NCBI RefSeq assembly: GCF_964275005.1
Contig: NC_092693.1
Location: 29,152,173 to 29,216,172 of the forward strand
Source: Diadema setosum
Lineage: Eukaryota > Echinodermata > Echinoidea > Diadematoida > Diadematidae
Direction: 5' to 3'
Length of the DNA: 64,000 bases
Shown here: one piece after another, positions 1 through 64,000 of the stretch
Numbering within the stretch: position 1 is the first letter of the stretch
Layout: each line of letters starts with the position of its first letter
The notes under the pieces: generated by a model
Databases searched by the model: none
The model's input: the letters and a program-made list of their open reading frames with translations, nothing else
Told to the model about the DNA's origin: nothing
Made by a program: the position numbers and the translations under genes

Positions 1-2781
1 TTGACTGAAACTCAGTTTTGTGTTATAGGGATTACTGAATCCTGGCTGTTTGACCATGAATCACTTGCATCTATTTATAACATTAGTGGTTATACTTTTA
101 TTGGAAGAGGTAGAGACACACGTCATGGTGGAGGTGTTGGTATTTATGTAAATGAAGTCTTTAAATATAAGACTAGAAATGATTTATGTGTTTTCACTGA
201 TGCTCTTGAGTCTATTTTCATAGAATTGTATTTCCAACATAAACATGTCATTATTGGTGTTATTTACAGACCCCCTGGTAGTCATTCTCTTTTAAATTTC
301 ACAAGTCTGTTGGAACCAGTACTTTTTAAAATTGCAAATGAGAAGAAAGAGTGTTACCTCATGGGTGATTATAATATAGATTTACTCTCTTTAGATTCAA
401 ATATGGATACCTCCAGTGTACTTCAACTCTTTAATGCATACAGTTATACTCCTCTCATTTCAAAAGCAACCCGTGTAACTAGTCAGTCATCAACTTTAAT
501 AGATAATATATTTGTCAATGATATTGATGTTGTACATGCCTCTGGGGTAATCACCCATGATGTAAGCGACCATATGCCTATATTTGGATTGACTTCTTTG
601 ATAATGCCGGAAAGAATGCATGTTAATAAAAATATACGGATAATTAATGATGAAAATATTTATTCTTTTTGTATGGAATTACAACAGGTAGATTGGAGTG
701 ATATTTTGAACTCTGATTCCTGTGATGCAAATGGTTTATATGATACATTTTTTGAAAAATTTGTAAAAATATACAATTTTCATTTTCCTTGTAAAAATAT
801 TAAATTTTTAAAGAAAAGGAATGATCGACCATGGTTTAATAAAGATTTGAAAAGATTATGTGCAAAAAAGAATTGTCTCTTTAGAAAATTTGTCAAAAAC
901 CCTACCCCATATCGTGAAAAAGTATATAAGGAATGTCGTAATAATGTTAATAATGTATTACGGAAGGCAAAAAGAAGTTATTACGAAACTAAATTTTCTT
1001 CTGTGAAAGAAAATTTGAAGGGTACTTGGAAAGTGATTAATGATATATTGAAGAGGAATATTAAGGATGATAAAATAAGTTCATTTGAAGTAAATGGAAA
1101 TATAATTGATGATTCTTGTCAAATAGCTGAAAATTTTAATGAATACTTTGTTTCAATTGGACAAAATTTAGCAAACAATATGCCTCATGTTAATCATAAT
1201 CCAAGTGAATTTTTACACGGAGACTTTGTAAGTTCCATGTTTTTTAGTGCTGTAACACCTGCCGAAATTATCACTATTACTTTAAATTTAAAAGATGGTA
1301 AAAGTCCTGGATTTGATGAAGTCGATGCTAAAGTTTTGAAACATTGTATTCATTATATTGCACCCCCCTTGTGTCACATTTTTAATATTTCACTTCAGTA
1401 TGGTGTTTTTCCTGAAAAATTAAAAATCGCTAAAGTACTCCCTATATATAAAAATGGAGATAAGTCTCAATGTTCAAATTATAGGCCAATATCAGTTCTT
1501 CCTGCATTTTCAAAGATATTTGAGAGATTGGTATATAATAGAATGATGTCTTTTATTGAAAGAAATGATATTCTTTATGATAAACAGTTTGGTTTTCGTT
1601 CTGGATATTCAACTTATATGGCTATATTTGAGTTTATAAATAAAATTAGTAATACTTTTGAAAATGGCGATATCGCACTTGGCATTTTTTTAGATTTATC
1701 AAAAGCTTTCGATAGCTTAGACCATACTATTCTCCTTCAAAAACTTCACTTTTATGGATTCAGAGGTTCAGTTTTGAGATGGTTTCATAGTTACTTAAGG
1801 AATAGGAAACAATTTGTTTATATCAATAACTCATATTCTTCAATGCTTGATATTTCTATTGGTGTTCCCCAAGGCTCTATCTTGGGACCCCTTTTATTTT
1901 TGTTATACATTAATGATGTGCAATATGCTAGTCAACAAATATGTCCTATAGTATTTGCTGATGACACAAATCTGTTTTTGTCGGGAAAAAATATGAATGA
2001 TATATCACATACATTGACTTCTGAACTTCCTAAGGTTAGTTTGTGGTTTATTACCAATAGATTATTGATTGATATCAAGAAAACAAATTATATTATTTTC
2101 ACAAAACAAAAAAGAAAAATTGATTCTAATGTGCTTAGAATATATATAAATGATATGCAAATACATCAGGTGCAACAGACAAAGTTTTTAGGAGTGGTCA
2201 TTGATAACACTTTGTCTTGGTCTGCTCATGTAAATTACATTGTTTGTCGAGTTTCTCAAATTATAGGTGTTTTCAGTAAACTGAAACATTTTGTTTCTTT
2301 AAGAATTCTTACAAATCTTTATAATACTATGATATTACCATATTTTACATACTGTAACTTGATATGGGGCACCTGTGCCAATTTTTTTTCAGATAAATTA
2401 GTGGTTTTACAGAAAAGAGTCATTCGTATTATTACTTACTCCCATCCAAGAACTCCAAGTGCACCTTTATTTCAAAAGCTTAACATACTCACGCTTGAAC
2501 AACTTTATAAATTGCAAACTGGATCTTTTATGTATATGTTCTATCATGATCTTTTACCACCTGTATTTAATCAAATCTTTTTGTATAATGCATCATTTCA
2601 TAATTATGATACTAGATTCTCTCAAAATATTCATTTACCGTTATTGAAATGTGCTGTCTCTCGTAAAACTATAAAATACACTGGACCCAAATTGTGGAAT
2701 GAAATGCCTTTAGAAATACGACAATCACCTACCTTAAAGTCTTTTAAACGTAGATATAGGGATTATTTATTAAAAGCCTGA
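1..2781 (+). CDS. LINE ORF2: endonuclease-reverse transcriptase (5' cut by window edge)
   Basis: The reading frame is open from base 1 to a stop at 2781 (926 codons). The N-terminal part is an exonuclease-endonuclease-phosphatase nuclease: ESWL at residues 13-16, GDYN at 122-125 and SDH at 189-191 are its metal and catalytic motifs. The central part is a non-LTR reverse transcriptase: YRPISVLP, FLDLSKAFD at 563-571, GVPQGSILGPLLF from 621 and the catalytic FADD at 652-655. The layout (EN upstream of RT, no RNase H, no restriction-like endonuclease) fits the CR1/L2/Rex/jockey group. It would nick target DNA and copy the element's RNA by target-primed reverse transcription. There is no visible frameshift or internal stop, so the copy looks young. 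The usual endonuclease start lies upstream of the window, so the true start is not seen. Clade assignment is by motif style only. Confidence 0.93.
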   Translation: MTETQFCVIGITESWLFDHESLASIYNISGYTFIGRGRDTRHGGGVGIYVNEVFKYKTRNDLCVFTDALESIFIELYFQHKHVIIGVIYRPPGSHSLLNFTSLLEPVLFKIANEKKECYLMGDYNIDLLSLDSNMDTSSVLQLFNAYSYTPLISKATRVTSQSSTLIDNIFVNDIDVVHASGVITHDVSDHMPIFGLTSLIMPERMHVNKNIRIINDENIYSFCMELQQVDWSDILNSDSCDANGLYDTFFEKFVKIYNFHFPCKNIKFLKKRNDRPWFNKDLKRLCAKKNCLFRKFVKNPTPYREKVYKECRNNVNNVLRKAKRSYYETKFSSVKENLKGTWKVINDILKRNIKDDKISSFEVNGNIIDDSCQIAENFNEYFVSIGQNLANNMPHVNHNPSEFLHGDFVSSMFFSAVTPAEIITITLNLKDGKSPGFDEVDAKVLKHCIHYIAPPLCHIFNISLQYGVFPEKLKIAKVLPIYKNGDKSQCSNYRPISVLPAFSKIFERLVYNRMMSFIERNDILYDKQFGFRSGYSTYMAIFEFINKISNTFENGDIALGIFLDLSKAFDSLDHTILLQKLHFYGFRGSVLRWFHSYLRNRKQFVYINNSYSSMLDISIGVPQGSILGPLLFLLYINDVQYASQQICPIVFADDTNLFLSGKNMNDISHTLTSELPKVSLWFITNRLLIDIKKTNYIIFTKQKRKIDSNVLRIYINDMQIHQVQQTKFLGVVIDNTLSWSAHVNYIVCRVSQIIGVFSKLKHFVSLRILTNLYNTMILPYFTYCNLIWGTCANFFSDKLVVLQKRVIRIITYSHPRTPSAPLFQKLNILTLEQLYKLQTGSFMYMFYHDLLPPVFNQIFLYNASFHNYDTRFSQNIHLPLLKCAVSRKTIKYTGPKLWNEMPLEIRQSPTLKSFKRRYRDYLLKA

Positions 2782-3247
2782 TAAACGTATAGAATGAATA
2801 ATTCAAGTGGTAGGTTTGGCAGTGTGTGTGGGATGCTCGTTCTTTGATGATGATGTTTTATGCAATATATATATATGTAGTTTTACTTTATATTATTGGA
2901 AATAAATGTTTCAATCTCATTCTGATGAGCTCCCCATCACTGCTAGCCATCCACTTGAAATTATTACACTCTACATTGTCTTTTTGAATTTTGTACTTGT
3001 TTATTGTTATTTGTATATTGTGATAACTGATAACTTTGTTTGATTGGGAGAGCTACCTCGAAAGGCCAATGGCCTATGTAGCCTCCTCCACACTCATTAC
3101 TTTGTTATTTTTATGTTTTTTTTTTATGTAATAATGTGCATTTTTTATACATTTTATATTTCCTATGTGTCTCATGTTTGTCATTTGTCAACATGTGATT
3201 CTTTTATTGAGATGTGGAAATAAAATGAACTGAACTGAACTGAACTG
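2782..3247 (+). other. LINE 3' UTR and (TGAAC)n tail
   Basis: This is AT-rich non-coding sequence after the ORF2 stop, ending in tandem TGAAC units. No other gene is visible in it. Confidence 0.7.
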
Positions 3248-4158
3248 AATTCCGATATCACGCATTACAGAGCCTTTTCTCGGCCACAACGATGCTTACC
3301 GTCTTCGGTAACTGAGGAGCGGGTGAGTCTTGTTGTCATAGTATCCGTAGAATTCAGAGAAAAAAAGAAATATAGGCGATCTTCGGGGAATTTTGTCATT
3401 TTATGTGAGCTCTTCACGTGCGTAGGTGAAGGGTTGTAATCAAAGACCGGAGGGTCTGCACGGAGCTCTTGTGTTGTAATTACAGGGGGTGTGTGGAGGA
3501 GCGCGCATTGAGGGCATATTTGTGCGCGTGATCATCATTTTGGCTTCTAACAACGCGTCTGATTGGATGGAATAACAATTAGATGGGAGGGACCCAAGAT
3601 AATCATAGAGGAGTGTAAGGGGACTTAATCATACCTTAATTACGTCCTCAGAATACCGATTCTGCCCATGATTAAGGGTCTATTAACTTCTCGACTTGAT
3701 TACAAAGTTAATCACATACTTAATTACGACCTCAGAATACCACCCCAGGGCCCGGGCAGCTTGCAGTGAAGTAAAAATAAACTTTATAGATTTCTAGCTG
3801 ACAATCGATTCAAATCATTAATGCAAAAATATATATTCATCATCATGCTACGGACTTTGACACAGTAAAGTAGTAGTAGATTTAGAATAAATAACCCTGT
3901 ATTCGGCAGGGTGCATATTTCTGGCAGGGGCACTTTCATTCATCAAAAGTAAAACAGCTAATGAACATCTTGACCGACAAGTATGTCTAATTCCGCGAAA
4001 AACTTCTCATTTATAATAATGACATTTGCTGGGTCAGTTTTTCGCTTCTTTAGACAGACACCATGGCATTGATACATACGCTATTGCAACGGTTTCAACC
4101 GTTCTGGTTGAACGCAACTTTGACCCAGTTCCCCCCGCATAAAAATGGTTATTTTTCC
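3248..4158. other. Unassigned intergenic sequence
   Basis: I see no convincing gene. A 33-base stretch (TTAATTACGTCCTCAG core) recurs in direct orientation at about 3630 and 3712. An acceptor-like and donor-like pair at 3266-3323 encloses a short open frame, but it does not join in phase to the first recognised RBFA exon. Confidence 0.4.
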
Positions 4159-5441
4159 AGCTAAATCCATACTGTTTGATTGAATTAAGGTTTCTTGATA
4201 AAGTGGCCGTACCAATTTACTCTCATCTGGAAACTTTAAATGAAAATACCATTTTACTACTGAGAGTACAGTACTAAATATTATACGAATAATTTATGAG
4301 TTGTGAGTGCATAGGGCACGAATACCGCACGAGGCGCGAGATAAGCCACTGGTCTATTCAACAAGGCGCGTAGCGCCGCGTTGAATAGACCAGTGGCGAA
4401 TCTCGCGCCGAGTGCGGTATTACGTGCCCCAATGCACGAACAAAATCATAAATTATTCGTTTTATACAACACCTTGTCCACAATCACAGTACTAAATTAG
4501 TGACCGCCAACTCAGGAAGGCCCAAAAATAAATGTAACAATTAGGCCGAGAATTGTAAACCACCCTGTGTACTGCTTTCAAACACTCGTCATGATTCGAC
4601 CACAACAGTCACAGTAATCACAAACTCCGCAGGGTCTATACCCATTCTACGCTAACGTTAGATCGACTTAGGCCTGACTGTTAGGCCGATCTGAGATGTC
4701 GGTAGGTCTAGACTTTGTCTATTTCCGAAAAGGATAGTTGTATAAAAACACAGAAAAATAATCAAATTACGGTTTCTCAACTTGAAATGAAGTCTTGATT
4801 TTGGGATCACTGTGGTCCACGTAGCAGATCAGAGTCAAAGTCCATCACAGCAATAGGTATAAGGCAAGCAGCTGCGCGTACTCCGCGGCGCCTGGTCTGT
4901 GAGACTTACCGGCAGCGCAGCGCAGCCGGCCAGCACGTACAATGTAGATTGCTGGCGCTTTGCTGCTGTGAGCCACAGAACTCTGTGAGCGGCCGGCCAT
5001 GCATTAGTAGCCCCCCGCGAAGCCGTGCTATGACCTTCGAGCCGTGCAATAGGCCCATGCCAGGGGCCTATTGTATGGCTGTCACTCTCAATGAGTTTGA
5101 TAGGTATTTTCTATTGAATGTCATGTGACATGTTCTTGGCCAATCACAATTCGACATCATTCTGAGGTGTTGTATAAACTGTAATATTGTATTGTCATTA
5201 TCAATCCTTTCAGTTCAGTTATTGCATAATGTTGTATGTGTATACTAAACTAAATAAGCTAAGCAAGCTAAATCCATACTGTTTGATCGAATTAAGGTTT
5301 TTTGATAAAGTAGCTGTACCAATTTATTCTCATCTGGAAACCTTAAATGAAAATACCATTTTGCTACTTTATGTGCAATAACATTATATTGTCACTATCA
5401 AATTAATCATTTCAGTTCAGTTATTGCATAATGTTGTATAC
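4159..5441. repeat. Composite repeat: direct repeats flanking a long palindrome
   Basis: A block at 4159-4262 (AATCCATACTGTTTGAT onward) is repeated at 5267-5369. A flanking segment ending ATTGCATAATGTTGTAT occurs at 5186-5236 and again at 5382-5441. Between the outer copies lies a GC-rich hairpin. The arrangement suggests nested insertions of the same repeat family. No coding frame of note is present. Confidence 0.6.
4283..4466. mobile_element. Foldback (palindromic) MITE
   Basis: The left half (ACGAATAATTTATGA, then GCACGAATACCGCACGAGGCGCGAGAT) is complementary to the right half, with arms meeting at GGTCTATTCAAC / GTTGAATAGACC and a short GGCGCGTAGCGCC loop. It is nearly one perfect 184-base hairpin. 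No ORF is present, as expected for a non-autonomous foldback element. Confidence 0.8.
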
Positions 5442-5935
5442 CTCTGGTGAATCTTTCTACTAGAATTAAACGTCCAAATATGACTTGATAAAGGAATAAA
5501 TAAAAAGATACCCAGTACTTTCATTCCAAGCTAGCAGAGATCAATCATTTGTACTGTTCTGTGAGCTAGACCAAAATCTCCCTCAAATTTTGAGATCACA
5601 AAGACTATACAATGTATTTACATAAGATATGTTGCAAGATGGACAATAATCCTAGAATCCTTGTTGGGTATTGACAACAGGTCTATGTATATTGGTCATT
5701 TCATGAAATGAAAACATTACCTGTCTAGGTACAATTTGTATACCTGTAGCAGCTGCTCACCAGATTTACATTTTACAATCTCAAACAAATAATAGCACAA
5801 CTCATAGTGCCATGCGAGCATATACAACAACTATAGATTTGAATAACTGTGGAGGTTTAATATTAAAACTTTCTTCTAGCTTATGTATTTGTGCATGTGT
5901 ACCAATGGGTTTGTATGTTTGTTTCATGCCTACAG

Positions 5936-6462
5936 GAAGAAATTCTACTTTGACCCCATGAATACAGGACAACTGGGCAAGATAGTGAGTATTAATTTCC
6001 TGCATCGTGAACTGGGCCAACTGTTAGGAAGTATGTTTGTTGGGGCCTCATTGGACAGAGTAGAAGTACATGTATGTTGGCTGGGTTTCATTGCACAGAG
6101 TAGAAGTATGTTTAAGAAGTATGTTTGCTGGGTTTCATTGGCTGTTAAAAATGTCATATTTCCCACACATACATCATGAAAAGTAAATTGTATCTAGTGA
6201 AGACAAACTCATTTATCACTGAAATATGTGGGAGCCTAGTGGCAGTTGGTAGTCCAATTATTCAGAAGCCGGTGGTAATGTAATAATGAAAAATATAAAA
6301 TTTGTATTACAGTCATGCTAATAAAGAAATAGGTGAAGTACTTGACATTTGACAGATGTATTGCCACCCTGTTTCAATCATGTCAACCTACTCTTGTATG
6401 GTATTGTTTCCTTATTTCCCATGTACCGTTAACCTATCTTTACAAATCAGATACAACCTTCC

Positions 6463-6522
<60 letters not shown>

Positions 6523-9500
6523 CTTATTACACCTGCAAACATAGGCCATATGTCAAACCATCCACTACTGTATCCTGTTATTGTCTGTTTGGCAGTCTTC
6601 CAACACCCAGCTGTCCAAGAGAAATAATGGGAGACTGCAGCAGCAAGACAGCATCAGGCTGAGAGTGTACAACACCATCCTCTACCAGCACATTGTGGAT
6701 CTGGTCAACACGGACTACATCTGCAAAGAATTGGAAGAGCTTCAAGTTCCCATTCTCTCTGTGAGTTAGCTCTTGAATCTACTGTCCTACTCAAAACATT
6801 ATGTCCTTATATGTTGAACAATGCATATCTTCTTGGAATTCTCAGGTTTCCCCCTGCCCTTGTCTTTCTGTTTGACAGAATGTGAATGCATAATGGAAGA
6901 TTTTCAATTCTTAAAGGCATAATTTACCATTTGCAGATGAAACAAAAACCCAGCATTAGTGCTTTAAAATAGTTCTATACTGTGAGTTAGGGATAGAAAC
7001 AACCACGATGTTAAGTGTTGTTAAATACACAAAATGTGAACAATAGTTATAAAAAAATGTTTCCAGACTAAACCATCTACAGATACGGTTTATTGAGAAA
7101 AACACTGATATCCCCTCATATTTTAGGCTTTATTGCAAACATTTTATATGGTAGGATGTTTTGTGATACAACAGACCTACAAATATGCATCAAATGTGAT
7201 ATCTTGAACATTTTCCAAATCAGTGCTCCCAAAGATAAACAGGACCTTTAAGAAATTGGAAACTGTGAATGTAAATGTGTATCTTTATTATTGTAGAGCC
7301 AAGTCTGCTCAGTTTAAATGATGGGCAGGATTGAGGAAAGATCATGCTCCAGATACAAGGGAACCTTGTTATAACGAGGACCTAAAAACCAAAGGCAGTT
7401 ACCTTGATATACGTATCAGATTTCTCACTATATCAGGGTACAATAACAAGAAATATAAAGAGCTGGGACCTTTATTTTTCTTATGTTTCTTTATGATGGC
7501 TTCAGTGTGTCTTACTGTGAATGTAAAGGCGGTGTTTTCTTACATGGTAAATGTCAATATCAGTTCATAACAAAACCATATCACTGTATACATTTGTTTT
7601 GTCTTTGTTTTTAAATGGCATGAAGGCTGCTGTTTTTAAATTGTAAATGTGTAGTGAAATCAAATGAATGAAAATATATTTAATGAATGTTTAAAGGGAT
7701 CGTATATTTTTGGTTGAGACCTAATTTCATGTTTCTAACTTTTTTTTTGGTGTGATAATGAGAAACCTCTTATGAAATATGAAAGGGCATGTAAATCTAT
7801 GAGGAATTCAACGTTTATTTGATGAAAATTGGTTTTGAAATGGCTGAGACATCCAAAAAAGAGCGATTCTAATAAAGTGTGGGACCCACACTTTATTACG
7901 ATCGCTTTGTTATTTTTCTTTGTTTTTGGATGTTTCAGTCATTCCAAATCCGATTTGTATCAAATAAACTTTGAATTCCTCTTAAAATGGTATGCTGTGT
8001 ACTTTATCATAAGTGCTTTCTTGGTATCTTGCAAAAAGTTCAAAGCCCAATTCTCATCTCCACCAATACTGTACCATCCCTTTAATATACATTGAAAGTA
8101 ACAAGCATGTGGTAGAGAAAGCTGTGTGTAGGCACCATCACTATTTGATGGACTTCTAGACCACATTGTACGTGCAGTGAAGTGAAATGAATGAATGAAA
8201 GAATGAAATACTTTCAGCGAATGTTCCAATCACTTGCACTGAACTGAAGCATAATGATAAGAACAATCTTTATTGCACTATCCCTGTTAGACTGACAAAC
8301 AACACATTAAATTATCGAAGCATGTGAAAGACATCCACTCAATATCTCATTTGGTAGGTGCGGATGGCTGGAGACATGAGTGTGGCCAGAGTTTACTGGC
8401 AGGCATCCGGGAATGCAGAGAGCGATGACAAAGTACAGCAGATGTTGGACAGATATGTGGGACAAATCAGGCAAGTCAGCGCGCACTCTCACACTCGTGC
8501 ATTTGACCGGTATACCAACAATTCAAATTTATGGGCGTTTCTTCTGTCTTGGGGTCCATTTCATGAAAGTCTTATGCAAGACTTATCATTCATAAGACAT
8601 GCTTATGAGAGACTTTATGAAATGGATTTTACTTTGAAAGTCTGTCATAGATACATGTATATGAGCGACTTTGGCCATTCTGAGATTTATGTTAAGACTT
8701 TTATGTGATGACTTCATGAAACGGACCCCGAGGTAGTAACGAGCTGTTCTATTATCCTGTATCTTGAAAACACTTTGTAATACTTGGAATCTACTTTGCA
8801 TACGTAAGTTGTTGCTACATCAGGCAAACCTTGGGCAGTCTGTCAAATTGTCAAGAAGAACCATTTTTAGAAAGGCATGCATAAAATTTGAACATGTTAT
8901 GAAACTGGTCTATTCTCCCAATAGCAGGTATACACTGTAAATGCTGCCTCAATAAGGTTATTGACATCAATGAAGAGCAATCTGAAGACTTACTGTAAAA
9001 CATGATATATTAGCGGCATGAAATTTTCAGAAATTGGAGCCCATGGTTTTTTTTTGAGAAATGAAATTCTCACAAAGTGCCATAGGCATTCCATGCATAT
9101 CACATAGGCAAGAACTTTACAGTACCCAGTCCTATATAGTAGGAAAAGAAATCCATTGTTGTTTTTTCTGTATTCATTGTAGTAAATGTCATCTTGATGA
9201 AGAGGCTTGTACAGTTTAGGAGATCAAATAAAGTTGAAGGTCCAGTTTAACCTTTGGGAGCAGTGATTCCAAAAATATTCAAAATATCACATTTGATGCA
9301 TATGTGTAGGTCTTTTGTATCACAAAACACCCATATAACATTTTCACAATAAAACCTAAAATATAAGGATATATCAAGGTTTTCCTCAATAAACCGTAAC
9401 TGTAGACGGTTTAGTCTGGAACCCTTTTTATTCTGACTATTGTTCACATTTTGTGTATTTAACAACACTTAACATCAATTATACGGATTCCAATTTTTAC

Positions 9501-10475
9501 AGTGGTTGTTTCTATCCCTCACTCACATTTTGAACTATTTTAAAGCACTCATGCTGGGTTTTTGTTTCATCTGCGAATGGTAAATTATGCCTTTAAACTA
9601 TTTATTTGCATTTATGGATAAACACTGGCTGTTCCATCCAGCATCATTGCTGCTATATGAATCAAGTTTTTCTGCAGAATGAATGTAACAGTGATATGAC
9701 TGTTTCTGCGAGGATTGCTGCACATTTGAAAAAGTCACCCTGAGAAATAACACAGAATGGTATTTCATTAGTGAAAGAAAACAAATCCTTTTACTTTTTA
9801 CTCAGTATTATGCTTCTGATTTTTTTTCTTTTTCTGTACCATAGACATGCTCTCATTTCACTTCGAGTATTCGGGAATGTTCCACGTGTGTGCTTCCTCC
9901 AAGACAAGGCAGCTGCCAGCATCGCAGAGATCGACCGCCTCCTGGCAACCGCAGACCTTGGACCAGGTGACGATGAGAACACATCAAATGACACCGAACC
10001 CCCGATTTCGATGTGGAATGATCCACACGGTGAATCAGCAGCACAAGGTGAGCTCGGAATAGACCATTTTGAAAGGGGTGGTCAGAGCAAGCCTACGCGC
10101 GAGGAGTCCCAGATTGCATACAGGGGACCGAATTACTTCGCAGTGGACCATGCAGATGCACTGGCTCAGATATCGAGAGGGAGAAAGAGAGATGAGAAAA
10201 TGCATGTGCCAGAGGGCTTCTCTCCGATAACGACGGACTCCGTGGAACAATTCAAGAAGTTCCAGAAGAGGAAGAAGGCGAGGAGGAGGGGTGAGGAGGA
10301 CCAGTCTGTGTACAGGGGGGAGCTGGATGAGAGGGGATGGAGCGACAGTGAAGAACTCTTAGCACATGAAGATGGTGATGAGAATCCTGGCGATGCCATC
10401 GGTGAGATTGATTTTGACGAGGACAGAGCGGGGTATCATCAGCTTGACGGCGACAGTGAAACATCGCGCAGATGA
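5936..10475 (+). CDS. RBFA: Mitochondrial ribosome-binding factor A (RBFA), 3' four exons
   Basis: RBFA binds the small mitoribosomal subunit and helps 12S rRNA maturation. Exons: 5936-5984, 6596-6760, 8358-8470, 9845-10475; all junctions keep frame (958 bases, 318 residues plus stop). Exon 1 shown reads KKFYFDPMNTGQLGKI, matching the KKxWYES region recalled for the human protein. Exon 2 carries the first helix of the RbfA/KH-like fold (RLRVYNTILYQHIVDL), exon 3 the strand ARVYWQASG, and exon 4 the signature RVCFLQDK...IAEIDRLLATADLGP. A long acidic and charged tail follows, as in animal RBFA. The exon 3 donor is GC (CAG|GCAAGT), a recognised GC-AG intron. The first exon, with start codon and mitochondrial targeting peptide, was not found. 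RBFA is convergent with CENPT, with stops 1.5 kb apart. Confidence 0.9.
6033..6150 (+). repeat. Imperfect short tandem repeat in RBFA intron
   Basis: About three diverged units of roughly 40-45 bases share GGGTTTCATTG and CAGAGTAGAAGTA. They lie just after the donor of the 5936-5984 exon. Confidence 0.6.
6467..6521. repeat. (CA)n microsatellite
   Basis: About 27 uninterrupted CA dinucleotides lie in the RBFA intron, 75 bases upstream of the exon starting at 6596. Confidence 0.97.
6911..7251 (+). mobile_element. T2/Kolobok-like MITE, family B copy 1
   Basis: It is flanked by TTAA on both sides (6911-6914, 7248-7251), with ends AGGCATAATTTACC and GGTCCT-type. Two further copies lie at 9236 (inverted) and 62510. 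The TTAAAGG terminus with a TTAA target duplication is the hallmark of T2/Kolobok-type elements. No transposase is present. Confidence 0.75.
7691..8085. mobile_element. T2/Kolobok-like foldback MITE, family A copy 1
   Basis: TTAA lies at 7691-7694 and 8082-8085. Termini are AGGGATCGTA and TACCATCCCT, and the two halves are largely complementary around a central AAAGTGTGGGACCCACACTTT. Copies 2 and 3 are at 47359 and 50698. ORFs within it are by-products of the repeat. Confidence 0.8.
8551..8729. mobile_element. Foldback element (GGGGTCC...GGACCCC)
   Basis: The left end GGGGTCCATTTCATGAAAGT pairs with the right end ACTTCATGAAACGGACCCC. It lies 80 bases after the GC donor of the RBFA exon at 8358-8470. 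Similar TTTCAT-ended foldbacks occur at 24026, 25444 and 37439. Confidence 0.65.
8990..9124. mobile_element. MITE with TTACTGTAAA termini
   Basis: It starts TTACTGTAAAACATG and ends CTTTACAGTA, an inverted pair. Internal GCGGCATGAAATTTTC matches the element at 42087-42291 and a fragment at 10968-11060. It is non-coding. Confidence 0.55.
9236..9596 (-). mobile_element. T2/Kolobok-like MITE, family B copy 2 (inverted)
   Basis: This is the reverse complement of the 6911-7251 element. It ends ATTATGCCT|TTAA at 9593-9596, and the other flank is TTGA rather than TTAA. It lies in the last RBFA intron. Confidence 0.75.
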
Positions 10476-11998
10476 GTTTTTACACGCTGAGATGGCTTGA
10501 GCGCATTGAAAGGACTGTAATACTTTATCAGTATTTGGTACATCTACAACATGAACAGATAGTTCAACAGTAATTGTTTCTTTTCAGTAATTTATTTTAT
10601 TTACCAAATGGTTATACAATGTATTTACAACATGAATTGACTGTTTATTGCATTTCAGTGCCGTCAAGTACTTCAGTACATAAAGGAACTTCTGACTAAA
10701 CATGTCATTATCACGTTTACTCAAGTCTATGTAACTTAAGATTGCTTCATGTATATTATGGTAAGCTGATGCTCTGTAGGTGTAACTGTGATAAACAAAG
10801 ATAAAAATCACTTCACAAAATAACTTTCCCATAGATAATATTCCAACCTCATTAGCCTGAAAGGGGAAAAAAATGTGGTTGAAATGGCACGCTATTTCAT
10901 GCATTTTTTAATTTATTCATTATGTTTCAAAGCATGTGTATTGCATGTTATAATGCACAAGATATGCTGTAAAGCAAGATATTTTCGCGGCATGCAATTT
11001 TTGTGAATTGGAGCCCACGGCCTTTTTCAGCGACATAACATTTTCACGAATGGTCACTGGCACTCAATGCATACAGTGCACTTCTGTTATAACGAACATG
11101 GTTATACCGAAATCAGGTGCCAAATTCACCATCTATACAGCTTTACATACATTATTGTTCAGTTATAATGAACAAAAGAAAATTGAAATTTGCAAAATGA
11201 AAATGCATGTGAACATTCCTTGTTTTACAGTACACCTTGACTGATAACAGCCCCCCACCTCCTTTAGCAAACTGATAAATGTATGCTATCATGACTATAT
11301 TACAAAGAGTATGATTAGCATATACCATTGGACTACTTTGTGAGCAAGAATTTAGAGGTGCAATGAATTGACTTTTTTTTCTTTCTTTTTTTTGCTGGCA
11401 ACATTTGGTATACAGAGAAATCAGTAAGCACCAGATACCTTATTCACTCACATCAGAAATCAAATAAACACACCCTCGTTCATAAAGAAAAAATGCTATG
11501 AATGTGTATGAATCAAATTTCTTAATTATTCCCAAATGTCAGTTCCATGTACATTGGAGTCATGTCAGCCTGTTGCCTGTTACTGTATTTTCAATTTATT
11601 TGAACATTCATTGAAAACATTCAGAATATGGCAACACCCCTACTGATGTAATACATTGCATATCCATTTTCTGTAATCAAAGTGTTAAATGGCTTGACTG
11701 CCATTGAATAATAATAATGATTGATCTTGTCATTAAGCACACATACACTCATATTTATCCACAGTCAGTTTATGAGTACAATGTATACTGTGTACATCAT
11801 GGGACAAAAATGTAACCATGGACATACAGGTACATACGCACACAACTGCTAACGAAAGTTGAACCCGGAGACAGAATTCAGATTTCTCATCCGTAAATGT
11901 TCTTGGGCCAATAAGCTCATGACAACACATCATCATATTATGTGTTGATCTATGACATGAGTCCACAATTCAGTCTTTGTATCATCCATGACACTGCT
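10476..11998. other. Space between convergent RBFA and CENPT stops (3' UTRs plus repeat fragments)
   Basis: No further gene is seen. It should contain both 3' UTRs. A TTTATT at 11595-11600 is a possible minus-strand AATAAA for CENPT. MITE fragments resembling the TTACTGTAAA family (from 10968) and the Tigger-like family (from 11074) are present. Confidence 0.45.
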
Positions 11999-14900
11999 TC
12001 ATTTCTTTGCTATCTTTGGGTAGACTTTGTTTCCAGACCTTGCCATGGGTATGAGTTCCTCCCTGTACTCCATGGGCAGGTATTTCTCAATGTAGATCTG
12101 AAGGGGCTCCTTGTCAGACACTAAGCGTTGTCTACAAACAAACAAACGGAACAAAGAAGACTTGCCTTCACTTACTTCAATAATAATGAATGCACATCAT
12201 TTTGGCAATTAGAATACAATGCATTCATGCACAAAAAAAAAAAGGAAAAGGAAAAAGAAATGGATGATATGATACCATCATGTGCACGGGAGAATGACAC
12301 AAATGCACACAATTCAAGGAATGTGTGCCAGGGAGTGTGACGCGAATGCCGATGAGGCTCATAAATATAGCACGTGCCTCACCTACATTCGCATTGTTTT
12401 CCCAGGGACGCCTTTGTTGAATCGCATCGTTCTCCTAGGCACATGTTGATATTGAGATACTGGAAATCATGTCCATACTCTGACTGATTTTTCTTCTTTT
12501 TTTGCACAGAGACCTGAAGAAATATAGACAGTAACTCATATTTGATTGAAAAATCAGCTGCATGTTCTATCTCAGTGTGATTTCTAAAAGTCGTGCAGTC
12601 TATGACAAGATTATTACATTCCCACGCAAAGTCTATGAAGCAATGTGGTGGCACATTTGTCCTTTGATGAAATCCACTGCCCAAGAATATCATGGCTCCA
12701 GCAGTTTTTGCTTTGTATCTATACTGATCAAATGAAGTACAGCTGTATTGTCGTGGGTGGTTGAAAGAAGTGTGTCTACGTAAACATGTCCATTTCCTAC
12801 AAACTCTACTTTATGGTGATAAATGTGCATATTTTAGAAAGTCATATTTTGTATTTTAGAAAATCACAAGAATCACAAAGGGCTAACAGCAGACAGAAAC
12901 AGCTTGTACTCTAATGAAAGAGTACAAAGAAATCTGTATAACCTCTTCTTTCTTTGTTGTTGTTGTTGTTGTTGTTGTTGTCTTTTTAAAAAAAGAACAT
13001 GTTACCTTTTCATGAGCAGTTCTACATCTGCTTGATCAATGGTATTCCTGCCAGCATGCTTGCAGTAAGCCAGTAAGTCACTGGAGATGTTCTTGAAGTA
13101 CTTGCTAGATCTGGAACACATTCATAAGTAAACAAAAAACTCAAGTTGTGTTTGTTGGAGGGATTAGCAGAGAGGGACATCTACAATCAAAACTGGATTT
13201 ATTTCATTCAAATGTCATGATGTAAATTACAATCAGCAATTGTACATATTGCATATTAGATACTATAATACAATACAACAAGGAAAAGTAGAAATTACGC
13301 GGTGCGTAAAATATGTCCCCGCCGGAAGTAGCATTTAGTAGCAAAATGTACAATATCGGTAAAAAATCAAGGTCAAAGGTCAAAGAAGTCAAAGGTCAAA
13401 ATTCTGTGTAGAAGTTTTGAAGCCCTCACCTAGTGCCATCACAAAAAGCAAACGGAATCGAAATCGGGTTTTGATAGAAATGGCGAAGGAGTAGCATTTT
13501 GTAGCCAATGTACAATATAGATCAAAAATCAAGGTCAAAGGTCAAAGAAGTCAAAGGCCAAAATTCTGTGTAAAAGTTTTGAAGCCCTCACCTAGTGCCA
13601 TCACATAAAGAAAACGGAATCGAAATCGGGTTAGAAATGACAAAGGAGGAGCATTTTGTAGCCAATGTACAATATAGGTCAAAAATCGAGGTCAAAGGTC
13701 AAAGAAGTCCAGGGTCAAAATTCTGTGTAGAAGTTTTGAAGCCCTCACCTACAGACTGTAGTGCCATCACATAAAGCAAACGGAAATGAAACTGGGTTAG
13801 AAATGGCAAAGGAGTAGCATTTTGTAGCAAAATGTACAATGCAGGTCAAAAATCAAGGTCAAAGAAGTCAAGGTCAAAATTCTGTGTGGAAGTTTTGAAG
13901 CCCTCACCTAGTAACATCACATAAAGCACACGGAATCGAAATCGGGTTAGAAATGGCGAAGGAGTAGCATTTTGTAGCAAAATGTACAATATAGGTCAAA
14001 AATCAAGGTCAAAGGTCAAAGAAGTCAAAGGTCAAAATTCTGTGTAGAAGTTTTGAAGCCCTCACCTAGTGCCATCACATAAAGCAAACAGAATCGAAAT
14101 CGGGTTAGAAATGGCGAAGGAGTAGCATTTTGTAGCAAAATGTACAATATAGGTCAAAAATCAAGGTCAAAGGTCAAAGAAGTCAAAGGTCAAAATTCTG
14201 TGTAGAAGTTTTGAAGCCCTCACCTAGGGCCATCACATAAAGCAAACGGAATCGAAATCGGGTTAGAAATGGCGAAGGAGTAGCATTTTGTAGCCAATGT
14301 ACAATATAGGTCAAAAATCAAGGTCAAAGGTCAAAGAAGTCAAAGGTCAAAATTCTGTGTAGAAGTTTTGAAGCCCTCACCTAGTGCCATCACATAAAGC
14401 AAACGGAATCGAAATCGGGTTAGAAATGGCGAAGGAGTAGCATTTTGAAGCAAAATGTACAATATAGGTCAAAGGTCAAGGTCAAAGGTCACAACTGAAT
14501 TTCTGTGTAGAAGTTTCAAAGCTCCCATGTAGTGCTATCATATAAAGCAAACAGAATCAAAATTGGCTCATAAATGACAGAGAAGTAGCAAATTGAACAT
14601 ATTGATCACACACGGACGCACAGACGGACGGACGGACAGACAGAAGCACGGACACACACACGTACGGAGCCCGTTTCATAGTCCCCTGCTCGAACTCGTT
14701 CGGCGGGGACAATTATATCTGTATAGCACTCTTACAAGCTGTAAGTTGTTTTACAGTGCTTTACATCACATTTGTGCAGCTGCTATATAAGCATGTACTC
14801 TACTGTGTGCAAACAACAGCATCAAAAAACCACTATCTGCCTAGATTTATAATTGTATATAATTTAAAGAGAAATTAAGCATAAGAACAATTTACCAGAT

Positions 14901-17900
14901 TAATACAACCATTCACCATTTAAAAAACACAGACTATACCAAAGAGACAGAGGAAACAGGAACTCCCTATCTATTCAGCTGAGAATGGAGGGAGAGTATC
15001 TAATTCTACACTAATGAAAAAATTATGTACAGCAACCAGTAGACCTCTCAAATCAACAACATGTTTGAATGATTGTATCATAGCAGCTTTGTAATGAGCA
15101 AGCAAGATTCTTCACATAGAGCATCTCAAAATTTCATAGGATTCTGTGATGAAAACTACAGAGGTGAGCATACTCACACTTCCTCCACACTCCTGATGGC
15201 GTCTTGGGAGACACGCGCTGTTGAGAAGTGGCTGAAGATGCTCCTCATCAGGCTGCGGGGAAGTGTGGTGGGGGGCTCCTTGGGCATCCTGGGACCCTTG
15301 CCCCCTGGGGGAGGCCGCATCGTCGTCTTGGTCTGATGGAGAGGCTGCCTCTTGGTCCTGCGAATTTTTTAGTGCAATTTTACAAACAGTAAGGGAGAAG
15401 TTTCCCCAAATATAATACAGGAATAGAGTACCAAAGTGATTTCACTGTCTTTTGTTATAGCTTGGGTTAGAATCAGATGCAAGTATGGTAAGCAGCAACA
15501 GCGTTCACAGTCCCAGCTATTCCAGGAGACACAGACACGTTTGCCTAAACTTATCTCAGTCAAGGGAATGTGCACTTTTCATGAAAAATGAGGACTTGTG
15601 AGATTTGTGACTTGACAATTGTCATAGCTTTCTGCCTAAGTGTGCCATCTGGTTTGAGGCAAAGTTATCCCAAACAAGTGGATTTACCAAATGCAAGGAG
15701 ATAATGATACACTCATTAAAAGCTACGTCAGCATTGGACAGTCTGTTAATGTGACATTTTTGAATAACTGTTCAATCTGTTTCAAAAAGTTTCTCTGAGC
15801 TGTGTCTCTCGCTTCAGTGGATTTATCCAATGTGAAGTTCACTTTTTGTAGCCTTCAATGTACATGTACATATAAATGAATGTGGTATCAGCCGAAAATC
15901 TGCTGAAAAAGATCAAACTCTGAATACTCTGGAAATACACGTACAAACACTTATATAAGTTCATGTGTCCTTTTTGCAACACTAAAAATTAAGATTCCTG
16001 TCAAAAGCTGGTACAGTGCACTCCCGTTATAACAAACATGGTTAGAACGAAATTCTGGTTACAACGAAAGAAAAATCCAGGTCGCAAAATTATCGGCTCT
16101 ATGTGTTTTTATCGTTTATTTGTTAGGTTATAACAAAATTTCGATATAATGAAAGAAAATTACCGGTCCCGAGGACTTCGTTATAACTGGAGTCCGTTGT
16201 ATATTGTAGGGGCAAGTAATTCAGATCTTACCTCAGATTAATAAAACTGAAAACTTCTTTATGATGGAGGAAGAAACAGTGCTAGAGATTTCAAGTGAAT
16301 TTATTCAGCCCCCGAAAAAAGTCCAACCGTTATTCTCGGTACAAAGGGGGAGCCTATTCTTGAGTAACATAGGGATAGTTTTCATTTCTTTTTCAAAAAC
16401 TCTGAGGTATATCATCACAAGATATCCTACTCACTGTTGAGAGACTTTACTCTTCAACCATGCATAATTTTGTGATGTTCGGAAATGGCTTTTAAGACTT
16501 TAAAAAGAATTTTAATCCATCATGTACCAGAAACACATTTCTGTGATTTGATGTTGCATTTTGTCATGATAATTGCTGCTCATTTCCACTTATCACAGCA
16601 GATTTTCAGCTGATATGGCATTCATTTATATGTACATGTACATTGAAGGCGACAAACTTCATGTTTGCTTATGAGGAAAAGAATCATCAAACACTTTACT
16701 CACGGATGAGGGGCTTGCCTGAAAGCAGCCGGAGTCTTGGCAGCGGGCGTGGTCCGTCTCCCGGTTGCTCTGAGATGAGGTGTCCTGAGTGGTGATGAGA
16801 TGCTTGCTCTGGAGCTGAATAGGAAGATATTGTTTATTAACAAATCACTTTTCAAAAACATGGCATCCTTCACACCTATCCCATGCTAAATGCCCCATTC
16901 ATACACACAATCATCAGAACTTTCTTAATATGTTTTGTCTCATACCACTAAAACTTCTCCTAATTTGGTACAAGGGTATTTTACGCATATCATCTGCTTT
17001 TCTTTGGAATGGAAATCTTTCCTGTATTACTAACATCCAGAAATGGCTTTCGTGAAAATGTATTTTCAAGCACAGTTCATGAAAGAGTAGTATCTAAAAC
17101 AATAAAGTTCACCCAGATTAGAGAAACTTGTAGGAAGGTGACATAGAATGATGGCAAAGAAATTGTACAAGAATAAGTCAGACGAGTTGCAGAGCTGGTG
17201 GAAGGGGTGCCTTTGATTTTCACATAGGAAGAGACAAATAAATTACATTAAGAAGACAACCTCTTACTGATACAGGCAACTCCTGTTATAATGAAGTCCT
17301 TGGGACAACTAGTTTTCTTTTGTTATACTGACATTCCATTAAAGCTGAACAGTAAAATATATAAAGATATCGACATGCTGACTCTATGACCAGAATTTTT
17401 TACTTCATCATAACAAGAATTCTGTTATTTAACTGTGCTTGTTATAATGGCAGTGCACGGCAACATTGACTCACCCTTTCTTTTTAACACTCTCCACATG
17501 GGCGGGCTGGGTTGGGGCAACCACATCAGCATCCTCAAAGAATTCCCTGCTGTCATCACGGACATCCATGTCCTCCTGATCTTCATCGACGTCTTCATCC
17601 TCTCCTCGGCTGCTGTCTCTGCCGATCCTCTCTGCTGGCCCCTCTTCCTCCTCCTCCTCTGTCCCCTCCACAGCATCCTCTTCACCCATTCTATCATCAA
17701 CAGTTCCTTCACCCTCTTCCCTCCTGCTTGCACTCCCTGACTGTCTGACGCCTTCTTCTTCGTCGTCTCCAGTTGTGTCGGCGCTGGACGAGGAGTGGGC
17801 CCGCACGGTGTCCTGACTGACTTGCATCATCAGCGAGTCTCCCTCGTTGGACAGAAAGCTTTGATGCAACACTGAAGCAAGGAAACAGACCACAGAGAAG

Positions 17901-18261
17901 ATGCTACATTCAAACAAAGATGTCAAATGACCACAAAAATATAAATCCTTAATCAGAAACAACTGTCAAAGGTCCATTGTGGCGCTCTTGACACATCCTG
18001 CTACACACACACTTCTGTGTTAAAAAACTGTACAGATTTGTACAATCAGGATCAATATCTTATCCTTTTTTACTAATGGCCAATGAAATAGCATTGATGT
18101 TGCTAGGGATGTTGAAATACTTCGAAACACAAGTACAGGAGAGTCCTGTTATCATGAGGTTGGATACCATATCTGCTCCAAAAAAGATAAACTTTACATG
18201 TTAACAAATGATTCAAAGTTTCTTTTATTGTGATTGATATACATATATATATACATATATT

Positions 18262-18329
<68 letters not shown>

Positions 18330-21300
18330 GGGGAGGGGGCAACTAAAACAAAAGAATCTGTGCAAAGGAAAGTTTGTGGCCCGAACCAAACAGTGGGTAA
18401 AATTGTACCAAGTCAAAACCAGCAAAACACCGTTGAATACCTGGTAACCACCCTACACGTATAAAGTTGTCTGCATTATTGCTGCCTGCTTGCAGTAAGT
18501 GATTACCCCCAGTTATACTTCTGCTGAGCCCTGGACATGGCTGCCATTGAGGTGTCATAAATTACAAAAATTTATGCCTCTTATGTCTGCTCAGTCTGTC
18601 CCTTCACTCGGCCTCACCTTGCGTGCTGGTGGACGGTACCTGGAGAGAGGAGTCCTGGAGGAGTGACCGCCTGCTGCTCCGACGTCGACCAGATGGGGTG
18701 TGACCCAGCCCCGAAGTCTCACCTTGGTCCCTGGTGGTTGAGTCGGGGCGGGGCTTGGGAGAACAATGATAGACAGTGACGAGTCCTTCAAGTGAATCTT
18801 TCATTTTGGAAAAAACAAACCAACCACACCTGGCAGCCCGATCTAATGATTCCACACTAAGTAAGATATTGCTATGACTTAAATGGAAACTGTCATGTAA
18901 TGATATTTCTGTTCATTTCAAGTGCTAAGCAAGCAAAGGCTAAAACAAAAACAAAACAAAACAAAAAACAACACAGTGAAGTACATTGTACTATGACTCC
19001 AAATGCTACACTGAATGGCCAACAGGCTACCATATTGAATGATTAATGGACAATGAAATATAACCCTTTAAACTTCTCCTTTATAAGGAAAGTTGTAGTT
19101 CCACAGCAGCTTCTGACGAATTGCCACCTGTTTTTAACATACAAGTTCCATCAAACTAGCAATACTTCACACATCAAATATGCTTCAAAATGTATTTGCA
19201 GCACAAAAGCAGTCACCATAATCATCTGCTAAAGCCCTGACAATTTGAGGGCACAGATCAAATCAAACGGCTACGACAAGAAAGAAGAGGGAAAGATTTC
19301 CATCTAAATGCATGACATTGTGTTATTACCAGCTGTAAATGGACATGGTGGTGGTGCACTGTACTGAAATATTTATGTAGTGCTTGAATTTAAAAGATTA
19401 CTACACACCAAATTTGCTGTGACCTAGCTCATGCACTTCTACTCAAAGCTCCTCTCCATTAATTGACAAGAAGAGATGATGCTTGCTCAAAATGTTGCAC
19501 AAATCATGAAGAACAAAATGCATCTTTCGGTAATGGTTCGGTAAAATGAATGTTCTATTGTGAATGACCTACCAGGGACAGCTGAGAGGGATCTTCTGCG
19601 ATACTTTCAAGGAGCACCCTGTCCGCCGTGGTTTCCCGCTCTCCTTCTTCCTCTCTCTGCTCCATCCTGTCTTCCTCCTCCTCTTCCTGGGTCAACCTCT
19701 CCCTCACTCTGGAGGCAAACTCCTCCCTGTCAATGGCACGGCGACGCCTAGGGCGGGGACCTTCATCTCGGCGGGGGCGGGCAAATCGATAGGCCACGTC
19801 CGAGACTGGCAAATCAGATGACGTGCTGCTACTGTTGAACAGTAATGAGTGACAATTATGGATCTTTGTGTTTTTCTTTTGCACTTTTAAAAATAAAATA
19901 GCACATAATATGAACCGCACTTGACATCAAGAATTGTCTCTTACTATGAAAACGGCATTTCAGAGTGTAAATTTCAGATGTGTCGGAACAAAAAAATGAA
20001 GATGTTTCAAGAGTATTGAAAGATTAAATCTGAACAAACTGCCAAGTAAACAAAAAATGTATGAAAATGAAATACAGTATCTATGTCTTCTGTGACAACT
20101 GCATGTCACAAATAGTTTTCGAGTTTCACTTCAGCATTAATTCTTTCATACAATACAGCTTCTAAAATGATGGATATCTGATTAAGTAAAAAGCCAATCA
20201 TAACTCGGAATAACAACATTGGCATATTGCTTTGAAGGCTTGTTCATACCTCTCTGCTTGAGCTTGGATATCATTTCTGCTGCGCACAGATGGTGTCGGT
20301 TGCTTCAAAGGAGAAGATACTCTTGGTTTTGCATGAATAGCTGGAGTCTGAACATCAGCTGAAAATACAAATAATAAAATAGATCAAGATATTACGAAAG
20401 CAGAGGAGTGAAGATATGCTATGAAAGATCTTTATCAGTTGTCTCCCTCTGTACAAATGTATTTTTCACAAACATGACGGAAAAAGGAACCAGTGGGAGT
20501 CTGTCTTGGCCTACACAAAATCAAAATAACAATGTCAGAATTTCAGAGCCTGGGTTTTTGTTCCAAGTTCATTGTGTCACTGCCGGCAACCAGGGATAGC
20601 CTGGTGGTACTGTCATAACCCGGAAAGCAGTAGATAACACGTTCGATTTCTCACTGGTTCCTTTTTGAGACACTCGGCATTTCTTGTTTTACAGTAAGTC
20701 ATCTTTGTTCATAGTTTGAAAAGAAAAAAATAACTTTCCCCAACAAAGAAAAAATATGAGACCATAAAAGAATTTTGATATCAACAATGGTTGGTGTTAG
20801 TGACAGGTACAAATACATGACCTTGCAGAGACTCAAAACTGTGCACATGTACATCTGAGAAAATAAAGAGACAATCATTAAAGGCACATGGTCCCAGTGG
20901 TTTTGTCAAATGTGTAAGCGGGCGCACGGCGCAAGTTTCCTATAGAGACCTACGCTATCGACTCCTCTTTAGCGCTTATGCTGTGACCCATTTCCCTGAG
21001 TCCGAAGAAGTCCGATCCACATAGTGGTCCAATCACAGTTTGGCTCATGATTCGGCTGAGGGGGATGACAGCTTTAGCAAACTTCTTTTGTGATGTCATA
21101 ATAAGAAGCACATATGCACGCACCCTGGCATTACTACAGACTGCGTGATGCGCAGAGAAGACAACGAATTAGGCAACGTTACCTAGCAACACCTACGCGA
21201 TTTACTCTAGATGACAGCTCAACTTCGGCAATTTTTGTATCAATGCTTATGGTGATCAGCAGTATCATCAACAGCGCCCTCTACACTACCGGGAACTATG

Positions 21301-22703
21301 CGCCTTTAAAAGAACAGTTTTATTTTTTTGTTCAAAACATGCACATGACAAAAATGGCTACAAACTTTCATCAGAAGTAGGAAAGGAGGGAAAGAGATGA
21401 ATCTGACAAAATCAACAAGCTCCACAGATACAGAAGATTGCCTGACAAGCAACATTTAAGCATAATGATCCTCTTACCAGCTTGGAGGAAACCAGTGATC
21501 AAGCCCCTGGGGGTGGGGTCACTCCCTCCAGGAGTTGCCAGAGTCTCCAGCCGAGTCATGCGGCGTGATGAGCGGGCAGACCGCGGCAGGGTGCCCGGAG
21601 TCCTTGACCGCCTCTGCTGGGCTGAAGCTGGGATTGGTGCCGGCGATGCTGCGCTCGGGCCAGGGGTGACTCTCGCTCTCTTTCTCGGGGACTGGCGAAT
21701 GGTTTGGGCAGTGTCCAGGAAACCCTGAATCTGTGACAATTCAGAGAATGAGTTATAAACTTATACTAGAGAGCAAATTTTCAAATTAGAATTGTGACCA
21801 TTCAATAAATTTCATTTCTCCTTCAACAAATCTGAAGCCACAACACACATTGATGTACATGTACACGTGTACAATGTCTGCTCAAACAAGCTATCTGATG
21901 ATCCACAGACAAACCTACCATTTGGCATACAGTACATGTAGGCATTGATTCAATCCACTGCAATGTACGTAGCATTATCTTGATACCCAGGAAATTGCAT
22001 TCTACTTATACCCACTTCTGGGAGAGTCACATTAGACGTTTACCCATTGCACACAAGACACACAACAAAAGAGGGGGCAGCTACAGAGTGTATTTGGGAG
22101 TAATAACACATGTTAAAATTGAATAGGCTAAGCTTCCAGCAACACAGCTGGGCATACTTACCTATTGTCAAATGCTTTATCTACTGTCAAATGAGAAGCC
22201 TGACTGATGATCAAAATGTTTTCAATGTGCAATTAAAAAGCCAAAATATAATATAAGGTATGATTTTCATATCCCATGAGGACATGCTTACTTATGATTT
22301 TATTCAAATGAATTGTCTAGTACCAGTATCTAGGAATGATGCTGTCTATTATTATGATATCAGAGGGTTAACTACCGGAATAATGCCTAACATTTCTTTA
22401 TTTGTCTTCATCTTCACTCATAAATGTGTTGTCTTCAAATATTGAAAGGGTGTTTAAGCAACATAAAAGCTAGTCCCTCCTGACAAATCATTCATATCAT
22501 TCATTTTGTTTGTGTCACATTGTTTGTTTGTTTGTTTGTCTGTTTGCGTGTGTGTGTGTGTATGTGTGTGTTTGATAACAGAAGATAACAAATCTAATCC
22601 TTGGCAGTAAGTGCAACATTTCACCTTTCCTTTTCACTGTGGAAACAGTTTTGGTGCATTTAAGTAACTTATTTACCAGAGTCCTTGGTGTGAAATCCTC
22701 CAT
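11999..22703 (-). CDS. CENPT: Centromere protein T, histone-fold kinetochore protein
   Basis: CENP-T is the constitutive-centromere protein linking centromeric chromatin to the NDC80 microtubule coupler, with a C-terminal histone fold that pairs with CENP-W. Minus-strand coding exons, 5' to 3': 22703-22677, 21730-21478, 20358-20250, 19831-19573, 18753-18618, 17871-17475, 16814-16704, 15357-15178, 13110-13006, 12131-11999. All junctions keep frame: 1710 bases, 569 residues plus stop (human about 561). The start MEDFTPRTL matches the conserved N-terminal TPRTLL motif, and a second TPRGL motif is at residues 82-86. The middle is low-complexity, with a Glu/Asp-rich block in the 17475-17871 exon. 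The histone fold runs from about residue 463 (LPRSLMRSIFSHF) through YCKHAGRNTIDQADVELLMKR to the C-terminal LPMEYREELIPMARSGN, which closely resembles the vertebrate C-terminus. Middle exons are less certain than both ends. Confidence 0.9.
12955..12980. repeat. (TTG)n microsatellite
   Basis: About eight TTG/TGT units lie in the CENPT intron between the last two exons, 26 bases from the donor side of the 13006-13110 exon. Confidence 0.9.
13315..14710 (+). mobile_element. Pearl/Helentron-like non-autonomous element with internal 158-bp repeats
   Basis: It is bounded by an inverted pair, GTCCCCGCCGGA (13315) and TTCGGCGGGGAC (ending 14710). Inside are seven clear and one degraded direct repeats of 157-162 bases, then an ACGG-rich microsatellite (14620-14645) and a terminal hairpin (GTCCCCTGCTCGAAC / GTTCGGCGGGGAC). 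The order short inverted end, core repeats of about 160 bases, ACGG microsatellite, 3' hairpin is that of pearl-type elements, later grouped with Helentron-associated elements. It lies in the CENPT intron between 13110 and 15178. Confidence 0.75.
13330..14590 (+). repeat. 158-bp tandem repeat array (about 8 units)
   Basis: The landmark GAAGCCCTCAC recurs at 13419, 13581, 13738, 13897, 14055, 14213 and 14370 (spacings 162, 157, 159, 158, 158, 157), with a degraded unit near 14515. Most units contain TCAAGGTCA and AGGTCAAAGGTCA. Confidence 0.95.
16014..16199. mobile_element. Tigger/pogo-like MITE
   Basis: It is flanked by TA on both sides. Inverted termini are CAGTGCACTCCCGTTATAAC and GTTATAACTGGAGTCCGTTG. 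The 186-base length, CAG start and TA duplication fit a non-autonomous pogo/Tigger element. It lies in a CENPT intron. Confidence 0.75.
17273..17455. mobile_element. Diverged Tigger-like MITE
   Basis: It starts after TA with CAGGCAACTCCTGTTATAAT and ends in CTTGTTATAATGGCAGTGC, a decayed inverted pair resembling the 16014 and 31429 elements. It lies 20 bases from the donor side of the CENPT acidic exon. Confidence 0.5.
18261..18322. repeat. (TTTC)n microsatellite
   Basis: Fifteen or so TTTC units lie in the CENPT intron between 17871 and 18618. ORFs called across it are artefacts. Confidence 0.97.
20592..20668 (+). repeat. Possible tRNA-derived SINE head
   Basis: TAGCCTGGTGGT resembles a pol III A box, and CACGTTCGATTTC about 40 bases later resembles a B box. 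The spacing suits a tRNA-type promoter, but the fold is poor and no tail is evident. Confidence 0.35.
20878..21309. mobile_element. T2/Kolobok-like MITE, family C
   Basis: TTAA flanks lie at 20878-20881 and 21306-21309, with inverted termini AGGCACATGGTCCC and GGGAACTATGCGCCT. It is GC-rich against its surroundings and lies in the CENPT intron between 20358 and 21478. No transposase frame is seen. Confidence 0.75.
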
Positions 22704-22754
22704 GGTTGAGAGGGATCGTCAACTTCGTCTTCGCACAGATGCCATATCACTTTA
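22704..22754 (-). promoter_or_regulatory. CENPT 5' UTR segment with a uORF
   Basis: A 3' splice site (TTTATTTCAG on the minus strand) precedes 22754, so this is the 5' UTR part of the first coding exon. It holds an eight-codon uORF (ATG at 22745, stop at 22719) ending 16 bases before the main ATG at 22703. Such a uORF could lower or tune CENPT translation. That effect is inference. Confidence 0.5.
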
Positions 22755-23765
22755 CTGAAATAAACATGTATGCAATTAATCATTGTGAGAATTTAATCTA
22801 GCCTTTTATCATTCCATTGGCACAATCAATTCAATCTTTAAAAAACAAAATTAAAGATCTTGATTTGACATTGGCACTGTACTGGATACTTCTAGCATGC
22901 AGACATAGCACTTCAGGCAGTATGTCTACTGCTATAAATCAATTATGTAATCTCAGTAATTTGTCACAGCCACAAGTATTGAAGTATGATGACCTCATTC
23001 TAGCATAGAAGTAGAAAACCATTTGAATAATCAGTGAGCGGTGATACAATAATGGAGAGCAATAATCATGTACTACTACAAAACAGTCAGTATCATCAGA
23101 TCATTGCATTGCGCCATTGGTATTATGACAGTAATGCAAACAAAGATTTCCAGGAGATTTCCATCCAAAATACTTGGCATCTAACGTTAATAATATTCTC
23201 CCAAGGTTAACGAACTGCACAAATAGAAAGTGTCTACATGTAGCTATAAATTGCTAAACTGTAAACACATCATGACAATGCAAATACTTGCAAGTTGTAA
23301 CACGTTAGCACTTGAGTCGAGTTGAATGGTCCTGTTGTGTTAGAAAGGGCAAGAGTCTAAGAGAAAGGTTCTCAACTTAACCCCGCATCCCCGGGCCGCT
23401 GTAACCAGACATACAGTCTCTCAGCTGTCTCTCACGATGGCCCAGTGTCCGTTATGTGGAATGTGGGCCCTAGAGACAGAATAGCAGTAGCAGCAGCCGG
23501 ACGACACTGTACTACTAAACTAGCTACGGCTACGCCTTGCTTGTCACCACTGCGTACCCCAGCCCTAGCAATAGCCTGCAAGCAAAGCGGGGATGCGATG
23601 GGCATATGATAGGGTTCCTCCCCGCCGGAGGAAGGCGGGTAAAAAGCCATCGCATCGGATCATGGTTACCAATCGCTTACATTATGATTATGGTTACATT
23701 ACAAAGCAAAACAGGACCATGATAGAAGTAGCTACAATGTCGCCTTTCATCAATATCAGACTTAC

Positions 23766-23900
23766 CATATGCCTGCCGGAAAAAATGAAAAACCAGAAAA
23801 TCTGACTCTGTTACTAATTTAGTTTAGCCCAGCTAGCTGCTCATTTCACGCACGTAACTACACGTATCGTATGCATACTCCTCTAACTCTGTGTACAATT
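23766..23900 (-). other. Possible non-coding first exon of CENPT
   Basis: A strong minus-strand donor (ATATG|GTAAGT) lies at 23764-23766, upstream of the acceptor at 22754. The 5' boundary is a guess, since no TATA or initiator is clear. Only transcript data can confirm it. Confidence 0.3.
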
Positions 23901-24025
23901 CACATGCACAGAACTCGATAGTGGTCTTTACAATATGGTACAACTTCGGAGTTCCCGCATTTCGCCCTTGTCATAGAGGGCGCTGTCTGCAATCTCTTTT
24001 CTCTCGTAAGTTTCTGGGGCCAACA

Positions 24026-24220
24026 GTTTCATAAAGAGTTGCGATTGATCTTATGCTCGATTTATTGAGCGTAAGTTCTTGAATAGAGCCTAAGTTCAGT
24101 ATTGAGCGTAGGTCATGTTTCATAAAGACACTTAGGCTTGATTTCAAGAAAAGGTCAAGCGTAACTTTCAATAGACTAAGCGTTACTTCCGACGATCAAT
24201 CGCAAAGTTGTTTATGAAAC
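24026..24220. mobile_element. Foldback element
   Basis: The left end GTTTCATAAAGAGTTGCGAT pairs with the right end ATCGCAAAGTTGTTTATGAAAC. It is in the CENPT-SF3B3 intergenic space. Confidence 0.7.
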
Positions 24221-25443
24221 GCAATTTGCGATTGACTGGTCTGTCCATGGATGTGCATCGCACACTGATCATCGAGCTCGCGATCAGGAGTTTCCTTCAT
24301 TACTATTCTTTTTTTCTAATGATAATCTAATGTATATAATTATATAGTTGATGTAAAGCACGAGAAAAAAATGCAAATATTATTTCAACTAAATAATAGG
24401 TATATTCTCTTCGATTGTGTCATGGGGAGGGACAATAATTCATAATTTTATATCTTCCCCTACTATTTTGGCTTTAGATTTTTCTCGAAAAAAGAAGAAG
24501 AATTTATTAATATAGGCCTAATGTGAAGGTGTTTCTTTTTTTATTGAGTAAAATTGTATGTATTTTTGTATCGATGATCTCGTTCTTTATGATTGAATAG
24601 TTTCATGTATTATGAACGAACATTTTTTTTTTTCTAATGATAATCATTAAAAATAATGATAATAGCATGCAAGAGGAATGAAAGAAACTATGATTTAGCC
24701 TTTGGACAGTTTGAGGCAAGTTATGTCTGTTCGACATTTATTCTTTCAGACAGGGAAAAAAGTGTGTGCGAATCATATTCCTGTGACAACACTACGAATA
24801 TCGGCGTATTGACTACACTAGGGGGAAAAAACACAAAACCTATGAGTGTCCTATATAGGAATCATTCTGGAAGGGCGCGAAATGCTGCGGAAATGATTAT
24901 TGATCGTATACAAGAGAGTGTAGCGGACACAGCACCAGGAGTTGAAAATCATGGACCAGGACAATCAAGATGACTTTCCGGCAACCATTAGATGTGCGGA
25001 CAACACGAGGAAATAAAGCAAGACGTCTTCAAATTCCATGGGATTTTTCTCGTCATATCTGGCTCCTCCTCCTCCACCTCCTCATGGGCACTAATCTATA
25101 ACTAGCCTTGGAATAGTCAGGCATCAGGGCATCCGTCATCACCTCCGCACGGCGCCGCCTCGTTCGAAGTCAGTGTTGCTGGTTCCTGTGTCTATATGAG
25201 ACGTAACTGTAAATGTCAGTCATATATTGATTAGTTCAAAAATGTGTGATAAATCTTTTAGTGAATGAAACGACTGTGTGAAGCAGGCTTTCTCTACACT
25301 GAATACAAACTTCGCAGGAGCTGGACTCTTGGTGGTGGTCTGCTTTTATTCTTCTTCTTTGTGGAAGCTGTGGACAAAGAATCTACGATCTTCGGATTTG
25401 TCCCAGACCCCAGGGAATGTTGACTTTCGCCGGTTCATCATCA

Positions 25444-25609
25444 GGGCCCAATTTCATTAAAAAAGTTGATATGATAGCAACTCTTGCTGGAATGACAATT
25501 GTCATAGTAACGACAAGAATCCAGCTTCCTGATTGGCTGTTGCTACTGGAAGTTGCCATCGTCCAGCAAAAGTTGCCATCCTATAATACCTTTTATGAAA
25601 TGAGGCCCC
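25444..25609. mobile_element. Foldback element (GGGCCC...GGCCCC)
   Basis: GGGCCCAATTTCATTAAAA pairs with TTTTATGAAATGAGGCCCC. Inner AAGTTG segments continue the inverted symmetry. Confidence 0.65.
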
Positions 25610-25879
25610 AGATGGTCGGATGCAGGAGGGATTCTTGCCCTCACCCTCTATGTAACCCCCCCCCCCCCCCGCCCCCCTACACCCTCTCTGACTTCGGTTG
25701 TATTTTATTGGCATAAACTCAATGAGGTTCAAGAGATGAGAGTTCCACTTGGCTATGACTAATTCAGATAGCTGTCAGTTTTCTGTGGAACCACAAAATG
25801 ATTCGACAGGTGCATTTGTGCCTTTTTAATGATCGGGGTTCAATGCCGCTTTCTGAGCAATTTGAAATTTCATTTATAA

Positions 25880-27245
25880 ATCCTCTAGAGATTGGTTGAA
25901 AAAGCTTGACGTGATTATATGTATTTTCAGCTATTCCAGATATTGACTCCACTCGAGTCCACTGTATAGGCCCTACTTTGGAAAATGACGTCACTGCTTG
26001 TGACGACAATTTCCAAATAGTGCACTATTTGCTAAATTATGTCACCAAGCGATTGTGAAATCACAAAGCAATTCTGACATCGCGCGCTGCTTCGTACGGT
26101 CACTCTGTGAAATGTAACATTTTTCGAACAAAGCAATTGTGACGTCACAAAGAAATAAAGAAATTCTGACATCGCGCGCTGCTTCGTCGGTCACTTTGTG
26201 AAATACTGTAGCACAAATAAAAGCATCTCGCACCCTGCTTCATAACATACGGTCTTCCTGTCACTGAATGATCCCTCCACAACATTGCACCCACCACACG
26301 TCTTCTCGCCTCACATTTCCCATTCTTTTGTTTAATTGTTCCCAAATATAAAATAAATATACTCCGCCTAATTTCGAGCTCCTGGCTAAAACTATGCTTC
26401 TCGATGTCTCTAAAAGTGCCATTCACTTCAGCGAATAGTAGTTTTTTGCAGTCACCTCTGCCCATAGTTTTAATAAGAACCCCCCTCCCTAGTAATTAGT
26501 ATTATATTTTGGATAAAAAATGTATCCTCTAGTGATTGGTTGAAAGAGCTTCATGTGATTATGGGTATTTTCAGCTATATCAAAGTGTTTGCATGTTTGA
26601 CACTCCATAAAGTACTATTTGCAAAATGACGTCACTCCTCATGACGACATTTTGCAAATAGTATACTATTTGCAAAATGATGTCACAAAGCATTTCTGAA
26701 ATTGTGCGCAGCTTTACTCTTTGAAATGTAACAATATTTTTAAGAAACAATTGTTACGTCACAAAGCAATTCTGAACATCGCGCACTGCATGCGTCGTAC
26801 CGTCACTAAAATGTACTAGAAACAAACAAACAAACAAAAACAATAGTGACGTCACAAAGCAATTTTGACATTGCGCGCTGCATACCGTCAGTCTGTGAAA
26901 TTTATCAATGTAACATTTTTTTTAAAACAAAACAATAGCCATCACAAAGCAGCCTGACATCGTGCGCTGCTTGTAGAGTCCCTTCACAACATCGCATCCA
27001 CCACTACGACACGACTTCTCGCTTCGCATTTCCCCCATTTTCCCCTTCTTTTGTTTAAATATTTGATCCAAAATATAAAACAAATATACTTTGCCTAATT
27101 TCGGGTTTCTGGTTAAAACTATAGGCCTCGGTGTCTCCAAAAGAACATAATATATACTATTCACTTCGTGGCTGCGCCCCTCAGTGAATAGCTACTTTGG
27201 ATTCACCTCTGCCCATAGTTTTAACCAGAAACTCTCAAGGCAAAG
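25880..27245. repeat. Diverged tandem duplication (about 0.65-0.7 kb) with TGACGTCA sites
   Basis: Unit 1 (about 25880-26480) and unit 2 (about 26524-27245) share the order: TCCTCTAG.GATTGGTTGAA, GTATTTTCAGCTAT, AAAATGACGTCACT, CACAAAGCAATTCTGACAT, TTCTTTTGTTTAA, CTCTGCCCATAGTTTTAA. Palindromic TGACGTCA occurs at 25986, 26140, 26627 and 26847. Confidence 0.8.
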
Positions 27246-27351
27246 TATTGTATAACGAGTTGGGCGAGGGTGGGGGGGGGGGGGAAGAAAATGTTAGACT
27301 GTAACATTATACCGGTTGTCACGTTTAAGAAGGCACAATCCATTCAGACTT

Positions 27352-27480
27352 TCATTTCATTTCATTTATTTTATTTCCAACAATGCGCCAAACATTTACA
27401 TACACAAAATAACACGTACAATACCAATACAATGTGTAGTAACGAGGAAAAACACGTGAAATCAACATTACTATGCATCA
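27352..27480 (-). mobile_element. Possible LINE 3'-end fragment (reverse orientation)
   Basis: Read on the minus strand the edge is GGAAATAAAATAAATGAAATGAAATGAA (in two parts: GGAAATAAAATAA, then TGAAA units), resembling the AAATAAAA plus pentamer tail of the LINE at 1-3247. The inner boundary is uncertain. Confidence 0.4.
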
Positions 27481-28539
27481 CTTTCATATGAAATTGAATT
27501 AAAATTGATTGCAGGGAATGGAGGAGACATGCTGAAAAGCCAATCTTGTATTTTGCAGTCTCCTCGTGGACAATACTGAACAAAGCTAATAACATCAAGG
27601 AAGCAAGTTGCTTATTTAGATTTAAAAAAATAAACACGTACACACATATACATACATACATACATCAGTAGGCCCTATTTCTACAGAATAAAAAAACAGA
27701 CAGTCAAACACAAGTAAGCTCTCTTGTTAAAGAGAAAGAGAGAGAAAAAACAAACAAACAAACAGAGTGAAGGAAAAGAAGACAATTTGAAGACTTTGAA
27801 AGTATATGCATATATCATATAAAGACAAAAAGAAATATGCGTATATGTGCCTGTCATGACGGGAGATACATTGTAGTCCTTTGTTCAAAAATTGACCTAT
27901 AAGTTAAGATTTCCTTACCCATACAATGATAATATTATATAATAACACCAACTGCAGTATGAATCCTTTCTCTCTGACTTCTCCCGGTGTCACCGAAATT
28001 TCATCTAAGCGACTATGCACATGGCAGGGTGGGTAAATACATGTACTGTAGTTTATTGCTTAATGTCGTGTTGATTATATAGTTTTAAGGTTATAGCAGA
28101 CAGGAAATGATGATAACCTGTTGTATCATATAAATGTAGAGGTGCGGTTTACATCGATCTACACCTCAGTATACCTACTCTTGCAGTTCACCTGCATACA
28201 TTGCGTGTTTGATCATAATCTACGATGTATGAATGTTTTAGAATGTCCGATTCTTCCCTCGCTTAGCATCATCACCATCATCTTCTTTTCTTTCTCTTTT
28301 TGTCTTCTTCTTTCTTTTATTTATTCTCTTTTCTCCTTCATGATCTTATTTTTATATTCCTCTTTCTTTTCCCCTTCTTCTTTCTTCTTCTTCGCAGTAT
28401 TGTTGATCTCTCGTGAGGTTTTTCACTTCATGCATAATATCAGAAAAAGAAAAATCAAAGGTATCGAATTCAATGGAAGTACAGAGTGTACCTGACCGTG
28501 ACGCGTTCACTCGCTCCATCCATATGATGTTGATGTGCC

Positions 28540-28702
28540 AGCCCTAGCCCTGGCGCACTCACTCATGATCAGCTGTAGTATTTTAAAATACGCCCTCTTT
28601 TGCCCAGACAGCAACGCGAAAGATCAAGAGATTAGCGAAAATGGCTGCCTCCTAATGATCGTGTCCCCGTGGCGAGGGATTGTACAATCGTCATTCATCC
28701 AG
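28540..28702 (+). other. SF3B3: Probable non-coding first exon of SF3B3
   Basis: A good donor (ATCCAG|GTAACT) ends at 28702, and the first coding exon starts at an acceptor at 31113 with 59 bases of 5' UTR. The segment has an ATG (AAAATGGCTGCC) that meets a stop after four codons, so it is untranslated or a uORF. The upstream boundary is a guess. Confidence 0.4.
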
Positions 28703-29054
28703 GTAACTATGCATGGAAATGTTTAGCTCAGAGTTTCATGACTTTTTTAAATGCTTCATCATTTTACCAATGTGAGTTTTCTTTGCAAAGTGCTCCCGTC
28801 TGATGAGACCAAGTGATTTTACATACGGTGCTGCAGTAATCTTGAACCTCTTGCCTTCGTTTGTACATCGTCGTCGCACATCACTGCATGCAGGGGGCCA
28901 GGGCGGCACGTTGCCAGCTACACAGCATGCTGCACACACACACACACACCTCAGTCCACAGCCACCACAGGGAGGCACAAGCACAGCACAGCACAGGACA
29001 GAAAACACAGACTGAGTAAAAACCGTCTCAAAATCCTCGCTAGATCATGATAGG

Positions 29055-30648
29055 CGCTAGTGTACTTTCGCACCAGTTTGTCGAATGATCTCCAAACATG
29101 CACAAACTCACTCTCGAAAATAAGGTTTCTAGACTCTAATTTTAATCCAACTGAACTGGCAACATAACGCCATTTAACGCCCAACGGCAACGCATCGGCC
29201 TTGTGGCCCTTGAAGAAATTTAAATGTTTATTTGCATCTGAGTCAGAGTACAGCCCTGAGTCAGCAGGTCAGTGTCGTGAGTGAGATTCAAGTCCATGTA
29301 GTAGAAAAGGAATTTTCACTGTTTTGCTTTTGACACTTTTACACTTGTTGGAATATGTTGGTCACAGCCAGTCCGCTCTGTGAATGTGATAACTCATTTA
29401 ACTGCTAGTATGCTCAGTGTTGCAATCGCACCAGTTATGCACAGGAGCAGACAGTGCAGCACGGTGTCCTACTTAACATGTTCACGGCGCAGCGGCAGCC
29501 AACATCGCGATTGATCTGAATGTAGTTATCATTAGACTCTATCTCATCGTGCTCATAACGATTTGAGCATGATGTTCTATGGTATCTTTAAAAAGATTCC
29601 TAACGGTTAGAGATCTAATTCTTTCTCCGCCTTTCTCTCAGCTTTCACCAGGTCATGGTAGCAATTGATGGAGGATTGGTGTTGTGTGAATGTGTGAATG
29701 AAAGAAGATTGTGAAAAATTTGGTCTTAAGACAAAGGTGAAAGAATATATCCTTGGATCTAAATACAAGGCTAGGAAAAGGGGGAAAAGGAAATTAAGAG
29801 AGTGAAAATAAACTATAAAATGAAACAAGGTTTAAATAGAGAGTTCACTAAAAGAAAATGGAACTTGAAGGAAAGAAAGAAGAGAAACTTGCAATTATAG
29901 ACGGTCTGAAGGAAAGTAAGGGAGGGATGGATATGTTTTTTAAAGAAAAGAGGAAAGCAAAGAAAAAAAATACATGTAGCTTGAAACAGACAAGCACTAA
30001 GTAGAATAATAGAATAAGAGATTAATCAAAACTGGATGAAAGCAAAGATGAATAGACTCCAGGAAGGAAAGAAAGAATTATACAGGTTGAAAAGGAACTA
30101 AAGAAAAGGATTCATTAGAATGACACTTGTATAAGAAAAAGATATTGGAGAGGATAGAAAGGAAAGACCCTTGTAGTTGGAGGGAAAAAACAACCCATGA
30201 AGGAAAAATTAGAAAGTGCAGCAAAATAGGAAATTGAGTAAGTTAGACAAGAGGAAACCCACAAAGAAATGTTTGGAAGCAGAGGGAAATTATAGATATT
30301 ATACATATAGACAGATCAACATTCTACCTGAAAATGAAAGAAGAAAAGATAGAAGTGGCAGCACACACTTGCACACATGCTCAACCACTTTGAAGCTACA
30401 ACCGCTAACGCAAGACTTGGCTGAGGAAAAGAGAAAAACAAATTTTAGCTTTTCAAAGCTAGAAGAATCAAGTGTAATATTACTCTCATTTTTTAAACCC
30501 TTTTTATTTTTTAGGTTTATTTAGTATCTTTTCTTTCTTTCCCCCCCCCCCCATTTCCTAGCCTTTCCCTTTGTATTCTTTCACCTTTGTCTTAAAACCA
30601 CATTTTCAGAATCTTCTCTCTGCATTCACACGCACACTGACACATCCT

Positions 30649-30680
<32 letters not shown>

Positions 30681-31035
30681 ACATGAACAACAAGCCCAAA
30701 CCGTGATCAAGTGCTACCGCAACTCGGTACAAGCTGAAAGTAGAAAAAAAGTTGTATATTTTTTAAAGACACATGCTCGCTGCTGTACTGCGGTGAGCGT
30801 CTTTAGTACCATGCTGTGCTGTCTACTGCTGTGTAACGTAGTTATCGCAGAATGAACTAGCTGCAATTGGCATATTCCGACAAGTGTAAAAGTGTCAGAA
30901 ACGGTGAAAATTCCATTTCTACTGGACTTGAGTCTCACTCAGATGCAAATAATGGTGGCTCTTTGATATTTAGAGCGAGTTTGTGCATGTTTTGGAGATC
31001 AGTTGACGAAGAGGTGTGAAAGTACACTTGTGCTG
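29055..31035. repeat. Large diverged inverted repeat
   Basis: The left arm (about 29055-29800) and right arm (about 30545-31035) are inverted copies. For example GACAAAGGTGAAAGAATA (29732) matches the complement of TATTCTTTCACCTTTGTC (30573). TTATTTGCATCTGAG (29226) matches CTCAGATGCAAATAA (30936), and CAAACATGCACAAACTC matches GAGTTTGTGCATGTTTTGG. The spacer of about 750 bases is strongly purine-rich on the plus strand. It lies between SF3B3 exons 1 and 2. Confidence 0.8.
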
Positions 31036-31171
31036 AATGATGTAGTACTACAGCTTGCTCTGGAGAGTTGATATTAATTTTCTCACATTTTTTTTTTCCA
31101 TGACATCTTAAGGCACACTACATTGAAAAAGGGTGTGGTTTCCTGCGTATCCTTGGGAACGGGTAGCAGCC

Positions 31172-34100
31172 ATGTTCCTCTACTCCCTGACCCTGCAGCG
31201 AGCCACTGGCATCGTCCAGTGCATCCATGGCAACTTTGCTGGCTCCAAGCAGCAGGAGCTGGTGGTTGGGCGTGGCAAGCTCCTGGAGCTGGTCAAGCTG
31301 GACCCCAACACCGGCAAGCTCTACACAGTGCTCAGCCACGAGGTGTTTGGTGTCATCCGGGCACTCATGCCATTCAGGTTGACCGGAGGGAGCAAAGGTG
31401 ATTATTATACCAAAGAGTGCTCATGGTACAGTAAATTTCCTGTTATAACAAACACAGTTATAATGAAACTCTTGTTGCAGGAAGTTAGAATTCAGATCCC
31501 CAAATTATTATCTGTATTATCTTTGTATATATACTTTATTGTCCGGCTATTACAAAGTTTTAGTATAGCGAAAGAAGGCTGTCGGGCTGAGGACTTCTTA
31601 TAGCGGAAGTTGCCTGTAGTTTATTTTCGCTGTTGACTTTTTATGTGCTATTGCCACATGTGTGTAATGTTCCTGCCTTGTGTGTATGATTTTGGTACAA
31701 GAGTGACCATGGAGTTGAATTAGTGACTCATATTGGCAACTTGAGATGATGTGGCTACATTTGTTTAAGCACATGCTGTGTATCGAGGGCAAATGTTGTG
31801 TCATATAGTGTGCATTTTTTTTGCTGGATGTAATTAGATGTTGGAATCTGGAGTCCAGTGGAACGTACGGCAAGATGACAAAGTAGAATATGTATATTAT
31901 GCTGTGGATCATGACCACCTGAGGACCAGAAAGATGTTTTTGTTACACTGAATAATTTGTAGTTTACATCCCACTGTTTCACTGCTGTTTTGAAATGCAT
32001 TAGTAATGTATGCATACAGTAAAGCCATTATGTGAATTTCTAGTTGAGGTATGAATGCATGGTGTTACTGGTTTTCAATTTTACTGATGTGTCAAGAAAT
32101 AGGGTATGGTTGCAGATTTGCAAAGCATCGCCACAATCAAAACACAAGCCCAAGGTAGCAGTATTTATTGTCCGGAAATACTGAGAAAGAGGATGATATC
32201 TCCACAAAGTCAATTTAGATGAGATTGTTATTTCTGATGCTGATGGCCTCACTTTCCTTTCATTGTCCTTTGTCCTTATCTATACCTTTCAGACTACATT
32301 GTCGTTGGCTCAGATTCTGGTCGAATTATTATCCTGGAATATAACCCATCAAAGAATTGCTTTGATAGGGTAAGTATTTTATGATGATCACGTAAGGTAC
32401 ATCGATGACAGAAACACTTCACTGCAGGCCTGTCAGTAGCATGAAAATGAATAAAAAGTGATAATTTCATGGTGATTTTTTCACATGAAGGGCACTCTTA
32501 GCAAATATGTTTCCCAGCTTATTACAAAATTATGCTGGTAAGGTGTGTGATGATCTTTGTTGTTTTTAATGATCACATAAGATAAGTCCATGACAGAAAC
32601 ATTACTTTTAAGACTTCTTCATTCTTCAACAATAGTGTAAAGATTGATAACTAGTGGTAGTTTCACAATTAATTCTCAACATATAATGCCCTCTATTAGA
32701 AATAGGTTTGCTTAATGTTTTCCTAGCCTGTAACAACCTGATGTTTTCCTAGCCTATAACAACCTGATGTTTTCCTAGCCTATCACAACCTGATGTTTTC
32801 CTAGCCTATAACAACCTGATGTTTTCCTAGCCTATAACAACCTGATGTTTTCCTAGCCTATAACAACCTGATGTTTTCCTAGCCTATAACAACCTGATGT
32901 TTTCCTAGCCTATAACAACCTGATGTTTTCCTAGCCTATAACAACCTGATGTTTTCCTAGCCTATAACAACCTGATGTTTTCCTAGCCTATCACAACCTG
33001 ATGTTTTCCTAGCCTATAACAACCTGATGTTTTCCTAGCCTATAACAACCTGATGTTTTCCTAGCCTATCACAACCTGATGTTTTCCTAGCCTATAACAA
33101 CCTGATGTTTTCCTAGCCTATAACAACCTGATGTTTTCCTAGCCTATAACAACCTGATGTTTTCCTAGCCTATAACAACCTGATGTTTTCCTAGCCTATA
33201 ACAACCTGATGTTTTCCTAGCCTATAACAACCTGATGTTTTCCTAGCCTATCACAACCTGATGTTGATAAGATGTGTTAAAAACATGAGAAGAACAAAGA
33301 AAAGAAGAATATTAATAGGTAGACAAATACGTGTGCAGAAAAAGATTAGAAGGTACCATGATATGTTCAGTAGCATTTCTGCAGACTCAACCAACCAAAG
33401 ACCACTGACAAGAATAGTTGGTTTGTACAATTAAAATTCCCAGGAAATAATGTTAATGATCGCCCCGATACTGTACAGGCATGCTAACCTGGAAACATTG
33501 AACTGCACATTACTTGAATACGAGACCATTCTGAAGCAAATAATTTTCAAACAACAATAGATATATAATGTACTCTTAAATGAATCCCACAAGGATTGGA
33601 ACAATCATCCCCCCAGCATTCCCACTGATTCTCACTGATCAGTTACAAAGGTGTACTAGCCACCCCCTTTAAGTGTCTACACCGTGTCTTCTTCACTACC
33701 TTTAATAGATCCATCAGGAAACATTTGGTAAGAGCGGCTGCCGGCGCATTGTGCCGGGCCAGTTTCTGGCGGTGGACCCGAAGGGCCGTGCCGTCATGGT
33801 GGGGGCGCTTGAGAAGCAGAAGCTGGTCTACATCCTGAACCGAGACGCCCAGGCACGGTTGACCATCTCCTCGCCTCTCGAGGCCCACAAGTCCAACACA
33901 TTCTGCTTCCACATCGTCGGTGTGGATGTCGGCTTTGAGAATCCCATGTTTGCCTGTCTCGAGATCGACTATGAGGTACAAGACATTGTAGACCTTGCTT
34001 ATGAAACTTGTGTATTTTGAACCAGTAATTTAATACAAACTGAAACAAGAATGGGATTCAATTGATGTAGAATATAGGGATTAAACCTGTAGGTAATGAA

Positions 34101-37100
34101 ACTTCCATTGTGTAGGACTTTTACCATTGTTCAGCATGTTGATATGCTTTGTTATAACGTTTCAGCGTGATTATTGTATGTATTGATGCTTCCAAATTCT
34201 GTCATTGATAGGAACAATTCCCAACAGAATTCAGGTTGTATTGACTAGTCTACTTCAGTGACCATTGAAATAAGTTTGATGATTTGTTTTTCTAAATAAC
34301 TACAATTAAGTTTGAACCTTTTGTGTTCCCATGAGTTAGACAAGAATGTGATTAAACTAGTTCTGATTTATTGAGCTGAAGAAGATTATCTGGGGAGTAA
34401 AAAAGCAAGTACGTGTACATCAGCATTAGCAGAAATGCAGCATCTGTTGACCAGTGCCTGTATTTATGGAAGATACTTCTGAATTTCATCTTGTCAAGGA
34501 GGAGAGCCCATAAGCTATAAAGACTCTAATTCATGTGCATGTTTCTTCATGCCATAAAATCCTGCATGTTCCTATGAATTGCATTGGAGTATGGTTGAAT
34601 GTGATATTAGTTACTATGCCTTCTGTGAACATAGTCATGAATTTAATCATGACATTAATGGTCATGATTTTTTTTTTCCTGCCATGTTCCCCTTGTGTCC
34701 AGGATGCAGACAATGACCCCACAGGGGAGGCAGCCTTAGCAACCCAACAGCTCCTCACCTACTATGAACTAGACCTTGGTCTGAACCACGTCGTCAGAAA
34801 GTACAGTGAACCCTTGGAAGAGCATGGCAATCTTCTTATTGCAGGTAATCCCCTCATATTTTTTTTTTACTAGTGCTTGAGGTAGTGCATATGTCTGCTC
34901 TTAAGGTAGTGTTTGGTATGCACTTGAAATATGTTTGAATAGTGGTCTAGTTTCTTTCTCTTGAATGCAAAGTAATCCATGTCAGTTGGGAGTGAATATC
35001 GTTTTAAAGACCCAGTTGTGTGGGAAAGCATGGGTGTCTCTATTGAGCCAGTGTTCTTTTTTTACCCACCGAGGTACATTAGAAAACCATCGAGAGAGCC
35101 CGTCAGCCACATGCCAGCGAATATGTGCATTGATGCACATGCTTATCGGCAATAGTTGACTCCAGTCAATATATTTTACAATGTGCTTACTTACATAGAG
35201 ATCAGTTCTCAAATACATCAGAGCTGGGCCGACTTCCGCACTACCCGATATCCCTACGTGCTGGGTCTTTTATGTGGAAACACATACCCATTGTATGAGA
35301 TGATGATAACCTCATGCGTGTCATTTGAGTTCTGCTCAAAGTGTCTCTGCTCTGTGCTCATCTTGAGCGTTTTGCTCAAGGTTGCCAGACTGGGATGCTG
35401 CAGTTGGACATATGATACAACATGGCATCTGATTATTCAATAGTAGTTTCCACTCATACTGCATGAGAAAGCTAAGATATACCCTGCACGCATTAGCAAT
35501 AAGGAGAAGAGCTATCTATTTTCTTACATGCGAACAGTAAAATTAGTGTGTGGATTTCTGCCTTCTCATGGACTTAGTAAGTGAAGCAACTTTATTTTAT
35601 TTTATTTGTATTTTTATTTCATTTTTTTTTTTTTTGGGGGGGGGCGGTAACCCTCAGACCTACCGATGGTGTGTAAAACATTTTGTGTTAGTTTACTTGG
35701 TGCATTTCATGCCATAGCTCTTGTTATGTAAATCACAACCGTGACCATTGTGTCTTGTAAAGAAACCTGCAAATGTTATCCGAAATTCTTATGGCAAGGT
35801 AGACTGAAGTCTCGGCAAGAGAAGCTAATTTTTGGTATCATGTTTCAGTGCCTGGAGGCAGCGATGGGCCGAGTGGCGTCCTCATCTGCTCTGAGAATTA
35901 CATCACATACAAGAACCTGGGAGACCAGCCTGATATCAGGATGCCCATCCCAAGGAGAAGAGTAAGCATCGGATGTTTCAACGTATGAAATACCAATGTC
36001 ACTCAATGCGCTCTGTGCCACTGGGCTTCAGAGTAGCAGGCTGTGCGACATAGAAATTTTGATTGCTGGATGTGGTGCAGATATGATGTGCATTATGCTT
36101 CCGTGTTTCACCTGACTTCTTGTGATTATAACATCTTAGCATCCTGATCTGCTCTCTCTCCAGAAATCTTGTAGACAGTGGTAGCTTTCCCATCATGTAA
36201 TTGGGTAGATTTTCTTTTTTTATCTATTAGAATTGGTCAATGAAGATATTAGATTCATCTTCACTTCACCCCCCCCCCCCCCCCCCCGAAAAAGGTAGCA
36301 GTCATTGTCTTTTGCAACAGAGCAATAGATACTCATTTATAGTTACAATACCTTTCATCGTAGAATGCTTGGTTTGTTTGTTTTTTTTTTTTCTTTTTTT
36401 TAATGCATGCTATGTTTGAGTGATTTCAGAGAAATTCCAAAAATGTTACAGGGAAAATACTTCAATGCTGCTTCCTCGAATAAAAATTTTGCTCATCTAG
36501 TTTTTGAAATGTGCTAAGATTTTCATTTTAGATTATTATGATGTCATGCTTTCTTGTCCGTGCCCTACCAGATTACAGCTACTACAAGCAGTTTTTTTCT
36601 CTCTACTGCTTTGCTATGGGATGTTAAAAATGTCCTCCTGTGTCAAATCAAAGTCATCCTACATATTCATGCAGCTACAAGTAGCTTTCCTCTTCAATAT
36701 TTGTTCTAGAAATATACATTTTTGTTTTGTTCTGCATGCCTTGCGTAAGCAGTTTAGCAGTGACCTGATATCGTACTCTGATGTATTTTGCTTTGTTTGT
36801 TGATCAACATGCAAGCATATTTCATGAATGAAAAAAGTAGGATATGACTGTAGATACTACTCATACAAAAAAAAAAAAAAAAATGGAAAAATAAAGAAAT
36901 AAGAAGAATAGTGTTGTTCATAGGAAGTGTTACATATATTTTCATTGTGTCTCCATACCAGAATGATCTCGATGATCCTGAAAGGGGTATGATCTTCGTC
37001 TGCAGTGCAACACATAAAACAAAGGTGAGTAATGCCTTGTGGGAACCTTATAAAGAGTTAACAGAGTGATTGAGTTGCAGCATCGGGCATCATGTTACCT

Positions 37101-40100
37101 TATCACAATGGTAATGAATGTGTTTCAGTGCTGCAGAAATCAATAGATGCCAGTGGCGTGAATGCATTGCCTTTATCTCCTGGGCTTGCGTGTGTGCCAC
37201 AGGTACCAACATACCCCCTTGATATCACTTCTGAAATACCTAGGAGAATAAAGGGTAAACCAATCATGCCCCTTAAACATTTTACTTGTGAATATACTTT
37301 CTTTATGTGTAATAACTTCATCTCGTCTCCACTGCATTTTGCCGTAGTATCCACAGTAAGCAAAAGATTTCTTTTGAAGAGGGCATTACTTATACAAATT
37401 CACATATTGTCTAACTTTGTGCAGGTTTCAGAGCATTGATTTATGAAAGTTGTCAGCCCTGACAAGTTGTCAGTCTCTAACATTCACCATAGTAACAGTC
37501 AGAAACCAGAGCTTCTCAGCCAGTCATAACCAAAGATTTTACTAAAGTTGTCAGAGACTGACAACTTTTGAGGCTGACAACTTTCATGAAACTGTGACCA
37601 GGTTTTAATATTTTTTTATCACTGACATTGTCCCTTTGTTTTTACATAACTTATGGTAAACTTTATGTGGGGGGAAGAAAGATGTCAAATTGATGAAAAT
37701 AATTCAAATAATCCACTTGAGGGAGCTATTGTCAATCACTTGTTCAATTTTCGTAAAATAGTAGCATAAGTATTCCTGAAAGATATTAGGCAGTAGTCTC
37801 ATTTGGAGTAGTACCCACCACATGCTTTCTTTCTTGTCATCCCGCAGTCCATGTTCTTCTTCCTGACCCAAACGGAGCAAGGCGACATCTTCAAGATCAC
37901 GCTGGAGACAGATGATGACATGGTGACAGAGATCCGCATGAAATACTTTGATACAGTCCCCGTGGCCACGTCTATGAATGTGCTCAAGACAGGGTTCCTT
38001 TTCATTGCATCAGAATATGGCAATCAGTGAGTATATTCTGCCCTGTCAGCCACCAAAGGAAAAGGCTGTATTTTTGTAACTGGGTGTGTTTATGCATAGT
38101 AAAGCTATGGACCATCTCTCTTGCACTCAAACATTCAAAATTGCGTGCATTGTAAAGCTATGGACCATCTCTTTTGCACTCAAAACATTCAAAATTGAAT
38201 GCTTCTATCTCTTTTGCACTCAAAACATTCAAAATTGAATGCTTCTATTTCCTGGCTTCATAGGAGAAGCGTTGTAACAAATAAAAAGATGAAGCAGGAA
38301 TAAAATAGCATAGGCTTTGTCAACATTTTCCTGAGTGTTAGCAAGTCCTTGAAAAAAAAAAAAAGGAACCCTGAATTCTGACTTATCATATCGTGCTTCT
38401 GCTGTGGAGACAATACCTCTTGTTATGAATCCCATATGGCAATATGATGTGGTTATATTCAGGGTTTTGATTATGGACATACATGTAATAATATCGGATA
38501 AGACATTCTGTTGCCTATTATACACTTTAATATTGTTTTTCCCTGTTTGCTTGGAGACCAGTTTTTTTTCAGTTGTGATACAAAATCCACTTGATGTTTA
38601 TATTTTTTTTCTGATGTACTAATAGTGTGGCTCTTGCAGAATAGACCAGGTATTAAAAGTGAATAGTGCAAAGGGGTTGTGTGTTAAGGGAAACACTTTC
38701 TTCCTGTCGGAAATAGATGCTTGTCCATCTCTTGGTGATCAAAAACATCGAGGTTAATCCTTGTTGATGTTGTAATTGTGTTATCGTCAAAAATGTTTAA
38801 CTCTGTACCCTACTCTTTGCAACAAACCTCTGGTTTACAGCTACCTCTACCAGATAGCACACTTGGGAGATGATGACGATGAGCCAGAATTCAGCAGTGC
38901 CACACCCCTGGAGGAAGGGGACACATTCTTCTTTGCCCCCCGCCCCCTCAGGAATCTGGAGGAGGTGGACCAGCTGGAGAGTCTCTCGCCGATCCTCAAC
39001 TGCCAGGTACAACCCACTCATTGGTTGTAGTACCCTCGGTTCAGTGGATTCTTATCCTAAGAGTGTTTTTATAAAAGCTGTCAAGGCAGCTCTGTGTTGT
39101 CTTGAGTTGACACTTGTATTTATCTGTCTGGATGAAGTAAGATGCACATGGTCTTAAAATCATGTCCAGTGGCACAATGTTATTTGAAATCATTTCATTC
39201 AATTACCAACGGGAGATGCTGGCAGAGAATCAGAAGGATCAATCGTTAGTAAAGAATTCATGTTCCCAATGAGTACGGTCTCGCCATGCATTCATCACAA
39301 AATGTACATATTTACCTGTACCTGGCTCATATTGTTAGAGAAATGGTGAGGAGCCTTTAGGGGGAAGTTTCAATAAGTAATACCTTAAGGTTTACCTTTC
39401 AACAATGCTTCCGACAGATCATTTATTCTTTTAGAGATAAAACTGTGAGACATAGAGTTCAGTCTGGTCTCTGAAGGCTACTCTTCACTGCATTGCATAT
39501 TTTGGCTTCCTCAGAACGTTGTAAAAATCAAGCAGAGTTGTTAATCACCTCAAATGTTTAATTGATAGACCTGCAAACTCCTCTTTCACTAACTTTTGTG
39601 ACCGATAGCTTTTATTATCATTTGTGTGTGTGTTTTTATTCTTTTCTGTCCTACAGTAGTCGCTGATTAATTACAACAGTACATAGTTTTGTGAATGAAT
39701 GGTCTTGAAATCTCTAAAGAGGAATTTCAACAAAAAAAAAGAAAAAAGATGCAAAATAATTTGCCTGTCATCCTGGTGGAAATTTTTTGAGAAGTGTATT
39801 TCTGAATTTGTATCATTGGTCTTCTTAGAAATGGCTTTAGGACTTATTCTGTGTTGTTTTCACCGATGGTAGACTGTAGCATGACATTCTCCCGTACTTA
39901 CCATTACTTGCCTCTTTATCTCTGAACCAAATCTGTATCTTTCTGCACCAGATTGCCGACCTTGCTGGTGAGGACACGCCCCAGCTGTATGTAGCATGTG
40001 GCAGAGGTCCTCGGTCATCCATGAGGGTACTAAGGCATGGTTTGGAGGTAAGTAAGTGGCCAGTGACCATCATCTGATAGTTGAGAATTTACTCTAGCGT

Positions 40101-43100
40101 GCGTCATAGACCATACTTCACAAAATACGAGTACAGGGTCTACCATGTGTACATCCTGTGACTGTTGGCATGCTCTATGAGCTGTGGACTGACTTTACTA
40201 CATGATGTGACTTTAGTGTTTCAGGACATACAAGAGAGCTGTAAACTTTCTTGAATGGCAAACAGATTAAGGAAATTTAAAGTTACTTTCCCTCACCCCT
40301 CCACTACCATATAAACAAGTTATGGAAGCGTAACATATCACTAAGATACAAGATACCTACAAGATTGAAAATTTGTCTTTTCTTTCGGTGTAATATGCAA
40401 ACATCCACTTCAGTAAGATTTTTAGATGCCAAATACAGTATGATTCATATATTAGGCACTAAGTCTGCCATTACCAGCAATGGCTTGTATAGCACATGAT
40501 ATCAATGGAATATTTAGATGGTGGTTGTTTGATGGTTAAAAGTTACTGCCATACTTCACTTTGGCATTGCAGCATCGGGCATCATGTTACCTTGTCACTG
40601 TGGTAATGTATGTGTTTCAGTGCTGCAGAAATCAAACTGGTATGCAGGGAGCAATCGCTTGCTTTTATGACTGAGCTTGCTGTTCACTGCCTACCAACAC
40701 ACCCATCTTAAGGGGATAGGGCAGCATGTTAATACATTCTTAGTTTCTTACTTATGCAATGTACTTACATTTTGGCTGAAAGTATTAAGTGTGAATTTGT
40801 GATTACGTAAAGAAATTAAGAGTGTCTATGTTCTCACTGCAGGTCTCAGAAATGGCCGTCTCTGAGCTGCCCGGTAGCCCAAACGCTGTCTGGACTGTAA
40901 AGAAGAAAGCAGATGGTGAGTAGAGTTGCGCAATCCTGATCAAGAAAGCTGCTTTAAGTTCCTTTTTGGAAGGCCACATTTGAAGGCCCAATAATATCAG
41001 CATTTTCATGACTTCAGTACTTCTTTGTCCAAATTACCTCAAAAAAAAAAAAGAAAAAAAAGAAAAGGGAAATGAATGTGTGTTAACCCTTTGTGTACTG
41101 GACTTTGAACAGTGTGTACAATGCTCTGGGTCTTTTCGTGCCAATCAACACGCAAAGCACACAAATGGTTAATCTGCTGTCTTTACAAGACCTTTTTCAC
41201 TTGAAGCAATCTCCTATTTTTGTTGAATTTACTTCAAATTAACCCTATTCTAATTGGGGGGAGGGTCAAATTGACCTCCCCCCCCCCCCACTCGATGTTT
41301 CGCGCCACGATTCCGCAACGCGCAAAGATTTTGCCACGTCGTTTCATGACCTTTTTCATTGAAGTCTCCCGCATATTTTGAGACTAAATTTGCGATGTCC
41401 GGGTACACCGTTCTGAAGTTATGCAATGTTTTGCATATGCATGTCGCCCCGAAAACCACTCGAATTCATGATTTCGTGTGCAAATCCAATGCAAACTGTG
41501 TTTTTTTGTTTAATTGATCTAAATCAGATTATTTTAACTTTTAACCATTGAAATAAATCAATTCTAATGTAGATAGGCTTGAAAAAGTGCCTCCAACAAA
41601 TTTTGGCAAAAAAACAATAGAAAACAAAAGATCAAAAAAAAATACATCAGAAATTAACAAAACAATAAAAAACAAAAGAAAATGATTTTGATTGTGCTAT
41701 TTTTTTACAAGAAAATTGTTTGATGTGTCTTGAGGAACTCTGACACAAAAATTTAATAATCCTTCAGTCTTTTTGATGGAGTTGAAGGTGAAAATATAAA
41801 TTGACCCCCCCCCCCCCCCCCCCCCCCCGTAAAAACTTGGTCTCAAATAGCCCAGTTAGAATAGGGTTAAGTTCTATACCCTTGACTCCTCATATCTTCA
41901 TATTGTGTATTTCAGATGAATTTGATGCTTATATCATTGTGTCCTTCGTCAACGCCACCCTGGTTCTGTCCATCGGTGAGACTGTGGAGGAAGTGACAGA
42001 TTCTGGTTTCCTGGGAACCACGCCCACTTTGTCGTCCTCTCTCATTGGCGACGATGCTCTCCTACAGGTGAGACGGAAGAAATAACTTACTGTAAGACCA
42101 GAAACAGTTGGGACATGAAACTTTCGCAAATTGGGGCTGATGACCGTTTTTTTTTTTTTTTTTCATGGCATGAAACGTTCACAAATTGCCTCTGGCATTC
42201 AATGCATTGTGTTGACAAAAAAAACTTTCACATGCATTTTACTTTGGAGAATCTTGCCTCATGGACACGAAAAGTCTTGGTTTTACGGTAACTCACAATG
42301 AATATGTTTATTTTTGTGTGTTTTATTTGTTATTCTTTATTGTCAGATGAGGTATGTATGTGCACTGTACTAAGCTAAGATCACTTGGCATCATACAGTG
42401 CATATATCAATGTCAGAAGCAAACTGTCCTTGTAGTTCCCCCTGTAGCTTGTAATTTGCACATCTTGTTGATAGGGTGGCTGGAGGTAGCAGCCCTGTTT
42501 TGCAAGTCTCCGTATCCAGTTCCACCCAATCACATATGAAGATAAATTTTAGAAGCTATTTGATTCCCATGTGTCCAATTTGACATCAAACTAAATGTTT
42601 AAAGTAGCAGCTGTATGGAATTCCATTAGTACTTGACTTTCTGTTAGTATTTGAATGAGGCAAGTGTATTAGATCTTGAAGTTACAGCATCAAAAATTCT
42701 ACAATGAGTGATGTTTGAACGTTTATATGTATGCCATATTAGTCACCTTTGTAAGTCATATTTTTCCCAAGTTTGTTCATGATCCTCTCTCAGTGTTTCT
42801 GCATGAGGCCACCTACCTTAAATGTTCAAGAAATGATTGTCACATATTTCCCCCATCCCTTGTCAATGTGTGCCCCCCCCCCCCCCCCCCCCAAGCTGGA
42901 TGTGATGAATGCATGTATACTCGCGCTTCGACTGAAGTGAATTAACTGTGTTGTGAAATCGCATGCACATTTCTGATCCACATAGCTACCTATGAGTGTA
43001 GAACACTGGCACTGATAGAACAAGCTTATCCAACTGCACAACCTCACTGTGCTTACTGCATGTCATATTTGAAATAGGACAGTCTAAGTTCCCCAGTCTC

Positions 43101-46100
43101 CCACTAGTTTTGAAAGTTGTGAGTTTGAATAAAGTTGGTAGTGTCACTGCATGGTAAGCAGTAGGTTCCAAGATAGAATCCCTGGCTAGTTCCTTCTTTG
43201 TCATGTAGTCCATTATAAAATGGATTGAACAAGTTAACTTAAATAAGGAGAGCTACAACATGACCATCTATTCGTAAGTCATCATTTTTTGCCTATTTCT
43301 CCTCCTCTAAATTGTGGGTCAGATCTACCCTGATGGTATCCGCCACATTCGGGCCGACAAGCGTGTGAATGAGTGGAAGACACCGGGCAAGAAGTCCATC
43401 GTCAAGTGTGCGGTCAACCAGAGACAGGTGGTCATTGCCCTGACCGGTGGAGAGCTGGTCTACTTCGAGATGGATCCAGTGAGTGGACACTTTCATTGAA
43501 TCTGTAGATATGAAAACATTAAATGAGTGGACACTTTCATTGAATCTGTAGATATGAAGACATTATTTGAAATATTTGCATTAGCTGACATGGCTGATAA
43601 ACACCAGTTTGAAGCACAGACTTTACACTCTTGTACACGAATAAACCTGAACAAATTGAAATCATCACCCTGAAATGTAAATGAAACTGTTCATTTCAAC
43701 ATAGTACTGAAGAAGATTTTTTTTTTTTTTTTTTTGCATAATCATCAATCAGTGTTCATATAGTACACTAAGAATATTTAATAGTTGATTTCTCTAAGTA
43801 AATGGCTGTGTGTTTTCTTTCTACACAGACTGGTCAACTAAATGAGTACACTGAAAGGAAGGAGATGAATGCTGATGTAAAGTGCATGAGTTTGGCCAGT
43901 GTGCCCTCTGGGGAGCAGAGAGCCAGGTTCCTGGCTGTGGGTCTGGATGACAACACCGTCCGCATCATCTCCCTGGACCAGTCAGTAAGTCTGCTTCTTG
44001 TATGCCATCTGTCCTCGGCAGAGGTGATGCTGTGTCTTCAGGCATTTCCCTCCAAAATATTGGTTCTCGTTTCCTGACATCACAATAGCACGTATCCAGA
44101 CACATTTTCTGTGACCTACTTCTAGTGCTAAAGGCCTTCCCTCAATGTTGATGTTTAGTTTTGTTTTTTAATTAGTTTGTATAACGATTCTCGGTATCTA
44201 CCCATGTCATGTGACCAAACTAGTGAGCTTGTAATAGCCCTGTGGCTCTTTAAGACTCGCCTTGGTAATAAAACACAGCAGACAAATGGGTATTTCTTCA
44301 TGTGTTCTGTGCATGTAATGTGTATAGCAAGGATGCTTATCATTATCTGTCAATCCACCGAATGATATTGTGTGGATAACTACATTGATACCTGAGCTAT
44401 GCACAGTATGATACTCTAATGGTTTATTGGGAGAATCCAATAGTACCCAGAGCGACTATACTTTATTGATGGGCGAGTGACATATGTTGACACTGGTTTG
44501 AATTGGCAAGCTTTATCTGTAATGGATTCATTGCTCAGTGTTCATCTGAAAGAAAAAGAAAAAAATATGCAGAAATGTAACTCAACTAAACTACATTTGA
44601 GCATCCATGTATCAACTGGTGCAAGAACTGCGTACAAGTATCAGCTAGATATAAGAATATACATACACCCACAAATTACCATAATATCTCTTTTTTTTTT
44701 CCTTTTTTTTTCAGCCAGATGATTTCAAATACAGCATGAGCATGCCATAGCCACTTGTCTAATCAAATATAAGTAAGATAGTTGTTTTGGCACTTTGGAT
44801 ATATGAATATGAAATCCATTGCTTCAACTTGAGTTTATGGGTATGGAACAAATATGAAACATGTATTCGGAATACAGAATACACTGTTTATGCAGCCCAG
44901 TGTTACAAAGTATTTACTCTTATTGTAATATTGTAGAAATTTGGTGTATAATAAGAACATACTATGTGATTATAATTCGTAGAGATCTATCACTCTTTTT
45001 GATTTGGTGACATATTTCCATCCGATGTTATATAATATGATATGATACATGCTATCCTTGTCATCTTGTGACAGGATTGTTTGCAGCCCCTGAGTATGCA
45101 AGCCTTGCCGGCCCCTGCTGAAGCCCTGTGCATCATTGAGATGGGTGGGGCTGAGGCTAGGGAGGATACGGGAGAGAGGGGAAGCTCTGGGGGACTCTTC
45201 CTCAACATCGGTCTACAGGTCAGTGGAATGGAAAATCTTGCTTCCGAGAAGTGAAGCTATTTTAGTATCCCTGGCGATTTTCCATGCATATATATGTATG
45301 TAAAGATGTGGTAAATGCACCTCAGAATTAAAGTCCCTGTGAGCATCTATGAAGTTAGTAGAACCTGTCCCATTTTCAGTTTTAGTATGAGAGAAGTCTA
45401 TGTCTCTTCAGCAAAGAAATATCAGCCAAATTTCAGGGCATCCTTGCCAGCAGGGCATCCTTGCCACCCATTGTGGATTGAGCGTCTGCTGGAAAACTCT
45501 CTGTTTGTCCAGTTGAGGAATTGAGCTCAAGATCTGTTATAATCTTAGCCTGATGGCTGTAACATTTCCACCATTAACAAATATTGATCAGTCTTTGAAG
45601 TTTGGACTTTCTTTCTTAAAAATACTGAAAGAAATATGAATGCATATATACAGCACTTTCACTTTGCTTATGATGAATCCATTTGATCTCTTTCTCATGG
45701 AATTGTGAAGTACAGTCTTGTTTTACAGATAGTCTAAAGTATGAATGGTGCTAAGTCAGTCGTCTTGATAACCTCAGATAAAGCTGTATTGAAAGAATAG
45801 TTTGTTTTGTGTGCATTCGTTATGGTGTTGCCAAGTGTTTGGTTAATGTTTCGTCTTGTTTGCATGCAGTTTACTGCAGTAGTAGGCATGAAAATCTGTG
45901 TATTGCAGTGGAAAATGATGTTTGTACCCATGCGTTTTGTGGTTATATCCTCACATAGTTTTGTTATACTGTCAAGGGTTTATAGTCTGCACCTTAGACA
46001 CATGAGCTCCAATGTAGCTTCTTTCCAAAAAAAAGTCTAATGATGATAAAATCTTAGTGCATTACCAAGAGTGTGTTACAATTTACAGTCACATTACAGC

Positions 46101-49100
46101 TCTTGTCTTTTGATGTAGATATTTCAGCTTTCATGTAAATCCCCTCCCTCCGCCCCACCAAAAAACGAAAAGAAATATAACTAACCCAGATGTGATGAAT
46201 GCATGTATACTCGCGCTTCGACTGACGGTTTGTAACCAGTGTTGAAACAAGGCATGCACTGTTCTGATCTGAGATTGCCTATGTGTTGTGGCATTTCTTG
46301 ATGTGATTAACAAGTTTGGATTAACAAGTAGATGCAAACCACAACATTGATATATTCATGTTTCTGTGGTGACACATCTTTTTGTCATAAGCACTGCTCA
46401 TGTATTATCTTATTGTCTTTTCCTTCCTTCACTTTCTACATATCATTTTTTTTTGCGTGTGTGTGTCTCTTTCTGTGTGTCTGTGTGTGTGTATTGTGCT
46501 GCTTGTCAATCATTTCTCCTCCATATCTCCATTTCTCCTTTCTTTCCTCCTCTTCCCTCTCACATCCTGTTCTCTCAATCCTCTCTTCAATCTCAATGCT
46601 ATCTCAATCTCCTATCATCATCCAACTCTTCCCCCCCCCCCCCCCCCCACACACACTGCTGCCCGGCATGACTAACTCCAGAATGGTGTGTTGCTGAGGA
46701 TGGTCCTAGACTCGGTGACCGGTGACCTCTCGGACACCAGGACGAGATACCTAGGATCAAGGCCGGTGAAGCTCTTTAGGATCAACATGCAGGGATCAGA
46801 GGCTGTGAGTGACCGACGCAAATTTGAAAACTTTCTCTTTCCATTGCCCAAGATATTAATCTACAACAAGAGTGTAAAATCTGAACCACCTGGCTGTAGT
46901 TCTTGAATATAGTGATCCATTGCAATCTTATTTTATGCTAACTCAGAAGTGCACCTACCCTTTAGTTTGATGAGTTACAATAACATATTTCTCTAGTGAA
47001 GAAATTATATGTGCGTATGTATGCACGTAAATCACTCATTCTTTTTGCCAGCAACATAAGCTGTAATGATGGTGCTACTTTGTAATGTTTTTAGCACAGC
47101 AGACACACTGTACGTGCAATTAGTGTTTCACATCAGTTGGGAAAGGAGGCTCAATCACCTATACACTGACTTTCAAAATTCTTCTCTGACGTCCTGGAGG
47201 ATAACGATTCATATCTCTTTTAAAGCATTTAATTAAGCTGGATGTACATTTGCTACAGTTTTTGCAAATTGATCTTTTTTTTTCATAAACAGGGCACCTG
47301 TAAGAGATCCTCATATCTCAAAAAGCTTTGGCAATCAAAATTGTTAACTCTACCTAGTTTAAAGGGACTGTACAGTACTGGTTGAGGTAGGGATTCATGT
47401 TTTGAACATTCCTAAGTGAGATAATGAAATGCCTCTTATGAAATATCAAAGGGCATGTAATTTTAAGAAGGATTCAACGTTCATTTGATGAAAATTGGTT
47501 TTCAAATGGCTGAGATATCGAAAAAAGTACCAATAATAAAAGGCGACATGCCCCAACTTTATTAGTATCTCTTTGTTTCACCTTGTTTTTGGATATCTCA
47601 GCCATTTCAAAACCGATTTTCATCAAATAAACTTTTGATACCCCTTAGAGTTGCATGCTCTTTTACAACTCATAGAGTGGTTTCTGAATATCTCACAAAA
47701 CGTTGAAAGCTAAATCTTCACCTTGACCAGAACTGTACACACCCTTTAAAGAGTACAAATATTGGTGTTTAGCAGTGATGTATATCATTATCTGTCAATC
47801 CACCGAAGTCATTTGTGTGGATATTTTCACCTGATACCTGAGCTATGCACCAGAATAATGCATATATGACTCTTTGTACCATATTACACAAAGTTTTATT
47901 GTCACAAAAAATCACTGGAAGGGCAATTTTTGTTAGCACACAGACTGGCGCTCTTTTGCATGAACTTCTTTGACACCAAGTCATCTGAATATGATGCAAA
48001 GAGGAACCGAGATGTAGGAGCAATATTTGCGAGGCACTAGCACTATAGTTCATGTTCAAGCACAGATTTCATACCTGTCATTATTTCATGTTGATGTTTT
48101 CTTTACTGTGTGTATTTTCCTTTTGTTTCATCCCCCAAATCCAGGTCCTGGCCATGTCGAGTCGATCATGGCTCAGCTACTGGTACCAGTCCCGCTTCCA
48201 CCTGACTCCGCTCTCCTACGAGACGCTGGAGTTTGCTTCAGGCTTTGCCTCGGAGCAGTGTCCAGAGGGTATTGTGGCCATCTCCACCAACTACCTCAGG
48301 TGAGGATCGGGGCTTTCTCTCTTTCTCTTTTCTCTGGTAGCTAGCTCTACCACATGGCACCTGATGTTGTTTCAGGGATTGCGACCTTAGAGAGTAGGCA
48401 CTGCCCTGGTGGTCTCAAGGTTGCTGGTTCAAACCTCTGCCAACTTGCTCTTGGGGGTGTGTATGTGCATTTTTCCTCAGAATGGGTGAAGACCGAGTCT
48501 TATGAAATATGCCCAATCACAGTGTGAATAGCAGGAGATCTACATAAAATTCTCTCGTGGTAATGGAAGTGATGTACACGCTTTGTTTCCTAGTGATTAC
48601 TGAAATACTCTTTTAACCCTAAAAAGACTGGGGGGGGGCCTAAAAGGCCCCCCCCCCCTCGACATTTCGCGCGATTACTCAGCAACACGCAATGCTCTCG
48701 CCGCGATGCTCTGTGACTTTTTTCTTTCGAGTTTCCCGCACATTTTGACACCAAATTTGTGATGCCCGGGGGTACGGTTCTGAAGTTACATAACATTTTG
48801 TACATGCACGTGAGACCGAAAATGGCTCAAAAATGCGATTTTGTGTACAAAGTCAATACAAATTGAGTTTTATCATATGGTTCATATAAATATGCTTATT
48901 TTTACTCTCAATGGCTAAAATCAATTTGTTTTAGTAGTATTATGCTTCAAAAAGGGTCTGCCACAAATTTTGCTAAAAAAAACAACAAAAACAAAAGGTC
49001 GAAAAAACAAAGAAATACATAAGAAATTCATAAAACAATAAAATAAATTAGGAATTAATTTTGATACCAAATTTTTTTCAAGTACATTTGCTAAGAATGC

Positions 49101-52100
49101 TACAAAGAATATCTAGACCAAAAATGAGCACTTTTGGAGCTTTATTTACTGATTTAGATAAAAAAGTCTGATTTCTTGCATAAATTAGCATAATTAATCA
49201 AAATAAAGTAAAAGAAGACTATTTTGGAAAATTTAAATATACGATCTTGTAGATTACATCGCACACTACCATTGTGCAAATTTCCGCGGCGATAGCGCGA
49301 TCCATGGCCGAGATCTTAATGGGGGGCCCTTTAGGCCCCCCCCCCCCCCCCCCAGTCTTTCGAGCTACCAAAATAGCCCAGTCTTTTTAGGGTTAAGTTT
49401 TAAACTGAAGAACACAAAAAACCCTTGTAATATTTTAGATAATATGATACAGGAGATGAAATGTATTATCATTGTAGTTGTCAATGTCAGGAGAAGTAAT
49501 GACAGTAGTATTAGCATAGTAGTATCATCATCAACATCAATGTCATTGTATTACTATCAGGTGGGGAAGTGCTGTTAAAGTGATTTTTGTTTTTTAGTGA
49601 TTATTACTATTCATTTTTCTTACAAATGGATTTGCCAGTTTTAGTGAAACTCACTTGTGGTTTTAATCATGCAGACAAGGGTATTTCTGCACATCTTTGA
49701 ATATCTGTAAAAAAAAAAAATATATACTTGTTGACAGTATGTGCTCTTTGTAGTTTCAATTTGAGCAATGATACAAATGTATTCCTTTGTTTAGGATTTT
49801 GGCTCTGGAGAAACTGGGTGCAGTTTTCAATCAAGTATCTACACAGCTGAAATATACGCCAAGAAAGTTTGCCATTAATCTGGAAAATAGCAATGTCATC
49901 GTCGTGGAAACTGACCACAACGCCTACACAGATGCAACGAAGGCACAGCGAAAACAGCAGATGGCTGAGGTACAAAAATGTCAAATAAATATTTTACACA
50001 TTAATTTTTATTCAGATGTTGTGTGTCAAATTCTGTGCATGATAGAAGTGATAATTGTCATATAGTTACTTGAAACAGTTTGCACGAATCTGCTGGGTAC
50101 AGCATAATATGTCTAGTTTTTACCTGTGCTGGAGGACATTCTTAATGATTTTATCGGCAAAATGAGCCTATGTCTTACTGTTTTTAAAGCTGGTGCTCTC
50201 TTGTGCACCTTGGAAAGTATATAGTCTTGTCGGGCGTGCATCTGTCCCTTCATATGAAGAGACCGAATTGAAATTGGTCAATGATGCTATAAACAAGCAT
50301 ATGTCTGAATTCATTTGAATGTCATACATGGATCCTGAGACCACAATGAAATACATGCCCTCACAGGAATGGTTGTTGTGCAATAATTAGTATGCTAATG
50401 CATTTTCTATGTCTCTCAGTACATACCTTTTGAAACTTAAGTTACACATTGTCACAAAAAAATATATGAGCCTTTTCTCTCTTTGAACAATGTATCATTG
50501 AGACCTCATGAATTTGTAGGTCCTCCTTTGTCAATTTATTTTGGGCATATGCTATATATGTCATATGTGTTGTGAGCATAAAATTTAAAACATGGGGACT
50601 TTGGAAACAGTTTTGTGAGTGGCTTACATTCACAATTGAGGGCGGCAACAATGGAATGGTAAAATTTAGCTGAATGAGCTCTCGATAGATGTCAGAGTTA
50701 AAGGGATGGTACAGTATTGGTGGAGATGAGAATTGGGCTTTTAATTTTTTGCGAGATACCAAGAAAACACTTATGATATAGTACAGAGCATACCATTTTA
50801 AGAGAAATTCAAAGTTTATTTGATGAAAATCGGGTTTGGAATGACTGAAACATCCAATAACAAAGTAAAACAAAGCAATCGTAATAAAGTGTGGGTCGCA
50901 CACTTTATTAGAATGGCTCTTTTTTGGATATCTCAGCCATTTCAAAACCAATTTTCATCAAATAAACATTGAATTCCTCATAGAATTACATGCTCTTTCA
51001 TATTTCATAAGAGGTTTCTCGTTATCTCCCCAAAAATATTAGAAACCCGAAATTAGGTCTCAGCCAAAACTGTACGATCCTTTTAAGCTATTTTGCATAT
51101 GAAAAACTCCAAAAGGGAGAAGAAAAAAAACACACACCAAAACAACAGCAACCAAACAACCAAATATTGAGATGCGATTGTCAACTATATCGTCGCCGGT
51201 CACACGAACCGACGAATCCCTCAGGTTTGCGTAAGAATGACAATTCGAGAAAATCGCGTTTGAAGTTAACCCATTTTTGACTTATGGTTGCTACGCTTTC
51301 ATGTCTATAATTTCCAATTATTTTTGTAGTACATCAGACTTCAATTCTTGCTCTAATTTGTGAAGTTTTATCGAATTGTATTGTTAACAAATAAGCGGGA
51401 AATTGTCAAAGAGCTGCATGCATGTATTTTCGGTCTGCAAAGAACATTGTCATTTTCCATGTGTGTCCATATGTACATGTACATTGAGCGTTGTCATTGT
51501 CAACACATGTATTACATAGTACGCGCACTGTGCGTGCGGTCAATGAACTGTTGAATCTCAAAAATTACACACAAGTCAATGCGCACTGATTCGTCGGTTC
51601 AGTGACCGCGCGTACTAGTACGCGCGGTCACCGAACCGTCGAATCGCCCGATTGTTTAACACACGCGTCTATGGGGAAAACAAATAATTTTCACAAATGG
51701 AATTACATACTTCTACAAAAGTGATAACTACGTAAAAATTACGCCGAATTACACACTGAGAATTTCAGAATATGTAGTATGGAATATCTACTATCGAAAT
51801 GATTGAAAATCTCAAAATCGAAAATTTGACCAAAAATCGAGTGATTTGTCGGTTCGTGTGACCGGCGACGATATCAGCAGTTTATTAGCTAACATTACTC
51901 GTCTAAATATTCTATCATATTCATTGTATTTCATATGATCACGTGGGAGGAGATGCAGGTTTGCGATTTTGGTGTTGTTTATAGTGTGTTTAGGTCTAGT
52001 TAACCCTCAGTGTGTTTAGGTCTAGTTAACCCTCAGACATTATTTCCTCTCCCAATGTCAGGAAATGGTTGAGGCAGCAGGGGAGGAGGAGAAGGAGCTT

Positions 52101-55100
52101 GCAGCCGAGATGGCAGAGGCCTTTCTCCACGAGGAGCTCCCAGAGTCTACCTTCAGCTCCCCCAAGGCGGGAGCCGGCATGTGGGCCTCCAACATCCGGG
52201 TCCTGAACCCCGTGCAGGGCCAGACTCTGGACCTGGTGGAGCTGGAGCAGAACGAGGCGGCGTACAGGTGAGGCCCACGGCTTAGGGAGAGAGCCAGCTT
52301 CTCTTGCCTGGAGGGATTTTATGCTTGATGGCGTCTTGATGCAAAGGGAACGCCACTCTATACTCAAGTCTGACTTTAAATGAAGCCAGATAGACAGTGA
52401 AGTTTCATCGAAATCAGACAAGTTTGCAGAATTTCAGAGTTTCACCTGTTTCCATTGAGTTATGATCAGTCACAATCACCTATATATTTAGACAAGGCAA
52501 TGATTTTATGTCCTTACAGCTCTTCCATAGGTTTGTACTTAAATTTGTTATTCAAGTCTGTTAAAGGTGTTAGTTCCAAAGTATTTCTGATAAATCTGAG
52601 CCCCTTCATCATGATAAAAAATAATTTGAAGGAAGTGATACATCTCTTTGAATTAGTTTCACAAAGGGTATGAAGTGGAGACTTAAATGGTAACATGTAT
52701 ATCAAATTTTTAAAGGTAGGGAATCCCATTTGCATGCCTTAAATGAAGAGTTGTGTAAACACAGTGGTATGTTGAAGAGAGTATCATTTTAGAAACTCCC
52801 ATAAAGTATTGAAAGTGGAAGGTGACATATAGAACATTTTTATTGACCGTTAGATTTTGAATTTAATTTTTTTCGGGGCTCACCGTAAATTCCAGTTCAT
52901 TACTAGGCTACCTTTGCAGACCCATGCACTGCATGTGTGTCCATCATGTATATTTTGTGAATAAAGTTCATCAAAACTTACAAACATTTCTATATACATT
53001 CGTGCCACACACTCTATATGTTATTACATCAGCTCTTATACTTTTAGATTTGTGTTTATAGATTAAAAATACAGAAGACTGCAACAAAAAGGCTTAAGTG
53101 TGGCTGACACACAGAACTACTGAGTAGTTGAGTTTTGTGCATTATTCAAATTGTAGATAACTGTTGACTTCCAAATTTCTAAGCAGTGGCCTAAACAAGT
53201 CCCCTGAGGTTCATATTTAATGTTTTGCTGCATTTTGGGAGTTCTGTAAAAGGTATCCCCTACCTTTAATAGTGCATTTTTTTTACCAGTCCAAATCTTG
53301 CATTCATGCACAAAATTTTGTATCTTCTTCCGTAAGAGCTTTGTGCATATTTCTAATTTTGTTAGGAGCATACCATAAAGGCAAGCAAAGAATACACCAG
53401 ACTGACCAACCATTGATTTGATATGATATGATCTGTTGAAAATAAATCCAACAATCGGTATATTAATCATTGCAAATTGTACATGAAGACATGATCAACA
53501 ATGTTTCATGAAGAAGGTCTTAACTGGTAAACAGAGGTCATCACAACCTTCCAATTGTATCGGTAGTTCCAATTCCTCTCTCTCTTTATATCATCTGTCT
53601 ACCAGCCTGGCAGTGGTAAAGTTTGCCAACAGAGAAGGGGAGACACACGTCCTGGTTGGCACGGCTAAAGATGTCACCCTCAGCCCAAGGACGTGTTCCG
53701 GGGGATCCATACACACGTACCTTGTCAAAGAGGAAGGTGCCAAACTGGAGCTACTGCACAAGGTTTGTTTTGTCTGTCTGTCTGTCTGTTTTAATTTATG
53801 TATCAAATAATACATTTCAACAAAGAGTACAAGTGTGAAGTGTATGCACTTCTTGAACGAAACATGACAGATTGTGTTCATGTGTTACAGTTGTTTGGTC
53901 TTGAGGTCCCTTCAATTTTATATGTGTCGTAGGAATCTATCTCATTTAAATAAAGATATTGTGTTGATGATGTGTTTGTTCTGCTGAGAAAGCTCTGAAA
54001 TGAGCTACACCTCATTCCCTTCAACAATGCTTTGTAGTCAAATGTAACAAATGACCACATGTCAAGTAGTACAGGCTTTTACTTGGGTGGACTTGATGCA
54101 ATTCTTGGAAGTGCCATAGAATGACACATACTTAACACATTACTAGCTGAACAGGGACTGTTTACTGTGTATTGAGATGCTAGTTTTACTGTGTGCTTTG
54201 ATCCACTGTCATAGATATATTGTTATGTGGCAAACAAAACTTTTGATTGTCCCATTTATTCAAATCTATGTTTGCTGCAGACACCTGTAGATGATGTCCC
54301 TTCAGCAATATGTCCATTCCAAGGGAAAGTACTCATCGGCATCGGCAGGCTTCTTAGAGTGTACGACCTCGGCAAGAAGAAACTTCTCCGGAAGTGTGAA
54401 AACAAGGTGAGCGTTGACGTCCGACCATGTAATGCTGCTGTTCCGTCCCACAAGAGAGGCTCGTCCATTGCTCCCTCTGAATGACAGCTGGATGTGATGA
54501 ATGCATGTATACTCGCGCTTCGACTGAAGTGAATTAACCGTGTTGTGAAATCGCATGCAAAGATCTGATCCATCAAGTCAGCATTCAGATTGTACTCACT
54601 AATAGACCATCTGACTTCCCTTTAACAAATCTCCCCTCCCCATTAAAAAAAAAAAAAAAATAAATATACAAGGGCAAAGAAATGCACCCATTACAGTCTT
54701 GTACCCATATCAATGCAGTGTAGTACTAATCCCAAGCTGTTAGCTGTTGAAATATGCTTTTCCTCACCCAAAAGTGTGTTCATGCTTTTGTGCACAAAAT
54801 GTTAAAATATCTCCATAATGGTTGACAGTGTCATATTGCAGGTTGTGAAAGCATGTTCTGCAATTGTTCACTAGCTTGATGATATCTGCTGATGCTTGTT
54901 GTAATATAATATTTCGTCACTGTCACTAAGAGGTTGGTATGTTCAGACAGAGCGCACTTTCCGTAACAGGACAAGCATGTCCCCTAGAAATAGTAATGCA
55001 CATAGTGTTCTGGCTGAGTGTTATAAAATATTTGTCTCTACTTATCATGAAAACTAAGCACAGTGTGCAGTAAATGCAGAGGATATGCATGAATAATTAG

Positions 55101-58100
55101 ATATCTGTGAAAATTTGTGCGACATTTTTTTCTCTTTTCAGGCAGTTGGTGGTTACTGATCTAAATGAAACCAAAGACGGTGTGTGTTACATTCCGACAT
55201 TTTGTATTTCGTTGGTTTTTAATATTTTGTTTGTTCTGCTGCTCTTGTACATGTAACCTTTTTCCTCACAATTCTTCTTGTTTTGTATGTCCCCCAGCAC
55301 ATTCCAAACTTCATTACCAACATCCTGTCATCTGGCAACCGCATCGTGATCAGCGATGTCCAGGAGAGCCTCCACTTCCTCAAGTACAAGCGGCCCGAGA
55401 ACCAGATGGTCATCTTTGCGGACGACTCCAACCCCCGCTGGATAACGGCCACCTGCATGCTGGACCACGACACCATCATGTGTGCAGACAAGTTTGGCAG
55501 TGTCTCGGTGGTGAGTAGGCTCCAGTCTGTATGAAATTTGAAATATTTTTCAAGGATGGCAAACATTCAGTGAGCAGTTGTCGTGTTGTAATACATTTTC
55601 TACCCGAGTGACTGGCTAAAACACGGTCAGACTTAGAATCTTCTTTGCTGCCTCATGATTGTTTTGTTCGTATGCTTCTGCCGTGGGGAGCATAGTATTC
55701 TTTACTTATTTACTTAATTTTGAGTTTGTAGTAGCATTGAATGCCGACGAGATTATGTAAGATTACTGCCATCACCAGCCTTGGTGAATGTATGTCAACT
55801 GTGCAATATTTTCAATCCTTTGTACATTCGATGATAATGCCTTTGATTTCAGCTTATTTTGCTTCCTGAGATGGTAGTCATGTGTCAGCACTGCCTTAGT
55901 GATCATGTATACTTCTATCAGTTCATTCTGCCAAGAGGACCTCTGCTGCTTAGACTCTTAACCTACTTTTTATAGAGCTTTAGTGAACACACATTCCTCA
56001 CAAGTATAGTATCCCACTCTTTTGCCCACTAGTGGCTACTAAGGATAAAATAACGAGAATGATATTCATTCATTTAGATCCTTAATACAATGCTCTAGCT
56101 CAAGTTGGTTCCTCAGAACCCTGCATGTAGGTAACATCAGATGGAATGTTAGGTAACCTGATCAAAGGGGGAAAAGGAGGTTATATTGCTTTATCAGGCA
56201 AATATTGTAGTATTGATGAAATGACATTTTGTGTTAGTTGCTATACTGAATAGGTAATGGTATTCTGCATTGTTTCTCTGGGTGCCCCTTCTCTAGCTGC
56301 GTCTGCCCACGAGTGTCAATGACAATGTTGACGAGGATCCGACAGGCGTGAAGGCCCTTTGGGACCGAGGCCTGCTGAATGGGGCCTCCCAGAAGACGGA
56401 CGTCATTTCCAGCTTCTTTATAGGAGAGACGGTTCTCTCCCTGCAGAAGGCCACCCTGATCCCTGGAGGCTCCGAGTCGGTGGTCTACACCACGCTGTCT
56501 GGGGCTATCGGTGTTCTGGTGCCCTTCACCTCACATGAGGTATGAACCTGTGGTCATTTCATTTCATTTCATTTTCATACCATTCATCTGCAGAAACATT
56601 CAAAGGCGCACGGCTCCCACAATGTGGCACACATCATTCACAAAGTTGCTGTAATTCGGCAGGCTTTTTTCATAGGTGCTAGCTTCATCTTGCCCCAAAC
56701 TTAAATGAAGTGAAAGTTGAGATAGCGGGCTCAGATCAAATTCATCGACCATCAGAGATCCAGTGCATTTGTACCGAGTAATGATGGAAGCAAGCCAGCT
56801 AATTCAATGTGCCGACTGGCCAACAAAGTAGAGGAAGTGTTGACCCATAAAGTACCGCCCTCCCCACTCCAGAATTTCTGCAGCTGCCTTTGACTTCTTG
56901 CATTACTTCTTCTTTTTTTTTTGTCTGAAGACACCTGCACATGGCATCTTGTCCAGATGTTCAAATAGAGTAAGCGATCAGTCGGTCATGGTGTACTTGT
57001 TATGTGTTAGTTTATGTGTTTTCCCATCCGTGACTCAGTGCTTATTCTCAAAATTAGTAACATTTACAGTTATTGTTTACATGGATTTGGTATTATTTCA
57101 CTACAGGACCATGACTTCTTTCAGCACCTGGAGATGCACATGAGGTCAGAATTCCCTCCTCTCTGCGGTAGAGACCACCTGTCGTACCGCTCCTACTACT
57201 ACCCCGTGAAGGTGAGATGCTCTCCTGTAATAACTGATCTTCCATGAGATACTTTCACACACTAGCCCCTTAGATCATGTACCTGTTTACTGTAGATGTG
57301 GAGAGGGTCATTGTGAATTGATCTCCTTACAATCCAATCATTTCTAGGTTCTGTACAACTTGTAAGGATTGAGAATGTGTGTTTTATATTTCGTATGCAT
57401 CTTATTCAGAGTTGGGGGGGGGGGGATGTTCCCCTCTCTTTATCAAAAGAAATTTGAACATACCAAAGAAGTTTGAATGCAATAATGGATATAGTGTTGC
57501 TGAACTTGGAGTAAAATTTATGAAGAAAATATCCCCCTCGAAGTAATTGTCATGTGCTGTGTGTATTCAAATACAATGAGGATTTGTGTGTCATTTTCTA
57601 CTACATCCCACACAGAATGTGATTGATGGTGACCTGTGTGAGCAGTACAACTCAATGGACCTTTCCAAGCAGAGAAGTGTGGCCGAGGAGCTGGATAGGA
57701 ATCCTAGTGAGGTAAGAGTTCACTGGGTGGTATGAATGCATAGTTGTTGGGTTCAGAGGAGCCAAAGAAAGCCTAGCTCTATTTTGCAGAAAACCCCATT
57801 CACTTTGGTTAAATGATCACAGAGAAATGTGGATTGTTGTAAAGCATGTCATGAGTCTGATTCTTCCAAGTTTAGCACTTGGATGCTCTTGTGTGTGAAC
57901 ACAATAGACAGAACTTCAAGGGAAGAGATTCCTGACATGATGCACCACGCGCTACCCCGGGGTATCGTAGTAACCCGGGGTACCACGTTGTGTAGCGCCA
58001 TCTCACGTTCACTCGAGTACAACCGCAGAGTTGCGTATGCGCACTGTACTGACCCGTGGTACGGTGCGATACTCAGTACTCAGTATAGCGCTTCATGCAC

Positions 58101-59016
58101 TGACTACACGCACTATTATAATAGCCCGCTAGCTGTGCCAAAGTTACGATCTCGTAGACGTAGTTTCGATCCCGTAATTTTGTAAGCTTTGTGCACTTTG
58201 TGCCGAACAAAATATCCTTTCGCAATTAGGATCAAGCTGCAAAAATGCCAGCAGGTGATGGGGGCTATGCCGCACTGAAAGGAAAGGGCCGGAAAAGAAG
58301 GAAAATTTCCAGAGAGGAGAGGCTGGAAAACGCGAGGCTTCGCGCCACTCGGAAGTTGGGGAAGGAAGGGGCCGCCGATGTTCTGGAGGTGTTTCAGAAG
58401 GCCAGTGACGCCGGGGATAAGGCGGAGGCAGATGGCATTATTATGACCCTGCTGGCTCAGGGATTAATTGAGAAAACTACAGGATGAAGAGGGTTTTTTT
58501 TACAAGAACAATGGCCATAATTGAATGTTGAAGAATTAATCACACACAAAAAAATTAATTTCCCACTTTTTGGTAACCCAGGGTACAGCCCTAAAAAAAA
58601 AAAAAATAATAATTCAACAAAATGGCCGATTTTTCTGGTACCCCAGGGTACCATTTATGTCATCACATGCTCTACAAAATTCCTCCTTTCTCTTTGACCA
58701 CTGAAGCAAATCGAATGGGGTTTTCTGTAAGATGTGGACCATGAGATATAGTTTCGTGCCCTGAAATTGTATTTGAATTGATTCACTATTTTTAAAGTTA
58801 TCATTGCGGAGGGTCCCATTGTAATTTTTTTTTTTTTTGACATATGGTACTTCATTTGCAAGACAAAGGCAAGGGTGCAGTGATCAGGTATCATTGCATT
58901 TGATAAAGCAGGTATGCAGCAAAGAATGAGTTCATGGAAATAGGTCACACTGAACTATGAGTGATGCAATAATTTGGTTTTTGTAGTTTTTGTTGTGTGT
59001 TTTTTGATGATGATGA

Positions 59017-59047
<31 letters not shown>

Positions 59048-60199
59048 CTAGTAGTAGAGGGGAATAACGGCCATGAATATACTTACTGGCAGTACACGCC
59101 ATGAGCCCCGTGCAAGGTTTCATGAAACCTAGACCACTCTGTCTGGTGCAAACACCAGCGTGTCTGCAGTACCAGTAACGTTCTTTCATCACGTTGCATA
59201 GCATGGACATGGAGGTCAACCTCCTCCCCCACGGTTTCATGTTACTATGTAATAGTGTGGGTAGTGATAAGAGTATGGTGATTGTTTGAGGATGTTTTCT
59301 AGTTAATGTTTATATACATCGGACATGATACCAAAAGGGATAACTCTGTCACCATTTTAAAGTTTGAAAAGAAATGATTGCCTTCAATGGTCAGTTCGTT
59401 GATAATGAATGTCCAAATACAAGGTAGAGATTTAGCTACATGTATGACATTGTCAATGGATGAGCCCCCACATGCCATGCTCTGTTTGACCATTGCAACC
59501 GTACCAAACTGGCCACTCTCCAAAGTGTTCTGAAAATATGACAAATCCATTACTTTATGTCTCAACTGTTATATTTCAGCTCAGGTAAACATGTGTTAAA
59601 AATCAGAAGAAAAGTGTACTTTGTGTTTCTAGCATAATTGGCTAAACTGACTTTGAACCCTTGAAGTTATAGTTTGGCCCAAATCTTATTTGCCAACACC
59701 CTATGATATTCTGACAGTATGCCACATTAAAACTCCTATCATATTCCCTGACTTATCGTGTGGATAGTGGGTAGAATATGGATCACAGTTTTGCTGGATC
59801 TTTGAGCCTAAGTTCATTATTATTATTAGTTGTGTGACATGTCATTAAAAGCTGATTGTACTTACTGAAATGTGCTGGAAAAGAAATCAACTAAATTTCA
59901 TATCCATGTGGTTGGATGCAATTCTTTTTACACTATGATTTCTCTGTTATCTTGTCAAAAAGACTGAAATGGACTTCAGGTGCTAATCTATTATTCCATT
60001 TCAATATTATCTTTATTTTGTTCTTTTTGTCCCCTTCTTGTGATTGAATGTTGATTAACTCTCTGAGATATGTTTGTGCTTTCTTCCAAAAGTTTTCTTC
60101 AGCTTACTCTGAACGAGTTGTAATGGGTTTCATCTCATTTCTTATTTCTTGCAGGTATCCAAAAAGCTTGAGGACATCAGGACAAGATTTGCCTTCTGA
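31172..60199 (+). CDS. SF3B3: Splicing factor 3b subunit 3 (SF3b130/SAP130)
   Basis: SF3B3 is a three-propeller scaffold of the SF3b complex in U2 snRNP, clasping SF3B1 and PHF5A for branch-site recognition. Coding exons: 31172-31397 (exon from 31113), 32293-32369, 33709-33975, 34703-34844, 35849-35961, 36962-37024, 37848-38026, 38841-39006, 39952-40047, 40843-40915, 41916-42067, 43323-43478, 43829-43984, 45075-45218, 46682-46804, 48145-48299, 49795-49969, 52062-52267, 53606-53762, 54281-54406, 55298-55510, 56297-56539, 57107-57211, 57616-57711, 60155-60199. All junctions are GT-AG and in frame: 3654 bases, 1217 residues plus stop, the length recalled for human. It starts [16 protein letters not shown] and ends [14 protein letters not shown]. 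It holds the N-terminal MMS1_N-type and C-terminal CPSF_A regions ([24 protein letters not shown], [25 protein letters not shown]). No truncation is seen. Confidence 0.98.
31429..31616. mobile_element. Tigger/pogo-like MITE in SF3B3 intron 2
   Basis: TA flanks and inverted termini CAGTAAATTTCCTGTTATAAC and TATAGCGGAAGTTGCCTG; 188 bases. It begins 31 bases after the exon 2 donor. Confidence 0.7.
32382..32625 (+). repeat. Diverged local direct repeat in SF3B3 intron 3
   Basis: ATGATCACGTAAGGTACATC then GATGACAGAAACACTTC (from 32382) recurs as ATGATCACATAAGATAAGTC then CATGACAGAAACATTAC (from 32568). It has no CTGA box, so I do not call it a snoRNA. Confidence 0.55.
32713..33264 (+). repeat. 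26-bp minisatellite, about 21 copies
   Basis: The unit is CCTGATGTTTTCCTAGCC plus TATAACAA. Most copies are identical. Four carry TATCAC in place of TATAAC, spaced about 8, 3 and 7 units apart. It is in SF3B3 intron 3. Confidence 0.97.
36076..36153 (+). ncRNA. Box C/D snoRNA candidate, 28S guide (SNORD18-like target), SF3B3 intron 6
   Basis: The terminal stem GCAGA/TCTGC closes box C (ATGATGT, 36083-36089) and box D (CTGA, 36144-36147). Inner boxes are D' (CTGA, 36112-36115) and C' (TGTGATT, 36121-36127). Sequence upstream of D' contains TCCGTGTTTCA, complementary over 11 bases to UGAAACACGGA of large-subunit rRNA as I recall it, the segment targeted by U18 (SNORD18). The five-nucleotide rule places methylation on the middle A of GAAAC, one base from the A expected for U18. 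The D-side guide has no target I know. Host orientation and intronic position fit processing from spliced SF3B3 introns. Confidence 0.72.
37074..37214 (+). ncRNA. Box H/ACA snoRNA candidate copy 1, SF3B3 intron 7
   Basis: The 5' hairpin has GCAGCA paired with TGCTGC and an inner GTTACC/GGTAAT stem, leaving a bulged pocket. The hinge AAATCA matches the H box ANANNA. The 3' hairpin uses GTGGC/GCCAC, and ACA at 37209-37211 sits three bases from the end. The 5' hairpin is nearly identical in the copy at 40566 while the 3' hairpin differs in sequence yet still folds. It begins about 50 bases after the intron 7 donor. The pseudouridylation target is unknown. Confidence 0.72.
37439..37591. mobile_element. 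Foldback element in SF3B3 intron 7
   Basis: TTATGAAAGTTGTCAGCC pairs with GGCTGACAACTTTCATGAA; an inner TTGTCAGTCTCT / AGAGACTGACAA segment continues the hairpin. Confidence 0.8.
38094..38252 (+). repeat. Short tandem duplication, 2.5-3 units, SF3B3 intron 8
   Basis: AAAGCTATGGACCATCTC, then TTGCACTCAAAACATTCAA, is repeated with a truncated third unit (TCTCTTTTGCACTCAAAAC). Confidence 0.85.
40566..40702 (+). ncRNA. Box H/ACA snoRNA candidate copy 2, SF3B3 intron 10
   Basis: The 5' hairpin is the same as in the intron 7 copy (GCAGCATCGGGCATCATGTT start, TGCTGC close) and is followed by the same AAATCA H box. The 3' hairpin has its own lower stem GGTA.GCAG / CTGC.TACC. ACA at 40697-40699 lies three bases from the end. 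A shared 5' pocket with a replaced 3' pocket suggests duplicated genes with one common and one private target. Confidence 0.72.
41239..41870. mobile_element. Non-autonomous piggyBac-like element 1 (SF3B3 intron 11)
   Basis: TTAA flanks (41239-41242, 41867-41870) and inverted termini CCCTATTCTAATTGGG / CCCAGTTAGAATAGGG. TTAA plus CCCT termini are the piggyBac signature. Inside each end are G/C runs around TCAAATTGACC. It ends 46 bases before the acceptor of the exon starting at 41916. No transposase. Confidence 0.82.
42087..42291. mobile_element. MITE with TTACTGTAA termini, SF3B3 intron 12
   Basis: TTACTGTAAGACCAG and CTTGGTTTTACGGTAA form inverted ends. It begins 19 bases after the exon donor at 42067. 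Related copies are at 8990 and, in part, 10968. Confidence 0.65.
42897..42980 (+). ncRNA. Box C/D snoRNA candidate, family alpha copy 1, SF3B3 intron 12
   Basis: The terminal stem TGGA/TCCA closes box C (GTGATGA, 42902-42908) and box D (CTGA, 42973-42976). D' is CTGA at 42932-42935, preceded by guide GTATACTCGCGCTTCGA; C' is a TTGTGAA-type motif. The 37 bases from one before box C to D' are identical in copies at 46187 and 54489, while the rest has drifted. This is the pattern expected if box C plus the D' guide is the selected part. No rRNA target is known to me. Ten bases could pair with CGAGGCGCGA of U4 snRNA with one G-U pair, which is weak evidence. Confidence 0.78.
43481..43564 (+). repeat. 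44-bp tandem duplication spanning a splice donor
   Basis: GAGTGGACACTTTCATTGAA and the following 20-odd bases are repeated 44 bases downstream. The first copy forms the real donor (CCA|GTGAGT at 43479); the second has AT in place of GT. Confidence 0.85.
44323..44401 (+). ncRNA. Box C/D snoRNA candidate, family beta copy 1 (18S U1288 guide), SF3B3 intron 14
   Basis: The terminal stem ATAGC/GCTAT closes box D (CTGA, 44392-44395) and a weak box C (AGGATGC). A D'-like CCGA at 44358-44361 follows guide ATCTGTCAATCCA, complementary over 12 bases to GGAUUGACAGAU of 18S rRNA as recalled. Counting five bases from CCGA points to human U1288, the site I associate with SNORD110. The guide is identical in the copy at 47769. 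The poor box C suggests this copy may be decaying. Confidence 0.62.
46187..46271 (+). ncRNA. Box C/D snoRNA candidate, family alpha copy 2, SF3B3 intron 15
   Basis: Box C GTGATGA 46192-46198, D' CTGA 46222-46225 and D CTGA 46264-46267. The terminal stem is CAGA/TCTG, where the other two copies have TGGA/TCCA. Both sides changed together, a compensatory change that supports a real RNA stem. The D' guide is the same as in the other copies, but the C'-D half is strongly diverged. Confidence 0.78.
47359..47749. mobile_element. T2/Kolobok-like foldback MITE, family A copy 2
   Basis: TTAA lies at 47359-47362 and 47746-47749, with termini AGGGACTGTACAGTA and CTGTACACACCCT. It resembles 7691-8085 throughout and lies in SF3B3 intron 16. 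Confidence 0.78.
47769..47847 (+). ncRNA. Box C/D snoRNA candidate, family beta copy 2 (18S U1288 guide), SF3B3 intron 16
   Basis: The terminal stem TAGC/GCTA closes a good box C (GTGATGT, 47775-47781) and box D (CTGA, 47838-47841). The guide ATCTGTCAATCCA before CCGA is the same as in the intron 14 copy and pairs with 18S GGAUUGACAGAU, predicting methylation at human-equivalent U1288. The D-side guide differs between copies. Of the two this is the better-formed gene. Confidence 0.74.
48376..48520 (+). repeat. Possible tRNA-derived SINE fragment
   Basis: GGTTGCTGGTTCAAACC is a good pol III B-box-like segment, with GAGTAGGCACTGCCCTGG upstream in tRNA-like spacing. The A box is degraded and no tail was found. 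SF3B3 intron 17. Confidence 0.4.
48613..49396. mobile_element. Non-autonomous piggyBac-like element 2 (SF3B3 intron 17)
   Basis: TTAA flanks (48613-48616, 49393-49396) and perfect inverted termini CCCTAAAAAGACTGGG / CCCAGTCTTTTTAGGG, with GGGGGCCTAAAAGGCCCCC-type subterminal runs. Interior blocks (TTTCGCGC, CACATTTTGA, GTTCTGAAGTTA) align with element 1. No transposase frame. Confidence 0.85.
50274..50344 (+). ncRNA. SNORD27: Box C/D snoRNA candidate, SNORD27-like (18S A27 guide), SF3B3 intron 18
   Basis: The terminal stem TGGTC/GACCA (50275-50279, 50339-50343) closes box C (ATGATGC) and box D (CTGA, 50335-50338). D' is CTGA at 50305-50308, preceded by ACAAGCATATGT. ACAAGCATATG is complementary over 11 bases to CAUAUGCUUGU near the 5' end of 18S rRNA, and the fifth base upstream of D' pairs exactly with A27, the known SNORD27/U27 site. 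In vertebrates U27 is hosted elsewhere (SNHG1, from memory). The last base of box C departs from consensus. Confidence 0.8.
50698..51086. mobile_element. T2/Kolobok-like foldback MITE, family A copy 3
   Basis: TTAA lies at 50698-50701 and 51083-51086, with termini AGGGATGGTACAGTATTGG and TGTACGATCCT. The centre is AAAGTGTGGGTCGCACACTTT. The minus-strand ORF through it is a repeat artefact. Confidence 0.8.
51187..51874. mobile_element. DNA element with 32-bp inverted ends and a central mirrored end pair
   Basis: The ends ATATCGTCGCCGGTCACACG (51187) and CGTGTGACCGGCGACGATAT (to 51874) are inverted copies, extending inward to GAACCGACGAATC. In the middle (about 51587-51645) the same end motif occurs twice, head to head, around GCGCGTACTAGTACGCGC. 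No ORF. It is in SF3B3 intron 18. Confidence 0.8.
51988..52036 (+). repeat. Tandem duplication of putative branch-site region
   Basis: TGTGTTTAGGTCTAGTTAAC plus CCTCAG occurs twice in direct succession, ending about 25 bases before the AG at 52060-52061. Each copy has a branch-like TTAAC and a CAG. Confidence 0.8.
54489..54572 (+). ncRNA. Box C/D snoRNA candidate, family alpha copy 3, SF3B3 intron 21
   Basis: The terminal stem TGGA/TCCA, box C GTGATGA 54494-54500, D' CTGA 54524-54527, D CTGA 54565-54568. It is nearly identical to the intron 12 copy; the main difference is the few bases before box D. It begins about 80 bases after the exon 21 donor. Confidence 0.78.
57940..58660 (+). mobile_element. 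GC-rich insert in last SF3B3 intron with GGTACC-type palindromes at both ends
   Basis: The left side has TACCCCGGGGTA (57955) and TAACCCGGGGTACC (57971). The right side has GGTAACCCAGGGTAC (58571) and GGTACCCCAGGGTACC (58637). Two related palindromes at each edge around a compositionally distinct block suggest a mobile element or captured promoter-plus-ORF unit. The superfamily is not recognised and the exact ends are uncertain. Confidence 0.4.
58245..58487 (+). CDS. Intronless 80-residue lysine-rich ORF nested in SF3B3 intron 25
   Basis: The ORF runs from ATG (GCAAAAATGCCAGC context) to TGA, 80 residues, with higher GC and a third-position bias unlike the surrounding intron. Residues 12-35 are strongly basic ([20 protein letters not shown]), as in a nuclear or nucleolar signal or nucleic-acid contact. 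Residues 36-76 look helical and mixed-charge ([20 protein letters not shown]). No signal peptide or membrane segment. I do not recognise the family. It may be a nested gene, a retrocopy without a clear poly(A), or the cargo of the insert at about 57940-58660. Confidence 0.45.
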   Translation: MPAGDGGYAALKGKGRKRRKISREERLENARLRATRKLGKEGAADVLEVFQKASDAGDKAEADGIIMTLLAQGLIEKTTG

Positions 60200-61975
60200 G
60201 TGATACGGTCAATGACAGTCCTGTTCCAATTTGGTGACATTTTGTCTGTGGAACTCAAAGCTTAAGGGATTCCCTCCTCACTGTAACCAACAGACATCTA
60301 GCTATGGGTTTTTCACACTTGGCAGCCCAATGAAATCATGGGCGGAACTGTGAAGTGATCGTGAAGGATGGAATGGCACATCTGTGGCAACCCGATGTCA
60401 GCTTGCTGAAGCAAATTTTCAATTTCAGAGGACTTTTTAATGAGGAAATTTCTTGTAGAAAGTTTTGTAAATCAGAAAGGGTCTTTGCTGCACTGAAGGT
60501 TTGAAGGTAAAGAGTCATGTTCTGGACGCTTCAATGTTTTTCCATCTTTCCTGTCCCAAGCTCAGCAGGCAAGACTTTGAGCGTTCTGTCATGTCAATGG
60601 AGACAAACCCAGAGGATTGCTTCAGTTGCTTGCCTGTGTATTAAAAATGTATTGTTGCAAGTCCAGTTGACCAAGGTGTAAGAAGCACCTCCAAATACCC
60701 ACCATTGTCTTGTGTGTTTGTTTTGTTGTTATTTTTCAATAAGCAAATAAGCAAATACTTTCAAGCCTGGTGAAATGCAGTTAGAAAGTGCCTGTCAACG
60801 TAATCATGAGATATGACCTCTCTTACATGGCTACTGCATGCTTTTTTGTTTTCCTGACATAATTTATCATCCAGCCTTTTCGCATAGTAGCTTCTGTTGA
60901 AATCATTGATTCATTTCAGAAGGCACAGTACATTTGTCATTAAATGAATGCATGGAATGAATTAATGAAAGTCACTGAAGAACAGTTACCCATCAGTTTG
61001 AAGCTGTTGAAAGAAGAACATTTCTCGTGACATTTGAGGTATATGTCAAGAATGTCAGTGGCAGGTTAGGCATTTTAGTTGCATAACATTGTGGGTCTTT
61101 GCAAACTTAATCAGACCATGGATGAACAAGGTCAACATGATACCAGTCAAATGTCAGGATTTTTTTTTTTTCGTTATTTGTATTCATATTACCTTGAATT
61201 TTAAATGGTCACTGTCTCTTTGTCAGTGCAGAAAACAATGTGAAGATGGGAACCTGCCTTCTAATGAGAGTATCTAGATTATGCTGGTCCCAGCATACAT
61301 AATTTCAGACCAGCTCAGCTCTGTAGGAGCAGAATGTTTTCCTTCAAATCATGTTGACCTAAAAAATGTGGTGACCTTGTTGATTTACTTCTGCATGACT
61401 GCCGAGATGGGGGCATTGGGAATGGTAACTAGCTTCTTTGTATGCTCTTTGTGTTGCTGAGTGGAATCAATCCAAGAGAATGTGTTTATAACAGTACTTT
61501 GAGCGGTTATGTTTGGTGGTTGTGAAAAGGACAGCATTCATCAGAATGGTAGGTACTTAATGACAAGGGGAGCATTATTTCAGGCACTAAATGCAAAGCA
61601 TGGCAAATTTTAACATGTAGGGTGTGCATTTTTTTTTTTTTTTTTGTCTTCGGAACCTTCCATATACAAACTGCGCAGAAATCAACCAACCCCCTGCATT
61701 GAAGTAAATATGCATGAAAAACCTGCACTACCTTTACAGAACTTCTCATGCGTTTTACATCCATGGAGCTCAGCAATCCCAAGAGAATGTCTCTGATGTG
61801 TATATACAGTATTTATGTAAAAAAAAAAACCAGAAATAATGTACAGTATGATGTGAGTGAATTTGCAGATTTTTCAGGCAGATCAGGAACATCTGCTGAA
61901 ATTTTTGTTGATGATGGACATAGTGTATGTTTTTCTTTTATACATAGAAAATAAATTTGTACAAAATGTGTACTC
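60200..61975 (+). other. SF3B3: SF3B3 3' UTR (end inferred)
   Basis: No coding frame follows the SF3B3 stop at 60199. AATAAA at 61950-61955, followed by T/GT-rich sequence (TTTGTACAAAATGTGTAC), is the best polyadenylation signal seen. A second AATAAA-type site near 62411 is an alternative. Confidence 0.45.
61950..61955 (+). terminator. Candidate SF3B3 polyadenylation signal
   Basis: AATAAA in the plus strand, about 1.75 kb after the stop, with GT-rich sequence 5-25 bases downstream. Confidence 0.4.
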
Positions 61976-62509
61976 CTGAAGTTTCACTCTTTTGCTTCTC
62001 ATCCATGCGTGTACTGAAAATGGTCCTATGTTGCATTTGTAGCCTTTTGCAATTAAATACTTACAGTTACCTTTGTTGAAAAACTGTGGACTGGAAGACA
62101 TCTTGTTGCTGCCACAGTAAGTGCAGTTGTTAGGCAATGTTGTTCAAGAAATCAGAACCTGTAGTGTCAATCTTCCATTTTTGTGAACAGTTTTGCTGTG
62201 ATGTTGTGGTTGATTGATGCTGTATGAGTGAAAAGTAGCAGCTAGTAGTGCAGTTGTGTAATATCTGTCTAGGTTAAAGTTTTTCAAGGTCAGCAATTGA
62301 ATAAGCATGTCATCGCCGAAGTAAAAATAATAATAATAATAATAATGTCATTCTTGCAGTAAGATGAATATCTTCTTCTCCAGTAAATACAAGGTGATTT
62401 ATCATTCATAAATAAAGATCAGTGAACAGACTTCACAAATCCAATTACAGTGTACCTAAAAAAAAAAAAAAAAAAAAAAAAAAATGGAAATAGACATTGC
62501 CAGTGTTGG

Positions 62510-62860
62510 TTAAAGGCGTAATTTACCATTTGCAGATGAAAGCATTAGTGCTTTAAAATAGTTCTAAAATGTGAGTTAGGGATAGAAACAACCACTGTCG
62601 AAATTTGAATCCTTATAATCGATGTTAAGTGTTGTTAAATACACAAAATGTGAACAATAGTTATAATAAAAATGTTTCCAGACTAAACCATATACAGATA
62701 CGGTTTATTGAGAAAAACCCTGATATCTCCTTATATTTTAGGTTTTATTGCAGATATTTCATATGGTAGGATGTTTTATGATACAACAGACCTACACATA
62801 TGCATCAAATGTGATATCTGGAACATTTTTGAAATCACTGCTCCCAAAGGTAAACTGGAG
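62510..62860 (+). mobile_element. T2/Kolobok-like MITE, family B copy 3
   Basis: TTAA at 62510 then AGGCGTAATTTACCATTTGC. The body aligns with 6911-7251 (GGTTTATTGAGAAAAAC, ATGGTAGGATGTTTTATG), and the right end has decayed (AAAGGTAAACTGGAG). Confidence 0.75.
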
Positions 62861-63230
62861 TACATGTACATATGATATAGTTTATCTATCCACTTGGGTA
62901 CAGAGTATCCCATTTAGTGAAATGACACTTTTCATTTTAAAATTTTGGATCATGAAGAGGAAATTTTAAAGCAACTCCAGAAATAATGTATGTCTCATTA
63001 CTAAATGCAATATGCACGGCAGGCTTCAGACATAATGTGCTAGACTCCCGAGAGGCCATAGGAACGTAGTCAAGTATCTTGAGGTTGAGAGGAAAACTTC
63101 AAAAATATTGTCCTTTTTTTTTTTCTCCCCCTACTCAAAGTCATCAAATACAGAGGACATGTGAATGAGATATTTCTGCACAGGTGTATGTTGCTGGATG
63201 AGTGTGATTCAACAAGATATTTATACATGT

Positions 63231-63351
63231 ATAATATTGACTGGCCCTGAGGGAGTTACCAGAAAATATCGCCCGAGTCGAAGACGAGGGCACTATTCTT
63301 TCAGTGCGGGCAATATTTTCTGATATCTCCCTCAAGGCCAGTCAATATTAT
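63231..63351. mobile_element. Foldback element
   Basis: ATAATATTGACTGGCC pairs with GGCCAGTCAATATTAT. Inner GGGAG/CTCCC and CAGAAAATAT/ATATTTTCTG segments continue the hairpin to a short loop. Confidence 0.85.
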
Positions 63352-64000
63352 AATTATTACCTATCCCCTAGGTAAATTAGGAAAATATGTGAATACGGCT
63401 ATACACTATGATATAGATCAAGCTACTTGAGTTACCTGAAGATCATCACCAACATGTTGAATAGTTGCACACTTGTTCATCATATACATCATTCAAATCC
63501 AACTTCCAAGATACATATTATGTAGTTGTAACAGGCGAACTTCAAACATCTGAACGTATTTACACTTTGTTTTTGCTTCTGTAGGCTATCTATTTCAAGA
63601 GTTGTAATAACCAGGGAGGTGGGACACCTCCCTGTAATAACTGATGATCACTGTGCAGTTATTGAGCACAAATGGACTCGTCATTGTTTGACATGTGCTG
63701 CTGGAAGTGGTCGACCTTGTATGAGTTGATTTATTGGCATTCTTCTGTGGTGCGTGTGTCCCGGATTTGTGAATGTCTCCTCTTTGTGATTGACCAGAAT
63801 GTTTACATGTAAAGTGAATGGCGAAACCCGGAAGAAGGGTGATACCCACTAATATTGCCCGCTGACCTTGACGACCCATCAAAATAGCCTACCAACTACA
63901 ATTGCCCTACAAAAATGCCTCATATAGGTAATAAATGTTACATATATTCAACAAGATGTATATAGCATTGTAAACACTGTCATCTGAAGAGAAGCTAGCT

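Follow-up and report, generated by a model that had tools for sequence, protein, structure and literature searches.

Does the sea urchin Diadema setosum house a set of guide snoRNAs in the introns of SF3B3, a U2 snRNP gene, and, if so, which sites would these RNAs address and how did the set arise? The analyzed window, a stretch of 64,000 nucleotides, contains the complete SF3B3 gene, which encodes a protein of 1217 aa free of internal stops. Human SF3B3 matches this protein over the full length (2305 bits), and an SF3B3-like protein of Diadema antillarum is 100% identical to it. Our gene model script allowed GT-AG introns exclusively, and the introns are numbered here as the coding-intron count plus one, with a putative non-coding 5′ exon included; the intron numbers of an earlier note on this locus likewise exceed those of the coding model by one because that putative exon was counted. 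The SF3B3 introns carry ten snoRNA candidates, eight box C/D and two box H/ACA, which are listed below with the host coding region and the predicted guide sites; the ends of the C/D RNAs of introns 6, 12, 14, 15, 16, and 21 were set by hand.

31172..60199, + strand: SF3B3 coding region, host gene (25 coding exons; protein comparison with human and Diadema antillarum)
35295..35436, + strand: SNORD10, box C/D, intron 5 (RF01290 over gathering; C box 35300, D′ TTGA 35325, D box end 35432)
36078..36152, + strand: box C/D candidate, intron 6, SNORD126-like, predicted 28S Am1310-site guide (11-bp guide, D′ CTGA 36112)
37076..37213, + strand: box H/ACA candidate, intron 7 (two hairpins, hinge AAATCA, ACA)
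40568..40704, + strand: box H/ACA candidate, intron 10, paralogue of that in intron 7 (fold z, paralogue match)
42897..42981, + strand: box C/D candidate, intron 12, predicted 28S Am3764-site guide, copy 1 (C box 42902, D′ 42932, D box end 42976)
44321..44404, + strand: box C/D candidate, intron 14, SNORD110-like, predicted 18S Um1288 guide (12-bp guide, 9-bp stem)
46187..46272, + strand: box C/D candidate, intron 15, predicted 28S Am3764-site guide, copy 2 (C-region-to-D′ identity, compensatory stem pairs)
47766..47850, + strand: box C/D candidate, intron 16, SNORD110-like, predicted 18S Um1288 guide (12-bp guide, Rfam 26.5 bits)
50276..50342, + strand: box C/D candidate, intron 18, SNORD27-like, predicted 18S Am27 guide (Rfam SNORD27, 12-bp guide)
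54489..54573, + strand: box C/D candidate, intron 21, predicted 28S Am3764-site guide, copy 3 (95% identity to the intron 12 copy)

The earlier note had described SF3B3 as a multi-snoRNA host with nine candidates, one per intron and all in host orientation. Indeed, all nine were found in introns 6, 7, 10, 12, 14, 15, 16, 18, and 21, each on the + strand, but the count fell short: SNORD10 in intron 5, just beyond the interval considered there (36076..54572), had been missed, and the gene therefore holds ten candidates. Very probably, SF3B3 of Diadema is a multi-snoRNA host gene with guides as proposed here. Each debranched intron would be trimmed after splicing to a box-protected snoRNA; the C/D RNAs would then guide fibrillarin to 2′-O-methylate 18S A27, 18S U1288, 28S A1310, and 28S A3764, with SNORD10 most likely guiding it to U6, and the H/ACA pair would direct the formation of pseudouridines. 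We infer expression, processing, RNP binding, and modification from the sequence features described below.

Most of the candidates look like guides for rRNA modification. When compared with human, rather than Diadema, 18S and 28S rRNAs (human old numbering), 7 of the 8 C/D RNAs have a guide of at least 10 bp before D or D′, the fifth position of which falls on a known methylated site. The guide of the SNORD27-like RNA spans 12 bp, including 1 G-U, at 18S Am27; both SNORD110-like RNAs pair over 12 bp at 18S Um1288; and the Am3764-site guide, in its intron 12 copy, extends over 13 bp, including 2 G-U. SNORD27 is, we assume, paired with 18S A27; HBII-55 we take to be SNORD110, and chicken 18S U1246 presumably corresponds to human U1288. 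In print, HBII-55 has been tied to chicken 18S U1246, SNORD15 has been tied to Am3764, and U15 has been paired with snR13. The intron 6 RNA pairs with 28S TGAAACACGGA, which places its predicted site at 28S Am1310, and SNORD126 is listed beside Am1323 (Am1310) (PMC9941101). For SNORD10, the best target in the scan was a 28S cytidine rather than U6, the pairing with U6 having been spotted by eye; to our knowledge, this cytidine is not a methylated site, and the predicted target is probably U6.

A loose Rfam search of the window gave 15 matches in all, of which the match to SNORD10 (RF01290; 40.3 bits against a gathering score of 37) is the only one over gathering. The other seven C/D RNAs do not attain a gathering score, four falling below it and three having no match. 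The SNORD27 match (RF00086) reaches 40.3 of the 52 bits required (E 7e-4), and those to SNORD110 (RF00610; gathering 64) reach 28.1 bits in intron 14 (E 0.078) and 26.5 bits in intron 16 (E 0.22), with agreement of both guide and predicted site in all three cases, the site for SNORD27 being 18S A27. The match of the intron 6 RNA to SNORD126 (RF01168) is weak (22.6 bits against 55, E 2.3), and the predicted site agrees. SNORD10, SNORD27, SNORD110, and SNORD126 share guides and predicted sites with the Diadema RNAs. The Am3764-site RNAs gave no match to SNORD15 (U15) at E up to 5. The remaining matches were discarded as repeats or chance: MIR7996, BTnc060, MIR8706, and MIR169_8 lie on inverted repeats near 47.4–47.6 and 50.8–51.0 kb, SCARNA7 coincides with a run of GT repeats at 59 kb, the families Rothia-sucC and STnc390 belong to bacteria, and snoZ165, snoR116, and SNORD60 are weak and absent from the guide-scan rows.

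Both H/ACA candidates consist of a hairpin, an H box, a second hairpin, and an ACA near the 3′ end. The H-box consensus is ANANNA, which the hinge AAATCA fits, and the ACA lies within ACCAACAYACC. It is possible, if rather unlikely, that these two elements guide a non-rRNA target or are a hairpin element that was duplicated and serves some other function. Their best pocket scores were equalled by 60, 58, 27, 30, 22, and 58 of 60 shuffled guides under six pocket settings, and the Rfam search of the window gave no match to an H/ACA family; the pocket test, however, employed a crude pocket model and an incomplete target set, the hinge and the ACA tail are common to both copies, and the folds are more stable than those of most shuffled sequences (z −2.23, with 4 of 200 shuffles equally low, in intron 7; z −2.67, with 2 of 200, in intron 10). 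The earlier note had assigned the guides of this locus to targets other than that of SNORD111, which is supported for the C/D RNAs, whose guides fit other sites, but not for the H/ACA RNAs, none of whose putative targets outscores chance as judged by shuffled guides.

The note had also proposed that family members were copied within the same gene, and the genome bears this out. Searches of the 912.7 Mb assembly with five of the six families (Am3764-site, SNORD110-like, H/ACA, SNORD27-like, and SNORD10) yielded 3, 2, 2, 1, and 1 matches, respectively, all nine of which are the SF3B3 copies, so that no match lies outside the gene. The SNORD110-like RNA of intron 16 retrieves itself and the intron 14 copy; the SNORD27-like RNA and SNORD10 each retrieve only their own loci in introns 18 and 5, respectively; and the intron 10 H/ACA RNA matches, apart from itself, solely its paralogue in intron 7, with 68 of its 137 bases covered. 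Three families would have multiplied via copying among SF3B3 introns, the boxes and guide being kept while other parts drifted. Among the Am3764 guides, all three pairs are identical from the C region to D′ (0/37 mismatches), whereas from D′ to D both pairs that include the intron 15 RNA differ at 15/38 and 16/38 positions (Fisher p 1e-5 and 4e-6) and the third pair at 4/37 (p 0.11). The H/ACA copies differ at 4 of 69 columns in the 5′ hairpin plus hinge.

Some members of the set might instead be decayed snoRNA pseudogenes, with one working copy per family and the rest silent, a reading that we regard as unlikely. It would account for the poor C box (AGGATGC) of the SNORD110-like copy in intron 14 and for the divergence of the 3′ hairpins of the H/ACA copies (33 of 61 columns). 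Against decay, the guide and D′ are intact in the C/D copies (0/25 and 0/37 mismatches), both H/ACA copies retain the two-hairpin fold, and the terminal stem of the intron 15 copy was altered through two compensatory pairs, although such covariation was equalled in 53 of 500 shuffles because just three sequences exist.

A C box, a D box, and a terminal stem are present throughout the box C/D set. Boxes and stem without guides separate signal from noise poorly: between 28000 and 61000, they yield 8 matches on the + strand, 4 of them reported candidates, and 2 on the − strand, against a Markov mean of 3.25 (20 sequences). With guides added, a looser scan gave 19 rows on + and 8 on −, overlapping rows being counted apart, against a Markov mean of 7.1 (12 sequences); three of the + rows, at 25600, 43330 (within an exon), and 44027, are not snoRNA candidates. 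Under strict cut-offs, picked after the looser scan had been run (C-box penalty ≤0.5, terminal stem ≥4, guide score ≥11, maximum length ~140), the whole window gave 7 matches on +, every one in an SF3B3 intron, and 0 on −, the mean in 300 Markov sequences being 0.13 per strand and the maximum 2. Seven of the 8 C/D RNAs pass; that at 44330 in intron 14 fails with its poor C box, yet has a 9-bp stem, and its intron 16 paralogue passes. That the candidates are chance matches of short boxes in long introns, as the yield from boxes and stem and the antisense rows of the looser scan might suggest, is exceedingly improbable given the strict result, the identical guides in repeated copies, and the SNORD10 score. 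Mammalian C/D snoRNAs lie ~70–80 nt from the 3′ splice site, whereas the Diadema C/D RNAs lie 294–1719 nt from it, which counts against them.

SF3B3 as a multi-snoRNA host is already in print, and the Diadema set is a well-supported addition. Vertebrate SNORD10, SNORD27, and SNORD126 are hosted by genes other than SF3B3, and the chicken host of HBII-55 is NOL5A. Two papers give nine snoRNAs for Drosophila Sf3b3 (PMC4901365), also named CG13900, comprising six C/D and three H/ACA, with duplications inside the set likewise inferred (PMC12309372), so that the Diadema arrangement, with the same host and a similar mixture of many intronic snoRNAs, is not new in kind. Among vertebrates, SNORD111A and B lie in separate introns of the human gene (PMC6124571), in line with the earlier note, and chicken SF3B3 has a SNORD111B counterpart, the introns being 3 and 6 (PMC2653536). 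The same host again carries C/D guides in different introns, but for one site, 28S Gm3923, whereas Diadema has more guides, for other sites; in neither the looser nor the strict scan of the window did a guide to the human 28S sequence surrounding Gm3923 pass. The triplicated Diadema RNA resembles SNORD15 (U15)/snR13 by site only, sharing the predicted target adenosine 28S Am3764: it is ~85 nt long with a D′ guide, whereas U15 in RPS3 is listed in the chicken table at 158 with a 3′ guide, next to another entry, at 90, whose 5′ guide addresses that site too.

These findings add an echinoderm to the flies and vertebrates with SF3B3 snoRNAs, with a cargo unlike the vertebrate one, give an urchin gene a concrete annotation of its ncRNAs, and name predicted modification sites for testing. 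They also bear on whether snoRNAs drift freely among broadly expressed hosts (the constrained-drift model, PMC3511168) or repeatedly settle in particular ones. As the earlier note proposed, the cluster might, by inference, tie rRNA modification to how actively SF3B3 is transcribed. A bolder and doubtful extension is that SF3B3 is a lasting bilaterian snoRNA hub with guides swapped between lineages, and in Diadema the sole origin of guides to several conserved positions in rRNA and probably to one in U6; if so, the extent of methylation in rRNA and U6 would be governed by how this U2 snRNP gene is transcribed and spliced.

Searches for the rRNA of Diadema itself recovered little: a family search for 5.8S and a pattern search for 28S gave no match, and a 162-nt 28S query recovered two degraded 48-base pieces, the sole own rDNA found. 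A search of viral contigs also gave no match. One rDNA piece (L009), reversed, reads CAACGAAGCGC in place of the human 28S CAATGAAGCGC; as a mere hint, because the other piece (L010) disagrees, this variant would give the triplicated Am3764 guide one more G-C pair.

The sequence evidence bears out the proposal, made in an earlier note, that SF3B3 of Diadema setosum is a multi-snoRNA host gene. The window spans 64 kb of its contig (29152173-29216172). Our gene model, in which exons set by eye were joined by a splice-site script allowing GT-AG introns only, encodes a predicted protein that human SF3B3 matches along its full length; this protein is 100% identical to the Diadema antillarum splicing factor 3B subunit 3-like protein and 94% identical to those of other named sea urchins. 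All nine snoRNA candidates of that note were recovered by Rfam or repeat analysis (the SNORD110-like pair by both), and its count fell one short: SNORD10, the sole Rfam match at gathering cut-offs in the whole window, starts 781 bases ahead of the interval considered there. The remaining Rfam assignments, all under gathering, come from a loose search (E up to 5, region 28000-60000) that returned 15 matches.

Host gene and snoRNA candidates (introns counted with a putative non-coding 5′ exon)
31172-60199, forward strand: SF3B3, 25 coding exons, 1217 aa, no internal stops
35295-35436: SNORD10, intron 5
36072-36145, sense: SNORD126-like candidate, intron 6, Rfam E 2.3
37075 and 40567: H/ACA candidate pair, introns 7 and 10, repeat analysis
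42894, 46189 and 54486: triplicated C/D candidate, introns 12, 15 and 21, repeat analysis
44325-44399, sense: SNORD110-like candidate, intron 14, Rfam E 0.078
47770-47845, sense: SNORD110-like candidate, intron 16, Rfam E 0.22
50276-50342, sense: SNORD27-like candidate, intron 18, Rfam E 7e-4

Box C/D RNAs were sought on both strands of the whole window as a C box, a D box, a terminal stem and a guide 5′ of D or D′ with its fifth position paired, the targets being human rRNA and snRNA sequences, with 28S incomplete. Loose cut-offs gave 19 rows in sense and 8 in antisense orientation, against a chance level of 7.1 per strand in 12 Markov sequences; three of the sense rows are non-candidates, and some others show a single candidate in overlapping versions. 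Under strict cut-offs, chosen once the loose scan was known, there were 7 sense matches, all within SF3B3 introns, and no antisense match, the chance level being 0.13 with a maximum of 2 (300 Markov sequences). The eighth C/D RNA (44330) drops out of the strict scan because of its C box, and the same scan detected no further guide RNAs in the remaining SF3B3 introns. One extra intronic row of the loose scan, at 44027 in intron 14, is absent from the strict scan and we disbelieve it. Whereas mammalian intronic C/D RNAs prefer a distance of about 70-80 nt from the 3′ splice site, the eight Diadema C/D RNAs lie far from it, 294 to 1719 nt upstream.

The SNORD10 guide CAUGCGUGUCAU is retained in the Rfam alignment and, on visual inspection, is complementary to ATGACACGCA of U6, which we take to be the known SNORD10 target (Cm77); the best target returned by the script is not U6 but a 28S cytidine (13 bp, including two G-U pairs). 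Against human rRNA, the +5-paired positions of the scan are 18S A27, 18S U1288 and two 28S adenosines, namely the second A in each of TGAAACACGG and TGAAGCGCGG, two stretches that are presumably the Am1310 and Am3764 sites. We further assume that SNORD27 is the guide for A27, that HBII-55 is SNORD110 and that chicken 18S U1246 corresponds to human U1288. In the literature, Am1323 (old number Am1310) stands next to SNORD126 in one table (PMC9941101), 28S Am3764 is listed with SNORD15 (PMC8393311), and, in a table for chicken, U15 is tied to snR13 at 28S A3274, and HBII-55 to 18S U1246 (PMC2653536). Both H/ACA candidates display two hairpins, an AAATCA hinge and an ACA near the end, with folding z-scores of -2.23 (intron 7) and -2.67 (intron 10), and are retained as putative H/ACA RNAs by this anatomy; searches of their pockets for a target yielded none better than shuffled guides.

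Comparison of the copies points to constraint between paralogues. The three copies of the triplicated C/D RNA agree in all 37 columns that lead from the C region up to D′; from D′ to D, comparisons with the intron 15 copy give 15/38 and 16/38 differing columns (Fisher p 1e-5 and 4e-6, respectively), the comparison of the intron 12 and 21 copies gives 4/37 (p 0.11), and the flanks carry 9-17 differences per 19-20 columns. The terminal stem changes from TGGAT/ATCCA to CAGAT/ATCTG in the intron 15 copy, that is, by two compensatory pairs, a result equalled in 53 of 500 shuffles, this being a weak control with three sequences only. The SNORD110-like pair has 0/25 differences across guide and D′ and 10/29 from D′ to D, and the H/ACA pair 4/69 in the 5′ hairpin and hinge, 33/61 in the 3′ hairpin and 1/12 in the ACA tail. 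Because likeness between copies fades near the RNA ends, it is possible that the RNA unit was copied alone, for example, by retroposition.

Five of the six families were searched for in the 912.7 Mb assembly, with repeat counts that are lower bounds. The nine matches (3 for the triplicated C/D with the intron 12 copy as query; 2 for SNORD110, intron 16 query; 2 for H/ACA, intron 10 query, the second spanning 68/137 bases; 1 each for SNORD27 and SNORD10) are, every one, the SF3B3 copies themselves. Guides for the same sites, unrelated in sequence, possibly exist elsewhere in the genome. Two other contigs of the assembly, L009 and L010, each carry at 1501-1548, on the reverse strand, a degraded 48-base 28S piece starting at AGAGAGTCATAG or nearly so; these are possibly rDNA remains or elements carrying 28S sequence.

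The many-snoRNA arrangement in SF3B3 is of an already known kind, to which this adds the urchin gene. Titles and abstract openings among the matches listed, in literature mostly outside subscription journals, contain no report of urchin SF3B3 snoRNAs. The publications cited here treat SF3B3 as a recurrent snoRNA host, with six C/D and three H/ACA snoRNAs in Drosophila Sf3b3 (CG13900), exceeding the other species considered there (PMC12309372); assign nine snoRNAs to CG13900 (PMC4901365), in the introns of which snoRNAs are also named by PMC9074282; place human SNORD111A and SNORD111B in separate SF3B3 introns (PMC6124571); list the counterpart in chicken for introns 3 and 6 of SF3B3 (PMC2653536); and argue that snoRNAs stay mobile between broadly expressed hosts (PMC3511168). 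A putative link between rRNA modification and SF3B3 output is plausible.

The SF3B3 introns contain other features as well. Intron 3 holds a minisatellite (32585-33369) with a 26-nt unit, constant spacing of 26 and almost identical core units, and intron 25 a sense 80-aa open frame with an ATG (58245-58487) and no match in a Pfam search. An inverted-repeat, MITE-like element occurs in two copies, at 47418-47674 (intron 16) and 50753-51009 (intron 18), with pieces 72% and 85% alike, and a 300-nt repeat adjoining poly-C runs is present at 41281-41580 (intron 11) and 48648-48947 (intron 17), its two copies being 69% alike.
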